This document shows positions 1-64,000 of a stretch of 64,000 nucleotides of DNA, piece by piece; position 1 is the stretch's first letter, and each line of letters begins with the position of its first letter. The translations under genes and the position numbers were made by a program. The notes beneath the pieces were generated by a model. It had not been told where the DNA came from. It worked only from the letters and a program-made list of their open reading frames with translations, and ran no database searches. The stretch lies in assembly GCF_002160895.1 (NCBI RefSeq), contig NZ_NFLL01000009.1:1-64000 (forward strand). The letters run 5' to 3'. Source of the stretch: Faecalibacterium sp. An122. GTDB taxonomy: Bacteria; Bacillota; Clostridia; Oscillospirales; Ruminococcaceae.

Positions 1-47
1 GTATCCCCCCGCGGCTGTGCCGCTGCCCCCGGTCGGGGGCGGGTACC
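1..47. repeat. Palindromic intergenic element, cut by the left edge
   Basis: Two back-to-back hairpins are visible: GCGGC-TGT-GCCGC at 11-23 and GCCCCC/GGGGGC at 25-40. They are enclosed by a partial outer pairing of GTATCCC with GGGTAC. The compact multi-stem shape between genes suggests a dispersed REP-like element. Only this copy is in the window and its left end is missing. Confidence 0.45.
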
Positions 48-107
48 ATGGGCGGCGTGCTCCGAAAAAGGGGATGCGGAGGTACCGCATGGTTTAGAGG
101 AGTCCCC

Positions 108-147
108 CCTCTGTCGCCTGCGGCGACAGCTCCCCCGCTGGGGGAGC
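108..147. repeat. Double-hairpin intergenic repeat
   Basis: Two perfect hairpins lie side by side: CTGTCGCC-TGC-GGCGACAG at 111-129 and GCTCCCCC-GCT-GGGGGAGC at 129-147. Intergenic repeats of this look (a CTGTC hairpin followed by a CTCCCCC hairpin) are, from memory, common in Faecalibacterium relatives. There is no T-run, so it is not a standard terminator. It lies about 125 bp before the TelA gene and could be in that transcript's leader. Confidence 0.5.
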
Positions 148-271
148 GGACCGTGCACAAGGCCCCCGCCTGTGTTTGCCCCGTGGGTCCATAAACATCG
201 AATGTATGTCCGCTGCGACAGCTGAGAACCATACGATTGCGGTATGATTTTGAGAAAGGATGAATCTTGCT

Positions 272-1426
272 ATGGCTGACAACAACTCTCTGAACTTTGA
301 CTTCGACATGCCCGCCGCCCCCAGCCTGACTCTGGACCCTACCGGGGACCTGAGCGCCCCCGCGCCGGAGGAAGAAAAAAAGCCGGAACCGGAACAGAAG
401 GAAGTCCGCCTGTCCCCTGAGGAACAGAAGATGGTGGATGACTTCGCGGCGAAAATCGACATCACCAACAGCCAGCAGGTCCTCCAGTATGGCGCCGCCA
501 GCCAGAAAAAGATCGGCGACTTCTCCGAGGCGGCCCTGGCCAAGGTTTCCACCAAGGACCTGGGCGAAGTGGGCGGCATGATCACCGACCTCATCAGCGA
601 GCTCAAGAGCTTTGACGCCGCCGAGGAGGAAAAGGGAATTTTCGGCTTCTTTAAGAAAAAGCAGAACCAGCTGGAACAGATGAAAACCAAGTACAACAAG
701 GTGGAGACCAACGTGGAGAGCATTCAGTCCATGCTGGAAAACCATCAGGTTCAGCTGCTCAAGGATATCGCCATGCTGGATAAGATGTATGAGCTGAACA
801 TGGCCTACTTCAAGGAACTGTCCATGTATATCCTGGCCGGCAAAAAGAAGCTGGCGGATGTGCGGACCGGTGAACTGCAGGCCGCCATGGACAAGGCCAA
901 GCGCAGCGGCCTGCCCGAAGACGCCCAGTCGGCCCGTGACCTGGCCGACCAGTGCGAGCGGTTTGAGAAAAAGCTCTATGACCTGGAGCTGACCCGGAAC
1001 ATCAGCCTGCAGATGGGCCCCCAGATTCGCCTGCTGCAGAACAACAATACCATGATGGCCGAGAAGATTCAGTCCACCATCGTGAACACCATTCCCCTGT
1101 GGAAAAACCAGATGGTGCTGGCCCTGGGCCTGGCCCACAGCCAGCAGGCCATGGAGGCCGAGCGGGCTGTCACCAATATGACCAACGACCTGCTCAAGAA
1201 GAATGCCGAGGCCCTCAAGCTGGGCACCATCGAGACGGCCAAAGAGAGCCAGCGGGGCGTGGTGGATATCGAGACCCTGCAGCAGACCAACAAGAGCCTG
1301 ATCGAGACCCTGGACGAACTGAACAAGATCCAGACCGAGGGCCGCAGCAAGCGCCAGGCCGCCGAGCAGGAGCTGACCCGCATCGAGGACGAGCTGAAAC
1401 AGAAGATGATGGAGATCCGCAGCTGA
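272..1426 (+). CDS. TelA / toxic anion resistance family protein
   Basis: A 384-residue cytoplasmic protein of the TelA (KlaA) family, named for tellurite resistance but more often linked to general envelope or phage stress. The first 50 residues are acidic and proline-rich. The rest is almost all charged helix, with the family-like central run LDKMYELNMAYFKEL and a long C-terminal coiled coil ending in EDELKQKMMEIRS. There is no signal peptide or membrane segment. The ATG at 272 is preferred over 260 because AAAGGA lies about 12 bases upstream of it and would overlap the earlier one. It is followed after one base by the LemA-like gene and then by a TPM-domain gene, so the three form one operon. 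The biochemical role is unknown. Confidence 0.88.
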   Translation: MADNNSLNFDFDMPAAPSLTLDPTGDLSAPAPEEEKKPEPEQKEVRLSPEEQKMVDDFAAKIDITNSQQVLQYGAASQKKIGDFSEAALAKVSTKDLGEVGGMITDLISELKSFDAAEEEKGIFGFFKKKQNQLEQMKTKYNKVETNVESIQSMLENHQVQLLKDIAMLDKMYELNMAYFKELSMYILAGKKKLADVRTGELQAAMDKAKRSGLPEDAQSARDLADQCERFEKKLYDLELTRNISLQMGPQIRLLQNNNTMMAEKIQSTIVNTIPLWKNQMVLALGLAHSQQAMEAERAVTNMTNDLLKKNAEALKLGTIETAKESQRGVVDIETLQQTNKSLIETLDELNKIQTEGRSKRQAAEQELTRIEDELKQKMMEIRS

Positions 1427-1427
1427 T

Positions 1428-2150
1428 ATGGCAAACGCAGATTTTGAACCGAAAAAGGCGGCATCCGGAGGCTTTGACGCGTCCAGCTACCGCACAGTGG
1501 AACAGGACGCGCCGTCCCGCAGCCTGACGCCCTTTCAGAAAAAGCTGGCCGGCCTGGAAAAGGCCCTGCCGGGTGCTCTGCGCACCCGGGCGGCGGCTCT
1601 GCTGCTGGCGTTGGTGATTGTGGCGGGGGCTGCCGTCGGCGTGGGCGGCTTCAAGCTGCGCAGCCGCTACAACGAGGCCAGGAGCTGGTACACCGTCGGC
1701 GTGGCCGCCGACAACGGCTACACCCTCAGCGATGAGCTGAACGAGCGGGCCTATACCGCGGCCAATGTCATCACCACTGCCCTCAACACCCCGGGCCTGG
1801 GAGCCGACAGCGCCGCTGTGACGGCGGCCCAGCAGGCTCTGGATGCCTTTGAGGACTGCCAGGAACGGGTGGCCCAGGGAACCGCAGGGATGGGGGAGAT
1901 GTACGACGCCGACGAGGCGCTGGACTCGGCCATCAACCTGCTGTATGGCGAAATGCAGGCCCTGGCGGATGATCCCCTGAACATGGGCGCCGTCCAGACC
2001 CAATACGGCCGCTTCAACAGCGCCGGCACCGTCCTGGGCAGCCTGCACTACAACGAAGCAATCACCGCGTACCAAAACGACACCGACGGTTTCCCGGCAA
2101 GCCTGCTCAAGGGTCTGTTCGGTGTGAAAGAACTGGAGGTGTTTGGATGA
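1428..2150 (+). CDS. LemA-like single-pass membrane protein
   Basis: A 240-residue protein with a polar N-terminus, one membrane helix at about residues 52-73 and an outer helical domain. The C-terminal stretch (YNEAITAYQND, then FPASLLKGLFGVKELEVF) matches the ending typical of LemA proteins, where a YN-rich helix is followed by FP and a short hydrophobic tail. The middle is divergent, so it is an outlying LemA member rather than a standard one. LemA and TPM-domain (YgcG) proteins are often encoded together, and this gene overlaps the downstream TPM gene by four bases (ATGA), implying translational coupling. Function is not established; a role in envelope maintenance is inference. Confidence 0.7.
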   Translation: MANADFEPKKAASGGFDASSYRTVEQDAPSRSLTPFQKKLAGLEKALPGALRTRAAALLLALVIVAGAAVGVGGFKLRSRYNEARSWYTVGVAADNGYTLSDELNERAYTAANVITTALNTPGLGADSAAVTAAQQALDAFEDCQERVAQGTAGMGEMYDADEALDSAINLLYGEMQALADDPLNMGAVQTQYGRFNSAGTVLGSLHYNEAITAYQNDTDGFPASLLKGLFGVKELEVFG

Positions 2151-3046
2151 TCCATCTTTGGAAAAAGATTGCCGCCGGCACAGCCGCCCTTGCGGTGGCC
2201 GTGGCGGTGGTGGCGGTTCCGGCTTCGGCCGCCGTCACCCTGCCCAGCCTGCCGGCCGACCAGTGCGTGGTGGATGACGCCGGCGTCCTGTCGGAGTCCA
2301 CCACCGCCTATATGAACGAGCTGAACGGCAAGCTGGAGGCCAACTGCGAGGGCGCACAGATCGGCGTCCTGACCGTCCAGTACACCGGCAGCGCTTCCAC
2401 CGAGGAGTACGCCCTGGAGGCCTTCAACACCTGGGGCATCGGCGACAAGAGCGAAAACAACGGCGTTTTGATCCTGTTGGTGATGGAGTCGCCCCTCTAC
2501 GCCGACGGCGACTACTATGTGACCTACGGCGACGGGTTCCGCAACAGCACCCTGGACCGTCAGGCCAGCACCCTGGCCCAGACCATGGAAGATGACTTCG
2601 TGGCCAAAGACTACGATGCGGCCATCGAGACCTGTGCCTCTGCCGTCGCCAACACCATCGCCGATATCTACGGCGTGGACCTGAACAGCGGGGAAGCCGT
2701 GCCCCAGTCGGGCGGCTTTGTCAACGTGGGCGCCATCGTCATCGCCCTGGCCCTGCTGGTGGTCATGGTAATTCTGGTCTTTGGTCCCCTGCTGAACAGC
2801 ATGTTCCCCTTCTGCTTTGGTTTTGGTCTGGGCAGCGCGTTCCGCGGGCCCCGCTATTACCACCACTACCATCATCACATGCCCCCGCCCCCTCCGCCCC
2901 GTGGTCCTCGCGGGCCCCGCGGGCCTCGTCCGCCCTATGGCGGCGGATTCGGGGGAGGATTCGGCGGCGGTGGTTTTGGAGGCGGCGGCTTCGGCGGCAT
3001 GGGCGGCGGTTCCAGCCATGGCGGCGGCGGTGGCCGCGGCCGCTAA
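2147..3046 (+). CDS. TPM-domain (YgcG-like) secreted or membrane protein with Gly/Pro/His-rich tail
   Basis: A 299-residue protein. Residues 1-28 are a signal peptide ending ASA. Residues about 35-180 are a TPM domain (LPADQCVVDDAGVLSES, later NNGVLILLVMES and YVTYGDGF), a fold reported in several proteins to have phosphatase-like activity. A membrane helix follows at about 195-220. The tail is low-complexity: YYHHYHHH, a proline run, GPRGPRGPRPP, then GGFGG repeats ending GGGGGRGR. A Gly-rich tail after the helix is usual for this family; the histidine and proline blocks are unusually dense. It is the last gene of the TelA operon. The tail is nearly duplicated by the separate small gene at 3484. 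Peptidoglycan or stress roles are inferred only from neighbours. Confidence 0.85.
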   Translation: MIHLWKKIAAGTAALAVAVAVVAVPASAAVTLPSLPADQCVVDDAGVLSESTTAYMNELNGKLEANCEGAQIGVLTVQYTGSASTEEYALEAFNTWGIGDKSENNGVLILLVMESPLYADGDYYVTYGDGFRNSTLDRQASTLAQTMEDDFVAKDYDAAIETCASAVANTIADIYGVDLNSGEAVPQSGGFVNVGAIVIALALLVVMVILVFGPLLNSMFPFCFGFGLGSAFRGPRYYHHYHHHMPPPPPPRGPRGPRGPRPPYGGGFGGGFGGGGFGGGGFGGMGGGSSHGGGGGRGR

Positions 3047-3062
3047 CTTACTTTTCTGGAAG

Positions 3063-3299
3063 TTTTCACTGTGTACCATGCAGTTTCTGGGTCTCCGAAG
3101 GCTCCACGGGGCCTTCACGCTTCGGCTCGCTCCCGGCGTTTGGGCCTGCGGCCCGGTACGATGCAAACTCCTTCATAGCCTGGGTTATCCTTTTTACAGG
3201 GTACGGTATACTCTGGCTGCGCATAGGTCCGAACTTTCAAGCGGACTATATCCGGCGCAGAAAATCGGCTAAGCGCAAGAGGTTTTACCTGGTACCATC
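3063..3299 (-). repeat. Composite intergenic repeat, inverted copy
   Basis: Read on the minus strand, this stretch matches 52765-52995. The shared blocks, in order, are ATGGTAC followed by AACCTCTTGCGCTTAGCCGA, then a variable stretch, then TGCATCGTACC, a GCCGCAGGC hairpin, GGAGACCC(A/G)GAAACTG and GGTACACAGT. The flanking CTTACTTTTCTGGAAG is also shared with the 53 kb copy. No coding frame is conserved between copies, so this is a dispersed repeat and not a gene. It fills most of the gap between the TPM gene and the small gene at 3484. Confidence 0.75.
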
Positions 3300-3331
3300 G
3301 GCTGCTGCAATCCTCACCGGGCCCTGCTGAC

Positions 3332-3380
3332 AATCAGGTTCCGGCTGCTTTACAAGGCTCCCGGCCTGCGGCCCGCTTCA
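3332..3380 (+). repeat. Direct repeat left of the small Gly/Pro-rich gene (mate at 3827-3876)
   Basis: AATCAGGTTCC, GCTTTACA and GGCTCCCGGCCTGCGGC occur here and again at 3827-3876 with only a few mismatches over about 49 bases. The two copies bracket the gene at 3484-3828, which itself copies the tail of the upstream TPM gene. The arrangement suggests the gene arose or moved as a duplicated segment. Confidence 0.65.
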
Positions 3381-3483
3381 CCGCGGGCAGAGTGGTTTAT
3401 TGAATCAATCCTGAGCTGGGTGACCGGCTGCCCCGATGACACCAAGCGGGACCTGTCCCGCTGGATGGAAAGGAGATGAGGGC

Positions 3484-3828
3484 ATGGAAATTCTCATCGT
3501 AATCATCATTGCGGTGGTGCTTCTCGCCATCCTGATGCCCCGCGGACCCCGCGGGCCCCATGACGGACCTCCGCCTCCGCCGCGCGGCGGTGGTGGATTT
3601 GGCTTCGGCCTTGGGCTGGGCATGGGAATGGGCCGGCCCCATCGCCACTATCATCCGCCCCGCCCGCCCCGTCCGCCTCGCGGACCCCGGCCTCCCATGG
3701 GCGGTGGATTCCGCGGGCCCCGGCCGCCGCACGGCGGATTCGGCGGACCCCGCGGCGGCCGTCCCGGTGGTTTTGGCGGCATGGGCGGCGGCAGAAGCCA
3801 CGGCGGCGGTGGTGGCCGCAGCCGGTAA
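3484..3828 (+). CDS. Small membrane-anchored Gly/Pro/Arg-rich protein
   Basis: A 114-residue protein with a short hydrophobic N-terminal helix (residues 1-19, ending at MPRGPRGP) followed only by low-complexity sequence: GPRGP, PPPPPRGGGGFGFG, RPHRHYHPPRPP, then GGFGGMGGG and a final SHGGGGGRSR. The ATG at 3484 has AAAGGAGATGA just upstream. The C-terminus repeats that of the TPM protein almost residue for residue, so it looks like a paralogue carrying only the anchor and tail. No catalytic domain is visible and I assign no function. Basic Gly/Pro tails of this kind could bind cell-wall polymers or other proteins, which is speculation. Confidence 0.65.
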   Translation: MEILIVIIIAVVLLAILMPRGPRGPHDGPPPPPRGGGGFGFGLGLGMGMGRPHRHYHPPRPPRPPRGPRPPMGGGFRGPRPPHGGFGGPRGGRPGGFGGMGGGRSHGGGGGRSR

Positions 3829-3935
3829 TCAGGTTCCAGCCGCTTTACAGGGCTCCCGGCCTGCGGCCTGCCTCAAATGGTAGGATAGCTGCTGGCGGAG
3901 AAAAGGACGCCTGGATCGGTAAAAAAGCAAAAAGA

Positions 3936-3971
3936 AAAACCCCGTTCTGCAGCTGTGCAGAGCGGGGTTTT
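3936..3971 (-). terminator. Intrinsic terminator of the tsaE-tsaB-rpiB-upp operon
   Basis: AAAACCCCG and CGGGGTTTT pair around a loop containing CTGCAGCTGTGCAG. Read on the minus strand, the hairpin ends in a T-run 22 bases after the upp stop codon. Confidence 0.85.
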
Positions 3972-3992
3972 GTGGTCTTTGGGGGAAGGGGT

Positions 3993-4619
3993 TTACTTGG
4001 TGCCGTAGATACGGTCGCCGGCGTCGCCCAGGCCGGGGACGATATAGCCCTTCTGATCCAGGTACTCATCCAGGGCGCCCAGGTAGATCTGGACGTCGGG
4101 GTGAGCGGTGCGCAGAGCCTCCACGCCTTCGGGAGCGCCGATCAGGCCGATGAACTTGATGTGCTTGGCGCCGCGCTTCTTAATCATGGTGATGGCGTCC
4201 ACAGCGCTGCCGCCGGTGGCCAGCATGGGGTCCAGAACCAGGACGTCGCGCTCGCTGATATCGGTGGGCAGCTTGCAGAAGTATTCCACAGGCTGGAGGG
4301 TCTCCTCATTGCGGTACAGGCCGATGAAGCCCACCTTGGCGGCGGGGATCAGGGTCAGCATGCCGTCCAGCATGCCCATGCCGGCCCGCAGGATGGGCAC
4401 CAGAGCCAGCTTGCGGCCTGCCAGGACCTTGGTCTTGGCCATGGTGATGGGGGTCTCGATCTGGACTTCTTCCAGCGGCAGGTCGCGGGTGGCCTCATAG
4501 CACAGCAGGGTGGCGATTTCGCCCACCAGGTCGCGGAATTCCTTGGTGCCGGTCTGCTTGTTGCGCAGCAGGCTGATCTTGTGCTGCAGCAGGGGATGCT
4601 CAACGATCATCGGGTTCAT
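3993..4619 (-). CDS. upp: Uracil phosphoribosyltransferase
   Basis: A 208-residue cytoplasmic enzyme that converts uracil and PRPP to UMP in pyrimidine salvage. The length is normal for the family. The PRPP-binding loop is seen as [12 protein letters not shown] near residues 129-140, and the family's [14 protein letters not shown]-terminus, which contacts uracil, is intact. The substrate-site stretch [13 protein letters not shown] is also present. AAAGGAGAG lies eight bases before the ATG. It is the last gene of the minus-strand tsaE-tsaB-rpiB-upp run and is followed by a strong terminator. Assignment is secure. Confidence 0.97.
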
Positions 4620-4667
4620 AAATACACTCTCCTTTAAAAGGTTTGGTACAGAGGATGTTGGGTCCGC

Positions 4668-5114
4668 TCAGCGCTGCTCCAGCGCCATCAGTTTTTCGAT
4701 GCGGCGGTTGTGCCGGCCGCCCTCAAAGGGGGTGGACAGGAACAGATCCACCAGCTGGCAGGCCAGGCCGGGGCCCACCACACGGCCGCCCATGCACAGG
4801 GCGTTGGCGTCGTTGTGGCGGCGGGTATACTCGCAGCTGAAGCTGTCCGAGCAGCAGCAGGCACGGATGCCCTTGACCTTGTTGGCGGCCATGCTGATGC
4901 CCACGCCGGTGCCGCAGAACAGCAGCGCCTTGTCGCACTGGCCCGAGACCACGGCGTCGCAGGCGGGGACGGCCATATCGGGATAGTCCACGCTGTCGGT
5001 GCTGTGGGTGCCGAAATCAATGTAGGGGATGCCGGCCTCGTCCAGATGGGCGCGGACCGCTTCTTTCAGCTCAAAGCCGCCGTGATCGGCAGCGAGCGCG
5101 ATGGGTTTTGCCAT
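4668..5114 (-). CDS. rpiB: Ribose-5-phosphate isomerase B
   Basis: A 148-residue member of the RpiB/LacAB sugar-phosphate isomerase family, interconverting ribose-5-phosphate and ribulose-5-phosphate. The N-terminus IALAADHGGFELKE contains the conserved ADH and GGxxLK phosphate-binding elements. The catalytic cysteine region reads LLFCGTGVGISMAANK, and CMGGRVVGPGLA follows. A start six codons earlier would use the ATGAGTGAGG that serves as ribosome site, so MAKPIAL at 5114 is chosen. The gene begins 14 bases past the tsaB stop and lies 48 bases before upp, consistent with one transcript. The LacA/LacB alternative is unlikely because no partner subunit gene is present. Confidence 0.95.
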   Translation of the reverse strand: MAKPIALAADHGGFELKEAVRAHLDEAGIPYIDFGTHSTDSVDYPDMAVPACDAVVSGQCDKALLFCGTGVGISMAANKVKGIRACCCSDSFSCEYTRRHNDANALCMGGRVVGPGLACQLVDLFLSTPFEGGRHNRRIEKLMALEQR

Positions 5115-5128
5115 GAAAAATACCTCAC

Positions 5129-5836
5129 TCACTCTTGTTCAGTTTGGGCAGCGGCCAGGCGTTCGGCGCGTTCCCGCTCGGCCTGGCTGAGCCGATGATA
5201 GTCGGGCAGCAGGGCCGCCGGCGGGACGGTAAGGCCGGCCTCGGCCATCCGCTGGGCGGTCAGGGCCACCCCTGCCCCGTGCCCGCCCCGCAGGGCAGGG
5301 GGAACAGGCAGGACGCCTTCCGCCTCACTGTAGATATTATAACACAGATGGGCCCCGTCACCAACAAAAAATAGGGGCTTTTTGCAGCTTTTTACAAAAT
5401 CCTCAAGGCTGGCGGCGGCCCGGGCGTCGTCCTCCATCAGGCGGGCGTGGGTTTCCAGGTCAAAGGCGGCGCAATAGACCTGTCCGCGCCGGGCGTCCAG
5501 GGCACAGAGAACCGTTCCCACGCCGGCATGGCAGGCAGCCAAAGCCTCCAGGGTGGAGACCGGGGCACAGGGGGTCTGGCGGGGCAGGGCCAGGCCCTTG
5601 ACGGCGGCCAGGCCGATCCGCAGGCCGGTAAAGCTGCCCGGTCCGGCGTTGACGCCGTACAGGTCAATGTCGGCGCAGCTCATCCCGCAGGTTTTCAGAC
5701 AGGTGTCGATCATGGGCAGCAGGGTTTCGCTGTGGGTCAGGCCGCCGTCCAGAAAGGCTTCGTACAGCAGGCGGCCGTCCTTCATCAGGGCGACGCTGGC
5801 GGTCTTGCCCGCGGTGTCTACGGCAAGGATGTTCAT
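5129..5836 (-). CDS. tsaB: tRNA threonylcarbamoyladenosine biosynthesis protein TsaB
   Basis: A 235-residue ASKHA-fold protein that works with TsaD and TsaE to make t6A at position 37 of ANN-decoding tRNAs. The N-terminal MNILAVDTAGKTASVAL and VNAGPGSFTGLRIGLA (about residues 64-79) are hallmark TsaB motifs; the LDARRGQVYCA stretch is also typical. Its start overlaps the tsaE stop by four bases (ATGA), so the two are coupled. The tsaD gene, normally nearby, is not in this window. Assignment is secure. Confidence 0.96.
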   Translation of the reverse strand: MNILAVDTAGKTASVALMKDGRLLYEAFLDGGLTHSETLLPMIDTCLKTCGMSCADIDLYGVNAGPGSFTGLRIGLAAVKGLALPRQTPCAPVSTLEALAACHAGVGTVLCALDARRGQVYCAAFDLETHARLMEDDARAAASLEDFVKSCKKPLFFVGDGAHLCYNIYSEAEGVLPVPPALRGGHGAGVALTAQRMAEAGLTVPPAALLPDYHRLSQAERERAERLAAAQTEQE

Positions 5837-6258
5837 AGCTGCACCCCCTCAATGGTGATCCGGCGGGTGGTGGGGTCCAGCGGCTGGATGTCCACCCGGA
5901 CGGGATTTTCCTGGTCCAGCAGAGGGGCCAGGTTTTCGCTCCACTCCGCCGCCACAATGGCGCCCTGGTCCAGATAATCGTAGAAGCCGGCGGCGGCCAG
6001 GTCGTTTTCGGTGTGGATGCGGTAGAGGTCGAAATGGGCCATGGGGCGGGGGCCCCGGTAATAGTTGACAATCGCAAAGGTGGGGCTGCTGACCGGGTCG
6101 GTGCAGCCCAGGCCTTCGGCCAGGCCGCGGCAGAAGGCGGTTTTGCCTGCGCCCAGCCCGCCGGTAAAGGCGATGATCGCCCCGTCGGGGAGGACATCGG
6201 CCAGGCGGCGGCCCAGCGCGGCGGTCTCCTCGGGGGAGCGGGTGATAAATTCAGCCAT
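5833..6258 (-). CDS. tsaE: tRNA threonylcarbamoyladenosine biosynthesis ATPase TsaE
   Basis: A 141-residue P-loop ATPase of the t6A pathway. The Walker A motif is TGGLGAGKTAF at about residues 32-42. SSPTFAIVNYYRG and HFDLYRI are the usual TsaE switch and Walker-B-side motifs, and VAAEWSENL follows. It heads a minus-strand operon with tsaB, rpiB and upp. A good promoter lies at 6310-6338, about 50 bases upstream of the ATG. Confidence 0.96.
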   Translation of the reverse strand: MAEFITRSPEETAALGRRLADVLPDGAIIAFTGGLGAGKTAFCRGLAEGLGCTDPVSSPTFAIVNYYRGPRPMAHFDLYRIHTENDLAAAGFYDYLDQGAIVAAEWSENLAPLLDQENPVRVDIQPLDPTTRRITIEGVQL

Positions 6259-6270
6259 GTTGTCACCTCA

Positions 6271-6308
6271 AAAACAAAGATGCAGCGGCCAGGCACAGCC
6301 GCTGCATC
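6271..6308 (-). terminator. Hairpin with T-run before tsaE
   Basis: GATGCAGCGG at 6279-6288 pairs perfectly with CCGCTGCATC at 6299-6308, and on the minus strand the hairpin runs into TTTGTTTTTG. It probably terminates the upstream secreted-protein transcript (stop at 6385). The tsaE promoter at 6310-6338 would start transcription inside the 5' arm, so new tsaE transcripts would not form the full hairpin. Confidence 0.65.
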
Positions 6309-6309
6309 C

Positions 6310-6338
6310 AGTATAGTATAAATCGGCAAAAAGTGCAA
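6310..6338 (-). promoter_or_regulatory. Promoter of the tsaE operon
   Basis: On the minus strand, TTGCAC and TATACT are separated by 17 bases, about 50 bases before the tsaE ATG. Confidence 0.65.
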
Positions 6339-6384
6339 TCCGGTGCTGGGCGGCGGAAGGGCCGTCCGGCCCGGATGGCGGGGA

Positions 6385-7593
6385 TTAGGCGGCTGCGCTG
6401 CCCTCATCCAGCGTGTAGAGGGTGGCCTGGTCGTTGCCGTGGACCAGGACAAAGGCCGCATAGCGGTGGGGCGAGGTGCCGCCCTGGGACAGGTACCAAT
6501 AGACGTCGTCGGAGCCGTAGGTGGCGACGGCGGAGTCCACAGCCTGCAGAATGTTCTTGCCCATGATCAGCTGGTTGACGGTGCCCCAGAGGATGTTGCG
6601 GGAATAGATGGTGTAGACGTTGTTCACAAAGCCCACCACCGCGCTGGCGCCGCCCTCCAGCAGCGCCTTGGACATGGCCAGATCCAACTGGTTGCTGCCG
6701 CCGAAGAACTCACAGGCCTCCGAGAACACCATGGTGCCGTTCAGCTGGCCGCCCCGGTAGGTGGAGGAGAAGAAGGAGGGGGTGATGCAGTAGACGCCGT
6801 TCACCTTGATGACCCGATGGGTCAGCAGGTCAAAGCCATACCGCAGGTCGTTCCAGAGAGAGGACTCCTCCCGCAGGATCAGGACGGGGGCGGTGGACAG
6901 GCGCGGGAACAGCCAGCCAGAATTGTAGGTGTAGTAGGCGCCGTGGGTGCTGAGGATGCACAGGTCGTAGTCGTCCATGTGCTTGAGGTCGTTGACGGTG
7001 ACCTCGGTGTCCAGGGTGGTGTTCAGCCCCCACTTGGTCCAGTTTTCCTGCATCACGGTGTAGTTGGGGTAGCGGCTGGAATTGACGGTGTTGTCAAACG
7101 CATAGTAAATGATGGCGTTGCCCAGAGGAAGGGTGTCGTTCTGCTCGTCCAGAGGGCTGACGGCCAGCTCCTCGGGCATATCCAGCGGCAGCTGGACCAG
7201 GGTCTCGTCCTCTTCCTCCCAGTCGGTCAGCAGGATGCCGCCCAGAACACCGCAGTCGTAGGTGAAGGAGTACATCCCGTTTTCTTCATCGTAATAGATG
7301 GAGTCGGCCCGGATCAGGCCTTCCTCCGCCAGAGCATCCAGCTGGGTCTGGGCGGCCTCCTGGCGCTGGTCCAGCTCCATTTCGGCGTAGGCCTCGCTTT
7401 GGACCAGGGCTTCCACGGCGGCGTCCGCCTCCGCCATCTGGGCGGCGTCGGCCTGGGTCAGGGTTTCAGCGGTGCCGGAAGCAGCCGCTTGGTCGGCCGC
7501 AAAGGCGGCCGGGCTGGCCACGGTGACCAGCAAGGTAAGAGCACACACGGCGCACAAAACGCGCCGTCCGAGGTGCGAACGATTCAAATTCAT
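6385..7593 (-). CDS. Secreted protein with caspase-like (CHAT/C25-type) His/Cys motifs
   Basis: A 402-residue exported protein. Residues 1-33 form a signal peptide (basic start, hydrophobic core, PAAFAA end). Residues about 40-90 are Gln/Ala-rich helix. The C-terminal half contains YDLCILSTHGAYYT with H217 in a Thr-His-Gly context at the end of a hydrophobic strand, then MVFSEACEFFGG with C294, then MSKALLEGGASAVVGFVNNV. Strand-HG, strand-(A)C and a following 'GA.aVvGf' strand are the order seen in caspase-fold peptidases such as CHAT and gingipain (C25). No exact family is recognised, so peptidase activity is inference. The start at 7593 has GGGAGGA upstream; an earlier in-frame start would encode the ribosome site. 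It has its own promoter and is divergent from rodA. Confidence 0.7.
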   Translation of the reverse strand: MNLNRSHLGRRVLCAVCALTLLVTVASPAAFAADQAAASGTAETLTQADAAQMAEADAAVEALVQSEAYAEMELDQRQEAAQTQLDALAEEGLIRADSIYYDEENGMYSFTYDCGVLGGILLTDWEEEDETLVQLPLDMPEELAVSPLDEQNDTLPLGNAIIYYAFDNTVNSSRYPNYTVMQENWTKWGLNTTLDTEVTVNDLKHMDDYDLCILSTHGAYYTYNSGWLFPRLSTAPVLILREESSLWNDLRYGFDLLTHRVIKVNGVYCITPSFFSSTYRGGQLNGTMVFSEACEFFGGSNQLDLAMSKALLEGGASAVVGFVNNVYTIYSRNILWGTVNQLIMGKNILQAVDSAVATYGSDDVYWYLSQGGTSPHRYAAFVLVHGNDQATLYTLDEGSAAA

Positions 7594-7674
7594 GTTCTGT
7601 CCTCCCAAATCAAGCGGGCCGGTCAATCCGGCCCTTCGGGATATTCAGGAATCATTTCCAAATATCTTGGTTCC

Positions 7675-7703
7675 ATTGTAGATTCATCCAAAGTCTTTGT
7701 CAA
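7675..7703 (-). promoter_or_regulatory. Promoter of the secreted caspase-like protein gene
   Basis: On the minus strand, TTGACA-N17-TACAAT, with an extended AT-rich flank, lies about 80 bases before the ATG at 7593. Confidence 0.75.
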
Positions 7704-7765
7704 GAATCGAACTTTGCTTTTGGGTTGTTTTTGCAAAGCTGTCACAGTTTGGCTGGGGGCCCGGC

Positions 7766-7794
7766 TTGAATGGGAGCGAAAAATGCGGTATACT
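7766..7794 (+). promoter_or_regulatory. Promoter of rodA
   Basis: TTGAAT-N17-TATACT lies about 140 bases before the TTG start at 7933. The leader holds a 40-codon frame beginning ATGGAGAATCAA at 7796 and ending at 7918, at or just before the likely transcription start. Whether it is translated cannot be judged. Confidence 0.7.
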
Positions 7795-7932
7795 GATGGA
7801 GAATCAACTTTTTTCGCCCTGTGCCGCTGCGCAGGGCCGCGCGGCGCAGTGCGCCCTGGCGGGCAGGAACGCCGCAGGGCCGGGGGAGCGCCGCCTGAAA
7901 TCGTTGGATTTGCTGTGAGAGGTGGTGCTTTT

Positions 7933-9153
7933 TTGCTGGAAAGCGTTCGACTTTATGTCAAGCGGACCGACAAGGTCTTTTGGTTTTTCTGCCTGTTCAG
8001 CAGCGCCATGGCGGTGCTGATGCTGGCCTCCTGGGCGGCGGAACAGGGCGGCGGGTTTGCAGTGGATGAGATCACAGGCCAGATCACCGGCATCGGCGAT
8101 TTTCGCCGGGCCATGGTTCAGGCCGCATCGGCCGGGCTGGGCATTGTCATTGCCCTGATTTTGTCTACGGTGGATTACCGGAGCCTGGTGAAGGTGTGGC
8201 CCTTTCATGTGGTGTTCACCTGGGGCCTGGTGCTGCCCACCCTGTTCATCCACAATCTGAGTCTGGGTCCTCTGACCATTGGATACAATGCAGGCGACAC
8301 CGACAACTATTCCTGGTATAAGCTGGCGGGTTTTACCTTCCAGCCCACCGAGCTGGCCAAGATCAGCTTTATCCTGACCTTTGCCATGCACCTGAACAAC
8401 GTCCGCAGCCGGATCAATGAGCCCAAGGAGCTGGCAAAGCTTCTGGTTCATCTGGCGGCGCCGATTCTCCTGATTCACATTCAGGGCGACGACGGCACCG
8501 CCATCATCTACGGCATCATCGGCTGCTGCATGATGTTTTCCGCCGGACTGAGCTGGAAATACATTGTGGCGGCCCTGGCGGGGGCGACGGCGGCCATTTC
8601 GGCGGCCTTCATGTTCCTCAGCGACAGCATCGGCAAGAGCTATCAGTGGTACCGGATTCTGGCGGTCATCGACCCCGAAAACGAGACCAACTGGGCCCCC
8701 AGCGAGGATGTCTGGAAGAACATCGTCTACCAGCAGGACCGGGGCGAGGTGGCTCTGGGCTCCGGCAGGGTGTTCGGAAACGGATTGTTCAGCGGGGGCT
8801 ATTACAGCGTCCCCAACGCCCACAACGACTTTATTTTCAGCTGGGTGGGCAACGCCCTGGGCTTTGTGGGGTGTCTGGTGGTGCTGGTGGTGCTGATTGC
8901 CCTGGTGATCCGCACCTTTGCCATCGGGGCCCGCAGCGAGGATATGCTGGGCAGCTTCATCTGTGCCGGTGTGGGCGGGGCCTTCCTGGCCCAGATCGCC
9001 GTCAATGTGGGGATGAACCTGCGGGTGCTGCCGGTCATCGGCGTGACCCTGCCCTTCTACTCCGCCGGCGGCAGCTCGGTGACCATGCTGTATATCTGTG
9101 TGGGCCTGGTTTTGTCGGTTCACATGCACAACAAGAAAAAACTGTTCGGCTGA
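7933..9153 (+). CDS. rodA: RodA/FtsW/SpoVE-family peptidoglycan polymerase
   Basis: A 406-residue SEDS glycosyltransferase with about ten membrane helices that polymerises lipid II into glycan strands. Family motifs include FQPTELAKISFIL, DDGTAIIYGIIG (carrying the catalytic-region Asp), NAHNDFIFSWVGNALGF and LPFYSAGGSS. The start is taken as TTG at 7933 because GAGAGGTGG ends seven bases before it; no ATG or GTG in frame is better placed. RodA is favoured over FtsW because the gene stands alone with its own promoter and terminator, outside a division cluster, but the distinction is not certain. SpoVE or a second paralogue is possible. Confidence 0.87.
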   Translation: MLESVRLYVKRTDKVFWFFCLFSSAMAVLMLASWAAEQGGGFAVDEITGQITGIGDFRRAMVQAASAGLGIVIALILSTVDYRSLVKVWPFHVVFTWGLVLPTLFIHNLSLGPLTIGYNAGDTDNYSWYKLAGFTFQPTELAKISFILTFAMHLNNVRSRINEPKELAKLLVHLAAPILLIHIQGDDGTAIIYGIIGCCMMFSAGLSWKYIVAALAGATAAISAAFMFLSDSIGKSYQWYRILAVIDPENETNWAPSEDVWKNIVYQQDRGEVALGSGRVFGNGLFSGGYYSVPNAHNDFIFSWVGNALGFVGCLVVLVVLIALVIRTFAIGARSEDMLGSFICAGVGGAFLAQIAVNVGMNLRVLPVIGVTLPFYSAGGSSVTMLYICVGLVLSVHMHNKKKLFG

Positions 9154-9168
9154 CGCCGGGCAGAAACG

Positions 9169-9200
9169 CAAAAGGCGCGCCATTCCGGCGCGCCTTTTCC
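9169..9200 (+). terminator. Terminator after rodA
   Basis: AAAAGGCGCGC and GCGCGCCTTTT form a strong stem followed by CCTTTT, 15 bases past the rodA stop. The symmetrical A/T flanks mean it can also stop the convergent DUF5655 transcript. Confidence 0.85.
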
Positions 9201-9206
9201 TTTTGT

Positions 9207-9584
9207 TTACTTCTGGGCTGAGAAGGCGGCGGCTTCTTTCAGCCAGTCCATCAGCTGGTCGTCGATCTGGTCGGGGGCCGACACCACGATATGATGGGTC
9301 CACCGGCCGGGATAGGGTTCTGTGGCCACCGCCACCCGGGGAGATTCCAGCTTTCGGGCCAGGCCGACGGTCACCATAATATAACAGGGCGGCATCTCTT
9401 TCTTCTTTTTTACCCGCAGGAAGGAGACGCAGCCGAACAGGTGGCGGTTATAAAAGGAAATCTGGCTTTTCTGCACCTTGATGCGGACGTCGGGGATTTC
9501 GTCCAGGATGCGGGCCTCCAGGGCCTCGTAGAGGGGCAGAGCTTCCTTTTGCAGTTCAAAAAAGTGCAGGGTATCCCAATCCAT
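9207..9584 (-). CDS. DUF5655-like protein
   Basis: A 125-residue soluble protein. The pattern KVQKSQISFYNRHLFGCVSFLRVKKKK, then YIMVTVGL, then RWTHHIVVSAPDQIDDQLMDWLKEA follows the DUF5655 layout, in which a strand-rich core ends in an HH-containing strand and an acidic helix. Family function is unknown to me. The ATG at 9584 has AGGAGG eight bases upstream and lies 14 bases past the stop of the DUF2200 gene, so the two are cotranscribed. Confidence 0.65.
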   Translation of the reverse strand: MDWDTLHFFELQKEALPLYEALEARILDEIPDVRIKVQKSQISFYNRHLFGCVSFLRVKKKKEMPPCYIMVTVGLARKLESPRVAVATEPYPGRWTHHIVVSAPDQIDDQLMDWLKEAAAFSAQK

Positions 9585-9598
9585 GGTCCGGCCTCCTC

Positions 9599-9952
9599 TC
9601 ACCCTTGACGGAGAATCTTCTCCATGGGGCGGCCCTTGGCCAGCTCGTCCACCAGCTTGTCCAGACGGCGGATCTCCTGCATGAGGGGGTCTTCGATGGT
9701 CTCCACCCGCACCCCGCAGACCACCCCCTGGACCAGTTCCCGGTTGGGGTTGGGAGCGGGGGCCTGGCGGAAGAAGTCCCCATAGGTGACTCCGGTTTCC
9801 ACCGCCTGGGCGATCTGGGCCGGGGTGTAGCCGGTGAGCCAGCTGGTGACCTGGTCCACCTCGTCGGCGGTGCGGCCTTTTTTGACCGCCTTGTTCACCA
9901 GGAGGGGATAGACTTTGGCGAAGGGCATGGCGTAGACTTTTTCGTTTGTCAT
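9599..9952 (-). CDS. DUF2200 family protein
   Basis: A 117-residue cytoplasmic protein. The start MTNEKVYAMPFAKVYPLLVNKA and the following KGRTADEVDQVTSWLTGYT are diagnostic of the DUF2200 family, whose members often begin with 'v..MpFakVYplLv.KaerKGRt'. Function is unknown. AAGGAG lies about ten bases before the ATG at 9952; the frame continues upstream but without a better start. It is transcribed with the DUF5655 gene. Confidence 0.82.
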   Translation of the reverse strand: MTNEKVYAMPFAKVYPLLVNKAVKKGRTADEVDQVTSWLTGYTPAQIAQAVETGVTYGDFFRQAPAPNPNRELVQGVVCGVRVETIEDPLMQEIRRLDKLVDELAKGRPMEKILRQG

Positions 9953-10036
9953 GGCAGGGGACTCCTTTCCGGTTGGTTCTGTTCCTATCATAGCATGGAA
10001 GGAGCCCCGGGGCAAGGCAAAAGGGGCGGGAGAGCA

Positions 10037-10074
10037 CAAAAAAGCCCGGAACCTGTTTTGCACAGGCTCCGGGC
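10037..10074 (-). terminator. Terminator after pflBA
   Basis: On the minus strand, GCCCGGAGCCTGT pairs with ACAGGTTCCGGGC around GCAAA and is followed by TTTTTTG, 15 bases past the pflA stop. Confidence 0.9.
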
Positions 10075-10088
10075 GGGATGGTTGAAAA

Positions 10089-10844
10089 TCAGCCGGGGTA
10101 GCGGTCCACCATCAGCAGCTCCTCTGCGCGGCGAACTTGTTCGTCGGTGGGGGGCTGGGCGTCGGTGAGGGAATAGGGGATGCCCAGCTTCTGCCACTTG
10201 AACAGGCCCAGGGTGTGGTAGGGCAGAACTTCCACCCGCTGGACGGTGGGCAGGCTGGCGATGAAGGCGCCGGTCTGGCGGAGACCCTCCTCGTCGTCGG
10301 TGAGGCCGGGAACCAGCACATGGCGAATCCAGAGGGGAACCCCCAGGTCGGCAATGTGCCGGGCCATGGCTAGAATGTTCTCGTTGGACTTGCCGGTCAG
10401 ACGGCGGTGCTTTTCGGGGTCGATCTCCTTCAGATCCAGGATCACCAGGCTGGTGACCTCCATCAGGGCGTCAAAGGCCGCCAGATAGGCGGGGTCGTCG
10501 GGCCGGAAGGGCTCGCCGGCGGTGTCGATGGCGGTATGTACCTTTTTGGCCCAGGCCAGCCGGAACAGTTCGGTGACAAAATCCATCTGGAGCAGCGGCT
10601 CTCCGCCGCTGACGGTGATGCCGCCCTTTTTGCCCCAGTAGTTCCGGTAGCGCCAGACATGCTGGAACAGGTCGCCGGCGGTCCAGGGCTGGCCGCAGCC
10701 GCAGGCCCAAGTCTCGGGATTGTGGCAGTAGCGGCAGCGGAGATTGCAGCCCTGGAGAAAGACCACAAACCGGACCCCCGGCCCGTCCACCGAGCCGAAG
10801 CTCTCCAGGGAGTGGACCAGCCCCTGTGTATTACATCCGGGCAT
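10089..10844 (-). CDS. pflA: Pyruvate formate-lyase activating enzyme
   Basis: A 251-residue radical-SAM enzyme that installs the glycyl radical on PflB. The [4Fe-4S] site [14 protein letters not shown] (CxxxCxxC) is near residue 30, preceded by the typical [29 protein letters not shown] is the SAM-binding GGE motif. The start MPGCNTQG at 10844 overlaps the pflB stop by 14 bases; an earlier ATG at 10865 would add seven residues and overlap more. The protein lacks the extra ferredoxin-like cluster domain of glycerol-dehydratase-type activases, supporting PflA. It shares a transcript with pflB and ends at a strong terminator. Confidence 0.96.
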
Positions 10845-13083
10845 GGCAGGTGCGGCTGATGACATCCAGCTGCTGCTCGCGGGTCAGGTCGATGAACTTG
10901 ACCGCGTAGCCCGAGACGCGGATGGTGAAGTTGGCGTACTCTTCCTTCTCAGGATGCTCCATGGCGTCCAGCAGCTTCTCCTTGCCGAAGACGTTGACGT
11001 TCAGGTGGTGTGCACCCTGGTCGAAGTAGCCGTCCATGACCTGGACCAGGTTCTCCACACGCTCGCCCTCGCTGTGGCCCAGGGCGTCGGGGTTGATGGT
11101 CTGGGTGTTGGAAATGCCGTCCAGTGCCCAGTGGTAGGGCAGCTTGGCCACCGAGTTCAGAGAGGCCAGCAGGCCGTTCTGTTCTGCGCCATAGCTGGGG
11201 TTGGCGCCGGGGGCGAAGGGAGTGTAAGCCTTCCGCCCGTCGGGCAGGGCGCCGGTATACTTGCCGTAGACCACGTTGGAGGTGATGGTCAGGATGGAGG
11301 TGGTAGCCTCGGAATTGCGGTAGGTGTGGCGCTTCTTGATCATCTCCAGGAAGGTGCGCAGCAGCCAGACGCCGATCTCGTCGGCGCGGTCGTCGTCGTT
11401 GCCGTACTTGGGGAAGTCACCCTCGGTGACAAAGTCCACCACCAGGCCCTTCTCGTCCCGGACGGTCTTGACCTTGGCGTACTTGATGGCGCTCAGAGAG
11501 TCAATGACGTGGGAGAAGCCTGCAATGCCGGTGGCAAAGGTGCGGCGGACGTCGGTGTCGATGAGGGCCATCTCGGCTTCCTCGTAGTAGTACTTGTCGT
11601 GCATGTACTGGATCAGGTTCAGCACGTTGACGTACAGGCCGGCCAGCCAGTCCAGCATCCGGACAAACTTGGGCAGGACCTCGTCGTAGCTCAGGTACTC
11701 GCCGGTGACGGGGGCGTACTCGGGGCCCACCTGCTCGCCGTTCTTCTCGTCCACGCCGCCGTTGATGGCGTACAGCAGGCACTTGGCCAGGTTGGCGCGG
11801 GCGCCGAAGAACTGCATTTCCTTGCCGGTCTGGGTGGCCGAGACGCAGCAGCAGATGGAGTAGTCATCACCCCAGACCGGCTTCATGACGTCGTCGTTCT
11901 CGTACTGGACCGAGCTGGTGTCGATGGACACCTTGGCGGCGTACTTCTTGAAGTTCTCGGGCAGGGCCGAGGAGTAGAGAACGGTCAGGTTGGGCTCGGG
12001 GGCGGGGCCCATGTTCTCCAGGGTGTGGAGGAAGCGGTAGCAGGTCTTGGTGACCATGCTGCGGCCGTCCATGCCGATGCCGCCCACCTCCAGGGTGGCC
12101 CAGACGGGGTCGCCCGAGAACAGCTGGTTGTAGCTGGGGATGCGGGCAAACTTGACCATGCGGAACTTCATGACCATGTGGTCAATCAGCTCCTGGGCCT
12201 GGGTCTCGGTGAGGGTGCCGTTGTCCAGATCCCGCTGGATGTAGATGTCCAGGAAGGTGGAGATGCGGCCCACGCTCATGGCAGCGCCGTTCTGGGTCTT
12301 GATGGCGGCCAGATAGCCGAAGTAGAGCCACTGGCAGGCTTCCTTGGCGTTCTTGGCGGGCTGGGAGATGTCGTAGCCGTAGATCTCGGCCATCTTCTTC
12401 ATCCCCTTGAGGGCGCTGATCTGGCGGGCCAGCTCCTCGCGCAGGCGGATGACGTCGTCGGTCATGGTGCCGTCGCCGCAGTTGGCCAGGTCGTTCTGCT
12501 TGGACTCGATCAGGTAATCAATGCCGTACAGGGCCACACGGCGGTAGTCGCCCACGATGCGGCCGCGGCCGTAGGTATCGGGCAGGCCGGTGATGATGTG
12601 GCTGTGACGGGCCTTCTTCATCTCGGGAGTGTAGGCGTCAAAGACCGCCTGGTTGTGGGTGCGGGCGTACTCGGTGAAGATCTTGTGCAGCTCGGCGCTG
12701 GGCTGGTAGCCGTAGGTGGTGCAGGCCTGCTCCGCCATCTTGATGCCGCCGTAGGGCATGAAAGCACGCTTCAGGGGTTTGTCGGTCTGCAGACCCACGA
12801 TCTGCTCCAGATCCTTCAGGCTCTCATCAATATAGCCGGGGCCGTAAGAGGTCAGGCTGCTGACCACTTCGGTCTCCATGTCCAGAACGCCGCCCTTGGC
12901 GCGCTCCTCTTTCTGCAGCTTCTGCAGAGCGCCCCAGAGCTGATTGGTGGCCTCGGTGGGGCCGGCCAGGAAACTCTCATCCCCGTGGTAGGGGGTGTAG
13001 TTCTTCTGGATAAAGTCCCGGACGTTGACCTCTTCCTTCCAGATGCGGCCCTCAAAGCCTTCCCACTGCATATAATCCTTCAT
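10831..13083 (-). CDS. pflB: Formate acetyltransferase (pyruvate formate-lyase)
   Basis: A 750-residue glycyl-radical enzyme that cleaves pyruvate with CoA to acetyl-CoA and formate, the main anaerobic pyruvate route here. The adjacent catalytic cysteines are in [17 protein letters not shown]. The radical glycine is G725 in RVSGYAVKF close to the C-terminus. [17 protein letters not shown] and ICCC contexts match true PFL rather than other glycyl-radical enzymes. AGGAGG lies nine bases before the ATG. The gene has a leader of about 165 bases with a GTTAG-type dyad 30 bases upstream of the start, which implies regulation. Synthesis is expected to respond to redox or carbon state. Confidence 0.97.
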
Positions 13084-13114
13084 TGGTTGCCTCCTCTAGG
13101 ATTTGGGTAGATAA

Positions 13115-13134
13115 AAGTTAGGATAAACTAACTT
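13115..13134. promoter_or_regulatory. Perfect dyad AAGTTAG-N6-CTAACTT before pflB
   Basis: Seven-base arms separated by GATAAA, centred about 40 bases before the pflB ATG and roughly 115 bases downstream of its likely start site. A second dyad with the same GTTAG-N6-CTAAC core is at 13446-13463. The geometry (five-base cores, six-base spacer) is that of CRP/FNR-type sites; the GGTTAG/CTAACC sequence recalls DtxR boxes, but those have a one-base gap. The Rex box (TTGTTA-N6-TAACAA) does not fit. Confidence 0.5.
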
Positions 13135-13279
13135 ATCGGAATAATAGAAAGGGCACTGACCAACGGGCAGCCCCTTCTGACGACATATGCGCCGCCCGGC
13201 ACGGGTCGACCACACCATTTTGTGGTTGGTGAGTTTGTCCCTGCCTTATTTATCATAGCATGAAACGACGAAAAATCAA
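13135..13279 (-). promoter_or_regulatory. pflB promoter and structured leader
   Basis: On the minus strand, TTGATT-N16-TATGAT lies at 13252-13279. The transcribed leader can form an ACCAC-loop-GTGGT hairpin near 13211-13232 and a CGGGC-GC / GC-GCCCG stem between about 13165 and 13198. It does not match a riboswitch class that I recognise. ZTP, often found at pfl genes, was considered and its conserved core is missing. Confidence 0.5.
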
Positions 13280-13405
13280 GAGGAAACCACTAGGATTTGT
13301 CGCCCGGTCACAAAACTTGGTGCTTTGCACAAAGCCGGGGGAGCGGCGCGGCAAGGATTGTGCGGAACATCCAGACAGAAATTTTGGAAAATTTGTTCTG
13401 GGGTA

Positions 13406-13502
13406 TTGACAGATACCCACAGGTATGGTATCCTTTTGACGCAGAGGTTAGAAAACACTAACCGATGAAGCCTCAGCAGGAACAGCGCGAGGATTCCTGC
13501 TG
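13406..13502 (+). promoter_or_regulatory. Orphan promoter with operator dyad and 12-codon frame
   Basis: TTGACA-N17-TATCCT at 13406-13434 is followed by GGTTAG-AAAACA-CTAACC at 13446-13463, placed just at the expected transcription start. Three bases later comes ATGAAGCCTCAGCAGG, a 12-codon frame ending TGA at 13503. Inside it CAGCAGGAA and TTCCTGCTG pair around 11 bases. No larger plus-strand gene follows, so this is either a small-RNA or leader-peptide gene or the remnant of a lost gene's regulatory region. Confidence 0.45.
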
Positions 13503-13602
13503 ATACGAGAACTCCTCCATTCCATTCTCTCTTTATATCTGGGGGCAGCGGACGGTTTTTTGGTTTGCACCGCAGCCGCGCCCCACACGGCAAAACAAAA
13601 AA

Positions 13603-13644
13603 GCGGGTCGTCCGGTCTGACCAGCCGGAGGCCCGCCTTTTTGT
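13603..13644 (-). terminator. Terminator after the flippase-like gene
   Basis: AAAAGCGGG...TCCGG and CCGGA...CCCGCCTTTTT form a long interrupted stem. It lies just past the stop at 13650 and has T/A runs on both sides, so it could also end plus-strand transcription from the promoter at 13406. Confidence 0.75.
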
Positions 13645-13649
13645 TTGGT

Positions 13650-14702
13650 TCAGCCGGATTTTTTGGGGCGGGCGCGGGTCCAGCGCCGCTGGATGAAGAA
13701 AAAGCCCACACAGCTCACCACAAAGGGGAGATAATAGGTGGCGGCCCGGTAGACCACCAGGGCGGACATGGCGGCGCTTTCCCCAAGAAAGCCGGTGAAA
13801 ATCAGATAGAAGGCCGTCTCGATGGAGCCCATGCCGCCCACGTTGGGCAGGGCGTTGGACAGCAGCATCATCAGGGCTGCCAGGGTCTGGACCTGTCCGA
13901 AGGTGAGGGGAGCCAGACCCATGAACCGGATGCTGAACCAGGGGATGGTGTACATCAGGGCCAGCTTGCACACCTGCAGAGCAAAGACCTGCAGGCAGAG
14001 GAACCGGTTCTGGAGCAGACGGCGGCTCTCGGTGCACAGGCCGTCCAGCTGGGCGGTCCAGCTCTGACGCCGGGCCTGCCACTTGTCGGTCCGGGGCAGC
14101 AGACCCAGCAGGCAGTAGGCCAGCTTCTGGATGGTGCGGCTGGTGCAGACCAGCACCAGCGCCAGAATGATGACGGCCACCACCAGACAGGCGGGCAGCA
14201 GATAGCGCATCAGCCCGGCCGAATCGGCGTCCAGCAGCCAGCGGCCATAGAACAACAGCAGCACCGCCGCATACAGCAGGACGGCTCCCTTGTGAAAGAC
14301 ATACTCCAACGTCATCAGGCCGATGCCGGGGCCCACGTCCAGGCCGTTCAGGCTGATGTCATAGCCCTGCATGGGCATGGTGCCCGCGCCGAAGGTCACC
14401 ACATTGCCGAAAGCTCCCAGAAAGGACAAATCCAGACCCCGGAGGAAAGGATAGTCGGGCACCCGGCTGGAAAGAACCCGCTGGTTGATGATTCCCTCCA
14501 TGAGGGGATAGGTGAGGCCCAGCAGAAGCAAAAGGGCAGTCTGGCCGACGGTCAGACTGTGAAGGGCGGCAGAGATCTCGGACAGATGGTCCTTGAAGAT
14601 GTAAAACATCAGGCCGGTCAGGGCTACAAGGGTCAAAACCGAGAGCAGGCCCCGCCGAAGAGAGAGTTTGTTGTCGGGCTGGGCGGGATGAGGGGATGAC
14701 AT
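13650..14702 (-). CDS. Flippase-like / lysylphosphatidylglycerol synthase-type membrane protein
   Basis: A 350-residue polytopic protein with about eight membrane helices. It resembles the UPF0104 (YbhN / MprF N-terminal flippase) family, seen in GAFGNVVTFGAGTMPMQGYDISLNGLDVGPGI, LEYVFHKGAVLLYA and LSNALPNVGGMGSIETAFYLIFTGFLG. It lacks the cytosolic aminoacyl-transferase domain of full MprF, so it is more likely a lipid or polyprenyl-linked glycan translocator. The start MSSPHPAQ at 14702 has AAAGGAG ten bases upstream; the earlier ATG overlaps that site. It has its own terminator. Glycosyltransferase genes upstream suggest a role in surface glycan or lipid traffic, which is inference. Confidence 0.8.
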   Translation of the reverse strand: MSSPHPAQPDNKLSLRRGLLSVLTLVALTGLMFYIFKDHLSEISAALHSLTVGQTALLLLLGLTYPLMEGIINQRVLSSRVPDYPFLRGLDLSFLGAFGNVVTFGAGTMPMQGYDISLNGLDVGPGIGLMTLEYVFHKGAVLLYAAVLLLFYGRWLLDADSAGLMRYLLPACLVVAVIILALVLVCTSRTIQKLAYCLLGLLPRTDKWQARRQSWTAQLDGLCTESRRLLQNRFLCLQVFALQVCKLALMYTIPWFSIRFMGLAPLTFGQVQTLAALMMLLSNALPNVGGMGSIETAFYLIFTGFLGESAAMSALVVYRAATYYLPFVVSCVGFFFIQRRWTRARPKKSG

Positions 14703-14837
14703 AGAGGACAGACTCCTTTCCAAAATGGGACATCCGGACGGGATGAATACAGGATAAGTATACCACGCATGGTCGGGAAAGTTTATAAACAGAATGGAAT
14801 TTTTGTGGAAAAAGGCCGCCCCGGCGCGAAGAAAGCA

Positions 14838-14884
14838 AAAATACAGCCCGGAGAGAAGCGCGAACTTCTTCCGGGCTGTAAAAA
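14838..14884 (-). terminator. Bidirectional-looking terminator after the glycosyltransferase gene
   Basis: TACAGCCCGGA at 14842-14852 pairs with TCCGGGCTGTA at 14870-14880, with an A-run and T-run on either side, about 40 bases beyond the stop at 14922. Confidence 0.8.
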
Positions 14885-14921
14885 TATACGCGAGTAACTT
14901 TTGTAATATTTAAATGAGATA

Positions 14922-16535
14922 TTACAGATCGGCGGGATGGCTCTGGGCCAAAAGGGTCTCCACCTGCTGCCGCAGGGTGTTGGCAAAGGCCTCCTTGGAA
15001 TAATACCGCTGGTAGAGGGCGCGGCAGGCGGGCGCCATCCGGGCCGGGAGGCCGGGGTTCTCGATCATCTTGGTCATGGCCTCGGCCAGCTCGGCGGGGC
15101 TGTCGTTGTGGTAGACGAAGCCGTCCACCCCCTCGGTGATGAGGCCGGCGGTGCCGGTATGTTCGGAGACAATGCCCGGCTTGCCGAAGATCAAACCCTC
15201 GGTCACAAAGGTGGGCATGGGGTCATCCCGGGAGCTGCACACGGTGCAGGCGCACTGATCCATCAGGGACTTGATCTCCCCGCGGGTGAGGCGGTTGACA
15301 TAGAAGACGTTGGAAGGATAGTCGGCCGCCAGCTGCTTGACGTCGGCCAGCAGCCGCTTGTCGGCCCCCTTGCCCACAAAGAGGAAGGCCGCTTTGGCCC
15401 GGGTTTCGCCGGGCAGCATCCGGATGGCCTGGACCAGCAGGTCCTGGCCTTTCCGGATCTCAAAGGCGCCCACGCTGACCAGCAGGGGCAGACCGCCCGC
15501 AAAGCTGATGTCGTAGTGCTCGAAGTCGTCCTGTGCGTAGTCGGGCAGGCCGTAGATCAGCTGGCCGATTTCAAAGTCGGGGCGGTGTTCGTGCATGGCG
15601 GCGGTGGCATGGCTGCCCACCGCGCAGACCCGAATGTTGGAGGACAGGGTCCGGGGAATCAGGTGGGACAGATACCCGTACCCCACAAAGGCGTCGTGCA
15701 GCCACCAGAGGATGGGCACCGGCGCGCCGTTCAGGGCGCGGATGGCCTTGACTTCCACAATGGTGTTGGCCACCACCAGGTCGGCGGAGGTGGCCAGCCC
15801 CCACAGCATGGGGGAGCTGACGCAGTCGGGGTGGGTGATGACGGTGGCGCCCGCCTCCACAAACAGGGGCAGGGAACCGCCGTCTCCGGGGCCCAGCACC
15901 ACCACTTCATAGCCCATCTGGCGGAGGACCGGCACCGCGCTCACCAGCACGATGGGGGCGCCGGTCATGTCCAGCACATGGCTCAGCAGCAGGGCCCGCT
16001 TGCCCTCGGCAGAAAAGAGGTCGGAGGCGTCGGGCTCCCGGCGGTAGCGCAGCAGGGCCTGGGGAATGTGGGCCGGCTTGTCCGCCAGGCGGAAGGCCAG
16101 CCGCAGCAAAGAGGCGGGATCGTCGGGGTCCCGGGCCTGGGCCCGGCAACGCAGCAGCAGATCCCGGGAGACCACGGCGCACTTGGCGCCGGAGGGCTGA
16201 TGGGCGGCGCGGTAGACCAGGGTGTCCCCTTCAAAGCCGAATACCGCATCACAGAAGGCCAGGTCAGCGCCGTCCTGCAGGGCGGCTGCAAAATAGGTCA
16301 GGGTGGTGCTCAGGCATTCCACATCTTCGGCCGCCAGCACCACGCCGTCCAGACCCTGGGGCAGGGCGTCCAGGCTCTGGATCAGCCGGAATTTCCGGTG
16401 GAGCTGCAGCTCCATGCTGCAGGTCAGCGCCGCACAGCGCCCCGGCGCATAGACCGCCAACCAGGTGCGCTGGGTGTCCTGGTAGGGCTGGTTTGCCAGC
16501 TGGAACTGCTGGAATTGACTGTAACTGGAAAACAT
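14922..16535 (-). CDS. Family 4 glycosyltransferase with degenerate GT2-like N-terminal part
   Basis: A 537-residue cytoplasmic protein. The C-terminal half (from about residue 185) is a GT-B, family 4 enzyme: VLRQMGYEVVVLGPGDGG, LWWLHDAFVGYG, then LVSVGAFEIRKGQDLLVQAI, LFVGKGAD and the nucleotide-sugar region DDPMPTFVTEGLIFGKPGIVSEHTG. The first 180 residues carry pieces typical of the end of family 2 enzymes (DLAFCDAVFGFEG, then HIPQALLRYRR) but no complete GT2 domain or DXD start, so it looks like a truncated or rearranged two-domain transferase. It follows the coiled-coil protein gene by 24 bases and likely acts in cell-surface polysaccharide assembly. Donor and acceptor are unknown. Confidence 0.8.
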   Translation of the reverse strand: MFSSYSQFQQFQLANQPYQDTQRTWLAVYAPGRCAALTCSMELQLHRKFRLIQSLDALPQGLDGVVLAAEDVECLSTTLTYFAAALQDGADLAFCDAVFGFEGDTLVYRAAHQPSGAKCAVVSRDLLLRCRAQARDPDDPASLLRLAFRLADKPAHIPQALLRYRREPDASDLFSAEGKRALLLSHVLDMTGAPIVLVSAVPVLRQMGYEVVVLGPGDGGSLPLFVEAGATVITHPDCVSSPMLWGLATSADLVVANTIVEVKAIRALNGAPVPILWWLHDAFVGYGYLSHLIPRTLSSNIRVCAVGSHATAAMHEHRPDFEIGQLIYGLPDYAQDDFEHYDISFAGGLPLLVSVGAFEIRKGQDLLVQAIRMLPGETRAKAAFLFVGKGADKRLLADVKQLAADYPSNVFYVNRLTRGEIKSLMDQCACTVCSSRDDPMPTFVTEGLIFGKPGIVSEHTGTAGLITEGVDGFVYHNDSPAELAEAMTKMIENPGLPARMAPACRALYQRYYSKEAFANTLRQQVETLLAQSHPADL

Positions 16536-16558
16536 AAGGTACCTCGTTGGACGTCCCT

Positions 16559-17353
16559 TTATTTTTTGCGGCCCAGAAAGGCACGGAGCGGGGCGGTCAG
16601 TTTCCAGCAGGCGCTGGACAGCACCGCTTCATAGCTGACCCGGAAGTGTTCTTTTTCCGCGATGGCAGCCGCCAGCTGTTCTTCCAGATGGGCGGCCCGG
16701 CGCTCCTGGCCGGCCAGCTGTTCGCCGAAATTCTCAGCCAAGGCCCGCTGCTCGTCGGCCGCGGCTGCGGCCGCGGCGGCCCGGTCCTGGACCTGCTCAA
16801 TGCCCCGGCGCATGGCAAAAAAGACGGTGTCGTCGGCCCCCAGCTGAAGGGGGTAGTAGGTGTAGGACACCGAGAATTTGGTTCCGGCAGGCAGACGCTC
16901 CGGGCATTCCGCGTAAAACTGGGGGTCCACATTCAAAAACAGGGTTTTCTCCTCGTCGAGGGAGAGGGCGGTGACGGGGGCGGCATGAATCCGCTCGTCC
17001 GAAATCGTCATTCCGACCACATAGCAGGGCAGCTCGCCGGGGTCCAGACGGATGGCCTTGGCCTCCCGCGGCAACTCAAAGACCGCCGATACCGTGTGGT
17101 TGGCGGCGGAGTAGGCCGACACCGGCGCGGGAATGGTGTCTTGCTCCGAAAAGCCCAGGCCACAGTCGTAGTAAAGGGTCAGGCGGAACAGGGACATGTT
17201 GTCGTAGGACTCGTGCTTTTCCAGCTGGGCAAGCTGCTGCTCCAGCGCCAGGCACCGCTGTGCCAGCTTGGACACGCCTTGATCCGAGAGGGAGAGCTGT
17301 TCTTTCAGTTCAGCGATCTGCTCCTCCGGAGTCTGTTTGGTTGCAGGGGGCAT
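16559..17353 (-). CDS. Coiled-coil protein associated with glycosyltransferases
   Basis: A 264-residue protein with an N-terminal coiled coil (about 8-48), a beta-rich central domain (MSLFRLTLYYDCGLGFSEQD to SVSYTYYPLQLGADD, residues about 53-175), an Ala/Glu coiled coil (about 185-235) and the ending SSACWKLTAPLRAF. This last 'S..W.lt.PLR' element is a common linker after coiled coils in multidomain glycosyltransferases of rhamnan or O-antigen type. It has no catalytic domain of its own, so it probably partners the adjacent transferase, perhaps setting chain length. GAGGTGAAG precedes the ATG. Function is inferred from that linker and the context. Confidence 0.6.
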   Translation of the reverse strand: MPPATKQTPEEQIAELKEQLSLSDQGVSKLAQRCLALEQQLAQLEKHESYDNMSLFRLTLYYDCGLGFSEQDTIPAPVSAYSAANHTVSAVFELPREAKAIRLDPGELPCYVVGMTISDERIHAAPVTALSLDEEKTLFLNVDPQFYAECPERLPAGTKFSVSYTYYPLQLGADDTVFFAMRRGIEQVQDRAAAAAAAADEQRALAENFGEQLAGQERRAAHLEEQLAAAIAEKEHFRVSYEAVLSSACWKLTAPLRAFLGRKK

Positions 17354-17563
17354 GAATCTTCACCTCATATCCATAGTCTATCCGGGCCGGCGGCCCGGGA
17401 ATCACTTTGCTGAATAAAAAGCCGCAGAAGGGAAAGCCGGACCCCTGCCCGGCCGTCTGGAGACATGCAAAAATTCTGCGGCCAGGGGCAGGCCCTGCCG
17501 CAGAAACAGTCAGGAACGACGGATGTTCGATTTCAGGAGGATTTGGCGCCGAGAGGGCCGGCC

Positions 17564-18694
17564 TCAGTGGCGGGCCACATAGCGCTGGAAACGGGCCCGG
17601 CTGCGCTCCATCCGGGCCTTTTTGGTCCGGGGCGGGACGATCCGCTTGCGCAGCTCCAGCAGCACGCAGCTCAGGGCAATGAAACTACACCGGATGGCGT
17701 ACTGGGACAGCAGGCCCACAATGGGGCTGGAAGCAAACTGGGCGGCGTACAGATACCAGGGCACCGCGGTCAGCTCCACCGTGTGGAGACAGAAAATGTT
17801 CAGAGAACGGCGGCCCACCGCTTCCAGGAAGTGGGTCAGGAAGTTCTCGCTCCGTGCGCTGAGACGGACAAACAGGTTGACGATCCACAGGCCGATGATG
17901 CCGTTGATGAAGATGCCCACCGGGCCTAGGGTCCATTCACCCATGGACATGTTGTCGGTGGTGCCGGACACCAGGGCGCCTACGGCCGAGATCACCATGC
18001 ACACCATGGCGGAGGGGAACAGCCAGGTCAGACGGGGCTGGTCAAACCAGCGGCGCTTCTTTGCGATGTGGCCGATGTACAGGTAGGGGACCACAGCCAT
18101 GCCCTGGGACAGGCAGAAGGGCAGCTCCCATACCAGACAGGTACCCCAGCCCAGAATGGCGGTGACCGCCACGGCGCAGGGTATGTACCGCTCGGGGAAG
18201 GCGTTGAACAGGATATCCAGAATGATCCAGCCCACCGCCATGGTCAGCAGGTACCACATGGGCCCGCAGGAGAAGATGCTGAAACCGAAATAGGTGGAGG
18301 TGTGGGGCAGGCCCAGCAAAAAGCCCGCCAGCACCTTTTGGCTTTCCGAGATGGCCGCCGGCCAGGAGCCGAAACAGTAGTGGTGCAGGATCAAATGAAA
18401 GCCTGATGTGGCCAGCGCTGTATAAAGAAAGGGCGGCAGGATGCCCCGCAGCTGCTGCTGGACACATTTGCCCACCGACCTCTTGCGGAAGCCGAAGCCG
18501 CTGGCGATGTAGAAAGCCGACATCAGGGCTTCGCGGTAGATGAAGAGCAGAAAACTGGAAACCGACAGCCCGCTGCCCAGATTCAGCGAATACGCCTCCG
18601 CTGTGTGGACAAAGATGACGGTTGCCATGCCTATGCCTTTGAACAAGTCAAACATCCCGAGGGAGTTGACGGTGCGCGTTTTGGTTCCTTTCAT
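17564..18694 (-). CDS. Acyltransferase family 3 membrane protein
   Basis: A 376-residue integral membrane O-acyltransferase (OafA / AT3 type) with about ten helices. The N-terminus FDLFKGIGMATVIFVHTAEAY contains the family's conserved histidine after the first helix. The arginine-rich loop GFRKRSVGKCVQQQLRGILPPF fits the second AT3 motif. The C-terminus is strongly basic. The ATG at 18694 has GAGGAGG nine bases upstream; a TTG directly before it is ignored. It has a strong promoter at 18811-18839 and may acetylate or acylate a surface glycan made by the neighbouring transferase. It is also back-to-back with the acyl-ligase cluster, and a link to that pathway is possible but unproven. Confidence 0.82.
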   Translation of the reverse strand: MKGTKTRTVNSLGMFDLFKGIGMATVIFVHTAEAYSLNLGSGLSVSSFLLFIYREALMSAFYIASGFGFRKRSVGKCVQQQLRGILPPFLYTALATSGFHLILHHYCFGSWPAAISESQKVLAGFLLGLPHTSTYFGFSIFSCGPMWYLLTMAVGWIILDILFNAFPERYIPCAVAVTAILGWGTCLVWELPFCLSQGMAVVPYLYIGHIAKKRRWFDQPRLTWLFPSAMVCMVISAVGALVSGTTDNMSMGEWTLGPVGIFINGIIGLWIVNLFVRLSARSENFLTHFLEAVGRRSLNIFCLHTVELTAVPWYLYAAQFASSPIVGLLSQYAIRCSFIALSCVLLELRKRIVPPRTKKARMERSRARFQRYVARH

Positions 18695-18810
18695 CAAAGG
18701 GGTCCTCCTCGCAGAAATAAAATTCCTTCCAGCAGGCCCGGCGAAAAAAGGAAGGATTGGCAGGTTCTACACATCATACCCGGATTTTCAGACAAAGATT
18801 GTTCAAATCT

Positions 18811-18839
18811 AGTATAATGCTTTTTCTTCCGGCTGTCAA
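18811..18839 (-). promoter_or_regulatory. Promoter of the AT3 gene
   Basis: On the minus strand, TTGACA-N17-TATACT lies about 115 bases before the ATG at 18694. Between here and 19119 I see no gene, only G+C-rich sequence without clear structure. Confidence 0.8.
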
Positions 18840-19119
18840 TTTGAATCGGGTTTTGAGGCGATTCGCAGCCGGGTGGCCGGGCGGCCTGGAATCCACTATA
18901 ACATAAATTTCGTCCTGACCAAGCGAAAGGAAAGATTTACACAAGGGAAGGCGTTCCAGCCGGGGTCAAAAGGACGGCGGCAGGCGGCTTTCTCAAGGTG
19001 CGGCCTGCCTTGGGCCCCCGGCGGAACGTCCGGGCGCCGGGGCGGGGCCGCTGTCCATTTTACATAAAAAATGTTTCAAAAAATAGAGAGAACGGAGAAA
19101 ACCTTGGCCCGGGCCGCCA

Positions 19120-19232
19120 TTGACACCAGGACGGGAACGTGGTATCCTTTCGGTATACCTGTATTACAAGTCGAGACCCGCTGCGGAGAATGTCGGATTC
19201 CGGTTGCAATGGGGTGGAGGATTCTATATAAT
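19120..19232 (+). promoter_or_regulatory. Tandem promoters of the acyl-ligase cluster
   Basis: P1 is TTGACA-N17-TATCCT at 19120-19148, with GGTATACC directly after it. P2 is TTGCAA-N17-TATAAT at 19204-19232. The first ATG is at 19293. P1 resembles the promoter at 13406 in both hexamers and spacing. Confidence 0.7.
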
Positions 19233-19292
19233 AAGTACAATCTTGCCCAAGGCCCGGGCCGGGCGGCGGGCACACAGACAGGAGGAGAGACA

Positions 19293-20753
19293 ATGATCTC
19301 GACAGTCTATCAGCTGGTCAACCATATGGAGGCCGACCAGGCCGAGAAAACGGCCATCCAGTATTACGACGAAGCGAAGGGCGGCGTGGTGAGCATCTGC
19401 TATGGGCAGTATGCCCAGGACATCCGCCGGGCAGCGGGCCTGCTGCTCCACCGCAAACCCGACATCAAGGGACAGAAAGTCTGCCTGCTGGCCCGCAACG
19501 GCTACGATTATCTGGTCAATCTTCTTTCGGTTCTGCTGGCCGGCGGGGTGCTGGTGCCCCTGAACCTCCAGAAAAACTGGGACGAGATCCAGTATGAGAT
19601 CGACCTGGTGGAGCCGGCGTACATCCTGCACGACGGGGAGTTTGCCGAGCGGGAACCTGCTCTGACCGCCACCTACGGCGACAAGCTGCTGCCCATGGAC
19701 GGCTACAAGACCTCCCGGTGGAGCGAGCGGTGCAGCGAGTGCGAGGACGTGGACGCTTTGTCGGTGATTCTGTTCACCTCGGGCACCACCGGCCGCAGCA
19801 AGGGCGTCATGATCAGCCACCGGAACCTCTTTGCCCCCATGGACTTCTTCTGCCTGCCCTTTGAGGACATCCAGAAGCAGACCGGCTGGGACACCAGCAA
19901 GTTCCGCTCCTTCTCGGTCCTGCCCATGTTCCATGTGGCGGCCCTCACCAGTTCCATCTCCTGGGCCATCATGGGCAACACCGTCAACCTGTGCAACGAC
20001 CTGAAACACTTCTACCGCGACCTGGCCGCCATGGACAGCGAGGTGATGGCGGTGGTGCCGGTCCTGCTGCAGAGCATCTATCGGGATGTGAAGCGGGGCC
20101 GCCGGGACCGTCTGGGCAGCCTGAAGGCTCTGACCTGCGGCGCTGCCTCCATGGACGCCGAGACCATGTCCGACCTGGTAAAGGCGGGCTTCTTTATCTG
20201 CCAGATGTACGGCCTCACCGAGACAGTGGGCGACGGCACCTGGAACAACTCCCAGGACCCCGCCGACATCCATTCGGTGGGCCTGTGCGACCCCAAGCGG
20301 GAGTACAAGCTGGAGGACGGCGAACTGTGCATCCGGGGCGACTCGGTCATGATGGGCTACTATAAGGACCCCGAGGGCACCGCCGAGGTGCTGGACGCCG
20401 ACGGCTGGCTCCACACCGGCGACCTGGCCCGCATCGATGAGCGGGGCTTTGTATTCCTCACCGGCCGCAAGAAAAACGTCATCATCCTGGGCAGCGGCGA
20501 AAACGTCAGCCCCGAGGAGCTGGAAGCTCTGCTGAACCAGTGCGAGGCCGTCACCGAGAGCCTGGTCCGGGAAGAAAACGGGAAGATCGGCGCTCTGGTC
20601 TACTGCGGCGAAGGCGGCCAGACCAAAGAGGCCGACGTCCAGGCCTACGTCACCGAGATGAACCGCACCCTGCCCCTGTACAAGCGGATTTCGGCGGTGC
20701 ACTTCTCGGCAGAACCCCTGCCCCGGAACACCGCAGGCAAGCTGCTGCGCTGA
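19293..20753 (+). CDS. AMP-dependent acyl-CoA synthetase / acyl-ACP ligase (copy 1)
   Basis: A 486-residue ANL-superfamily adenylating enzyme that activates a carboxylic acid as acyl-AMP for transfer to CoA or a carrier protein. The P-loop is LFTSGTTGRSKGVMISH near residue 165. The A5 region is QMYGLTETVGDG, the A7 region is GWLHTGDLARIDERGF, and GRKKNVIILGSGENVSPEELE is A8. The catalytic Lys of motif A10 is expected in LPRNTAGKLLR at the C-terminus. GGAGGAGAGAC precedes the ATG. It leads a plus-strand operon of a second ligase, a carrier protein and a condensation-type acyltransferase. Its last 125 codons are almost identical to those of copy 2, while the N-terminal parts differ widely, so the two probably select different acids. 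Confidence 0.9.
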   Translation: MISTVYQLVNHMEADQAEKTAIQYYDEAKGGVVSICYGQYAQDIRRAAGLLLHRKPDIKGQKVCLLARNGYDYLVNLLSVLLAGGVLVPLNLQKNWDEIQYEIDLVEPAYILHDGEFAEREPALTATYGDKLLPMDGYKTSRWSERCSECEDVDALSVILFTSGTTGRSKGVMISHRNLFAPMDFFCLPFEDIQKQTGWDTSKFRSFSVLPMFHVAALTSSISWAIMGNTVNLCNDLKHFYRDLAAMDSEVMAVVPVLLQSIYRDVKRGRRDRLGSLKALTCGAASMDAETMSDLVKAGFFICQMYGLTETVGDGTWNNSQDPADIHSVGLCDPKREYKLEDGELCIRGDSVMMGYYKDPEGTAEVLDADGWLHTGDLARIDERGFVFLTGRKKNVIILGSGENVSPEELEALLNQCEAVTESLVREENGKIGALVYCGEGGQTKEADVQAYVTEMNRTLPLYKRISAVHFSAEPLPRNTAGKLLR

Positions 20754-20780
20754 GCCGCCGAACCAGAAGAGGGAACAGCC

Positions 20781-22268
20781 ATGGGATTTGAAGGACATCT
20801 GGTAGATACCGTCTACCGCCTGATCACCGAGAATATGGAGGACATCTACGCTGACCGTCCGGGCCTGCGCTACCGCGGGGCCGACGGGAAGATTGTGACG
20901 GTGACCTTTGGGGACTATGCCAAGGACATCCGCCGCTGCGTGGGCTATCTCAACGAAAAACTGGGCGGCGCCCAGCGCCGCAAGGTCTGCATTCTGGGCC
21001 AGAACAGCTACTGGTATGCGGTGGCCATTCTGGGCCTGCTGGCGGCGGACAGCATCCAGATTCCCCTCAACCAGCACAAGCGCTGGGAGGAGCTGAGCTA
21101 CGAACTGGATCTGGTGAAGCCGGATGTGATCCTCTGGGATGGGGACAATTACCCCTGGCGGGATCAGCTGCTGAAGGAATGGGGGGACCGGCTGCTGCCT
21201 CTGGAGGAGTGCACCCGGGCCGACCCGGCGGAACTCCATGAGACCGCCAACCCCTACGCCCTCTCGATGATTATGTTTACCTCGGGCACCACCGGCCGCA
21301 GCAAGGGCGTCATGCTGAACCAATGGTCCATCATGATTACCGGCCGCGACAGCATCTGCAGCTGGCGGGCGGCGGTGGCCCGGGCCAAGGAGATGGGCTA
21401 TACCGAGGAGACCTTCCGCCTGAGCCATTTTTCCACCCTGCCGCTGTTCCATATCGCGGCCTATGCCAACCTGCTCCACTGGCCCCTGTACGGCGCCGCC
21501 ACCAACCTGGGCGACGCCCGGAGTTTCTACCGGGATCTGGCGGATATGCCCAGTGAGTCCGTGGCGGTGGTGCCCTCCATTGCCGAAATGCTTCACCGGG
21601 ACATCCTGCGGGACCGCCGGGATAAAATCGGCCCGCTCTGGATTCTGATGTGCAGCTCGGCATCCTTCTCCCGGGAAACCCTGCTGGACCTGAGCCGCCG
21701 CGGCATCCTCATTATTCAGAATTACGGCATGACCGAGACCGGCAGCGGCGGTCTGGTCAATGAAGCCCAGGACGAAAAGCACATTGCCGCCGGCCACACC
21801 ATCCCCTGCATGGAGTACAAGCTGGAAAACGGCGAGCTGTGCCTGAAGGGCGAATGCCTGATGCTGGGCTATTACCAGAACCCCGAAGGCACCGCCGAGG
21901 TGCTGGACGCCGACGGCTGGCTCCACACCGGCGACCTGGCCCGCATCGATGAGCGGGGCTTTGTGCTCCTCACCGGCCGCAAGAAAAACGTCATCATCCT
22001 GGGCAGCGGCGAAAACGTCAGCCCCGAGGAGCTGGAAGCTCTGCTGAACCAGTGCGAGGCCGTCACCGAGAGTCTGGTCCGGGAAGAAAACGGGAAGATC
22101 GGCGCTCTGGTCTACTGCGGCGAAGGCGGCCAGACCAAGGAGGCCGATGTCCAGGCCTACGTCACCGAGATGAACCGCACCCTGCCCCTGTACAAGCGGA
22201 TTTCGTCGGTCCACTTCTCGGCAGAACCCCTGCCCCGGAACGCCGCAGGCAAGCTGCAGCGCACCTGA
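20781..22268 (+). CDS. AMP-dependent acyl-CoA synthetase / acyl-ACP ligase (copy 2)
   Basis: A 495-residue paralogue of the preceding ligase with the same motif order: MFTSGTTGRSKGVML near residue 165, QNYGMTETGSGG, GWLHTGDLARIDERGF and AGKLQRT at the end. The N-terminal substrate-binding domain shares only the motifs with copy 1, whereas from GTAEVLDADGWLH onward the proteins are nearly identical. At DNA level about 378 bases differ at only about ten sites, with an abrupt edge, which points to recent gene conversion. GAGGGAACAG precedes the ATG, 27 bases after copy 1. Two ligases beside one carrier protein suggest that either two acids feed one product or one ligase loads the carrier while the other activates an acceptor. 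Confidence 0.9.
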   Translation: MGFEGHLVDTVYRLITENMEDIYADRPGLRYRGADGKIVTVTFGDYAKDIRRCVGYLNEKLGGAQRRKVCILGQNSYWYAVAILGLLAADSIQIPLNQHKRWEELSYELDLVKPDVILWDGDNYPWRDQLLKEWGDRLLPLEECTRADPAELHETANPYALSMIMFTSGTTGRSKGVMLNQWSIMITGRDSICSWRAAVARAKEMGYTEETFRLSHFSTLPLFHIAAYANLLHWPLYGAATNLGDARSFYRDLADMPSESVAVVPSIAEMLHRDILRDRRDKIGPLWILMCSSASFSRETLLDLSRRGILIIQNYGMTETGSGGLVNEAQDEKHIAAGHTIPCMEYKLENGELCLKGECLMLGYYQNPEGTAEVLDADGWLHTGDLARIDERGFVLLTGRKKNVIILGSGENVSPEELEALLNQCEAVTESLVREENGKIGALVYCGEGGQTKEADVQAYVTEMNRTLPLYKRISSVHFSAEPLPRNAAGKLQRT

Positions 22269-22357
22269 AATGCATACTGTCCAGGCCTGGATGAAATACT
22301 ATCAGGGCCTGCCGTTTGGAATCAATCAAAGGAAAACATGGAAAGGAAGTTATCACT

Positions 22358-22600
22358 ATGAACCGTACCGAAATTATGGCACAGATTGTGGGTATCCTGG
22401 AGGATGTGGCCGAGATCAGCCCCGATGAGGTGAACGAGGACAGCGTCCTGATGGACGACCTGGACCTCTCCTCGATGGAGATTCTGACCATCGTGGCCGA
22501 CCTGGAGGAGACCTTCGGCATCCGCATCCCCGAGAAGGAGCTGCGCAGCTTTGTCACCATCAACGACCTGATTGACTATCTGAGCACACGGGTGGGCTGA
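22358..22600 (+). CDS. Acyl carrier protein
   Basis: An 80-residue acidic helical carrier protein. The phosphopantetheine site lies in DDLDLSSMEILTIVADLEE, with S39 (in SSM) the likely attachment serine; helix II reading ADLEETFGIRIPEKEL is typical. The usual DSL is SSM here, nearer to dedicated secondary-pathway carriers than to the fatty-acid-synthase ACP. GAAAGGAAG precedes the ATG at 22358. It sits between the two ligases and the condensation-type enzyme, only three bases before the latter, so it is the probable carrier for the activated acyl group. Confidence 0.92.
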   Translation: MNRTEIMAQIVGILEDVAEISPDEVNEDSVLMDDLDLSSMEILTIVADLEETFGIRIPEKELRSFVTINDLIDYLSTRVG

Positions 22601-22603
22601 TTT

Positions 22604-23842
22604 ATGACGGAAACCATCACCCGCGTATCCCAGTATCTCCTGCAGGGAGCCATGTACTTTTACCGCCCCAAGACCATCTACTGCCGGTATCAGTACGCCC
22701 TGCGGGATGCCGTGGACCCTGTGCTGCTTCAGGAAGCGGTGGACGCCGCCCTGGAACAGGCGGACTACTTCAAGATGAAGCTGGTCCGGGACAAACGGGA
22801 GGTTCGGCTGGAAGAAAACGAACAGCCCTTTACCATCTGCCCCGGCAATGAGCTGCGGGCCATGCCCGAGGAGACCGGCGGCTATCTGTTCAACGTCTCC
22901 TATGAAGGGGACACCATCTTTTTTGACTGGTATCACTTTGTGGCGGACGGCCACGGGGTGACCCGGTTTCTGACCCGCATCCTGATGGAGTACTGCAACC
23001 GACGCTATCAGACCGGCTTTGCATGCCCGCCTCTGGGTTCGGCTCCGGCCTACGATATGCAGGCCCTGCTGGCCTATGACCCCACCTCGGGGGAGGAGGG
23101 AATGCCCGAGATCGAGCCGGTGCCGGTTCAGGAGAGCCAGCTGCGCCGGACCATGATCCGGCTGGACAAGCAGAGCCTGGTGGATGCCGCCCTGAACTGC
23201 GGCGTCAAGCCGGTCAGCGCCCTGCTGGGTCTGCTCAGCCTCTCCATCCAGCCCTTTGTGGAGCGGGAAAAGGTGGAGTACTGCTATTCCACCGATACCC
23301 GCCGCACTCTGGGTGTGCCCGAGGCCTTCTATAACTGTGTGGCCTCCTTCCGCCATGGAGTGGACGCCGGCCCGGAGGTGCGGCTGGCGGACATCGCCGC
23401 CGACATCGACGCCAACCTGCGCGCCAGCCTCCAGCCTGAGGCCCAGCTGACCCAGATGGCCAAGATGATGGGCTGGGTCTGCCGGGTGGACGCCCTCAAG
23501 GCGCCCCTGCGGATCAAGCAGCGGGTGTTCCGCATGGGCGAGACCATGGGCAACTTCCCGGCGGATTTCTGGATCAGCTATCTGGGAGACCCGCTGGGCC
23601 CCGACCGGGATTATCCCCCCGCCCTCAACGACTATATCCGGGATTTTGAAGTCTGGGTTCCCCCCGACGGCGCGTCGGTGGGCTTTGAGATCGCCAGCCT
23701 TCACGGGCAGCTGATTTGCTGCATCCAGGATAAGCTGGGCCGCGCCGGCCTGACCGACGCCATCCGCGCCGTCATGGAGCGGGAAGGGGTCAAGGTCATC
23801 GGCACCGCCGACATCGGCCCCGCGCTGCCCTATCAGGAATAA
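22604..23842 (+). CDS. Stand-alone condensation-domain-type acyltransferase
   Basis: A 412-residue protein of the condensation / CoA-dependent acyltransferase superfamily. The active-site motif HHxxxDG appears as YHFVADGHG, with H111, D115 and G116 present and the first histidine replaced by tyrosine; that first residue is the less essential one. A second half with ASFRHGVD and WISYLGDP fits the two-lobed fold. Length is that of a free-standing C domain or a PapA-like ester/amide synthase. The N-terminus (RVSQYLLQGAMYFYRP) is typical of uncharacterised Clostridia members. With the carrier protein directly upstream it most likely transfers the acyl group to an amine or alcohol. Product unknown. 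A terminator follows within 20 bases. Confidence 0.78.
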   Translation: MTETITRVSQYLLQGAMYFYRPKTIYCRYQYALRDAVDPVLLQEAVDAALEQADYFKMKLVRDKREVRLEENEQPFTICPGNELRAMPEETGGYLFNVSYEGDTIFFDWYHFVADGHGVTRFLTRILMEYCNRRYQTGFACPPLGSAPAYDMQALLAYDPTSGEEGMPEIEPVPVQESQLRRTMIRLDKQSLVDAALNCGVKPVSALLGLLSLSIQPFVEREKVEYCYSTDTRRTLGVPEAFYNCVASFRHGVDAGPEVRLADIAADIDANLRASLQPEAQLTQMAKMMGWVCRVDALKAPLRIKQRVFRMGETMGNFPADFWISYLGDPLGPDRDYPPALNDYIRDFEVWVPPDGASVGFEIASLHGQLICCIQDKLGRAGLTDAIRAVMEREGVKVIGTADIGPALPYQE

Positions 23843-23860
23843 GCATACATACCAACACCA

Positions 23861-23893
23861 AAGCCCCGAAGGCGTCCTGCCCTCGGGGTTTTT
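23861..23893 (+). terminator. Terminator of the acyl-ligase cluster
   Basis: AAAGCCCCGA and TCGGGGTTTTT form a short GC stem with a T-run, 19 bases past the condensation-type gene. Confidence 0.85.
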
Positions 23894-24036
23894 CTGCAGC
23901 GGGAAAAAGAAATGTTTTCCAGATTTTTAGAACGCATCCCATCGGAAAAACACGAAGAAACATTTAAAATGGAGGGCGTCGCCGGCCGGAACGCCCCGGC
24001 TGGGCCGGGGGCCTGCAAAAAATTTTTGAGATATCT

Positions 24037-24066
24037 GAAAAAAACTAAAGGCATCCCTCGTATTAG
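24037..24066 (+). promoter_or_regulatory. Possible autoregulated ECF promoter
   Basis: GAAAAAAACTAA and CGTATTAG are spaced about as expected for an ECF-type promoter, roughly 55 bases before the sigma gene. The palindrome GAACGG-G-CCGTTC at 24073-24085 follows. The element is weakly defined. Confidence 0.25.
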
Positions 24067-24122
24067 TAGACAGAACGGGCCGTTCATCAGATCCAAAGGA
24101 AAGGAGGCGGGGAAGAAGTGAT

Positions 24123-24656
24123 ATGACAGCACAGGAATTTACATCCATGGTAAAAACCTATCAGGGGCTTGTGTATACCGTGTGCTTCCAGCTGGTCCAG
24201 GATGCAGATACAGCCCAGGACCTGGCGCAGGACACCTTCCTCGCCGCCTGGCGCGCCATAGACCGGTGCCCGGCAGGCTACGAAAAACAATGGCTGGCCC
24301 GTATCGCTGCAAACAAAGCGAAAGACCACCTGCGCAGCGGCTGGGTGCGGAAGATGAGCACCCCCGGCGACGAAGTGATGGCACTGGCGGGCGCACCACC
24401 CGACCAGGGCCCCGAGGCGAAAGCCCTGGCCGGCGTAGGCATGGACGAACTGGAGCGAAAGATTTTGAATCTGCGGGAGCCCTATAAAACCCCCTGCCGG
24501 CTGTGTTTGCTGGAGGGATATACTCCGGCCGAGGCGGCCAGGATCTGCCGCCGGCCGGAAGCAACGCTGAGCGCCCAGCTTTGGCGGGCGAAAAAAATCC
24601 TGCGGCAAGAGATCGAACAGGAAAGGAGGACCGAGGATGGAACTATTTCGAGATGA
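24123..24656 (+). CDS. ECF-type RNA polymerase sigma factor
   Basis: A 177-residue group IV sigma factor. Region 2 spans about residues 8-75 (YQGLVYTVCFQLVQDADTAQDLAQDTFLAAWR, including the conserved DAxDxxQDTF-like helix). Region 4 lies at about 110-165 with a helix-turn-helix reading GYTPAEAARICRRPEATLSAQLWRAKK. AAAGGAGG is 16 bases from the ATG, longer than usual. The next gene overlaps it by 20 bases and encodes an anti-sigma factor. Two membrane-protein genes follow and are likely part of the regulon or the signal path. The trigger is not evident. Confidence 0.9.
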   Translation: MTAQEFTSMVKTYQGLVYTVCFQLVQDADTAQDLAQDTFLAAWRAIDRCPAGYEKQWLARIAANKAKDHLRSGWVRKMSTPGDEVMALAGAPPDQGPEAKALAGVGMDELERKILNLREPYKTPCRLCLLEGYTPAEAARICRRPEATLSAQLWRAKKILRQEIEQERRTEDGTISR

Positions 24657-25152
24657 TGGATGTCTGACCGACGAGGGGCTGCAGGCCCTGCTGGACGGGA
24701 CGCTGGATGAACTGGGACGGCTGGAAGCCGCCGAACACCTGTCCTTTTGCGACCGGTGCCTGGACCGCTATACGGCGCTGCTGACCGGCAGCGCGCTGGA
24801 ACAGCCGGCGCGGGATTTGTCCCGGCCGGTGGGCCGCACCATCCTGATCCGCCTGATGCAAAACGTCTATGGCCGCATGGTGGTGGCCGGCGTGGCGGCG
24901 GTGCTGGCGCTGACCCTCTGGCGGGGCGGCAGCCTGGGGCTGATTCTGGCCCGGAACGCTTCCTCGCTGGAAGCCTATGTGCCGGAGCAGATTGATCCCC
25001 CGGCAGCGTCTAAGCTGCCCCCCAAGAGCAATTACACCGAGCCGCCCCGGCCGGAAGAGAAAACCTCTGTGGCTCGCAGAGCCCATGAAGCGGTCAGCAG
25101 CCTTTGGGATGCCCTGACCGGCGCCGCCGATGAGGCGAACACTACCAACTGA
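24637..25152 (+). CDS. Zinc-type anti-sigma factor, membrane-anchored
   Basis: A 171-residue protein. Its N-terminal domain carries H34-x3-C38-x2-C41 in AAEHLSFCDRCLDRY, the zinc-binding motif of ZAS anti-sigma factors that clamp ECF sigma factors. One membrane helix covers about residues 80-97, followed by an extracytoplasmic Pro-rich segment (PPAASKLPPKSNYTEPPRPEEK) and a short C-terminal helix. The 20-base overlap with the sigma gene ensures coupled synthesis. Signalling would come from the outer segment, by proteolysis or conformational change; which one cannot be told. Confidence 0.85.
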   Translation: MELFRDDGCLTDEGLQALLDGTLDELGRLEAAEHLSFCDRCLDRYTALLTGSALEQPARDLSRPVGRTILIRLMQNVYGRMVVAGVAAVLALTLWRGGSLGLILARNASSLEAYVPEQIDPPAASKLPPKSNYTEPPRPEEKTSVARRAHEAVSSLWDALTGAADEANTTN

Positions 25153-25166
25153 TGGGAGAGATAACG

Positions 25167-25772
25167 ATGAAAAAGAACGGTTTCTTTACCTTCTGCTTTG
25201 CCTTTGTCCCGGGCGCAGGGCAGATGTACCAGGGTTACATGAAACGGGGCCTGTCCCTGATCGGGATTTGCTGCGTGGCCGTGATTATCGGTTCGCTGTT
25301 TCAGCCGCTGGTGGCGGCGGCCATGTGCATCTGCTGCGTGGCGTGGATGTACAGCTTTTTCGACACCTTCAATCTCCGGGCCATGCTCAGCGCCAATATG
25401 CCCCCCGAGGATGACTATCTGATCCACCTGGGCCACGATGTGACCCTGGATCAGCTGCTGCATCGCCGGCACAAGCTGTTTGGCTGGTGCCTGGTGGCGG
25501 TGGGCGTCTACACCCTCTACGATGAGCTGGTGATGGACTTCCTGCGGGAACTGTACTGGAACACCAACAGCAGCTGGATCATTCGTGTGATCTACAACAT
25601 TATGAATGAGGTCCCCACCGTGGTGATCTGCCTGGCCGTGATTGCCCTGGGCATCTGGCTGGTGCGCGGTCCCCGGAACAAGCCGTCTCAGGCCGACCCC
25701 TTCGATCAGCTGGAGGAGTTCTGCGAGTATGGCGTCAAGGAGGAGGAAAGCCATGACGGAGAAGAAAACTGA
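25167..25772 (+). CDS. Multipass membrane protein, TM2-like start
   Basis: A 201-residue membrane protein. The N-terminal FFTFCFAFVPGAGQMYQGYMKRGLSLIGI is the 'GaGqmY.G...G' pattern found in TM2-domain and related small membrane proteins. About four helices are visible (roughly 8-24, 28-55, 100-115 and 150-170), with a charged C-terminus. GGGAGAG lies six bases before the ATG at 25167. The gene follows the anti-sigma gene by 14 bases and overlaps the next gene by 20, so all four are one operon. Its role is unknown; a sensor or effector of the ECF system is plausible. Confidence 0.7.
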   Translation: MKKNGFFTFCFAFVPGAGQMYQGYMKRGLSLIGICCVAVIIGSLFQPLVAAAMCICCVAWMYSFFDTFNLRAMLSANMPPEDDYLIHLGHDVTLDQLLHRRHKLFGWCLVAVGVYTLYDELVMDFLRELYWNTNSSWIIRVIYNIMNEVPTVVICLAVIALGIWLVRGPRNKPSQADPFDQLEEFCEYGVKEEESHDGEEN

Positions 25773-26709
25773 GGCTGCCCCCGGCACCGCCGGGCCGGCT
25801 CCCAATACCCCGCCCAGGGCTTCCGCCCCTGGGCCCCAGGACGGCCGCAGCATCCGCCGGGTGGGCAGCGTCACCCTGGGCCTGTGCCTGATTGCTGTGG
25901 GCATCTGCTTTTTGTGCTATTACTTCCTGCCGGTGTTCAACTGGCTGCTGGTGGTCAAAATCGGCGCGCCGGTGGCCCTCATCGCCCTGGGCGCCGAGGT
26001 GCTGTGGTGTGCCTCCCATCCCGGCCGGTGGAAATACGACTTCCTGGCGGTGCTGGGCTGCCTGGTGCTGATGGGCGGCGCCTTCTGTCTGACTCTGCTG
26101 CCCCTGTTCTGGCAGACGGCCAACCCCACCAAGCGCATCCAGCTGGACGATCTGGGGGAGGCATACGAGAGCAGCCTCTACCAGGCCCTGGAGGATCAGG
26201 TGGAGCTGAACGGGGTGGAAGCCTATCTGGAAACCCGTTTCGGGGTAGATGCGCCCCGGACTCTGGAGGAGATCGGCGGCGCCGGGGTGCGGTTCTGGCT
26301 GGATATCGACCTCTATGGACCCTATGAGGGCACCGAGGCCTTTGCCGCCGACTGTGCCCGTGTGATGGAGGCCGTCCGGGCCCAGGGCGTGCTGCCCGAC
26401 CGGGTGAATATCGAGTGGGTGAGCCCCGACCGTCAGTCCAGCCTGGAACTGAACCTGGACACCCCCGCCAAGATGGCCTGGTCCACCGACCAGATGGCCC
26501 AGCGGACCGAGGTATGGGCCGCGGAGGCCTACCCGGCCACCGACGACCAGAATCTGGACCAGGAGAACAGCCCAGACTCTGCCGCCAGCACCGCCCCGGC
26601 GGACCGCGTCTCTGCATCGGACAACACCGTGCAGCCCTCGGACCAGGCGGTCCCGGCAGGGGAAAACACCCGTTACCCCGACGAGGCGATGGTGGAAGCG
26701 GTCTCCTGA
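25753..26709 (+). CDS. Membrane protein of unknown function in the ECF operon
   Basis: A 318-residue protein with a Pro/Ala-rich cytoplasmic start, three predicted helices (about 38-55, 62-82 and 97-115), a soluble alpha/beta domain (about 120-240) containing GVRFWLDIDLYGPYEG, and an acidic Ser/Thr/Asn-rich tail. The first two helices resemble the small DUF5668-like pair often found with ECF or PspC systems (SVTLGLCLIAVGICFL, KIGAPVALIALGAEVLW). AGGAGGAAAG precedes the ATG. It ends the operon and a strong terminator follows. No function is claimed. Confidence 0.65.
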   Translation: MTEKKTEAAPGTAGPAPNTPPRASAPGPQDGRSIRRVGSVTLGLCLIAVGICFLCYYFLPVFNWLLVVKIGAPVALIALGAEVLWCASHPGRWKYDFLAVLGCLVLMGGAFCLTLLPLFWQTANPTKRIQLDDLGEAYESSLYQALEDQVELNGVEAYLETRFGVDAPRTLEEIGGAGVRFWLDIDLYGPYEGTEAFAADCARVMEAVRAQGVLPDRVNIEWVSPDRQSSLELNLDTPAKMAWSTDQMAQRTEVWAAEAYPATDDQNLDQENSPDSAASTAPADRVSASDNTVQPSDQAVPAGENTRYPDEAMVEAVS

Positions 26710-26750
26710 GCGCACAAACCGGAAATAACCCCTTGCAATGAGATAGAGCA

Positions 26751-26797
26751 GACCCCCGGCCCCGACGGAAAACCATCGGGGCCGGGGGTCTTGTTTT
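26751..26797 (+). terminator. Terminator of the ECF operon
   Basis: GACCCCCGGCCCCGA pairs with TCGGGGCCGGGGGTC around ten bases and is followed by TTGTTTTG. It is also placed to stop the convergent GH105 transcript. Confidence 0.9.
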
Positions 26798-26824
26798 GTG
26801 TTTTGTTTTAGGAGATGGGATAGG

Positions 26825-27973
26825 TTAGTTCTTTTCGGCGATCATTTCGGTGTAGGCCAGGATCAGGGGGCCCACGCCCTTGGCGTCGTTGCAGACCACC
26901 GGCTCACTGTAGTAGTAGGCCAGGCTGCCGTCCCGGTGCTGGGCGCCGCCCAGACCGGCCACCAGGCAGATGCCGTCCAGCTGGAGGCTGCCGTCCGGGT
27001 TCTTGGACAGGTACTTGTCGCAGGTGCCGTAGAAGGCTTTCTCGGCCCAGGCGGTCATCCGCTTGGGCAGCAGGCCCAGCCGGACGCCTTTGAGGACCGC
27101 GTAGGCAAACAGGGCGGTGCCGCTGGTTTCCAGATAGTTGCCCTCCTCGCCGCCGTGGTCGATCACCTGCCAGAACATGCCGGTCTCCTCGTCCTGGTAC
27201 TTGTGGATGTCCTCGATGGTCTGCTTGAGCATGGCCTGGATGCCGCGGTACTCGTTGTAGAGCTGCTCATCCATCCGCTCCAGCACGTCCACCATGGCCA
27301 CCATGAACCAGCCCATGGCCCGCAGCCAGAAGTTGGGGCTGCAGCCGGTCACCGGGTTGGCCCAGTACATCTGGCGGCTCTCGTCGTAGCCGTGGTAGTA
27401 CAGGCCGGTCTTGGGGTCCCGCATGTACTTCTGAATGTTCATGAACTGATGGTAGCTGTCGATGCAGCCGCTCATCTTGTTGAAGCGGGTCTCATACTCC
27501 ATGTAGAAGGGCTGGGCCATGTAGGCGCCGTCCAGCCACACCTGCCAGGGGTAGATGTTCTTGTGCCAGAAGTTCCCCTCCTTGGTGCGGGGCTGGGTCT
27601 GCAGCTGGCTGTCGATGACGTCGATGGCCTTGCGGTACTTCTCCTCGCCGAAGATGTCGTAGAGGATGAACAGGTTTTTGCCCTGATTCACGTTGTCCAG
27701 GTTGTACTCCTTGGGGTCATAGGTGAGGATGGAGCCGTCGGGCTGGACGAACCAGTCGATGAACTCCTTGGAGAAGTCCAGATACTTTTTGTCCCCGGTG
27801 GTGTTGTACAGGCTCAGGCAGGCGGTAATCATGCAGCCGTCGATGTAGTTCCACTTGTTGGGCTGGCCGCTGCGGACCTTCTCAATGTTCCACATGGGGG
27901 CTTCGGCGCTGGAGTTGGCGATGAGATAGTCAACGTACTCCCCCAGCATGGTCAGAATTTCCTGGTGCGTCAT
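26825..27973 (-). CDS. Unsaturated rhamnogalacturonyl hydrolase (GH88/GH105 family)
   Basis: A 382-residue cytoplasmic (alpha/alpha)6-barrel glycoside hydrolase that removes the unsaturated uronic acid from lyase-generated pectin oligosaccharides. The likely catalytic Asp is in PWQVWLDGAYMAQPFYMEYE near residue 145, equivalent to the Asp of YteR. CSPNFWLRAMGWFMVAMVDVLERM is the conserved aromatic substrate face. No signal peptide, so the substrate must be imported. It starts five bases after the GH28 stop, with GAGGAGG inside the end of that gene, so both are cotranscribed. The ABC importer at 30.5-33.9 kb is the obvious supplier. Confidence 0.93.
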   Translation of the reverse strand: MTHQEILTMLGEYVDYLIANSSAEAPMWNIEKVRSGQPNKWNYIDGCMITACLSLYNTTGDKKYLDFSKEFIDWFVQPDGSILTYDPKEYNLDNVNQGKNLFILYDIFGEEKYRKAIDVIDSQLQTQPRTKEGNFWHKNIYPWQVWLDGAYMAQPFYMEYETRFNKMSGCIDSYHQFMNIQKYMRDPKTGLYYHGYDESRQMYWANPVTGCSPNFWLRAMGWFMVAMVDVLERMDEQLYNEYRGIQAMLKQTIEDIHKYQDEETGMFWQVIDHGGEEGNYLETSGTALFAYAVLKGVRLGLLPKRMTAWAEKAFYGTCDKYLSKNPDGSLQLDGICLVAGLGGAQHRDGSLAYYYSEPVVCNDAKGVGPLILAYTEMIAEKN

Positions 27974-27978
27974 GGTTG

Positions 27979-29535
27979 TCAGTCCTCCTCAAAGCTGCCT
28001 ACATTGGCAAACTGGAGCCGCTCGCCCTCGTATCCTTCGATCTGGACGTTGTGCAGCTCGATCTTCTCCACGTTCTCGGCGTAAATGGCCAGTTTCTTGA
28101 CAAGGGGCCGGTTGTCCGCCATGGCGGCCTGGCCGGCTTCGGCGTTGGGATCAAAGGTGATCTTCACGTCCTTCATGATGACTTCCCCGATGGGCATTTC
28201 AGGCAGGCCGTCAAAGTAGCAGCCGGCGTACTGGGCGTCGGTGGCCACAATGTTCTCCATGGTCAGGCTGCCCAGCCGCGGGGTGTAGTCGTCCACCTTC
28301 ATGGCCTGGCGGCACTGGACGTAATCGCTGTGGCCGTCGGGGTCACAGAAGTAGAACATGTTGATGACAAAGGGAGCCTTGACGCCCTTCATCTCCACAT
28401 TGCGGAACACCAGCCCGTCGATGACGGCGGTTTTGCCGCGGCCCCGGCGGGTCTTGACCCGCAGGCCCCGGTCGGTGTGGTCCATCAGGCACTGGGTCAC
28501 CACCATATCCTTGACGCCGCCCGACATCTCGCTGCCGATGACAATGCCGCCGTGGCCCTTGTCCAGCAGGCAGTTGCGGATGACGGTCTGTTTGCAGCTC
28601 TTCTGGAGCTTCATTCCCAGAAAGACCTTGCTGGCCTTCATGGCGATGCAGTCGTCGCCCACATGGATGTCCACGCCGATGATCCGGGTGTTGACGCAGC
28701 TCTCGGGATCGATGCCGTCGGTGTTGGGGGCGTCATAGGGATTGCGGATCTTGAAGTCCAGCAGATCCAGGCCGGTGGAGAACATGGGGTGGATGGTCCA
28801 GGAGTAGCTGTTCTTCACCGTCACGCCGTGGAGCACCACGTACTTGCTGTCGGTGATGGAGACCACCCGGGGACGCCAGGCGATCTTTTTCTTTTTGGCG
28901 TCCTGCCACCAGTCGCCGTTCTGGGCGTCGGCGTCCAGCTCACCCTGGCCGGTGATGGTGACGTCCTCCGCCTGGGTGACGTTGATGAGGCTGGCCATGC
29001 TGTCCAGGGGGTTGCCCTCCCAGCCGGTCAGATAGTATTCGTCCACCTCGTTCTCACTGGGCAGCACACCCGGCAGAATGGGGTAGTGGGTGCGGTCGTT
29101 GTCGCCCAGAATCACAGCGCCCTTTTCCAGATAGAGGGTGGTATGGCTCTTGAGGAACAGGCTGGCGCAGCGGTAGCGGCCCGCCGGCAGATAGACGGTG
29201 CCCCCGGCCGGGCAGGTGGACAGGGCGGCCTGCAGTTTGGCGGTGTCGTCGGTGACGCCGTCGCCCGCCAGGCCGTACCGGGACGCATCCACAAAGAAGG
29301 TCTCGGCCCGGGTGTCAAAGTCCAGGGTCAGTTCCTCGCCGCTGGCCCGGACGGTGAGGGTGTAATGATGGCCGGGCAGAAGGGAGTAGACCGAGAACAC
29401 GTTGGTGTTGCAGGCATCGTAGACCTCCTGACCGTCCAGCAGAACGGCGAAGGGCTCGGCCGGACGGAAGCACAGGCCGTTCTCCAGCTCAAAGACGGCG
29501 CTGCGGGTCATGGAACGAATCAATGTCAGTTTCAT
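27979..29535 (-). CDS. Polygalacturonase-like glycoside hydrolase family 28
   Basis: A 518-residue right-handed beta-helix enzyme. All four GH28 signatures are present: NTDG at 271-274, GDD at 293-295, GHG at 327-329 and RVK at 359-361, providing the catalytic Asp residues and the substrate His and Lys. The N-terminal 80 residues are a beta domain seen in exo-acting bacterial members, and DASRYGLAGDGVTDDTAKLQAAL opens the helix as in pectate-lyase-like proteins. No signal peptide is seen, so it acts on imported galacturonides or rhamnogalacturonides, most likely in exo fashion. First gene of the two-gene catabolic operon, divergent from the AraC regulator. Confidence 0.94.
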   Translation of the reverse strand: MKLTLIRSMTRSAVFELENGLCFRPAEPFAVLLDGQEVYDACNTNVFSVYSLLPGHHYTLTVRASGEELTLDFDTRAETFFVDASRYGLAGDGVTDDTAKLQAALSTCPAGGTVYLPAGRYRCASLFLKSHTTLYLEKGAVILGDNDRTHYPILPGVLPSENEVDEYYLTGWEGNPLDSMASLINVTQAEDVTITGQGELDADAQNGDWWQDAKKKKIAWRPRVVSITDSKYVVLHGVTVKNSYSWTIHPMFSTGLDLLDFKIRNPYDAPNTDGIDPESCVNTRIIGVDIHVGDDCIAMKASKVFLGMKLQKSCKQTVIRNCLLDKGHGGIVIGSEMSGGVKDMVVTQCLMDHTDRGLRVKTRRGRGKTAVIDGLVFRNVEMKGVKAPFVINMFYFCDPDGHSDYVQCRQAMKVDDYTPRLGSLTMENIVATDAQYAGCYFDGLPEMPIGEVIMKDVKITFDPNAEAGQAAMADNRPLVKKLAIYAENVEKIELHNVQIEGYEGERLQFANVGSFEED

Positions 29536-29555
29536 AGAAAATCATCCTTGTACTA

Positions 29556-29585
29556 TTGTTTCGTGTGGGCAAAGTGTGTTATGAT
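29556..29585 (+). promoter_or_regulatory. Promoter of the AraC regulator
   Basis: TTGTTT-N18-TATGAT, 34 bases before the ATG at 29619. A GTGTT...AACAC dyad at about 29576-29600 overlaps the expected start site and could be an operator for the divergent pair. Confidence 0.5.
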
Positions 29586-29618
29586 GAGAAAAAACAACAC
29601 AGGAAAGGGGAACCCAAG

Positions 29619-30452
29619 ATGAAAAACGACCCGGGCGGCAAAAAGAACAGCCAGGACGGCAAACTGGAAGTCCGGACCATTCAGGTCACCCAGACAGCCC
29701 GGCTGGCCAGCGCCAGCAGCAACGAGGGCTGTCTGGTTATGGTGCTGAGCGGCAGCGGAATGCTGTACTGGAACCAGGTCCCGGGCAACGGCGTAGGCGC
29801 CGGGCCGGACAGCGTCCTGCTGCTGGGCCGCCGGGACTATGACTTTGAGCCGGCGGGGGGCTGGCCTGCGGAACTGCTGGTCTGCCGGTTTCCCCTGGAG
29901 ATGATGAGCGAGGTGCAAAAGGCCCAGCTGCTGGACAACAGCAAAGCGCCGGTGGTGCTGCTGGGAGACCCGGTGTGGTCGGGCCGGATGCGCACCCTGC
30001 TGGAACTGGCCGCCGGCGCCTGGCAGGAGCCGGACTGTCCCGGGCGGCTGTACCTGGCCCTTTTGCTCCACTATGTAGGCAAAGAGGCCGCCGACGAGAG
30101 CGGCAGCGCGTCCCAGCAGCGCAACGAGACCATCGAGAAGATCTGCGCCTACCTCAACGCCAACTATAGCCAGAAACTCAACCTCAGCGGGGTGGCGGCA
30201 CAGTTTTACCTGTCGCCCTACTACCTGAGCCGGCTGTTTCGCCGGGTGACGGGCCAGTCCATCGTGGACTTCATCAACGTGCGCCGCATCGAGGAGGCCC
30301 GCCGCCTGCTGGAGAACACCGACCTGCGGATCAACCATGTGGCCGAACAGACCGGCTTCTCCACCACCGCCCATTTCCGGCGGGTGTTCCGGGAACAGGT
30401 GGGGGTCAGTCCGGTGCAGTACCGCAAGGTGCACCGGGGCGGCGAAAAGTGA
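29619..30452 (+). CDS. AraC-family transcriptional regulator
   Basis: A 277-residue regulator. The N-terminal half is a cupin-like sensor (RLASASSNEGCLVMVLSGSGMLYW, then VLLLGRRDYDFEP). The C-terminal 100 residues carry two helix-turn-helix motifs: LNLSGVAAQFYLSPYYLSRLFRRVTG and INHVAEQTGFSTTAHFRRVFREQVG, ending in SPVQYRK. The ATG at 29619 has AAAGGGG nearby. Transcribed divergently from the GH28-GH105 operon and convergent with the ABC importer, it is the likely activator of pectin-oligosaccharide uptake and breakdown. The inducer is not known. Confidence 0.92.
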   Translation: MKNDPGGKKNSQDGKLEVRTIQVTQTARLASASSNEGCLVMVLSGSGMLYWNQVPGNGVGAGPDSVLLLGRRDYDFEPAGGWPAELLVCRFPLEMMSEVQKAQLLDNSKAPVVLLGDPVWSGRMRTLLELAAGAWQEPDCPGRLYLALLLHYVGKEAADESGSASQQRNETIEKICAYLNANYSQKLNLSGVAAQFYLSPYYLSRLFRRVTGQSIVDFINVRRIEEARRLLENTDLRINHVAEQTGFSTTAHFRRVFREQVGVSPVQYRKVHRGGEK

Positions 30453-30470
30453 AAACGTTTGGGTTCCAAC

Positions 30471-30510
30471 AAAAAGTCCCCTGTGCCATGACCACGGCAC
30501 AGGGGATTTT
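30471..30510. terminator. Bidirectional terminator between the AraC and permease genes
   Basis: AAAAAGTCCCCTGTGCC pairs with GGCACAGGGGATTTT around a short loop, with a T-run on each strand. It is shared by the two converging transcripts. Confidence 0.9.
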
Positions 30511-30546
30511 GTTCAGTGGGTCGTCAGGTGACCGGGCGCGGGGGGA

Positions 30547-31410
30547 TTAGCCCTTGACTGCGCCGGCGGAAATGCCCTCGACGAACTGGTCCTGTGCACA
30601 GAAGAAGACGATCAGCTGCGGCAGGATGGAGATCAGGGACAGAGCCAGGATACGGTTCCACTGGAAGCCGGTATCACCGTCCATCGACAGCTTGACGAAG
30701 AGGGACATGGGGTACTTGGCGGGGGTGGAAACGTAGAGCAGCGGGCCCATGAAGTCGTTGCAGCTCCACATGAACTGGAACAGCGCGCAGGAAACCAGCG
30801 CGGGCAGCAGCATGGGGACGATAACCCGGTACAGGGTCTGGAAGGAGGAGCAGCCGTCGATGGCGGCAGCCTCGTCCAGGTCACGGGGAACGTTGCGCAT
30901 GAACTGAATCAGCTGGTAGACAAAGTAGGTCTCGGTCGCGAAAGCGGTGTGGACCCAGATTGCCAGATAGAAGGGGCTGTTGATCCAGCCGAAGCTGTTG
31001 TACAGCAGGAACTGGGGCACGTTCAGAACCACCTGGGGCAGGAACAGGGTGGCCAGCATGACGCTGAACATCAGTTTCCGGCCGGGGAAGTCGAAACGGC
31101 CAAAGCCGTAGGCGGCGATGCAGGAGGAGACCACCGTGCAGATGACCTTGGGCAGGACGTAGCTGTAGGTGTTGACCATGGCCTGCAGGATGTTGATGGA
31201 GCCGCCGAAGTCGTTCAGAGCATTGCGGTAACCATCCAGCGTGGGGTTCTTGACCCACAGGCTGATGCCCGCGAAGATCTCACTGTTGTCCTTGAAGGTG
31301 GCGCTGACCATCCACAGCAGGGGATAGATCATAATCAGACCCACCAGAATCAGGACGAAGTACTTGAAGAAGGTAGCGATGCGATGTGCAGCTTTCATTC
31401 CCATACTCAT
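30547..31410 (-). CDS. Carbohydrate ABC transporter permease, MalG type
   Basis: A 287-residue inner-membrane permease with six helices. The EAA cytoplasmic loop reads VPRDLDEAAAIDGCSSFQTLYRVIVPMLLPAL, docking the ATPase. The start PLLWMVSATFKDNSEIF and the ending FVEGISAGAVKG are typical of CUT1 MalG-like subunits. It pairs with the MalF-type gene upstream, six bases away. No ATPase gene lies in the locus, so a shared MsmX-like ATPase encoded elsewhere must energise it, as is usual for CUT1 systems in Firmicutes. The likely cargo is a pectin-derived oligosaccharide. Confidence 0.95.
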   Translation of the reverse strand: MSMGMKAAHRIATFFKYFVLILVGLIMIYPLLWMVSATFKDNSEIFAGISLWVKNPTLDGYRNALNDFGGSINILQAMVNTYSYVLPKVICTVVSSCIAAYGFGRFDFPGRKLMFSVMLATLFLPQVVLNVPQFLLYNSFGWINSPFYLAIWVHTAFATETYFVYQLIQFMRNVPRDLDEAAAIDGCSSFQTLYRVIVPMLLPALVSCALFQFMWSCNDFMGPLLYVSTPAKYPMSLFVKLSMDGDTGFQWNRILALSLISILPQLIVFFCAQDQFVEGISAGAVKG

Positions 31411-31415
31411 TCACC

Positions 31416-32342
31416 TTACCTTTCGTCCGAGTAGTAGACCCACTTCTTCTGGCTGGTGAAGGCGATGATGGTCAGCACGCAGACGATGAGGAACATGATC
31501 CAGGCCAGAGCGGAGGCCATGCCCATTTCGTTCTGTTTGAAGGCGTACTGGTAAACCAGCAGGGAGATCAGGGTAGTGGAATTGCGGGGGCCGCCGCCCG
31601 TGATGATGTAGGGTCCGTTGAACTCCTGGAAAGCCTGGCAGATCTGGGTGACCAGGTTGTAGAAGATGATGGGGGTAATCATGGGGACGGTGATGGAGAA
31701 GAACTGGCGCCACTTGCCTGCGCCGTCGATGGTGGCGGCTTCGTACAGGTCGGCGGGCACGCCCTTCAGGGCGGCCAGGAACAGCACCATGGCCGAACCG
31801 AACTGCCAGATACGCAGCAGGCAGATAACCCACAGGGCATAGCTGGGGTCAGACAGCCAGGACGGGCCGTCGAAAGCGCCGAAGGTGACCATCTTGATCA
31901 GGGTGTTGATCAGACCGTCGTCACGGAAGACGGCGCGCCACAGCACGGCGATGGCCACCGAGCCGCCCAGAATCGAGGGGATGTAGTAGGCGGTACGGAA
32001 GGCGTTGACGAACTTGATGTTGAAGTTCAGGATGTAAGCGATGAACAGGGCGAAGATCAGCTTCAGGGGCACCGTGATGAAGGAGTACTGGAAGGTGGTG
32101 ATCAGGGCCTTGGTGATACGGGTGTTGGTGAAGGCATCCACGTAGTTCATCACGCCGTACTGGCTGATGCCCGAGAAGAAGTTCATGTCGGTGAAGCTGT
32201 AGAACAGCGACTGGCCGAAGGGAATGGCCTTGAACACCACGAAGCCGATGATCCACGGAATCAGATAGAACAGGCCCTGGTATTTGTCGCACCATTTCTG
32301 AAAGGGTGTGCGCCCGACCGCAGGCGCATTGTTGGCTTTCAT
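31416..32342 (-). CDS. Carbohydrate ABC transporter permease, MalF type
   Basis: A 308-residue permease with six helices. CDKYQGLFYLIPWIIGFVVFKAIPF is the standard first helix. The EAA loop is VPADLYEAATIDGAGKWRQFFSITVPMITP. The ATG at 32342 has GGAGGAATCC upstream; the TTG immediately before it is disregarded. It is the middle gene of the binding protein-permease-permease set and lies 210 bases from the binding protein gene, a gap holding a hairpin that may lower permease expression. Confidence 0.95.
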   Translation of the reverse strand: MKANNAPAVGRTPFQKWCDKYQGLFYLIPWIIGFVVFKAIPFGQSLFYSFTDMNFFSGISQYGVMNYVDAFTNTRITKALITTFQYSFITVPLKLIFALFIAYILNFNIKFVNAFRTAYYIPSILGGSVAIAVLWRAVFRDDGLINTLIKMVTFGAFDGPSWLSDPSYALWVICLLRIWQFGSAMVLFLAALKGVPADLYEAATIDGAGKWRQFFSITVPMITPIIFYNLVTQICQAFQEFNGPYIITGGGPRNSTTLISLLVYQYAFKQNEMGMASALAWIMFLIVCVLTIIAFTSQKKWVYYSDER

Positions 32343-32451
32343 CAAGGGATTCCTCCTTTTTGGCAGGATTTTACGTTATCATGCAGCAACCTGCCGCAAA
32401 AATGCCAACAAACCGAAAAACTATCAGGCAAAAAGCTTAGACCTTGGCCTG

Positions 32452-32496
32452 AAAAAGGGGATACCCGCTTCGGATGAGGGAAACAGGTACCCCCGC
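32452..32496 (-). terminator. Intercistronic attenuator-like hairpin
   Basis: On the minus strand, GGGGGTACC pairs with GGTATCCCC (one G-T pair) and is followed by TTTTTC. It lies between the binding protein and permease genes, where a leaky terminator typically gives excess binding protein. The rest of the 210-base gap shows nothing else. Confidence 0.6.
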
Positions 32497-32552
32497 TTGG
32501 CATTGTCACAGCAGGGCTGCTTTTTTAGAAAAGGAGCCTTTGTGCGTAAATT

Positions 32553-33917
32553 TTAGGCGTTGATGGTGTAGCCGACGCTCTCCATGCCGTCCAGCAGGAT
32601 GTCCACAACGTCTGCGCCCGAAGCACCGTCGTAGTCGATGGTGTCGAAGACTTCCTGGTAGATGCCAGTGCCGTCAGCCTTCAGGTTGTTGTGCTCGAAC
32701 AGGGGATCCAGCTGGAAGGAGCAGAAGGCCAGAACCTTGCTGTTGGCCTCCTCGACCAGGGTGTCCACAGCGCCGGCAGCCTCAGCAGCAGCCAGGCCGG
32801 ACTTGGAAGCGGGAATGCCGCACTCGGAACCCATGATGGAAGCGCCAGCCTCTTCGTTCAGCAGGAAGTTGATCAGCATGGCAGCCTCGGCGGGGTGCTG
32901 GCAGGTCTTGGTGATGGCCAGGCCCATGGAAACCTTGGTGAAGCCGCCCTTGTAGTCGCCGAACTGGATCTCCTCGCCCACGGTGAAGCCGTCGCGGTTG
33001 TCGGTGTCCAGAGCGTCACGGTACTTGGAAGCAGCGGAATCCCACTCGAAGATGCCGGCCAGCTTGCCGGTGATCCACTCGTTGGACTGGTTGGCAGCGG
33101 TGGAACCGTTGTTGCCGTAGTAGGTGGGCAGGGGCATGATGACGTGCTTGTCCACCAGGCTCTTGATGAAGTCCAGGCCCTCGGCGATCTCGTCGGCGGT
33201 GTAGTTCAGGGTGGAGGTGGAGGGATCAGCCCAATCCTTGCCATAGATGGACTCCAGATAGAAGACGGTCAGGATCATACGATCGTAGCCGCCCAGGTGC
33301 AGGGGGTAGTAATCCTCGCCCAGCTTGGTCTGGAAAGTCTCGCCTGCAGCGTACAGGTCGTCCAGAGTCTTGGGAACTTCGGTGATGCCAGCCTTGTTGA
33401 AGGTGGTCATGTTCCAGAAGAAGATACGGCCGGTCATGGAGACGGGGACAGCCTGCTGCATGCCAGCGACGACGCAGGCGTTCAGGGGGCCCTCATCCCA
33501 CTGGGTCAGGTCGATGTAATCGGAAACGGTGTTCAGATCAATGAAGGTCTGGCCGTTGCTGGAGTAGTTGTACAGCCAGTTCCAGTTGACCTGGCAGACA
33601 TCCTCAGCCACGCCGCCGGCGAACTTGGTGGACATGGTGTCCTCCCAGCCGGACCATGCAGCGAAGGTGGGGCTGACGGTGATGTTGGTGTGCTCCTCCG
33701 AGAAAGCGGTGATGGCTTCCTGATAAGCAGTGTGACGGGTGTCGCCGCCCCACCAGCTGATGGTCAGGGAGACGTCGCCCTCAGCGGGGGCGGCCACAGA
33801 AGTGGCGGTGGAAGCGGCAGTCGAAGAACCGTTGCCGCCGCAGGCTGCCAGCAGGCCGGCTGCGCCAACAGCGCCCGTAACCTTCAGGAAGTCACGACGA
33901 GAAATTGCGTTGCTCAT
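32553..33917 (-). CDS. Carbohydrate ABC transporter substrate-binding lipoprotein with Tat-like signal
   Basis: A 454-residue family 1 extracellular binding protein. Its signal reads MSNAISRRDFLKVTGAVGAA, with twin arginines R7-R8 followed by DFLK, and then LLAAC with lipobox C26. This is a Tat-type lipoprotein signal, unusual for a sugar-binding protein. A Ser/Thr/Ala linker follows, then the mature domain (VSLTISWWGGDTRHTAYQEAI and later WITGKLAGIFEWDSAA). The ATG at 33917 has AGGAGG upstream. It heads the importer operon. Substrate inferred as pectin oligosaccharide from the GH28/GH105 neighbours. Confidence 0.93.
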   Translation of the reverse strand: MSNAISRRDFLKVTGAVGAAGLLAACGGNGSSTAASTATSVAAPAEGDVSLTISWWGGDTRHTAYQEAITAFSEEHTNITVSPTFAAWSGWEDTMSTKFAGGVAEDVCQVNWNWLYNYSSNGQTFIDLNTVSDYIDLTQWDEGPLNACVVAGMQQAVPVSMTGRIFFWNMTTFNKAGITEVPKTLDDLYAAGETFQTKLGEDYYPLHLGGYDRMILTVFYLESIYGKDWADPSTSTLNYTADEIAEGLDFIKSLVDKHVIMPLPTYYGNNGSTAANQSNEWITGKLAGIFEWDSAASKYRDALDTDNRDGFTVGEEIQFGDYKGGFTKVSMGLAITKTCQHPAEAAMLINFLLNEEAGASIMGSECGIPASKSGLAAAEAAGAVDTLVEEANSKVLAFCSFQLDPLFEHNNLKADGTGIYQEVFDTIDYDGASGADVVDILLDGMESVGYTINA

Positions 33918-34472
33918 TTTTTCTCCTCCTAAATTGAAAAACACAAAACTCCTAGAGGGGCTTTACCGGACCCCCTTGTATACAATTATGATGGCAAAAA
34001 ACTGCGCGAAAAGAAAGACGCAAATTGTGGATTTACGGCCAAAAACGCGCATATCTTGCTGTGCTGTGGAAGGCTGTTTGTGACCCTTTGCCGAAATATC
34101 CAAACTTGCCACAAAAAGTTGTGCAACTTGTACACAACACGGCTTTGTACAAATTTGACAGAAATAAGGGGTCTGAGCTTTTGAAAATACTGATATATTA
34201 GCGACTTTCCCGGGATACAACTGGTATTTCAGTTGAAAAAGGCAAAATAAAACGCCGCAGGAACGTGCTGCGGCGCAGTGTAAACCGGGGGCAAAATTTG
34301 TGCGGGAAAGCGGGTTTTCGCCCTCCCGGCAGCCCTGGAAAAGGATGGGCCCCTTCCGCTTTGCCGCCGGGGCAGCCCGGACGGCAGAAATGAAGGGGCC
34401 GGAAAAGAGAACCATTCTTGTGAAAAAGATGACAAATAAAATTCGCTTTGGAACGGCGCAAAGAGAAAGATT
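33918..34472. other. Intergenic region upstream of the binding-protein gene
   Basis: No gene. It is AT-richer than its surroundings. A hairpin CGCCGCAG-N7-CTGCGGCG at 34253-34275 followed on the minus strand by TTTTATTTTG (34243-34252) is a terminator, probably for tdk. An imperfect dyad AAGTTG-TG-CAACTT at 34116-34129 sits upstream of the importer operon and may be a regulator site. A -10-like CATAAT is near 33990, without a convincing -35. Confidence 0.5.
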
Positions 34473-35078
34473 TTACCGCCGGGCGGCATAAAAGGCCCGC
34501 CGCTCCCGGAAGTAGCACTGGGGGCACATGCTGACGTACTGGACGTCGTTTTCCATGTCGATGGCCACCTGTTCGCCCTCAAAGACGAACTTTCCGCCCA
34601 CCTTGCGGGCGTTGCAGATGGCCTTGCGGCCGCAGGAGCAGATGGTTTTCATCTCCTCGATGGTGTGGGCCAGCTCCATCAGACGGGTGGAGCCGGGGAA
34701 GCCCTTGAGGGAGAAATCACTCCGCAGGCCGTAGCAGATGACGGGGACTCCCAGGTCCACCGTCACCATAAACAGCTGCTCCGCCTGGGCCGGGGTGAAA
34801 AACTGGCTCTCGTCGCACAGGACGCAGGCCAGGGGCGCGTCGTGGGCGGCGCGGTCGGCCTCCACCGCAGCAAAGACGTCGTCGCCGGGGAGGATCAGCA
34901 GGTCGGCGGCCCGGCGAACGCCCAGCCGGCTGACCAGGTCGCTGCCGCCCTTGGAGTCCACCTGGGGTTTGAGGATCAGCACCCGCATCCCCTGTTCTTC
35001 GTAGTTGTGGGCCACCTGCATCAGGGCGGTGCTCTTGCCGCTGTTCATGGCGCCATAGCGGAAATATAACTTAGCCAT
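34473..35078 (-). CDS. tdk: Thymidine kinase
   Basis: A 201-residue type II thymidine kinase for deoxypyrimidine salvage. The P-loop is FRYGAMNSGKST at the N-terminus, the Walker-B-like CVLCDESQFFTPAQ is near residue 85, and the structural zinc is held by CSCGRKAICNARK with CPQC near the C-terminus. The lasso substrate loop is VAIDMENDVQYVSMC. Length and motif order are normal. It appears monocistronic, running toward a terminator near 34250. Confidence 0.96.
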   Translation of the reverse strand: MAKLYFRYGAMNSGKSTALMQVAHNYEEQGMRVLILKPQVDSKGGSDLVSRLGVRRAADLLILPGDDVFAAVEADRAAHDAPLACVLCDESQFFTPAQAEQLFMVTVDLGVPVICYGLRSDFSLKGFPGSTRLMELAHTIEEMKTICSCGRKAICNARKVGGKFVFEGEQVAIDMENDVQYVSMCPQCYFRERRAFYAARR

Positions 35079-35203
35079 AGAATTCCTTTTTATAAAATCG
35101 TTGTATGCACAAAGCCGCCCCGCCCGCCACAGGCGGACAGGGCAGAATCTTGGATGCAGAAAATCGAAGGCTTTTGACTTGAGACTTTAAAAAGTAAGGG
35201 CGG

Positions 35204-35845
35204 TCAGTCCCCGTTGCGCAGACGGTAGCCCAGACTCATGAGGCTGTCGCCCAGGTGGACGTTCTCCACCACCGCGTCCGGGAAGGGAACCGACAGGTCG
35301 TAGTGGGAGAAGTTCCAGTAACCCCGGATGCCCAGCTGAACCAGCCGGCCGCTGATTTCCTCGGCGCCGCTGCGGGGCAGGCAGAGGACCGCGACCTGGG
35401 GGTGATGCTCGGCGCAGAAGGCGTCCAGATCGTCCAGGTGGCGGATGGGGATGCCGCTGATGGTCTGGCCCATCAGTTCGGGCTTGACGTCAAAGGCGGC
35501 AATCAGGCTGAAACCGTTGTTGTTGTTGGCAATGAAGCTGCTGACGGCGGTGCCCAGACGACCGCAGCCAAACAGGATGGCGGGCAGACGCTCGCCGTTG
35601 CCGAACAGAAGTCCTTCCAGAATGGCCAGCAGGTTGTCCACCGAATAGCCGATGCCCTGGCGGCCGTTGACGTCGCCGATGCAGTTGAAGTCCTGACGGA
35701 CCTGGGAGGCGGTGGTGCCCATCTGGGCGGCCAGCTCTCGGGAAGAGATGCTGGTGATGTTGGCATCCTTCAGGGCTCGGAGATAGCGGTAATATTTGGG
35801 CAGGCGCCGGATGACCGGTACCGAAGCCTTGACGGACGGATTCAT
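35204..35845 (-). CDS. rex: Redox-sensing transcriptional repressor Rex
   Basis: A 213-residue NADH/NAD+-sensing repressor. The N-terminal winged helix reads PVIRRLPKYYRYLRAL, then ISSRELAAQMGTTASQVRQDFNCIG, the conserved Rex DNA-binding region. The Rossmann nucleotide site is LFGCGRLGTAVSSF. It normally represses fermentation and NADH-oxidation genes when NAD+ is plentiful. A good promoter lies at 35919-35946. I find no canonical Rex box (TTGTTA-N6-TAACAA) at pflB or elsewhere in this window, so its targets here are not evident. Confidence 0.96.
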   Translation of the reverse strand: MNPSVKASVPVIRRLPKYYRYLRALKDANITSISSRELAAQMGTTASQVRQDFNCIGDVNGRQGIGYSVDNLLAILEGLLFGNGERLPAILFGCGRLGTAVSSFIANNNNGFSLIAAFDVKPELMGQTISGIPIRHLDDLDAFCAEHHPQVAVLCLPRSGAEEISGRLVQLGIRGYWNFSHYDLSVPFPDAVVENVHLGDSLMSLGYRLRNGD

Positions 35846-35918
35846 GGCAGGACCTCCTCTTGCATTTACCTGAAATTTTGGATAACTTGGCAGGAAAAAG
35901 GAAACATTTCTCTCTATA

Positions 35919-35946
35919 AGTATACGACATTTGCTGAGAATGTCAA
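35919..35946 (-). promoter_or_regulatory. rex promoter
   Basis: On the minus strand, TTGACA-N16-TATACT, about 75 bases before the ATG. The palindrome GGGTTTTAACCC lies further upstream near 36020. Confidence 0.75.
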
Positions 35947-36065
35947 ACCCTTGTCAATGTTTTTGACAAAATTTTAAATTTTGGTGGGATTCCTCTGTCT
36001 TATACAGACAAAATCAATGGGTTTTAACCCAAACAAGACAAATTGCTTCCCAAAAGAAAGCAGAG

Positions 36066-36092
36066 AAAAAGCCTCTGCGCTGCGGCAGAGGC
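36066..36092 (-). terminator. Terminator after the TepA-like protease gene
   Basis: On the minus strand, GCCTCTGC pairs with GCAGAGGC around a short loop, and a TTTTT run follows, 11 bases past the stop. Confidence 0.85.
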
Positions 36093-36102
36093 CAAAACCC
36101 GG

Positions 36103-36834
36103 TCAGGATTCGATCTGACGGTAGAGCCAGCGCATGGCGTCGGACAGACCGCCCAGCTCGTCGATGAGCCCCTCCTCCACGGCGCGGCGGCCGTCCAGCA
36201 CGGTGCCCATGTCCAGCACCAGCTCCCCGGTGTGGAGCATCAGCTCGTTGAAGCGGTCGGCGGTCATCCGGCTGTGGCCGGTGACAAAGCCGGTGATCCG
36301 CTCCTGCATCTGCTCAAACCAGCGCATGGTCTGGGGTACCCCCAGAATCATCCCGGAGTGGCGGACCGGGTGGACGGTCATGGTGGCGGTGGGAACAATA
36401 AAACTGCGCTGGGCACTCACCGCCAGGGGAATGCCGATGGAATGCCCGCCCCCCAGCACCAGGGTGGCGGTGGGCTTGGACAGGCTGGCGATCAGCTCGG
36501 CCAGGGCCAGCCCGGCCTCCACGTCTCCGCCCACCGTGTTGAGCAAAACCAAAAGGCCCTCAATGGCGGGGTCCTCCTGGACGGCCACCAGCTGGGGGAT
36601 GACGTGCTCGTATTTGGTGGTTTTCTGGCCCTGGGGGGCCTCCACATGACCCTCGATCTGTCCGATCACGGTCAGGCAGTGGATGGCGTGGGGACCTTTG
36701 GTCAGGTTGACGGTGCCCATCTCCTGAATCTGGCTTTGCTCAAAGGCCCGGCGCTCGGTGTCCTCGCCGCTGCCGGGTGCAGGTGCCTCGTCCGCCGGAG
36801 CTTCGGCGGCGTGCTTTTTCTTTTTCTTCTCCAT
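36103..36834 (-). CDS. ClpP-class serine protease, TepA-like
   Basis: A 243-residue crotonase-fold peptidase of the ClpP/TepA group. After a lysine-rich, disordered N-terminus (about 35 residues), VLLNTVGGDVEAGLALAELI gives the oxyanion-side loop. LVLGGGHSIGIPLAVSA carries the probable nucleophile Ser, and ATMTVHPVRHSG the His. There are no membrane helices, unlike SppA, so it is cytoplasmic. B. subtilis TepA has been linked to protein translocation or spore protein turnover. The ATG at 36834 is accepted although the AGGAGG lies about 13 bases away; no nearer start exists. A rod-like inverted repeat lies directly upstream. Confidence 0.85.
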   Translation of the reverse strand: MEKKKKKHAAEAPADEAPAPGSGEDTERRAFEQSQIQEMGTVNLTKGPHAIHCLTVIGQIEGHVEAPQGQKTTKYEHVIPQLVAVQEDPAIEGLLVLLNTVGGDVEAGLALAELIASLSKPTATLVLGGGHSIGIPLAVSAQRSFIVPTATMTVHPVRHSGMILGVPQTMRWFEQMQERITGFVTGHSRMTADRFNELMLHTGELVLDMGTVLDGRRAVEEGLIDELGGLSDAMRWLYRQIES

Positions 36835-36866
36835 AGGTTGAAACAGCCCTCCTTTTTCTGCTGGGG

Positions 36867-36953
36867 TGTATCTGAGAATGCAAACATGCTGGACCCTTCG
36901 CCCCAAAGAGGCAGCTGCGCTTTGGGGCAGAATGGGAGATGTTTTCAGATACA
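36867..36953. other. Long rod-like inverted repeat, possible structured RNA
   Basis: Three nested perfect stems occur in order: TGTATCTGA (36867-36875) with TCAGATACA (36945-36953), AAACAT (36882-36887) with ATGTTT (36939-36944), and GCCCCAAAG (36900-36908) with CTTTGGGGC (36920-36928). The internal loops are about 12 and 10 bases. It lies in the divergent gap between the TepA-like gene and the NSS transporter and could be a leader element of either. It matches no RNA class that I recognise. Confidence 0.5.
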
Positions 36954-37006
36954 TCCTAGGTTGCCCCGTCCGGGGGACGGTCATGCAGGCAGGGCAGGGG
37001 AGCTTT

Positions 37007-37036
37007 ATCAGAGGAACCGATGGTTCCCTGATTTTA
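37007..37036 (+). terminator. Hairpin with T-run upstream of the NSS transporter
   Basis: ATCAG-A-GGAACC and GGTTCC-C-TGAT pair around GAT, with TTTACTATT after it on the plus strand. It would stop plus-strand transcripts coming from the structured region at 36867. The transporter's own promoter lies downstream of it. Confidence 0.5.
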
Positions 37037-37083
37037 CTATTAAAAAAATTTGTAGATAGCTTCAAAAAAATTGAGAACAAGGC

Positions 37084-37112
37084 TTGCATCTGGGCCGGTG
37101 GGCGGATACAAT
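37084..37112 (+). promoter_or_regulatory. Promoter of the NSS transporter gene
   Basis: TTGCAT-N17-TACAAT, about 57 bases before the ATG at 37169. Confidence 0.65.
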
Positions 37113-37168
37113 AGGAACATGCCGCCTGTCGGCATAGGTATTTCTGCGTGATAAAGAGGAGGAAAAAC

Positions 37169-38539
37169 ATGAAACGTGAAACATTCGGCTCGCGGCTGGG
37201 ATTCATCCTGGTCAGTGCGGGCTGTGCGATCGGAATAGGAAACGTCTGGAAGTTTCCGTGGATGGCCGGCGCCAACGGCGGCGGCGTGTTCGTGCTGTTC
37301 TACCTGCTGTTCCTGGTGATTATGGGCGTGCCCGTCCTGACCATGGAGCTGGCGGTGGGCCGTGCCAGCCGCAAGAGCGCTGTGCTGGCCTACAAGGCCC
37401 TCGAACCCAAAAAGAGCAAGTGGCACATTCATGGCTGGTTCTGCATCATTGGCTGCTGCCTGCTGATGATGTACTACACCACCGTGGCCGGCTGGATGCT
37501 GGATTACTTCTATAAGTTCGCAACAGGCGCCTTTGTCGGGGTTCCCAATGATGCGATCAACGATGTGTTCAGCTCGATGCTGGGCGACCCCGTGGAAATG
37601 AGCATCTTTATGGTCATCATCGTTCTGGCGGGCTTCCTGGTTTGCTCCTTCGGCCTGCAGAAGGGTCTGGAACGGATCTCGAAGTGGATGATGCTGGCTC
37701 TGCTGACCCTGATCGTCATTCTGGCCGTCAACAGCATCCTGCTGGAAGGCGGTTCGGAGGGCCTCAAGTTCTATCTGCTGCCCGACCTGGAGCGGGCTGC
37801 CGAGGTGGGTCTGGGCAATGTGATTACTGCGGCCATGAACCAGTCCTTCTTCACCCTGAGCCTTGGCATTGCCGCCATGGAGATTTTCGGCAGCTACATG
37901 AGCCGGAACAATACCCTGCCCGGCGAGGCCATCCGCATCTGCGCTCTGGACACCTTTGTGGCCCTGATGAGCGGCCTGATTATTTTCCCGGCCTGCTTCG
38001 CCTTCGGCGTGCAGCCGGATGCAGGCCCGTCCCTGATCTTCCAGACCCTGCCCCGGGTGTTCGTCAACATGGTGGGCGGCCGGATCTGGGGTGCGCTCTT
38101 CTTCCTCTTCATGACGTTTGCCAGCTTTACCACCGTCCTGGCCGTCTTTGAGAACATTATCTCCAGCAGCATTGATACCTTCGGCTGGAGCCGGAAGAAA
38201 ACCACCATCATCTGCTGCATCTTTATCCTGATTGCCAGCATGCCCTGCGTGCTGGGCTACAATGTCTGGTACTTCTCCCTGCCTCTGCCCAATGCTCCGG
38301 CAGGCGGCCAGATCCTCGATATCGAGGACTTCCTGGTTTCCAACCTGCTGCTGCCTCTGGGCTCTCTGGTTTACCTGCTGTTCTGCGTGTCCAAGTGGGG
38401 CTGGGGCTACGACAAGTACCGCGCCGAGGCCAACAGCGGCGAGGGCATCAAGCTGCCTGACTCGATCCTGCTGAAGCGGTACCTCCAGTTCGTGCTGCCG
38501 GTGCTGATTCTGGTGATCCTGATCCAGGGCCTGGTCTGA
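37169..38539 (+). CDS. Sodium-dependent transporter, NSS family
   Basis: A 456-residue LeuT-fold symporter with about 11-12 helices. The signature GCAIGIGNVWKFPWMAGANGGGVF in helix 1 is the unwound substrate and sodium site of neurotransmitter:sodium symporters. Helix 6 reads NQSFFTLSLGIAAMEIFGSYM and helix 8 FASFTTVLAVFENII. Bacterial members carry amino acids such as tryptophan, tyrosine or leucine; the substrate cannot be read from the sequence. GAGGAGG precedes the ATG. It is monocistronic with its own promoter and terminator. Confidence 0.94.
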   Translation: MKRETFGSRLGFILVSAGCAIGIGNVWKFPWMAGANGGGVFVLFYLLFLVIMGVPVLTMELAVGRASRKSAVLAYKALEPKKSKWHIHGWFCIIGCCLLMMYYTTVAGWMLDYFYKFATGAFVGVPNDAINDVFSSMLGDPVEMSIFMVIIVLAGFLVCSFGLQKGLERISKWMMLALLTLIVILAVNSILLEGGSEGLKFYLLPDLERAAEVGLGNVITAAMNQSFFTLSLGIAAMEIFGSYMSRNNTLPGEAIRICALDTFVALMSGLIIFPACFAFGVQPDAGPSLIFQTLPRVFVNMVGGRIWGALFFLFMTFASFTTVLAVFENIISSSIDTFGWSRKKTTIICCIFILIASMPCVLGYNVWYFSLPLPNAPAGGQILDIEDFLVSNLLLPLGSLVYLLFCVSKWGWGYDKYRAEANSGEGIKLPDSILLKRYLQFVLPVLILVILIQGLV

Positions 38540-38572
38540 TAACCTGCCGCACGCCAAAACCTGAAACAACAA

Positions 38573-38612
38573 AACGGAGCCGCACCCGGCAAGGGGTGCG
38601 GCTCCGTTTTTC
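38573..38612 (+). terminator. Terminator after the NSS transporter gene
   Basis: AACGGAGCCGCACCC pairs with GGGTGCGGCTCCG and is followed by TTTTTCT. Confidence 0.9.
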
Positions 38613-38630
38613 TCTGGGTGAACCGTCCCG

Positions 38631-38951
38631 TCAGAACAGTCCGAAAAAGCTGATGTGGTTGACCCCCAAAAAGACAAAGATGGCGATGAGGGCCACCAGG
38701 ACGGCGATGAGAATATCCATCTGGTGGACGCTGAGGGGAAAGTGATCGTAGATCTTTTCCTTGGAGTTCTTGAACCCGGGGTCGCCGTTGTTCAGCAGGC
38801 CCTGCTTTTCGGCGGGGCCGCTCTGGGCGGCCCGGGCGGCTTCGGCTTCCCGGGCTTCCAGCTCCGCTTCCCGGGCGGCAAGGGCGGCCTCCCGGGCCGC
38901 CAGCTGGGCCTCGCGGTCGGACAGGGACGGGTCATTGGAATGATCGGGCAT
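38631..38951 (-). CDS. Small coiled-coil protein with C-terminal membrane anchor
   Basis: A 106-residue protein. Residues 10-45 are a highly regular heptad-like run of REAxLAAREAxL repeats (DREAQLAAREAALAAREAEL), giving a strong coiled coil. A short polar segment follows, and a single hydrophobic helix at about residues 80-103 (QMDILIAVLVALIAIFVFLGV) ends the chain, so it is tail-anchored. GGAGGAAACTTCC lies before the ATG. No family is recognised; a membrane-tethered scaffold is the obvious guess. It stands alone, convergent with the NSS gene. Confidence 0.7.
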   Translation of the reverse strand: MPDHSNDPSLSDREAQLAAREAALAAREAELEAREAEAARAAQSGPAEKQGLLNNGDPGFKNSKEKIYDHFPLSVHQMDILIAVLVALIAIFVFLGVNHISFFGLF

Positions 38952-39017
38952 GGAAGTTTCCTCCTTCCTTTTGCTATCCGTAGTATAAGCGCAGACGGCC
39001 GGAAATGCAAGTGAAAA

Positions 39018-39055
39018 TACAGCAGGGGGCTGCCGGGTGTTCCGACAGCCCCCTG
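39018..39055 (-). terminator. Hairpin after the Mgl operon
   Basis: CAGGGGGCTG at 39023-39032 pairs with CAGCCCCCTG at 39046-39055. The T-run on the minus strand is short and interrupted (TGTATTTTC). Confidence 0.65.
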
Positions 39056-39085
39056 TATCATCAAAAGGTCCCTTGGGAAAGGTGC

Positions 39086-40084
39086 TTACTTCTTGGCCAG
39101 GTACTTGCGGATATCGATGGCGACAGCCAGGATGATGACCAGGCCCTGGACAATGTAGGTGTAGGAAGAGTTGACGTTCATGAACTGCAGAGCGACCTTC
39201 ATCAGCTCAAAGACCAGAACGCCCACCAGGATGCCGGGGACGGTGCCGACGCCGCCGGTGGTGGAAACACCGCCGATGGTACAGGCAGCGATGGCGTCCA
39301 GCTCATAGCTCATAGCGGTGTTGACGGATGCGCCGCCGGACTTGGCAGCCAGCAGGCAGCCGGCCAGACCGAACATGCAGGAGGCCAGGATGTAGATGCG
39401 GATCTTGGTGGCAGCGACGTTGACGCCGGCCACCTCAGCAGCGGCCTCGTTGCCGCCGATGGCGTACATGTACTTGCCGTGACGGGTCTTGTTGTACAGG
39501 AACCAGAAGCAGACAGCCACGATGACAGCGATCCAGATCAGGACGGGGATGCCGATGATGGTGTTGGATGCCAGAGAGGTGAAGTCGCTGTTCAGAGAGC
39601 CGATGGGGGTACCGCCGGTGTAGACCAGGCAGATACCGTAGACCACCTGCTGCATACCCAGGGTAGCGATGAAGGGCTGAACCCGCAGGTAGGAGACCAC
39701 CAGGCCGTTGCACAGACCCACGACGGCGCAGATGGCAACCACCAGGATGAAGACCACGGGGGTGGGCAGGGTGGGCAGGTTGGGATAGAACTTGCCGGCG
39801 GCGCCGGAAGTCTGGGCGAAGATGCAGGCCAGGCAGGCTGCGAAGCCGGCCAGACGGCCAGCCGACAGGTCGTTGCCGGTGGTGATCAGACAGCCCGAAA
39901 TGCCCAGCGCGATGATGTAGCGGATGGACACGTTCTTCAGCAGGTTGATGATGTTGGCGGCGCCGAAGAAGTTGGGGTGGATGATGCCAACGATGAGAGA
40001 AACGAGGACCATCAGGACGATGATGGCGTTGTTGCCCAGCCAGGTCTTAATCAGACGGCCGGTTGATTTCTTGGTAGCTTCCAC
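39086..40084 (-). CDS. mglC: Galactose/methylgalactoside ABC transporter permease
   Basis: A 332-residue RbsC/MglC-type permease with about ten helices. VSIRYIIALGISGCLITTGNDLSAGRLAGFAAC and GNEAAAEVAGVNVAATKIRIYILASCMFGLAG are the conserved MglC blocks; TIGGVSTTGGVGTVPGILVGVLVFE is the family's EAA-like region. GGAGGCAG precedes the ATG. It is the last gene of an mglB-mglA-mglC operon. Galactose specificity is inferred from the closeness of all three proteins to Mgl rather than Rbs. Confidence 0.94.
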   Translation of the reverse strand: MEATKKSTGRLIKTWLGNNAIIVLMVLVSLIVGIIHPNFFGAANIINLLKNVSIRYIIALGISGCLITTGNDLSAGRLAGFAACLACIFAQTSGAAGKFYPNLPTLPTPVVFILVVAICAVVGLCNGLVVSYLRVQPFIATLGMQQVVYGICLVYTGGTPIGSLNSDFTSLASNTIIGIPVLIWIAVIVAVCFWFLYNKTRHGKYMYAIGGNEAAAEVAGVNVAATKIRIYILASCMFGLAGCLLAAKSGGASVNTAMSYELDAIAACTIGGVSTTGGVGTVPGILVGVLVFELMKVALQFMNVNSSYTYIVQGLVIILAVAIDIRKYLAKK

Positions 40085-40103
40085 GATTAGACTGCCTCCT
40101 TAT

Positions 40104-41645
40104 TTACTGGTTGGCCGCGGCCTTGTCGGGTGCGGTCTCAAACTGGGTGGCGAGCGCCATGATGTTTTCCTGAGTGGCGTCCTTGCCGTCGATGAAGCCG
40201 GTGATGCGGCCGTCACACATGACCATGACCCGGTTGGACATACCGATGATCTCGCTCATTTCGGAGGAGATCATGATGATGCTCTTGCCCTGCTTGGCGA
40301 GCTCGGCGATGATGCAGTAGATCTCGTACTTGGCGCCGACGTCAATGCCGCGGGTGGGCTCGTCCAGGATCAGGATGTCGGGGTTGTTGGCCAGCCAGCG
40401 GGCGATCAGAACCTTCTGCTGGTTGCCGCCCGACAGGCTCTTGATCTGGGTCCGGGGGCTGGGCACCTTGATGGCCATTTTCTCTTTGTTGGACTGGACC
40501 AGATCCAGGATCTTCTTGTTGTCCAGCATGATGGGGCCCTTGCGCAGGTCGTCGAGGGAGGCGATGGAGATGTTGTCGGCGACGCTCAGCACGCCCATGA
40601 TGCCGGTGGCCCGGCGGTCCTCGGTCAGCAGGGCCAGGCTCTTGGAGATGGCGTCCCGGGGCTGCTTGATCTGGACCTCCTGGCCCTTGATCCACACTCT
40701 GCCGGTGGTGTGGGCGCGCAGGCCGAAGATGCCTTCCATCAGCTCGGTGCGCTGTGCGCCCACCAGGCCGGCCACGCCCAGGATCTCGCCCTTGCGCAGC
40801 TCAAAGTTGCAGTGGCGGAAGCTGCGGGGGTGAATGGAGGTGAAGTCCTCCACCTTGAGCATGATCTCGTCGGAGGGGTGGTTCTCCAGCGGGGGATACT
40901 GGTTGGACAGTTCGCGGCCCACCATCTTGGCGATGATCTCTTCCTTGGTGATGCTGGCCACGTCCCATTTGCCGATGTACTGACCGTCGCGCATGATGGT
41001 GACTTCGTCGGCGATGACCTTGATCTCGTCCATCTTGTGGCTGATGTAGACCAGGGCGACGCCCTGCTCCTTCAGCTCATGCATGATGCGGAACAGGGAC
41101 TCGACTTCGTTGGCGGTCAGGGAGGAGGTGGGCTCGTCCAGAATCAGGACTTTGCAGTTGGCCGAGACGGCCTTGGCGATTTCCACCATCTGCATCTGAG
41201 CGATGCTCAGGGAGCCCAGCTTGGCGTAGGGGTTGATATCCAGTTTCAGGTGATTCAGCAGTTCTTTGGTGTCCTTGTACATTTTGGCGTGGTCCACCGT
41301 GACGATGGGGCCAAAACGCTTGGTGGGGTAGCGGCCCAGCCAGATGTTCTCGGCGACGGTCCGGGCCGGGATGGGCTGGAGCTCCTGGTGCACCATGGCG
41401 ATGCCTTTTTCCAGCGCGTCCAGCGGGGTGGGGATGGTTACCTTCTGTCCATCGTACTCGATCTCGCCCTCGTCCATCTTGTAAATGCCGAACATGCATT
41501 TCATCAGGGTGGATTTGCCGGCGCCGTTCTCGCCCATCAGGGCCATAACCGTGCCGGGGCGCAGCTCAAGCCGGGCATGATCCAGAGCTTTGACGCCGGG
41601 GAAGACCTTGACGACGTCTTTCATTACCAGACGGTACTCTGCCAT
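40104..41645 (-). CDS. mglA: Galactose/methylgalactoside ABC transporter ATP-binding protein
   Basis: A 513-residue duplicated ATPase of CUT2 importers. The first half has Walker A GENGAGKSTLMK, signature LSIAQMQMVEIAKA and Walker B VLILDEPTSSL. The second half has a degenerate P-loop (VAGLVGAQRTELMEGIFG) and intact LSGGNQQKVLIARWL and ILILDEPTRGIDVGAK, as usual in this family. The start MAEYRLVMKDV at 41645 has AAAGGAGG nine bases upstream. It lies 19 bases before mglC and powers its transport. Confidence 0.96.
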   Translation of the reverse strand: MAEYRLVMKDVVKVFPGVKALDHARLELRPGTVMALMGENGAGKSTLMKCMFGIYKMDEGEIEYDGQKVTIPTPLDALEKGIAMVHQELQPIPARTVAENIWLGRYPTKRFGPIVTVDHAKMYKDTKELLNHLKLDINPYAKLGSLSIAQMQMVEIAKAVSANCKVLILDEPTSSLTANEVESLFRIMHELKEQGVALVYISHKMDEIKVIADEVTIMRDGQYIGKWDVASITKEEIIAKMVGRELSNQYPPLENHPSDEIMLKVEDFTSIHPRSFRHCNFELRKGEILGVAGLVGAQRTELMEGIFGLRAHTTGRVWIKGQEVQIKQPRDAISKSLALLTEDRRATGIMGVLSVADNISIASLDDLRKGPIMLDNKKILDLVQSNKEKMAIKVPSPRTQIKSLSGGNQQKVLIARWLANNPDILILDEPTRGIDVGAKYEIYCIIAELAKQGKSIIMISSEMSEIIGMSNRVMVMCDGRITGFIDGKDATQENIMALATQFETAPDKAAANQ

Positions 41646-41768
41646 TCCGTAGAGCCTCCTTTTGTTCACTTGATTCCCGCAAGAAAAGGTGCGTACGGGG
41701 GGAAGAAGCCGCTCCCACGCACGCACCTCTCATTCCTTACAATTCGTTCCGCTCAGGCAGCCGGAGGA

Positions 41769-42818
41769 TCAGAGGTAATCTGCAGCGTTCTCCGAAGTAA
41801 CCTTGACGTAGTCGACCCAGTAGTACTGCTCCACAGCCTCGCCCTCGACGTACATCTTGGTGGCTTCGGTGGCAGCGGTGGCCTGGCCCACGTCATCGTT
41901 CAGAACGGTGCCGGTCATGCGGCCATCGACAACAGCCTGGACAGCCTCAGCCAGAGCGTCAACACCCACCAGGTAGATGTCGGTGCCCACGGTGCGGCCA
42001 GCCTGCTCGATGGACTGCAGAGCGCCCAGAGCCATGGCGTCGTTGTTGCAGAAGACAACCTCGATCTGATCGCCGAACTGTGCCAGAGCGTTGGCCACGT
42101 CCTGCTGAGCCAGAGTCTGGTCCCAGTTGTCCAGGTACTCATACAGGCAGTTGACGGTCTTGCCGGCGTCTTCCAGAGCCTTGATGGAGTACTCGGTGCG
42201 GTACTGGGCGTCGATGTTCTCGGGGTCGCCCTTGCACATGATGTAAGTGATGACGCCGTCGCCGTTGATGTCGCCCTCGGTGTCGGTGGCCAGGATCAGC
42301 TCGCCCTGGTAAGTACCGGACTGACGTGCGTCAGCGCCGACGTAGCAGCACTTGTCGGGATAGCTGTCCAGAACAGCCTTGTCGGGCTCACGGTTGATGA
42401 AGACGATGGGGATGCCGGAGGGAGAAATGGTGTCCACGATGGTCTGGGCCGAAGTGGTCTGGACCGGGTTGATGATCAGGACGTCCACACCCTGCTGCAG
42501 GAAGGTGTTGATCTGCTCGGTCTGGGTGTTCTGGTCGTTCTTGCCGTCCATGATGGTGACGCCATAGCCCAGCTCGGTGAGGTACTCCTCCAGGTCGGCG
42601 CGGTACAGGGTCATGAAGTTATCAGCAAACTGATAGATGCAGACGCCGATGTTGGCGCTGCCGGCAGCAGCAGAAGCTGCAGAAGTAGCAGTGGAAGCAG
42701 CAGAAGATGCGGTCGAAGCAGCAGAGCTGGAATCGCCGCCGCCGCAGGCAGTCAGGGCAGCAGTCGTGCCGACAACGGCAGATGCCTTCAGAAAGTCGCG
42801 GCGAGAAATCATTTTCAT
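41769..42818 (-). CDS. mglB: Galactose-type ABC transporter substrate-binding lipoprotein with Tat-like signal
   Basis: A 349-residue periplasmic-binding-protein (type 1) family member. The signal MKMISRRDFLKASAVVGTTA has twin arginines R6-R7 and the lipobox ALTAC with C25, followed by a long Ala/Ser linker. The mature part matches MglB: QQGVDVLIINPVQTTSAQTIVD, then GIPIVFINREP and VFCNNDAMALGALQSIEQAGR. The ATG at 42818 has AAGGAG nine bases upstream. Heads the operon behind a good promoter. It shares the Tat-like lipoprotein signal with the pectin-locus binding protein. Confidence 0.94.
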   Translation of the reverse strand: MKMISRRDFLKASAVVGTTAALTACGGGDSSSAASTASSAASTATSAASAAAGSANIGVCIYQFADNFMTLYRADLEEYLTELGYGVTIMDGKNDQNTQTEQINTFLQQGVDVLIINPVQTTSAQTIVDTISPSGIPIVFINREPDKAVLDSYPDKCCYVGADARQSGTYQGELILATDTEGDINGDGVITYIMCKGDPENIDAQYRTEYSIKALEDAGKTVNCLYEYLDNWDQTLAQQDVANALAQFGDQIEVVFCNNDAMALGALQSIEQAGRTVGTDIYLVGVDALAEAVQAVVDGRMTGTVLNDDVGQATAATEATKMYVEGEAVEQYYWVDYVKVTSENAADYL

Positions 42819-42901
42819 AATAGCATTCTCCTTCATCAAAAAACAAAATCGGGTGCGGGCAGGCCCCCCACACGCTAAGGGGCATGTCCTCTCTGTCTCT
42901 T

Positions 42902-42931
42902 ATTATACCCTCGCCGTGAAACTATGTGCAA
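42902..42931 (-). promoter_or_regulatory. mgl operon promoter
   Basis: On the minus strand, TTGCAC-N18-TATAAT, about 85 bases before the ATG. From 42932 to 43280 there is no gene and no structure that I trust. Confidence 0.7.
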
Positions 42932-43283
42932 TAGTAAAAACAAACAAGCTTGAAGAAAAAGTTTTAGGAGATTTTGACAACAAAAAGCAAATTGGTCTGT
43001 GGATTTTGCGGCATGTGGCACAAAACTGCATTTCAACGCATCATATGTACAAAAAGTGCGGATTATGTATCCCAGACGGGCCGCCGGAGCCGGCCTGAAA
43101 ACCGCCCCGAAAACAAAATTTTATTTGATTTCCGTTGTTATACGAATATGTGACTTTGTTTGATATATATGGACTTTTTATGCCTGTTTTCACAATACCG
43201 AAAAAACCCGCTAAACAAACGGGAATAACAGGAATAAAAGCGCCGGAGCGGAGATTTTGGGCCTGGTGAAGGGGCCGTATGCA

Positions 43284-43312
43284 ACAAAAGCCCCTGCCGG
43301 GCGGGCAGGGGA
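43284..43312 (-). terminator. Terminator after the activase fusion gene
   Basis: On the minus strand, CCCCTGCC pairs with GGCAGGGG and is followed by CTTTTG, 15 bases past the stop. Confidence 0.8.
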
Positions 43313-43326
43313 TTGGGGGTGAAACA

Positions 43327-46300
43327 TCAGGATTGCACCGGGACAACGGCGGCGGTGCGGCTGCCGCGGCGGGCGCTGGCAGCCCGCTTTCTGGGCTGGG
43401 CGCCGGAGGCGGCGGCCGGGGGCGCCGGCGGGGTCTGCCCGGCGGACTCTTGTGCGGGAGCCGATGTCGGGCGGCGGGCCTTTTCGGTCATAATCAGCAT
43501 CTGGAGACGGTTCTCCAGGTTGGCGAAACTGACGTCGGGGTCGTAGTCCAGGGGCAGGATCTGGGCGTCGGGATAGATTTCCTTCAGCCGCTTGGCCACG
43601 CCGCGGCCCACCACATGGTTGGGCAGACAGCCGAAGGGCTGCAGAATGATGAAGCTGCGGCAGCCCTCCTTGGCGTGGTGGAGGATTTCGGCGGGGATCA
43701 AAACGCCCTCGCCGGCGTCAAAGGTGTGGTGAATGATGGGGTCGCTGGCCCGGACAATGTCCTGCATCCGGGCGGCCCGGTGGTACAGGGGATGCCGTTT
43801 GGCGATGGAATCGGTCATGGCGTGGGCCGCGTTGAACACCTCGTCGGCGGTGCGGTACCAGATCTTTTCGCCCAGAGGCTTGGAGATGTGGTACTCCTTG
43901 ATCTGAGCGTCCATATAGAAGTAAGTCTTGCGGATGACGTCGGTCATCCGGGCCTCGATGATCTCGAAGCCGTTGGTTTCCAGATACTTCTCGATGTCGT
44001 GGTTGGCGCCGGGGTGGAAGTTCAGCAGGTACTCGCCCACGATCAGGACGGTGGGGCGGGGGTTGGAGCGGTCGTACTCCACCGCCTTCATCCGGTCAAT
44101 GGCCTTCTCAAAGCCCTTTTTCAGGCCGGGAATGCCGTGGCGGGTCATGCCGTCCACAATGTCGTCCATGCCGGTCTCAAAGGCCTGATCGGCTGCGCCG
44201 GGCACCTTCTCATAGGGGCGGATTTTCCGCAGCAGCTCCTCCATGACGTCGATCATGGGCAGAGAGAACACCAGATTGAAGGAGGACGCCAGATTCATCT
44301 TGAAGCCGGGGTGCATGTTGTGGCTGTCCTTGTCGTCGTTGGTCAGAATGGGAATCTGGGCGAAACCGGCGTCGTCCAGGGCTTTCCGCAGCAGGGCGCT
44401 GTAGTGGGTCAGACGGCAGTCGCCAATGTACTTGGCCATGGCCACGCCGGTGTGGTCCAGATCGTACTTGCCGCTGCGGAGGGCCGCCAGGATTTCGCCG
44501 ATGACAATCTGGGCGGGGAAACAGATGTCGTTGTGCACATACTGCTTGCCCAGACGGATGGCCTCCTCCCGGCCCACTTCCAGCGGAACAGCCCGGACGT
44601 GCTGGGCGGCAAAGGCCGCCGACATCACCCGGCAGAAGGCGTGGGAGGTGTTGGGCACCAGGACCACCCGCTCCTGGATGTCGGCCTTGGTGAACTTGAC
44701 GGGATAGGGATCGGGCAGGGGATGCACCTCAGCCCGGGCGCCCTGGGCCCGGCGCAGGGCCGCCGTCTCCACAAAGGACCGGACCCGGATCCGCAAGGAG
44801 CCCTGGGCGTCGCTCTCGTCCAGCTTGAGGATCAGAGGGCTCTTGCCCGAGATCTCGTGCATCATGCGAGTGATTTCGTCCGACAGATAGGCGTCGTGGC
44901 CGCAGCCGAAGCTGACGATCTGGACGTACTCCAGACAGTCATCCCGGGCGGCCAGAACGGCGGAGGCCAGCATCCGGGCGTGGTAGTTGTTGACGATGTC
45001 CAGACGGCTGCGGGACAGGTCCACCTTGTTCACGTCGGGCAGGGAGTCGTTGGTCAGCACCGGAATCCCCAGGCTGACGAACAGGTCGGGCAGAGCGTGG
45101 TTGACCAGTTCGTCGTTCTGGTAGGGACGGCTGGCCAGCACCACCGCATAGCGGTTCTCGGCGTGGCAGCGGTCCAGCACCGCCTGGCCGGCGGCCTTGA
45201 GCTGGTCCGAAAAGCTGGTCTGGGCGGCGTCGCCCAGGGCAATGGCCCGGCGGGTCAGCTCTTTGTCGATGCCGAAGGTGGCGGCCATGTAGTCGGTCAG
45301 CTGGCGGTCCCGGTCGGCCCGGCGGTGCCAGTGGAACAGGGGAGCGTCAAAGGGGATGCCCCAGCGCTTCTGGGGATCGTCCGAGTTGCGGATGACAATG
45401 GGATAGCCCTTCACCACCGCGCACATGGACTCGCTGGTGGAAGCGGTGCCCTCGGGCTGGACGGTGGTGATGGAGGGCATGAAAATCCGGTCCACCTTCC
45501 GCTTGGCCAGGTCCCGCAGATGGCCGTGAACCAGCTTGGCCGGGAAACAGACGGTGTCGGAGGTCACCGCCGACAGGCCCTCCTCGTAGAGGGGACGGGT
45601 GCTCTTGCCCGACAGCTGAATCTTGAAGCCCAGGCTGCGCCAGAAGGCATTCCAGAAGGGCATGGTCTCCCAGAAGGAGAGAACCCGGGGAATACCGATG
45701 GTCACCCCGCGGTCGGGGGCCAGTGCGGGAGCGTCGTAGTCGGCGAACAGAAGTTTTTCCCGCAGGGCAAACAGGTTGGGAATGCTCTGGATGTTCTGAT
45801 TGGTCTGGCGGACCCGGGCCTGGACGGCGCTGTCCTTGGGGTCGCCCAGAATCTCGCCCCGCTCGCACCGGTTGCCGGTGACAAAGCTCTCCCCGCTGGG
45901 GAACCGGATGACGGTGCGGGTGCAGTGGTTCTGGCAGAAGGGGCAGGGCTCATTCTGGCTCTGGGTGTATGTAAAGGTGTCCAGGGCCTCAAAGCCGATG
46001 AAATGGCTGGCGGGGTTGCCGTTGGCTTCGGCCTGACGCTTGGTCAGGAGGGCCGCGCCGATGGCGCCCATCTCGCCGGGGTAGGGGGCGCGGGTGACGG
46101 TGCAGCCCAGATACTGTTCCAGCGCCCGCAGGACGGCGTCATTTTTGAAGGTGCCGCCCTGCACCACAATCCGGCTGCCCAGCACGTCGGTGTTGGGGAT
46201 GCGGACCACCTTGGTAAAGACATTCTTAATAATGGAACGGCACAGGCCCGCCATGATGTCGTCGGGGGTGCGGCCGTTTTTCTGTTCGGTGATGATGCTG

Positions 46301-47832
46301 CTGTTCATAAAGACGGTGCAGCGGCTGCCCAGCTCGGCCGGGTTTTCGGCCCGGAAGGCTGCGTCGGCGATGTCCTCCACCGGAATCCCCAGCCCGGCGG
46401 CAAATTCCGCCAGGAAGGAGCCGCAGCCTGAGGAACAGGCCTCGTTCAGCAGCATATTGGTGACCACGCCGTCCTTGATCCAGATGGCTTTCATGTCCTG
46501 GCCGCCGATGTCCAGCAGGAAGGTGACGTCCGGCAGATAGTGGCAGGCCGCCGAAGCGTGGGCCACCGTCTCCACCGTGTGATAATCCCCGCCGAAGGCC
46601 TTGCTCAGCATCACTTCGCCGTAGCCGGTGGTGCCCAGACCCAAAACATCGAGTTTTACACCCTTGGCAGTATACTTTTTGTACATCTCCTGCAGGCCGC
46701 GGCGGATCACTTCGATGGGATCGCCCCGGTTGCTGGCGTAGAAGCGGTCCAGCACCTGCTCGTTCTCGTCCATCAGAACCAGCTTGCTGGTGGTGCTGCC
46801 GGCGTCCACGCCGATGTACACCCGCAGGGTGTCCCCGGGCTGGGTTTCCGGCTCTGCCAGCTGGGGCAGGGTGTGGCTGGCCTTCCAGGCGTCCCGCTCG
46901 GCGTCGGAGGCAAAATACCGCTGGGCGGTGTGCTGTTCGGTGACCTCGGGGGCGGAGGACAGCCGTTCCAGCGCGGTCTCGGGGGTCATGGGAGCGGCCC
47001 GGCCGGTGGGCAGGGGATACAGCTCATCCATGGCCAGGGCGGCGCCCAGGGCCACAATGGTGTCGGCGTTGTCGGGGCGGATGACCTGTTCCGGGGTCAG
47101 GCCCAGACGCTCAGCAAACACCCGGATCAGGGTGGGGTTGTAGGTCAGAGGGCCGCCCTCAAAAATGACCGGCGGGGTCATTTCCAGGCCCTGGGCCAGG
47201 CCGCCGATGGTTTGCTTGGCGATGGCGTGGAAGGCAGACAGGGCAATGTCGGCCCGGCTGGCGCCCTGGTTCAGCAGAGTCTGGATGTCGGTCTTGGCAA
47301 AGACGCCGCACCGGCCCGAAATGCTGTAGACCTGCTTGCCCTGGGCGGCCAGGGCGTCGAACTGCTCGGAGGGAACCCGCAGCAGGGCGGCGATCTCATC
47401 GATAAAAGCGCCGGTGCCGCCGGCGCAGCTGCCGTTCATCCGCATGTCGGAGGTGGTCAGGGTGCCGTCCTCCTCCTGGCGGAAAAAGATGACTTTGGCG
47501 TCCTGGCCGCCCAGCTCCACGGCGGTGCGGGCGGCAGGGTAGAGGGCGCGGACGGCGGCGCCGTTGGCCACCACTTCCTGCACGTAGCAGGCGCCCATCT
47601 GGTCGGCCAGGGGCCGGCCGCCCGAGCCGCACACCGCAATCCGCATGGGCAGCCCGGCGAACTTTTCACACACGGCGCTCAGCAGCTCGCAGAGGGTGCG
47701 CCGCTGCTCGGCGTGGTGGCGCTGGTAGCGGCGGAACAGAATCTGCCCGGTCTGCCGGTCGGTGAGGACGGCCTTGACGGTGGTGGAGCCAATGTCCAGG
47801 CCGAGACTTAAACGTTTCATGATCTCTTTCAT
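43327..47832 (-). CDS. 2-Hydroxyacyl-CoA dehydratase activase-type fusion protein
   Basis: A 1,501-residue protein with two ASKHA ATPase modules of the BadF/BcrA/HgdC type. Module 1 (about 8-275) has LGLDIGSTTVKAVLTD, ELGGQDAK and SCAGGTGAF with C136 and C175 (GRCGVFAKTD), which would hold a [4Fe-4S] cluster. Module 2 (about 338-620) has GVDAGSTTSKLVLMDE, DIGGQDMKAIW, CSSGCGSF and SRCTVFMNS. CPFCQNHCTRT begins the C-terminal 800 residues, which resemble DUF2229 and HgdB-like dehydratase-subunit regions (GHDAYLSDEITRMM, HNDICFPAQIVIGEI). Such fusions are widespread in anaerobes but their substrate is unknown. Neither ATG at 47832 nor 47820 has a good ribosome site. Confidence 0.9.
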   Translation of the reverse strand: MKEIMKRLSLGLDIGSTTVKAVLTDRQTGQILFRRYQRHHAEQRRTLCELLSAVCEKFAGLPMRIAVCGSGGRPLADQMGACYVQEVVANGAAVRALYPAARTAVELGGQDAKVIFFRQEEDGTLTTSDMRMNGSCAGGTGAFIDEIAALLRVPSEQFDALAAQGKQVYSISGRCGVFAKTDIQTLLNQGASRADIALSAFHAIAKQTIGGLAQGLEMTPPVIFEGGPLTYNPTLIRVFAERLGLTPEQVIRPDNADTIVALGAALAMDELYPLPTGRAAPMTPETALERLSSAPEVTEQHTAQRYFASDAERDAWKASHTLPQLAEPETQPGDTLRVYIGVDAGSTTSKLVLMDENEQVLDRFYASNRGDPIEVIRRGLQEMYKKYTAKGVKLDVLGLGTTGYGEVMLSKAFGGDYHTVETVAHASAACHYLPDVTFLLDIGGQDMKAIWIKDGVVTNMLLNEACSSGCGSFLAEFAAGLGIPVEDIADAAFRAENPAELGSRCTVFMNSSIITEQKNGRTPDDIMAGLCRSIIKNVFTKVVRIPNTDVLGSRIVVQGGTFKNDAVLRALEQYLGCTVTRAPYPGEMGAIGAALLTKRQAEANGNPASHFIGFEALDTFTYTQSQNEPCPFCQNHCTRTVIRFPSGESFVTGNRCERGEILGDPKDSAVQARVRQTNQNIQSIPNLFALREKLLFADYDAPALAPDRGVTIGIPRVLSFWETMPFWNAFWRSLGFKIQLSGKSTRPLYEEGLSAVTSDTVCFPAKLVHGHLRDLAKRKVDRIFMPSITTVQPEGTASTSESMCAVVKGYPIVIRNSDDPQKRWGIPFDAPLFHWHRRADRDRQLTDYMAATFGIDKELTRRAIALGDAAQTSFSDQLKAAGQAVLDRCHAENRYAVVLASRPYQNDELVNHALPDLFVSLGIPVLTNDSLPDVNKVDLSRSRLDIVNNYHARMLASAVLAARDDCLEYVQIVSFGCGHDAYLSDEITRMMHEISGKSPLILKLDESDAQGSLRIRVRSFVETAALRRAQGARAEVHPLPDPYPVKFTKADIQERVVLVPNTSHAFCRVMSAAFAAQHVRAVPLEVGREEAIRLGKQYVHNDICFPAQIVIGEILAALRSGKYDLDHTGVAMAKYIGDCRLTHYSALLRKALDDAGFAQIPILTNDDKDSHNMHPGFKMNLASSFNLVFSLPMIDVMEELLRKIRPYEKVPGAADQAFETGMDDIVDGMTRHGIPGLKKGFEKAIDRMKAVEYDRSNPRPTVLIVGEYLLNFHPGANHDIEKYLETNGFEIIEARMTDVIRKTYFYMDAQIKEYHISKPLGEKIWYRTADEVFNAAHAMTDSIAKRHPLYHRAARMQDIVRASDPIIHHTFDAGEGVLIPAEILHHAKEGCRSFIILQPFGCLPNHVVGRGVAKRLKEIYPDAQILPLDYDPDVSFANLENRLQMLIMTEKARRPTSAPAQESAGQTPPAPPAAASGAQPRKRAASARRGSRTAAVVPVQS

Positions 47833-48279
47833 TGTATACCCATATTTATAAATCCAAAAAGGTTGTCTGGCGTCTCGAACGGACCCGTCGGGGTATATCG
47901 TTCGATATCATACAGAATAACACCCCATTATGAACATTTCAATGTTTTGAGGGATAACGGGCTGGATTTTGTCGCTTTGCTTAGAATTCATACGAATAAA
48001 GCAATCTTTTTGGGCTGGATGCAAAGAGCCTCCCCGCGTATGTATGTGAATTTTACACAGAAAACCGCCTTTTTACATTGGACGGCAAAACAGGCTGTTA
48101 CTTTTTACCAAAGTTTTGCGCAGACATGGTTTCACCAAAAAGCGGCTTAGGATACAATAAAGCCGTCCCAAAGAGGACCCGGGATCACCCGGGGAACAAG
48201 ACATGAGGGCCCGAACAGATGGGCCGGGGCAGGGCTGCGAGGCCCGCCGCATATTGGGTACGAGAGAAAGGAAATTGGT
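47833..48279. other. Divergent intergenic region with probable phosphatase promoter
   Basis: No gene. On the plus strand, TTCACC-N16-TACAAT at 48131-48158 is the best promoter for the phosphatase gene at 48280. The repeat CCCGGG-ATCA-CCCGGG at 48178-48193 can form a hairpin in its leader. On the minus strand, TATAAAT near 47845 lies too close to the activase gene to define a promoter with confidence. Confidence 0.5.
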
Positions 48280-49821
48280 ATGAAGAACGTGAAATTTTCC
48301 CGCCGCAGCTTCCTGAAGGCCGGCGCTGCCGCCTCGGTGGCCAGCCTGGTGGCTGCCAATGCCGCCGTCGCCTCGGCCGCCGAGCCCAAGGCTGCCGCCC
48401 AGGAGAACGGCCTGTTTGACGGTATGTTCGGCGGCAAGACCCCCAAGTACATCTTCCTGTTCATCGGCGACGGCATGGGCGTGGCCCAGATCCAGTCCGC
48501 CTCCTTCTACAAGGGCACCGTCGAGAACAACGGCGCTGTGACCCCCGCCGAGCTGAGCTTCATGAAGTTCCCCTTCGTCGGCAGCGTCACCACCTATGAC
48601 TCCACCTCCTTCTGCCCCGACTCCGCTTCCACCGCCACCTCCATCGCTTCGGGCGAAAAGACCGAGTCCGGCGTCATCAACATGACCCCCTGGACCCGTG
48701 ACGTCCCCTTCGAGACCATCGCCGAGAAGCTGCACAGCCAGAAGGGCTACAAGGTCGGCATCCTGAGCACCGTCAACATCGACCACGCCACCCCCGCTGC
48801 CTTCTACGCCCATCAGGCCAGCCGCAAGAACTACTACGAGATCGGCGAGGAGCTGGCCAACAGCGGCTTTGAGTACTTTGCCGGCGGCGACTTCCAGGAT
48901 CCCCGCGGCGGCGCCGTCTCCAACTACGACATGGCCATCGCCAAGGGCTACAAGCTGGTCACCACCCAGGCCGGCGCCGCTGCCCTGAAGGCCGGCGACA
49001 AGGCCCTGGTCATCGCCGAGCAGCGCGCCGACGCCGCCGCCATGAACTACTCCATCGACGCCGCCGCCGGCGAGTGGCAGCTGTCCGACTACGTCCGCAA
49101 GGGCATCGAAGTGCTGGATAACCCCAACGGCTTCTTCATGATGGCCGAGTCGGGCAAGATCGACTGGGCCTGCCACGCCAACGACACCGCCGCCTCCATC
49201 CACGATGTGCTGGAGATGAGCAACGCCGTCCAGGTGGCCGTCGACTTCTACAACCAGCACCCCAACGACACCCTGATCCTGGTCACCGCCGACCACGAGA
49301 CCGGCGGCATGACCATCGGCTTCACCACCACCAACTACGACACCTATCTGACCAACCTGACCAAGCAGACCATGTCCTTTGTCAAGTTCGACAGCATCAT
49401 CGACACCCTGCGCGCCCAGGGCGCTTCCTTCGAGGCTGCCATGGCCGAGGCCAAGAAGGCGTTCGGCCTCATCACCGCGAATGATGCCGACGCCGCCAAC
49501 CCCGAGTACGAGAACCTGATCCTCACCGACTACGAGCTCGAGGGCCTGCGCACTGCTTACGAGCGCAGCATGACCGTCGGCGCCGCCGGCCAGGGCGACA
49601 TGACCCAGCGGGATTACGAGCTGTACGGCACCTATCAGCCCTTCTCGGTCGAGCTGTGCCATGTGCTGAACCACAAGTCCGGCATGGACCACACCACCTG
49701 GAGCCACACCGGCGCCCCCGTCAACATCTACGCTGTGGGCGCAGGCTCCGACAAGTTCACCGGTGCTTTCGACAACACCGAGATCTTCCACAAGCTGGCT
49801 GAGCTGACCGACGTGAAGTAA
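48280..49821 (+). CDS. phoA: Alkaline phosphatase, Tat-exported
   Basis: A 513-residue secreted metal-dependent phosphomonoesterase. The signal MKNVKFSRRSFLKAGAAASV has twin arginines R8-R9 with SFLK, and cleavage is likely after ASA near residue 33, so export is by Tat. Active-site motifs are FLFIGDGMGVAQ (metal), CPDSASTATSIASGEKT (nucleophile Ser in the DSAS context), VNIDHATPAAFYAH and TADHETGGMTIG (metal His/Asp). Length is normal. Codons are almost all C-ending (GCC, ACC, AAC, TTC), more extreme than its neighbours, suggesting high expression. GAAAGGAAATTGGT precedes the ATG. No Pho-type box was identified. Confidence 0.95.
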   Translation: MKNVKFSRRSFLKAGAAASVASLVAANAAVASAAEPKAAAQENGLFDGMFGGKTPKYIFLFIGDGMGVAQIQSASFYKGTVENNGAVTPAELSFMKFPFVGSVTTYDSTSFCPDSASTATSIASGEKTESGVINMTPWTRDVPFETIAEKLHSQKGYKVGILSTVNIDHATPAAFYAHQASRKNYYEIGEELANSGFEYFAGGDFQDPRGGAVSNYDMAIAKGYKLVTTQAGAAALKAGDKALVIAEQRADAAAMNYSIDAAAGEWQLSDYVRKGIEVLDNPNGFFMMAESGKIDWACHANDTAASIHDVLEMSNAVQVAVDFYNQHPNDTLILVTADHETGGMTIGFTTTNYDTYLTNLTKQTMSFVKFDSIIDTLRAQGASFEAAMAEAKKAFGLITANDADAANPEYENLILTDYELEGLRTAYERSMTVGAAGQGDMTQRDYELYGTYQPFSVELCHVLNHKSGMDHTTWSHTGAPVNIYAVGAGSDKFTGAFDNTEIFHKLAELTDVK

Positions 49822-49901
49822 ACCGCGTCCCGGCTCTCCCAAAACAAAACACGAGACTCCTTCTTCCTTAATCTTCTTAACATACACCAGGCATACATGC
49901 T

Positions 49902-49949
49902 AAAGCCCCCGCCCAACACCGCGCGACACGGTGCAGGCGGGGGCTTTTC
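49902..49949. terminator. Bidirectional terminator between phoA and mscL
   Basis: AAAGCCCCCGCC pairs with GGCGGGGGCTTTT around an inner CACCG/CGGTG stem, with T-runs available on both strands of the convergent pair. Confidence 0.9.
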
Positions 49950-49971
49950 GGTTTGAAAAAATCAAAAAGTG

Positions 49972-50403
49972 TTACGGGGCAGGGGGATCAATCATCGAGG
50001 TGCAGTGGGGGCAGCGGGTGGCCTTGATGGAGATCTCGCTCTGGCAATAGGGGCAGATGCGGGTGGTGGGAGCGGCAGGGGTCTCCTTTTTCTTGCGGAA
50101 GGAGGCGGCCTTGTTGGCCGCTTTGATCACCACAAACAGGGACAGGGCGACGATCAGGAAATTGATGACGGCATTGAGAAAGGACCCGATGCCGATGGAT
50201 ACCTGCCCCACCTGAATCACCACATGGGAGAAATCCATGTTGAAAAACAGGCCGATGACAGGGGAAATGATGTCGTTGACCAGGGAATCCACAATGCTCT
50301 TGAAGGCGGCGCCAACCACGACGCCCACAGCCATGTCCAGCACGTTGCCGCGCATGGCGAAAGCCCGGAATTCCTTGAAAAAACGCTGGATGCCTTGGGT
50401 CAT
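49972..50403 (-). CDS. mscL: Large-conductance mechanosensitive channel with C-terminal zinc ribbon
   Basis: A 143-residue MscL, a pentameric tension-gated pore protecting against osmotic downshock. The N-terminus FKEFRAFAMRGNVLDMAVGVVVGAAFKSIV is the conserved amphipathic helix and pore helix; the second helix is FLNAVINFLIVALSLFVVI. The usual charged C-terminal bundle is replaced by a short linker and CPYC...CPHC (residues about 117-135), a four-cysteine zinc ribbon. GGAGGAATC precedes the ATG. It may be cotranscribed with the upstream M3 peptidase gene, 24 bases away. Confidence 0.95.
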   Translation of the reverse strand: MTQGIQRFFKEFRAFAMRGNVLDMAVGVVVGAAFKSIVDSLVNDIISPVIGLFFNMDFSHVVIQVGQVSIGIGSFLNAVINFLIVALSLFVVIKAANKAASFRKKKETPAAPTTRICPYCQSEISIKATRCPHCTSMIDPPAP

Positions 50404-50427
50404 AGGGTAATGATTCCTCCTGAGGGA

Positions 50428-52119
50428 TTAGATCTGGTGCTCCGCAATCCAATTTGCCACCGGCTGGGCGATGGCCTTGACGCTGCCCTCCTCAAAGGGG
50501 GTGCGGAGGCCGGCGGTCTCGCACAGCTCAGTGTAGCTGGCGGTGCCGCCGCGGCGGCAGAGCCGGAGATACCGCTGCCATGCGTCGGCGTGGTCGGCCT
50601 CGTTCAGCAGGAAGAACTGGAGAGCCGCCATGGTGGACAGGCAGTAGTCGATATAATAGAAGGGGCACTCGTAGATGTGGAGCTGACGCTGCCAGCCTGC
50701 GCCCCGGCCGTAGAAGGGCAGACCGTCAAAGTCGATCCAGGGACGGTACTTCTTCTCCAGCTTGAGCCAGACGTCGTTGCGCTGGTCGGGGGTCAGGTTG
50801 GGGTGCTGGTACATGATATGCTGGAACTCATCCACTTCACAACCATAGGCCAGGAAAATCAGGCTCTCCTCGGTGTGGGTGAGGGCGTACTTGGGGGTGT
50901 CTGCGCCGAACAGCAGATGATGCCAGGGGGCGGTGAGGAACTCCATGGCCATGGAGTGGATCTCGGCGCTCTCCATGCTGGGGCACTTCAGGTCCTCGGG
51001 CATGGCCTCGTCCAGGGCGGCCAGATAGCCCTCGAAGGCGTGGCCGGCCTCATGGGTCAGGACGTCCACATCGGCGGCGGTGTCGTTCCAGTTGGCAAAG
51101 ATAAAGGGGGCCTTGTAGGTGGGCAGGATGGTCATATAGCCGCCGTTGGCCTTGCCGGGACGGCTGAGGACGTCAAACAGCTCGTTGTCCTGCATGAAGT
51201 CGATGAACTCGGCCGTCTCGCTGCTGAGCTCGTGGTACATGGTGCGGGCAGCGTCCATGCGCACCTGATAGCCCTTGACCGGGACGGGGTTGCCGTCGGG
51301 AAAAGCTACGTTCAGGTCGGCAAAGGTGGGGTGCTCGATGCCGGCGCGGCGGGCGCGGCGGGCCACCACTTCGGCCAGCAGAGGCACCACGTCCCGGGCC
51401 ACCTGGTCCCGGAAGATGCGGATTTCCTCGGGGCCGTAGCCGATGCGGTTCATTCGGGCATAGGACAGTTCGCTGTAGTCCTTGTAGCCCAGGATGGCGG
51501 CCTGCTGGTTCAGGTTGTGGACGGTGCGCTCGTACAGCTCGTCGAACTCGCCGCGGTGGGCGTCGAAATAGCTGGCCTCGGCCTCAAAGGCAGCGCGGCG
51601 GACGGCGGGGTCCAGGCTCTGCTTGTAGGGGCCCAGCTGGGGGATGGTGAGCTGCTGGCCGTCCAGCTCCACCAGAGCGCCGCCGTACAGACGCTGGTAC
51701 AGGCTGGAGATGGTGTTGGCCTCCTGCTGAAGGGCGGTGACCCGGCTGTCCACCGACAGGACTGCGTTGCGCATGCCGGGTACGCAGGTGGAACCGTAGG
51801 CAGCGGTGAGGGCGTCCAGATGGGGATTGGCCAGGATGGCGCGGTAGATCTCGGTGACGGCGTTGGAAACGGCAGGGCCGTTGGCGTCGAAGAAGTCCTG
51901 CTCAGCCTGCCAATAGGGATCGCGGGTGTCGCAGGTATAGTGGATGTTGGCCAGGTTGGCGGCGGTGGTGTAGTCGGCCATGGCGGCGCTCTGGTCGTAG
52001 TAGAGTTTCACCAGAGCCTCGTCGGAGTCGGCCGCGGCTGCGTCGGCGGCAAACTGGGCGCACCGCGCCAGAATGGCGTCAATATCGGGGCGTGCATAAG
52101 GCATTTCACTGAATTTCAT
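50428..52119 (-). CDS. M3 family oligoendopeptidase
   Basis: A 563-residue cytoplasmic zinc peptidase (PepF/thimet type) degrading short peptides. The zinc motif HEAGH is in DVDVLTHEAGHAFEGYLAA near residue 352, and the third ligand lies in SMESAEIHSMAMEFLTAPW. GYMTILPTYKAPFIFANWN precedes it, as is usual. Length matches the M3 'oligoendopeptidase F-like' subgroup. No signal peptide. GGAGAATG precedes the ATG. It supports peptide use along with PepV at 59.9 kb. Confidence 0.94.
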   Translation of the reverse strand: MKFSEMPYARPDIDAILARCAQFAADAAAADSDEALVKLYYDQSAAMADYTTAANLANIHYTCDTRDPYWQAEQDFFDANGPAVSNAVTEIYRAILANPHLDALTAAYGSTCVPGMRNAVLSVDSRVTALQQEANTISSLYQRLYGGALVELDGQQLTIPQLGPYKQSLDPAVRRAAFEAEASYFDAHRGEFDELYERTVHNLNQQAAILGYKDYSELSYARMNRIGYGPEEIRIFRDQVARDVVPLLAEVVARRARRAGIEHPTFADLNVAFPDGNPVPVKGYQVRMDAARTMYHELSSETAEFIDFMQDNELFDVLSRPGKANGGYMTILPTYKAPFIFANWNDTAADVDVLTHEAGHAFEGYLAALDEAMPEDLKCPSMESAEIHSMAMEFLTAPWHHLLFGADTPKYALTHTEESLIFLAYGCEVDEFQHIMYQHPNLTPDQRNDVWLKLEKKYRPWIDFDGLPFYGRGAGWQRQLHIYECPFYYIDYCLSTMAALQFFLLNEADHADAWQRYLRLCRRGGTASYTELCETAGLRTPFEEGSVKAIAQPVANWIAEHQI

Positions 52120-52673
52120 GAGCGTTCATTCTCCTTCCTTGTGGCCCCGTGGGGGGCTTTATCCTGCCATTAGGATACCACAACCGAATGCAAAAGAAAA
52201 GCCGGGCACAAAAAAGTAAAAGTGAAATCCTTTCAGCCGGTGCAAGTGGGCATGAATACTCACTTTTTGGCTTTAATCAAGTACAGTGGTGAAGACGCCT
52301 GAACCGGCGCCCTGACGCCCCGGCTTGGGGCTGTATCCCTGCCGTGAAATATAGCCGGTGTGCCTGTTCCCAGTGGAAACGCCGTACCCGGTGGGCCGGA
52401 AAAGCGCCTTGTCCCAGCCGGAGACAGAACCCCGGCCCAGCCATGGAAAATCCTTTCTTTTATCTAAGGAAAAACCTCTTTTTCGGAAGAACCGGTGCGG
52501 CGTGCCGGTGCTGTGAACAGCAAAGGGAGAGAGGAATAAAACGGCAAGAAAAAATCCCCGCCCCGGAGTAGGAGCGAGGATTTTGTGTGGCATAGGTGTT
52601 TACGCTTGGTATAGATCGAAATGGAATTAACTCTCAGAACGCATTGGCTTGCGGGAAATGGCATTTTCCAGCA
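52120..52673. other. Intergenic region without recognisable genes
   Basis: No open frame with coding character or a ribosome site was found. GGATTTTCC-type and GCGCC palindromes are scattered, but none has a T-run. The stretch leads into two copies of the composite repeat. Confidence 0.5.
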
Positions 52674-52776
52674 GTTTGCATCGTACCGTGCCGCAGGCAC
52701 AAACGTAACGAACGAGCCGGAGCGAAACGGCTCCGCGGAACCTTCGGAGACCCGGAAACTGTATGGTACACATTGA
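52674..52776 (+). repeat. Composite intergenic repeat, unit A
   Basis: Runs from GTTTGCATCGTACC, through the GTGCC-GCA-GGCAC hairpin and the GAGCCG...CGGCTC hairpin, to GGAGACCCGGAAACTG and TGGTACACA. It is about 90% alike to unit B (52895-52995) and is found inverted at 3063-3169. AACCTCTTGCGCTTAGCCGA just after it is also shared with the 3 kb copy, so the full element spans units A to B. Confidence 0.8.
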
Positions 52777-52894
52777 AACCTCTTGCGCTTAGCCGATTTT
52801 TGCGGCGCGCCGCGGTGGTCGCTTGCAAAAATCGGAGCGCTGCGCCAGCCATAGCTCCCTGTTTCGTCCACAGGACGCGGTCGCTATGGCTGCC

Positions 52895-53007
52895 TTGCAT
52901 CGTACCGTGCCGCAGGCACAGACGCAGCGAGGGAGCCGGAGCGAAACGGCTCCGCGGAACCTTCGGAGACCCGGAAACTGTATGGTACACAGTAAAAAGT
53001 CTTTTGC
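52895..53007 (+). repeat. Composite intergenic repeat, unit B
   Basis: Second direct copy of unit A, 118 bases further on. CAGCCATAG at about 52848 and CTATGGCTG at about 52884 form an inverted repeat between the two. The CTTACTTTTCT...CCAGAAAAGTAAG palindrome at the right end reaches into the last codons of folC. Confidence 0.8.
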
Positions 53008-54272
<1,265 letters not shown>

Positions 54273-54276
<4 letters not shown>

Positions 54277-54812
54277 TCCGAACGCCTCCCGTTCAGGCTG
54301 CCCCGGGCTGCGGCCATCAGGCTGTGATTGGCCAGCAGGGCCCGCATCAGGAACCATTCCGCCACCGACAGGATCAGGGCGTTGGGAATGCGGGCGGCCA
54401 GCACGCTCCAGGGATAGCCATAGAACAGCCACAGGGCCAGCGAATTCAAAATCATGGAACCGATGACGTGGCCCAGCAGGATGCCGCCGGCCAGTCGGAC
54501 GCCGTCCCGGCGGGCGGGCAGGTAGCGCCAGCCCAGACCGGCAAACAGGCCCACGGCGCCGGCCCCCAGGGTGATCAGGGGATTGATGGCGTAGCCGGCC
54601 AGGACGCCGCCGATGATGTCGGCGATGGCGCCCACGGCGAAGCCGGCTGCCGGTCCGAACAGGACCGCCGCCAGCACCACCGGCAGGCTGCCCAGGTTGA
54701 ACCGCAGAAAACCGGTGGAAATGCTGAACACCCGGCTGAACACGATGCTCATGGCGATGAGCAGGGCACAGAAGGTCAGACTGCGAAGGGATTTGGGACG
54801 ATTCGGATTCAT
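54273..54812 (-). CDS. folT: Folate ECF transporter S component
   Basis: A 179-residue membrane S-component with six helices that binds folate and joins a shared EcfAA'T module encoded elsewhere. Typical features are SLTFCALLIAMSIVFSRVFSI, FNLGSLPVVLAAVLFGPAAGFAVGAIADIIG and INPLITLGAGAVGLFAGL. AAAGGAGG lies seven bases before the ATG at 54812. The substrate is firm because a THF riboswitch precedes the gene and folC follows it with an ATGA overlap. Confidence 0.94.
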
Positions 54813-54850
54813 GGCAATGCCTCCTTTTCTGAATCCAGCCAGAGGAGGAC

Positions 54851-54899
54851 AAAGAAACGGCCCTCCCCATGCGACAAAACCGCACAAAGGAGGGCCGTG
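54851..54899 (-). terminator. Riboswitch-linked terminator before folT
   Basis: On the minus strand, ACGGCCCTCC pairs with GGAGGGCCGT around about 22 bases and runs into TTCTTTG. It lies between the aptamer and the folT start and is the likely expression platform, ending transcription when folate is abundant. Confidence 0.85.
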
Positions 54900-54962
54900 A
54901 AATCCGGCAGCGTTCACACCGGGCCACGGGCATACCGCGGCCCGCGCCCAGGTCCATGCAGC

Positions 54963-55057
54963 AGCGGGATGCAGGCTGTGCACCGCGGGAAAACTTCGCC
55001 TTCGTCCGCAGCACAACTCCCCGTTGATGCGGCACTTAACGCGCACAGCCTTACTCT
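54963..55057 (-). ncRNA. Tetrahydrofolate (THF) riboswitch
   Basis: Read on the minus strand, the conserved blocks of the THF aptamer appear in order: AGAGTA, GCGCGTTAAGTG, a GGACGAAGGCGAA-like stretch, CGCGGTG and TGCATCC-CGCT. GGCTGTGC pairs with GCACAGCC to close the main stem. It is followed by a terminator and then folT-folC, the classic arrangement. Confidence 0.92.
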
Positions 55058-55164
55058 GTTGATCTTTTGGCAATCAGGGGGCCGGGATGGCCCCTTCCGG
55101 CCGGGCGGCCGGCATCCGCCCTGCCGGGGCGGACGGCGGCAGGCGGATGGCCTGCACTGTCTGT

Positions 55165-55193
55165 ATTATACACGCTTTGCAGCCGGGGTGCAA
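55165..55193 (-). promoter_or_regulatory. Promoter of the folT-folC operon
   Basis: On the minus strand, TTGCAC-N17-TATAAT, about 100 bases upstream of the THF aptamer. Confidence 0.85.
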
Positions 55194-55267
55194 GGCGCTG
55201 GAAGAACATCTTTCCCAATGGAACGACTGTCTTTTCGTGCAAGATGCCCAGAATCCGCCGCCGTCCG

Positions 55268-55450
55268 GCAAAAGAAAAACGGCGGCCCGTGCAGGTTGGG
55301 CCGCCGCTTTGCCCTCGCGGGCAGGCAGGGTAAATGATAAGAAGGTAAATGAAGAAAATAGCAACATTCAGGGCGGAGCGCAGGGGCCAAAGGGCCTGGG
55401 AAGCAGGGGGGATACCATTCTTGTATCCAAGGCGCTCCGTTGGGATACAA
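55268..55450 (-). ncRNA. Candidate small RNA with its own promoter and terminator
   Basis: On the minus strand, TTGCAT-N17-TATGTT at 55449-55477 would start a transcript near 55442. It ends at CGGCGGCCC/GGGCCGCCG followed by TTTTTCTTTT (55268-55307), giving about 175 nt. CGGAGCGC near the 5' end pairs perfectly with GCGCTCCG about 60 bases on (+ strand 55432-55439 and 55374-55381). TTGTATCC/GGATACAA (55443-55450, 55421-55428) flanks the first of these. No convincing frame or ribosome site is inside. No known family recognised. Confidence 0.45.
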
Positions 55451-55635
55451 CATACCACTTTTCACGGGGAAATGCAAGACTTTTTTGAACAAAAAAGCCT
55501 TTGAAACAGCGTAAAAACGTATTTTCGTGAAAGCGCACAAATATAGGGGAGCTTTGCTGCAACAAATGCCGAACTTGCGCAGGGGCGTCTGTCGTTCCGG
55601 GACGGACAGCCCGCCGGCAGGGCCGGGGAGCGGGC

Positions 55636-55664
55636 TTTACATTCCGGCGGGGCTATGTTATGAT
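55636..55664 (+). promoter_or_regulatory. Promoter of the MATE exporter gene
   Basis: TTTACA-N17-TATGAT, about 75 bases before the ATG at 55739. Confidence 0.65.
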
Positions 55665-55738
55665 AATCAGGTACGTTTTTATGATCTGTGGGAAAATTTG
55701 CCCGCCCGGAAGGTCGGGTCGGGACGAAAGAAAAGCGA

Positions 55739-57118
55739 ATGGAACAAGAGTCAGAGGTATATACACCCAAAATTTTGAAGAACGGGCCAGGGGGCCCGAT
55801 TTTTACCACCAATGACCTGCTGCGGCTGATTGTGCCGCTGCTGATCGAGCAGCTGCTGGCCACCACGGTGGGCATGGCGGACACCATGATGGTATCCCGC
55901 TGCGGCGAGGCGGCCATCTCGGGCGTCAGCCTGGTGGACATGATCAACAACCTGATTATCAACCTGCTGGCGGCCCTGGCCACCGGCGGCGCGGTGGTGG
56001 TGAGCCAGTATCTGGGCGCCGGCCGCAAAAAGGAGACCGACGACAGCGCCGGTCAGCTGGTTCTGCTGAGCCTGCTGCTGGGCCTGGGCCTGGGACTGTT
56101 CAGCTGGGCGCTGGCCCGGCCCATGCTGCGGCTGCTTTACGGCAACATCGAGGCGGACGTGCTGGACGCCGGCGTCCGCTATCTGCAGGTGACGGCCCTG
56201 AGCTATCCCTTTCTGGCGCTGTACAATGCGGGAGCGGCCATCTTCCGCAGTATGGGCAACTCCAAGATTTCCATGCAGATCAGCCTGCTGATGAACGCCA
56301 TCAACATTGTGGGCAATGCCGTCTGCATCTTCGGATTAAATATGTACGTAGAGGGCGTGGCCTGGCCCACCGTCATCAGCCGCGCTCTGGCCGCCGCCCT
56401 GATTCTGGCCGCCTGCGGCCGCAAGTCCAACACCGTCCAGGCCCGGATGACCCTTCGGGTGGACGGAGGCCTGGCCCGGCGGATTCTGGGCATCGGCATC
56501 CCGTCCGCCTTTGAGAACAGCCTGTTTCAGGCGGGCCGGATTGTGGTGGTGAGCGTGATCTCCCTGTTCGGCACCGTTCAGATCGCCGCCAACGCGGTGG
56601 CCAACAACCTGGACGGCATGGGCTGCATCCCCGGCCAGGCCATCAGTCTGGCCATGATTACGGTGGTGGGCCGGTGCGTGGGCGCCCAGGACAACGAACA
56701 GGCGGCCGCCTATGCCCGCCGCCTGCTCAAATGGACCTATCTGACCATGGGCCTGTTCAACGGGGCCATCCTGCTGTTTGTCAAACCGCTGGTGGGCATC
56801 TATGCCCTGTCGGGGGAGACCATGGAGCTGGCCATCCTGCTGGTGCGGATTCACTGCGGCTGCGGCCTGCTGCTGTGGCCGGTGGCCTTTGTCCTGCCCA
56901 ACGCCCTGCGGGCGGCCAACGATGTGCGGTTCACCATGACCGTCTCGGTGCTGAGCATGGCGGTCTGGCGTCTGGGCTTCAGCTATCTGCTGGGCGTCCA
57001 GATGGGCTACGGCGCCGTGGGCGTCTGGATTGCCATGGTCATCGACTGGATTTTCCGTTCGGCCTGCTTTGTGGGGCGGTTCCGCAGCGGCGTTTGGAAA
57101 ACCAAATACCTGGCGTGA
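55739..57118 (+). CDS. MATE family efflux transporter
   Basis: A 459-residue, 12-helix exporter using a sodium or proton gradient. The start LLRLIVPLLIEQLLATTVGMADTMMVSRCGEAAISGVSLVD is the standard first helix pair. The matching second lobe begins ILGIGIPSAFENSLFQAGRI. A polar N-terminus of about 20 residues precedes helix 1. The ATG at 55739 has only the weak GAAAGAAAAG upstream. It is separate in sequence from the second MATE gene at 57957. Substrate unknown. Confidence 0.93.
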   Translation: MEQESEVYTPKILKNGPGGPIFTTNDLLRLIVPLLIEQLLATTVGMADTMMVSRCGEAAISGVSLVDMINNLIINLLAALATGGAVVVSQYLGAGRKKETDDSAGQLVLLSLLLGLGLGLFSWALARPMLRLLYGNIEADVLDAGVRYLQVTALSYPFLALYNAGAAIFRSMGNSKISMQISLLMNAINIVGNAVCIFGLNMYVEGVAWPTVISRALAAALILAACGRKSNTVQARMTLRVDGGLARRILGIGIPSAFENSLFQAGRIVVVSVISLFGTVQIAANAVANNLDGMGCIPGQAISLAMITVVGRCVGAQDNEQAAAYARRLLKWTYLTMGLFNGAILLFVKPLVGIYALSGETMELAILLVRIHCGCGLLLWPVAFVLPNALRAANDVRFTMTVSVLSMAVWRLGFSYLLGVQMGYGAVGVWIAMVIDWIFRSACFVGRFRSGVWKTKYLA

Positions 57119-57180
57119 CGCCGGCTCGGTGCGGGCGGCGGCCATGCCCCATGCTTTAAAGCAAAAGAAGGGAACACTGT

Positions 57181-57933
57181 ATGAAGCTAGTCAGCTGGAA
57201 TGTCAACGGCCTGCGGGCCTGCCTGTCCCATGGCTTTGCCGAGAGCTTTGCCGCCCTGGACGCAGACGTCTTTTGCCTGCAGGAGACCAAAATGCAGCCG
57301 GGTCAGGCTGATTTCCACCCCGAGGGCTATCAGGAGTATTTCTACTCGGCCCAGCGCAAGGGATATTCGGGCACAGCCTGCTACTGCCGCACCCAGCCTC
57401 TGGCGGTGACCATGGGGGTGGGGATGGAGGAGCACGACCAGGAGGGCCGCGTCGTCACCCTGGAATACCCCGGTTTTTACCTGGTGAACTGCTATACCCC
57501 CAACAGTCAGGACGGGCTCAAGCGCCTGGACTACCGGATGGAGTGGGAGGCCATGTTCCGCCGCTACCTGCTGGATCTGGACGCCAAAAAGCCGGTGATC
57601 CTCTGCGGCGACCTGAACGTGGCCCATCGGGAGATCGACATCAAGAACCCCGCCTCCAACCGCCGCAGCGCCGGCTTCACCGACGAGGAGCGGAACGCCA
57701 TGACCCAGCTGCTGGAGGCCGGCTTTGCCGACAGCTTCCGGCTGCTGCACCCCGACGAGGTGAAGTACAGCTGGTGGAGCTACCGTTTCCGCGCCCGGGA
57801 GCGGAACGCCGGCTGGCGGATCGACTATTTCCTGGTTTCCCGGCGGATCGCCGACAAGGTGCAGGCCGCTGAAATTCATAACGAGATCATGGGCTCGGAC
57901 CACTGCCCGGTGGAATTGGTCATTGATCTTTGA
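57181..57933 (+). CDS. xth: Exodeoxyribonuclease III (AP endonuclease)
   Basis: A 250-residue Mg-dependent AP endonuclease of base-excision repair. Motifs are KLVSWNVNGLRA at the start, FCLQETKMQ (metal Glu), NCYTPNSQDGLKRLDYR, ILCGDLNVAHREIDI and, at the C-terminus, YSWWSYRFRARERNAGWRIDYFLVS and GSDHCPV (catalytic Asp-His). Length is standard. AAGAAGGGAAC lies ahead of the ATG. It follows the first MATE gene by 62 bases and lies 23 bases before the second one. Confidence 0.96.
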   Translation: MKLVSWNVNGLRACLSHGFAESFAALDADVFCLQETKMQPGQADFHPEGYQEYFYSAQRKGYSGTACYCRTQPLAVTMGVGMEEHDQEGRVVTLEYPGFYLVNCYTPNSQDGLKRLDYRMEWEAMFRRYLLDLDAKKPVILCGDLNVAHREIDIKNPASNRRSAGFTDEERNAMTQLLEAGFADSFRLLHPDEVKYSWWSYRFRARERNAGWRIDYFLVSRRIADKVQAAEIHNEIMGSDHCPVELVIDL

Positions 57934-57956
57934 ACCGAAAGGAGCATATAGGTATT

Positions 57957-59369
57957 ATGGAAGAAAAACGGTCTGAGACCGCGTCCGTCGGGACCGCCGA
58001 CCAACGCCTGGGCACAGCGCCCCTGCTGCCCCTGATTTTCAGCCTGGCCCTGCCCACGGCCCTGGCCCAGCTGGTCAACATGCTGTACAACATCGTGGAC
58101 CGGATTTACGTGGGCCACATCCCCGGCACCGGCAGCCTGGCGCTGGCCGGCCTGGGCGTGACCTATCCCATCATCGTCCTGATCACCGCCTTCTCCAACC
58201 TGGTGGGCATGGGCGGCGCGCCCCGGGCCTCGGTGGCCATGGGCCGCGGCGACTACAAGACCGCCGAGAAGATCCTGGGCAACTGCATCACCATTCTGGT
58301 GGTGCTGTCGGTGGTGCTGAGCGTGGGGTTCACCATCTACGGTGAGCCGGTGCTGCTGGCTTTCGGCGCCAGCGAAAACACCCTGCCCTACGCCATGGCC
58401 TATCTGCGGATTTACCTGCTGGGCACCATCTTTGTCCAGTTCACCCTGGGCATGACCCCCTTTATCACCAACCAGGGCTTTGCCAAGACCAGCATGGCCA
58501 CCACCTGCATCGGCGCCATCAGCAACATCATCCTGGACCCCATCTTTATCTACGGGTTCAACATGGGCGTGGTGGGCGCTGCGGTGGCCACCATCCTGAG
58601 CCAGGCCCTGAGCATGATCTGGGTGCTCTGTTTCTTCCTGGGCAAGCGCAGCGTCCTGCGTATCCGCAAGGAAAACCTCATCCCCGACAAGGCCATTCTG
58701 GTGCTGGTGCTGTCGCTGGGCGTCTCGCCCTTCCTGATGACCGCCACCGAGTGCCTGATTCAGCTGTCCTTCAACACCGGCGCCGCCACCTACGGCGGCG
58801 ACAGCGCCGTGGCCATCATGAGCATCCTGTTCTCGGTGTCCCAGATCGCCAGCCTGCCGGTTCAGGGCTTCTGCCAGGGCGCACAGCCCCTCATCGGCTA
58901 TAACTTCGGCGCGCAGAAGCTGGAACGCGTCCGCAAGACCTTCCAGGTCATGCTGACGGTGTCCATGAGCACCACAACCCTGGTGGTGGCGGCGGTGGAG
59001 ATCGCGCCCCAGATGTTCCTGGGCCTGTTCTCCAGCGACGCGGCCATTGTGGCCATGGGCTCCGCACCGCTGCGGATTTATATGCTGGGCCACTTCTTCA
59101 TGGGCGCCCAGAACGCCTGCCAGCAGACCTTCCTGGGTCTGGGCGAGGCCAAGCTGAGTATGTTCATCGCCCTGCTGCGCAAGGTGATCCTGCTGCTGCC
59201 CCTGTCCCTGGTGATTCCCCGGGTCTTTGGCCTGCTAGGCATCAGCCAGCTGCTGGGCCTGTATGTGTCAGAGCCGGTCAGTGACTTTATCTCGGCGTCC
59301 ACCTGCACCATCCTGTTCTTTGTGATTGAGTGGAAGAAGCTCAATCCCGCTCCCAAAGCTACCAACTGA
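57957..59369 (+). CDS. MATE family efflux transporter (second)
   Basis: A 470-residue, 12-helix exporter. LPLIFSLALPTALAQLVNMLYNIVDRIYVGHIPGTGSLALAGLGV is the typical opening, with PFITNQGFAKTSMATTCIGAISNIILDPIFIYGF in the first lobe and QGFCQGAQPLIGYNFGAQKLERVRK in the second. It belongs to the larger MepA-like branch, unlike the first MATE gene. The ATG at 57957 has AAAGGAG 12 bases upstream; the frame also opens at a TTG that overlaps the xth stop. Substrate unknown. Confidence 0.94.
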   Translation: MEEKRSETASVGTADQRLGTAPLLPLIFSLALPTALAQLVNMLYNIVDRIYVGHIPGTGSLALAGLGVTYPIIVLITAFSNLVGMGGAPRASVAMGRGDYKTAEKILGNCITILVVLSVVLSVGFTIYGEPVLLAFGASENTLPYAMAYLRIYLLGTIFVQFTLGMTPFITNQGFAKTSMATTCIGAISNIILDPIFIYGFNMGVVGAAVATILSQALSMIWVLCFFLGKRSVLRIRKENLIPDKAILVLVLSLGVSPFLMTATECLIQLSFNTGAATYGGDSAVAIMSILFSVSQIASLPVQGFCQGAQPLIGYNFGAQKLERVRKTFQVMLTVSMSTTTLVVAAVEIAPQMFLGLFSSDAAIVAMGSAPLRIYMLGHFFMGAQNACQQTFLGLGEAKLSMFIALLRKVILLLPLSLVIPRVFGLLGISQLLGLYVSEPVSDFISASTCTILFFVIEWKKLNPAPKATN

Positions 59370-59383
59370 TCAAAGGAGGCCCC

Positions 59384-59866
59384 ATGCTGGAAAAGTATCT
59401 GTTTGTGTTTTTCGTCTCCATGGTTCCCATCATTGAGCTGCGCGGCGCCATCCCCATCGGCCTTGGCCTGGGTCTGGACGCCCTGCCCACCTATCTGGTG
59501 GCGGTGTTGGGCAACATGCTGCCGGTGCCCTTCATCTACCTGTTCGCCCGCAAGTTCCTGATCTGGGGCTACAACAAGCCCCTGATCGGCGGCATCTGCA
59601 AGTTCTTTGTGGTCAAGGGCGAAAAGGCCGGCCGCGCTCTGGAAGCCAAGGCCGGCCGCGGCCTGGTGATTGCCCTGCTGATCTTTGTGGGCGTGCCCCT
59701 GCCGGGCACCGGCGCATGGACCGGCACCCTGGCGGGGTCCATCCTGGACATGAAGTTCAAGGATGTGCTGATCGCCTGCATGGGCGGCGTCCTGATGGCC
59801 GGCATCATCATCGGCCTGGCCAGCGCCGGACTGCTGGGCGTGTTCAGCGTCTTCTTTGCGGTGTAA
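59384..59866 (+). CDS. Small multidrug export protein (COG2426-like)
   Basis: A 160-residue membrane protein with about four helices. The start FVFFVSMVPIIELRGAIPIGLGLGLD and the later VGVPLPGTGAWTGTLAGSILDMKF are hallmarks of the COG2426 small multi-drug export family, distantly related to DedA. The conserved 'PxPGTGAWTG' suggests a re-entrant loop. AAAGGAGG lies five bases before the ATG. It follows the second MATE gene by 14 bases and is probably cotranscribed. The export function is a family label with little direct evidence. Confidence 0.88.
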   Translation: MLEKYLFVFFVSMVPIIELRGAIPIGLGLGLDALPTYLVAVLGNMLPVPFIYLFARKFLIWGYNKPLIGGICKFFVVKGEKAGRALEAKAGRGLVIALLIFVGVPLPGTGAWTGTLAGSILDMKFKDVLIACMGGVLMAGIIIGLASAGLLGVFSVFFAV

Positions 59867-59933
59867 ACCCGTTGTTGTTTCTCAAAGCTCCCGCCCCGGC
59901 GGGCAGCTTTAGAATAGAAAGGAATGGATATCT

Positions 59934-61322
59934 ATGGATCAGGAACTGAATCAAAAGATTGACGCCTTCATTGCGGCCAACCGCGAGCAGCTGCTCGACG
60001 ACATCGCCGCTCTGGTGGCCATCAACAGCGTCGAGACCGCCCCGGCGGAGGGCGCACCCTTCGGCGAGGGGGCCCGGGCCGCTCTGGACAAGGCTCTGGA
60101 GTTGGCCGGCAAGATGGGCCTTGCCACCCACAACTGTGAGGGCTACATCGGCTATGCCGAGCTGCCCGGCGCCGACCCGGACAAGTACCTGGCCACCATC
60201 TGCCATGTGGACGTGGTGCCTGCCGGAGAAGGCTGGGAGGCCGATCCCTTCACCATGCGCCGTCAGGACGGCTGGATTCTGGGCCGCGGCGTCATGGACG
60301 ACAAGGGCCCCATGGTGGTGACCCTCTACGCCCTCAAGTTCCTCAAGGAGATGGGCGTGCAGCTGCGCTACCCCATCCGCGCCCTGGCCGGCACCAACGA
60401 GGAAACCGGCATGAAGGACGTGGAGTACTATCTGGCCCACAACAAGGCCCCGGCCTTCTGCTTCACCCCGGACGCTGAGTTCCCGGTCTGCAACGGCGAG
60501 AAGGGCCACTTCCACGGCAAGCTGGTCAGCCCGGTGTGCAAGGGCAAGATCCTTTCCTTCACCGGCGGTGTGGCCAACAACGCTGTGCCGGACCGCGCCA
60601 GCGCCCTGGTGGACGCCGACATCGTAGGCCTGAAGAACGCCCCCAACATCACCCTGGAGCCCGAGAACGGTGGGGTCCGGGTCCGCGGCTGGGGCAAGTC
60701 GGGCCATGCAGCCAGCCCCGAAGGCACCGTCAACGCCATCGGCCTGGTGGTGGACTACCTGCTGGCCAATGACCTGTGCACCGAGGAGGAGCGGAAATAT
60801 CTGGAGGCCCTCCACAAGCTGCACAGCTCCACCGCCGGCGAGGGCCTGGGCATCGCCACTTCGGACGGTCCCTTCGGCCCCCTGACCATCATCGGCGGCC
60901 GGATCTATATGGAGGACGGCCGGATGGTCCAGACCATGGACAGCCGCTATCCCACCTCCACCAACGGCGAGGTCATCGCCCAGGCCATCCGCAATGCCAT
61001 CGGCGACGGCGCCGCCCTGGAGGATGTGGACGCTGCCGATCCCTTCTATATTGAGGCGGACACCCCCGCCATCCTGGCCTGCATCGACACCTACAACCAG
61101 GTCACCGGCAAGAACGAGAAGCCCTTCACCATGGGCGGCGGCACCTATGCCCGCCACTTCCCCTATGCCGTCAGCTTTGGCCCCGAGTCCCACGACCTGG
61201 TGCTGCCCTCCTTCGGCGGCCCCATGCACGGCGCCAACGAGTCGGCCCCGGTGGACGCTCTGCTCCAGTCGATCAAGATTTATATTCTGGCCCTGCTGCG
61301 GCTGGAGGAAATTGATTTCTGA
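59934..61322 (+). CDS. pepV: M20 family dipeptidase PepV
   Basis: A 462-residue zinc dipeptidase for the last step of peptide use. Zinc-ligand motifs are ATICHVDVVPAGEGW (His, Asp), GRGVMDDKGPMV (bridging Asp), GTNEETGMKD (catalytic Glu-Glu), TPDAEFPVCNGEKGH and the final GGTYARHFPYAVSFGP (His). The lid domain sits between about residues 190 and 380. Length matches PepV of lactic acid bacteria. GAAAGGAATGG precedes the ATG. It ends at a bidirectional terminator. Confidence 0.95.
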   Translation: MDQELNQKIDAFIAANREQLLDDIAALVAINSVETAPAEGAPFGEGARAALDKALELAGKMGLATHNCEGYIGYAELPGADPDKYLATICHVDVVPAGEGWEADPFTMRRQDGWILGRGVMDDKGPMVVTLYALKFLKEMGVQLRYPIRALAGTNEETGMKDVEYYLAHNKAPAFCFTPDAEFPVCNGEKGHFHGKLVSPVCKGKILSFTGGVANNAVPDRASALVDADIVGLKNAPNITLEPENGGVRVRGWGKSGHAASPEGTVNAIGLVVDYLLANDLCTEEERKYLEALHKLHSSTAGEGLGIATSDGPFGPLTIIGGRIYMEDGRMVQTMDSRYPTSTNGEVIAQAIRNAIGDGAALEDVDAADPFYIEADTPAILACIDTYNQVTGKNEKPFTMGGGTYARHFPYAVSFGPESHDLVLPSFGGPMHGANESAPVDALLQSIKIYILALLRLEEIDF

Positions 61323-61383
61323 TCCATCCCTATAAAATCATAACAAAAGGCAAAACCGACACGGATTTTGCCTGATGGTATAC

Positions 61384-61432
61384 AAAAAAGACCCGGACCT
61401 TGCGGTGTGCCGCAGGGTTCGGGCCTTTTGCT
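61384..61432. terminator. Bidirectional terminator between pepV and the thioesterase gene
   Basis: AAAAGACCCGGACCTTGCGG pairs with CCGCAGGGTTCGGGCCTTTT (a few mismatches) around TGTG, with A/T runs on both sides. Confidence 0.9.
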
Positions 61433-61442
61433 TTATGTATGG

Positions 61443-62171
61443 TTACAGGGGTTTCAGTTGTTCGTTGAGGGCTACCACCGCGCAGACCTCGTTCTCCCGC
61501 ACAAAGGAGACCAGCCAGCCGCCGTCCTGACGGGTGCTCTTGAGCACCAGAGGGTCACCCCGCCGCAGAGGGCTGCGGTAGGAGATGCGGATGGAACGCA
61601 CCCCCTGGGAGAGGATCTCCTGGGGCGCGGCGTCCAGAGCCAGATTCAGATAGGCGGTGTTGTGCAGGTGGTCGTTGTAGTCCATGTCGCTGCGGCGCAG
61701 CAGAACCGGTTGTTCGTCGGTGTAGGATGTGGGAGGCCGCAGCCGGGGCAGCCGGTCGGGGAAGGCGGAGGCATCCTCGGGCTGGTAGGCGGCCATCCGC
61801 TCAGGAGAGGGCAGCTGGGGGGTACTGGTGCTGCGGACCACCATGCACAGCTTGGCCTGGCCCCGGGCCAGCAGCTCGCCCGATTCGCTTTTCAGCAGCA
61901 TTTCACGGGTGGCCTGGCGGGGACCGTTCCGCAGCCAGGTGCTGGCCGAGAAGTTCTCCTCATAGGAGGGCGACCGAAGCACCTGAATCCGCCAGTTGGT
62001 GACCACCCAGGCCATCCCGCAGCAGAGGCTCTCTTTCATGACGGAATACCCCACCAGCTCGGCGTGGCGGGAGGCGGTGTTTTCGAAGATGGACAGGAAG
62101 GCAGGCGGGGCCAGCAGGCCCCGCTGATCGAAGTCCTCCACCCGGGTGTGGACAGGAAGGGTGAATATCAT
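61443..62171 (-). CDS. Acyl-ACP thioesterase
   Basis: A 242-residue double-hotdog thioesterase that releases fatty acids from ACP. The N-terminal hotdog has FDQRGLLAPPAFLSIFENTASRHAELVG and GMAWVVTNWRIQVLRSPSYEE. The C-terminal one has RRSDMDYNDHLHNTAYLNLALDA, with the catalytic Asn/His context NDHLHNTAY. GGGAGG lies 11 bases before the ATG, and the gene follows recG by 23 bases, so they share a transcript. In this genome the free acids could feed the acyl-AMP ligases at 19-22 kb; that link is speculative. Confidence 0.93.
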   Translation of the reverse strand: MIFTLPVHTRVEDFDQRGLLAPPAFLSIFENTASRHAELVGYSVMKESLCCGMAWVVTNWRIQVLRSPSYEENFSASTWLRNGPRQATREMLLKSESGELLARGQAKLCMVVRSTSTPQLPSPERMAAYQPEDASAFPDRLPRLRPPTSYTDEQPVLLRRSDMDYNDHLHNTAYLNLALDAAPQEILSQGVRSIRISYRSPLRRGDPLVLKSTRQDGGWLVSFVRENEVCAVVALNEQLKPL

Positions 62172-62194
62172 GGCGTTGCAAACCTCCCGATATG

Positions 62195-64000
62195 TTAGTT
62201 CATGGGTCCGGTGCGTTCAAACATCCGGTTGACCTGCTGGGCCAGCAGGGCGTGTTCCGGCGCGGTGAGCAGAGGGTCTTTGTCCAGCAGGGCAGCGGCC
62301 TCGCTCTGGGCGGCGTGAAGGGTGGCGGTGTCGTTGGCCAGGTCGGCGATCTGAAGGGCCGGCAGGCCGTGCTGGCGGCTGCCGAAGAAGTCGCCGGGGC
62401 CCCGGGTTTCCAGGTCGTACTGGGCCACCGCAAAGCCGTCGGTGGTGGAGCAGAGGAACTTCAGCCGGCTGCGGACGCTCTCGGCCTCGTTGTCGCTCAC
62501 CAGAAAGCACCAGCTCTCGGCGGCGCCCCGGCCTACCCGGCCCCGCAGCTGATGCAGGGCGCTCAGGCCGTACCGCTCGGCGTTCTCGATGACCATTACG
62601 GTGGCGTTGGGCACGTCCACCCCCACCTCAATGACGGTGGTGGACACCAGGGCGTCCAGCTGCCCGGTGCGGAAGTCCTCCATGACGGCAGCTTTCTCCT
62701 TGGGCTTCAGCTTGCCGTGCATCAGGCCCACCCGGCGGTTGGGCAGCAGGGCCTTGGCGGTCTGCTCGTAATAGGTTTTGACGGGGGTGAGGCTGGCGTC
62801 GGGGCCTTCCTCGATGGCGGGGCATACAATATAGACCTGACGCCCCGCGCCGATTTCCCGGTCCAGAAAGCCGTAGAGATCCTTCCGGCGGGCGCCCGTC
62901 ATCACCCGGGTTTTCACCGGGCGGCGGCCGGGAGGCAGCTCGTCCAGGATGGAGATGTCCAGGTCGCCGTAAATCAGCAGGCCCAGCGTCCGGGGGATGG
63001 GGGTGGCGCTCATCACCAGCAGGTGGGGCGCGCAGCCCTTTTCGGCCAGGGCGCCCCGCTGGCGGACGCCAAAGCGGTGCTGCTCGTCAATGACCGCCAG
63101 ACCCAGCCGGGCAAACTCCACCCCTTCCGACAGGATGGCGTGGGTGCCCACCACCAGGTCCGCCTCCCCGGAACGGATGGCCGCCAGGGTGGTGCGGCGG
63201 GCGGCGGCTTTCAGGCCGCCGGTCAGGAGAGCCACCCGGATGCCGAATTTGGCCAGCATCCGGTTCAGGTTTTCGGCGTGCTGTTCGGCCAGCAGTTCGG
63301 TGGGGGCCAGCAGTGCCCCCTGATACCCTGCGCCGATGGCTGCCCAGAGGGCCGCCGCGGCCACCAGGGTTTTGCCGCTGCCCACGTCCCCCTGAAGCAG
63401 ACGGTTCATGGACTCGGTTCCGGCCATGTCCTCCAGAATCTCGTCCACCGCCCGACGCTGGGCGCCGGTGGGGGAGAAGGGAAGGCTGGCCCAGAAGGGG
63501 GCGGGGTCAATCCGGCGCATGGGGGCGCCGGTGGAGGCGGAGCCGCGGTTTTTCATCTGGCCCATTCCCAGCTGGAGCACCAGCAGCTCCTCGAAGATCA
63601 GGCGGCGGCGGGCCTCCTGGGCGGCCTCCGGCGAGGAGGGCGCATGGATGTCCCGCACCGCCTGGGCCTTGCCGGGCATCCGGTATTTTTGGAGCAGGGC
63701 AGGGGGGAGCGGGTCCCCCAGCAGTTCGGCATGGGGGAGAAGCTGGGCTACACAGCGGCTGATGGCGCTGCTGGTGAGGCCTTCGGTCTGGGGATAGATG
63801 GCCGCCAGGGGCGCGGCCTGCACCTGGGCGGCGGTGCGCACCTGCGGGTTCACCATCTGGCGGCGCAGCAGCCCGCCGGTGACCTCTCCCTCAAAGAAAT
63901 ACTCCTGGCCCACCTCCAGCTTCTGGATGGTGTAGGGATTGTTGAACCAGGTCAGCTCCAAAGTGGCCACATCGTCCCCGGCGGTGGCTTTCTCCACCCG
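62195..64000 (-). CDS. recG: ATP-dependent DNA helicase RecG (5' end outside the window)
   Basis: At least 601 residues of RecG, a branch-migrating helicase that remodels stalled forks and Holliday junctions. The visible N-terminal part is the wedge OB domain (LTWFNNPYTIQKLEVGQEYFFEGEV). Then come Walker A LLQGDVGSGKTLVAAAALW, GTHAILSEGVEF, the DEQH box AVIDEQHRFGVRQRGAL, MSATPIPRTLGLLIYGDLD and the C-terminal FFGSRQHGLPAL. About 80 N-terminal residues are expected beyond position 64000. The downstream thioesterase gene is cotranscribed. Confidence 0.96.
   Translation of the reverse strand, partial: RVEKATAGDDVATLELTWFNNPYTIQKLEVGQEYFFEGEVTGGLLRRQMVNPQVRTAAQVQAAPLAAIYPQTEGLTSSAISRCVAQLLPHAELLGDPLPPALLQKYRMPGKAQAVRDIHAPSSPEAAQEARRRLIFEELLVLQLGMGQMKNRGSASTGAPMRRIDPAPFWASLPFSPTGAQRRAVDEILEDMAGTESMNRLLQGDVGSGKTLVAAAALWAAIGAGYQGALLAPTELLAEQHAENLNRMLAKFGIRVALLTGGLKAAARRTTLAAIRSGEADLVVGTHAILSEGVEFARLGLAVIDEQHRFGVRQRGALAEKGCAPHLLVMSATPIPRTLGLLIYGDLDISILDELPPGRRPVKTRVMTGARRKDLYGFLDREIGAGRQVYIVCPAIEEGPDASLTPVKTYYEQTAKALLPNRRVGLMHGKLKPKEKAAVMEDFRTGQLDALVSTTVIEVGVDVPNATVMVIENAERYGLSALHQLRGRVGRGAAESWCFLVSDNEAESVRSRLKFLCSTTDGFAVAQYDLETRGPGDFFGSRQHGLPALQIADLANDTATLHAAQSEAAALLDKDPLLTAPEHALLAQQVNRMFERTGPMN

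Follow-up and report, generated by a model that had tools for sequence, protein, structure and literature searches.

A free-standing ligase–carrier–condensation enzyme operon of Faecalibacterium with exchanged ligase subdomains and a putative regulatory ligase fusion

The window, that is the whole stretch of 64,000 nucleotides of Faecalibacterium sp. An122 DNA analysed here, carries an operon for two ANL ligases, an acyl carrier protein and a free-standing condensation-type enzyme (C enzyme), located next to a divergent block of membrane protein and glycosyltransferase genes. Comparison of genome sequences established the gene content, the co-occurrence of the block, the exchange of C-terminal subdomains between ligases, the fusion of a GntR/FCD regulator to a ligase copy with altered P-loop and the placement of an operator-like palindrome. 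Read together, these features suggest an acid-conjugating Faecalibacterium pathway tied to a surface-glycan or glycolipid block and regulated by the fusion in one clade, a model which as a whole falls just short of being probable. The ligase–carrier–transferase core taken by itself is highly probable, its catalysis being deduced from families and folds, and a glycan acceptor is a tentative suggestion drawn from gene neighbourhood. As its product, an acyl conjugate or an acylated glycan not described so far is predicted. Faecalibacterium belongs to the most common bacteria of the human gut, and the block is found in most of the examined genomes of this genus (27 of 31), named carriers of the C enzyme including strains of F. 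prausnitzii.

Results

The sequence-only reading had placed two ligases, a carrier and a condensation-type enzyme on one strand between promoters and a terminator, and this arrangement was confirmed by means of Pfam, motifs and predicted fold (Table 1), the flanking signals being consensus-like sites; the signal scan returned 6 promoter-like sites versus 1.5 in shuffles and 11 terminator-like sites versus 4.7, all of them consensus matches only. A disassembled ligase–carrier–condensation set also turned out to be the right frame, its free-standing members having been recognised by Pfam or fold. Ligases 1 and 2 belong to the ANL enzymes according to PF00501, the P-loop TSGTTG and the C-terminal catalytic lysine, motifs whose roles we take to be the usual ones; in ligase 1 both the P-loop FTSGTTG and the terminal GK lysine are intact.

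Table 1. Features of the operon and the divergent block, with positions in the window
Feature	Position	Strand	Basis
LPG_synthase_TM membrane protein	13650..14723	-	Pfam (PF03706)
GT4 glycosyltransferase	14922..16535	-	Pfam (PF16994/PF00534)
Coiled coil–beta sandwich–coiled coil protein, conserved in block	16559..17353	-	without Pfam match
AT3 membrane acyltransferase, divergent from operon	17564..18697	-	Pfam (PF01757)
Promoter-like site 1, TTGACA-17-TATCCT	19120..19148	+	consensus match only
Operator-like palindrome CCTGTATTACAAG, 1 mismatch to CCTGTAWTACAGG, nine bases past the site-1 -10 hexamer	19158..19170	+	putative
Promoter-like site 2, TTGCAA-17-TATAAT	19204..19232	+	consensus match only
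Ligase 1 (ANL, 486 aa), type-1 substrate domain	19293..20753	+	PF00501 E 4e-51; orthologues in trees
C-terminal repeat, first copy; high similarity to about 20750	20300..20599	+	repeat finder, 93% over 300 nt
Ligase 2 (ANL, 495 aa); substrate domain of type 2, C-terminal subdomain originating from ligase 1	20781..22268	+	PF00501 E 4e-39
C-terminal repeat, second copy; high similarity to about 22262	21812..22111	+	repeat finder
Acyl carrier protein, 80 aa, DLDLSSME, Ser39 in Ser-Ser-Met	22358..22600	+	PF00550 E 3e-11
Stand-alone condensation/PapA-fold acyltransferase (C enzyme), 412 aa, WYHFVADG	22604..23842	+	motif, predicted fold
Terminator-like hairpin 3' of operon	23874..23889	+	consensus; overlaps longer - strand hairpin 23888-23864

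The carrier is the most conserved member of the set, its lowest identity to the window protein being 75% (26 rows, window included) and the corresponding values being 42% for the C enzyme and 48% for AT3; DLDLSSME is identical in the 19 relatives listed. The C enzyme gave no convincing Pfam match, with one sub-threshold match to an unrelated model, and the condensation domain family PF00668 was rejected as its assignment (no match at E 0.01). The AlphaFold model of the C enzyme (mean pLDDT 86) matches PapA5 and NRPS condensation domains full-length (Foldseek E 1e-17, TM about 0.6), epimerization and heterocyclization domains being also among the fold matches, and the best-scoring solved fold is that of PapA5 (1q9j), which we take to be an alcohol acyltransferase. 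No OaaC is named among the PDB matches listed. Judged by the two-lobed CAT-like fold of the model and by the HxxxDG motif, the C enzyme is a member of the condensation/CoA-dependent acyltransferase superfamily, and His111, Asp115, Gly116 and Gly118 are invariant in all 26 sequences of the genus.

Past residue 365 of ligase 1, the two ligases of the window share 93% of residues and 96% of bases, versus 41% of residues before this position, in the substrate domain. Trees were built for 44 rows, comprising 39 full locus ligases and 5 dispersed ones (the two L037 fragments were left out, as were two of the seven dispersed loci, where the search pattern returned no row), and AU tests supported two exchanges of the C-terminal subdomain within the genus, one in window ligase 2 (p 3e-4) and the other in L041_1 with L042_1 (p 3e-8). 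L036_1 was tried as a third case and set aside as suggestive only (p 0.06 from residue 399 and 0.58 over the whole region). The FTSG P-loop is present in all 39 full locus ligases. A second ligase, previously thought unusual for so minimal a set, proved to be common (15 of 26 loci). One carrier may be servable by two ligases with different acid pockets because their C-terminal subdomain is of the same kind, and the acid menu may differ between species with their ligase cassettes. These ligases show that adenylating enzymes can exchange their C-terminal subdomain in nature.

Of the 31 genus genomes, 27 carry all three of the genes for AT3, GT4 and ligase, G024 being counted as ligase-bearing through its fusion ligase, and the other four (G018, G019, G020 and G026) lack all three, which strengthens the earlier proposal of AT3 as a partner of the operon. 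The C enzyme is encoded in 26 of these 27; in G008 it has been lost, yet ligase, carrier and AT3 are kept. At 24 of the 26 C-bearing loci one or two full ligases adjoin the carrier and C genes with AT3 in divergent orientation, so that the scattering of the genes in relatives, which would have refuted the sequence-only reading, is not observed; one of the remaining two loci has a fragmentary ligase and the other none. Neighbours scanned by Pfam encompassed AT3, GT4, PF03706, sigma and anti-sigma proteins and proteins without match. The LPG_synthase_TM protein was seen at 19 of 26 loci, within the locus stretches covered, and the coiled-coil protein gave neither a Pfam match nor a fold match at E 0.001. 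In the proposed scheme the ligases would adenylate carboxylic acids, probably without alpha-amino group, and load them on the carrier, the C enzyme would transfer the acyl group to an acceptor, and AT3 together with the LPG-synthase-like protein would act on the product in the membrane. The most likely acceptor would be a hydroxyl or amine group on a sugar or lipid in whose synthesis the neighbouring GT4 takes part.

In a wider search for relatives of the C enzyme, 106 of 396 family genomes, five of them Faecalibacterium, gave a match at E 1e-3, and 31 of 391 class genomes, counting the own genome, did so at E 1e-9. No ligase or carrier resembling those of the window (E 1e-4) was found beside them at 29 of the 31 class places outside the own genome and at 25 family places, where the flanks were at most 1.5 kb and a neighbouring ligase would be visible only in part; with flanks of up to about 8 kb, 20 family places, for the most part the same ones, likewise contained no similar ligase or carrier at this threshold. 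The family places inspected represent the stronger C relatives. Among 390 other class genomes, 3 contain ligase homologues at E 1e-60, with at most 38% identity. No description of the Faecalibacterium cluster or block was found in the open-licence PMC papers searched.

A scheme of the Oaa type, in which the C enzyme would pass carrier-loaded fatty or other acids to a small free amine (or alcohol) and so release a diffusible signal, AT3, GT4 and the rest being no more than stable neighbours, draws on the match in kind between the three free-standing proteins and OaaA, OaaACP and OaaC and on the motif His and Asp retained in 26 of 26 C enzymes. It appears somewhat doubtful: across the 31 genomes AT3 and GT4 are present or absent together with the ligase, the C motif ends in DG, a state given for 17% of fatty-acid-amide (FAA) C domains in the accessible part of PMC13142362, and C relatives outside the genus, at the loci examined, are devoid of a recognisable ligase or carrier alongside. 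The fatty-acyl amide product of the sequence-only reading is unsupported as stated, considering this DG ending, PapA5 as the best solved fold and the glycan-type neighbours.

In the window's own genome GntR (PF00392 winged helix), FCD (PF07729) and AMP-binding domains are recognised by Pfam in one frame. Ten other fusions were assigned by alignment to this one, the length being 705-711 aa in the 11 genomes, all from one clade including that of the window; at E 1e-35, with two candidates scored per genome, no row with both GntR and ligase halves in one frame was found in 390 other class genomes. In all 12 fusions read (11 of 11 plus that of G024) the P-loop glycine is replaced by Asp (FTSD), and in five of them the following TTG is altered (TAG, SAG or TSG); the fusions retain the terminal GK lysine and the majority of the aligned ANL motifs. 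Over the substrate domain the own genome's fusion is 54% identical to ligase 1 and 41% to ligase 2. We infer, with reservation because not all conserved ANL motifs are lost, that the ligase half is probably inactive.

The palindrome CCTGTAWTACAGG (up to 1 mismatch) occurs once per locus in 12 loci of one clade, always upstream of ligase, and nowhere else in 487 kb (window plus 26 loci). It was also found in 10 of the 12 fusion loci, upstream of the fusion operon, and ahead of the solo ligase in the own genome; it was found neither at the fusion locus of G005 nor in the cut contig of G010, and in G024, where the fusion is present, the locus contains neither palindrome nor ligase. Fisher's test gives p 7e-7 for the association of palindrome and fusion, counting G010's cut frame as a fusion; since neither is found beyond a single clade (1 change on the 25-row GT4 tree), the association comes near to a single evolutionary event, and this p overstates it. 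Four exact CTGTAWTACAG sites exist in the own genome, two of them belonging to the fusion operon and the solo ligase; for the other two (C24 and C56, 1-2 mismatches to the 13-mer) no tie to the pathway was found. At up to 1 mismatch there are 37 sites versus 26 for the reversed control, and the short pattern alone is therefore weak.

Given this placement, the fusion is likely to act on the palindrome, through which it would control both the ligase operon and its own operon. In this clade the fusion with its probably inactive ligase copy would read the acid: a dead copy of the pathway's own ligase, joined to a GntR/FCD repressor, could serve as one-component sensor binding the acid or its adenylate with a ligase-1-type pocket and switching the conjugation and fusion operons, a proposal whose chances we regard as evenly balanced. 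To our knowledge no ANL-fold sensor of such GntR/FCD-ligase architecture is known, and none was found in the open-licence PMC papers searched. The retained GK lysine and most aligned ANL motifs might also speak for an active enzyme whose acyl-adenylate is the co-regulator, in the manner of BirA; this is unlikely in view of the P-loop Gly to Asp change in 12 of 12 fusions and the altered TTG in five. If the reading of the fusion as sensor of a dead-ligase type is true, the acid releasing it from the palindrome should be the acid of the pathway, which makes the substrate testable.

Discussion

Transfer of the acyl group from the carrier, directly or via the C enzyme, to AT3 for O-acylation of a polysaccharide that is exported, in functional analogy to Dlt D-alanylation, would suit the presence of carrier, ligase and membrane acyltransferase in one block and their retention in G008 despite the loss of C, but is very unlikely, considering that C is otherwise retained in 26 of 27 block-bearing genomes, that AT3 enzymes are known to use acyl-CoA as donor and that no MBOAT DltB or DltD family was found among the neighbours scanned, the Dlt system itself being rejected on this ground.

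The acid-conjugating pathway preferred here would be a variant of the Oaa-like kind of fatty-acid-amide cluster. The tie of stand-alone sets to fatty-acyl amides in gut Clostridia, invoked before, has a real precedent in Oaa-type clusters, with OaaA, OaaACP and OaaC of Coprococcus eutactus described in the accessible part of a preprint (PMC13142362). Common to both are free-standing ligase, carrier and condensation protein in a gut Clostridium with no multidomain NRPS, encoded together at 24 of 26 Faecalibacterium loci. The latter differ by one or two ligases with exchanged C-terminal subdomain, by a 412-aa C enzyme with DG motif, by having AT3, GT4, coiled-coil and LPG-synthase-like genes as constant neighbours and, in one clade, by the regulator–ligase fusion and palindrome. 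For FAA condensation domains the same part of the preprint gives the motif (D/H)HxxxD(S/A/G) with final G in 17% (PMC13142362); in the 26 C enzymes the second His and the Asp are invariant, the last position is always G, the minority state, and the first is Y, F, H or D, mostly Y or F. With PapA5 (1q9j) and NRPS condensation domains the C enzyme shares the full-length predicted fold and HxxxDG, being however only 18-19% identical to PapA5 in the structural alignment. BirA is a group II biotin ligase/repressor, and like it the fusion joins a DNA-binding domain to an adenylate-forming ligase related to the regulated pathway; unlike it, the Faecalibacterium protein combines GntR/FCD with an ANL ligase of altered P-loop, and its regulation is putative. 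As for the exchange, recombination between core and C-terminal subdomain of adenylating enzymes is also reported for NRPS A-domains, where, according to the accessible part of the survey, it leaves the C-terminal subdomain (Asub) largely spared (PMC8097286), whereas in Faecalibacterium this subdomain is the one exchanged, between stand-alone ligases beside one carrier gene.

Organization and Conservation of the Cluster

The sequence-only reading had proposed four cluster genes on one strand between tandem promoters and a terminator, and the positions and plus orientation of all four are confirmed. The flanking signals are represented by two sigma-70-like sites 5′ of ligase 1 and a terminator-like hairpin 3′ of the gene for the condensation-type protein (C), all being consensus matches only.

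Genes of the four-gene cluster
Feature	Position	Strand	Remark
Ligase 1	19293-20753	+	
Ligase 2	20781-22268	+	
Carrier	22358-22600	+	acid-loading residue in the model, Ser39
Condensation-type protein (C)	22604-23842	+	

No convincing match for C was found by Pfam search; its predicted structure (mean pLDDT 86, pTM 0.87) corresponds in a fold search to PapA5 and condensation domains across the full length. In 26 sequences from the genus, His111, Asp115, Gly116 and Gly118 never vary. A single phosphopantetheinyl transferase (PF01648) was detected in the window's genome.

Among the 31 genus genomes compared, the named relatives belong to Faecalibacterium (including F. prausnitzii, F. longum and F. 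gallinarum), and C is present in 26. Ligase, acyltransferase AT3 and glycosyltransferase GT4 each occur in the same 27, all three missing from the same four, whose completeness is estimated as 79% (G018), 93% (G019), 99% (G020) and 89% (G026). AT3 and the gene of a coiled-coil protein face the cluster in 26/26 loci and GT4 in 25/26, and the gene of an LPG-synthase-like protein was revealed at 19/26, as far as the fetched stretches reach (several are cut short by a contig edge); in L045 it lies on the other side of the cluster. Partial sets also exist: genome G008 (L121) kept ligase, carrier, AT3 and GT4 and lost C except for a doubtful 31-residue match, and the G024 locus (L044) has carrier and C without a ligase. 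Conservation is highest in the carrier, whose identity to the window protein never falls below 75%; the corresponding minima are 59% for GT4, 49% for the LPG-synthase-like protein, 48% for AT3, 42% for C and 37% for the coiled-coil protein. Outside the genus, close ligase homologues are rare, and relatives of C exist with no recognisable ligase or carrier adjoining them in the loci examined.

The cluster is followed at 24123-26709 by genes of an ECF sigma factor and a zinc-finger anti-sigma-like protein, together with two genes whose products match no Pfam family, the sigma/anti-sigma pair being found downstream in many fetched relatives too. Further on, two genes at 26825-29535, adjoining an AraC-like regulator, resemble by eye hydrolases of pectin or rhamnogalacturonan breakdown, and the start of a 1501-aa frame (43327-47832) resembles, by eye only, CoA-dehydratase activase.

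Number of Ligases and Exchange of Their Subdomains

In the 26 loci with C, two ligases are encoded in 15, one in 9, fragments in L037 and none in L044, and the two-ligase state requires at least six changes on the GT4 tree (25 rows). The fragments (L037:2081-3060, genome G010) comprise about 140 front and 155 rear residues and may have arisen by damage or by assembly.

Window ligases share 41% of residues before ligase 1 residue 365 and 93% of residues (96% of bases) after it, and a repeat finder detected a 300-nt pair at 93% between them. In the substrate-domain tree ligase 2 clusters with orthologues of four other genomes, in the C-terminal tree with ligase 1 (support 99/93); forcing it with its orthologues in the latter is rejected (AU p 0.0003), as is forcing both window ligases into one group in the former (p 8e-52). 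In the second case of exchange, the first ligases of L041 and L042 are sisters in the substrate domain (support 96), and their common origin from residue 399 onward is rejected (AU p 3e-8). The sequence of L041_1 looks like an L042_1 front joined to an L042_2 rear, as expected from deletion between repeats. L036_1, with 45/45 bases equal to its neighbour in two successive blocks from about residue 399, looks like a third case, conversion by the neighbour, not significant statistically (p 0.06 from residue 399, 0.58 for the whole region).

Since the C-terminal subdomain of adenylating ligases is the part contacting the carrier, its exchange would preserve docking while the acid pocket differs. 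A published survey of NRPSs (PMC8097286) describes the same contact and reports that recombination has mostly spared the subdomain.

Regulator-Ligase Fusion and Its Putative Operator

Two further ligases of the family are encoded in the window's own genome. The first, an ANL ligase (L131:7166-9283), makes up the rear of a 705-aa protein fronted by GntR winged helix and FCD domains (PF00392, E 5e-23; PF07729, E 5e-23; PF00501, E 2e-46). Its gene shares an operon-like row with that of a membrane-type protein of 173 aa, which has no Pfam match. The substrate domain of the fusion shows 54% identity to ligase 1 vs 41% to ligase 2 and has the TETVGDGxWN stretch in common with ligase 1. The second, a solo ligase (L130:7983-9446), has 58% of its substrate-domain residues in common with ligase 1; in several other genomes its counterpart adjoins the gene of the fusion, within the same fetched stretch in six loci, and G010 also has one.

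Eleven genomes gave the fusion at a length of 705-711 aa. In G024, where it is the sole ligase found, a contig end cuts it and it was read partially; in G010 the front of the ligase frame is unreadable as the contig start cuts it. The P-loop is FTSD in 12/12 fusions read vs FTSG in 39/39 full locus ligases. Membrane-type proteins of 173-180 aa precede the fusion in 10/12 fetched loci, with no Pfam match in the three scanned. No rows matching both fusion halves were found in 390 other genomes of the class.

The operator-like palindrome CCTGTAWTACAGG (≤1 mismatch) occurs exactly once per locus in 12 loci (the window, L027-L035, L037, L046), always upstream of the ligase, and nowhere else in the 487 kb that the window and 26 loci of the genus make up. 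In the window it follows the promoter 1 -10 hexamer after a gap of nine bases, a repressor-like position; in L037 an exact copy precedes the fragmentary ligase. It is absent at the loci of the 14 genomes in which the fusion was not found and also at the G024 locus, where the fusion is present and no ligase remains at the locus. The same site (≤1 mismatch) precedes the membrane-protein-fusion operon in 10/12 loci, not in L182 (cut) or L186, and the own-genome solo ligase has an exact copy upstream; a shorter 11-mer version has further sites in this genome. The palindrome is a putative binding site of the fusion. Both mark a single clade of the GT4 tree, so their association, though strong in placement, is close to one evolutionary event.

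Proposed Mechanism and Comparison With Known Systems

In the proposed scheme the ligases would load acids onto Ser39 of the carrier, from which C would then transfer the acyl group, as family knowledge of such a core implies. An amino acid is an unlikely substrate, given that the ligase pocket motif LPMFH is that of acyl and aryl ligases; the best solved relatives are feruloyl-, malonyl- and fatty-acyl-CoA synthetases. In the fusion clade, external acid would be expected to lift repression exerted by the fusion. As acceptor, a sugar or lipid from the adjoining glycan block is favoured, since AT3 and GT4 were gained and lost together with the ligase and acylation of lipids and sugars is known from PapA-type enzymes. 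Nearly as likely is an unattached small amine, as in the fatty-acid-amide (Oaa) clusters of gut Clostridia.

The open-licence papers searched yielded no account of the Faecalibacterium block and none of a GntR-FCD-ligase fusion, and the regulator-pseudoligase is the part furthest from known systems. The closest known system is represented by Oaa-type clusters (PMC13142362), and the Faecalibacterium set would work like them, the likeness being one of mode of working.
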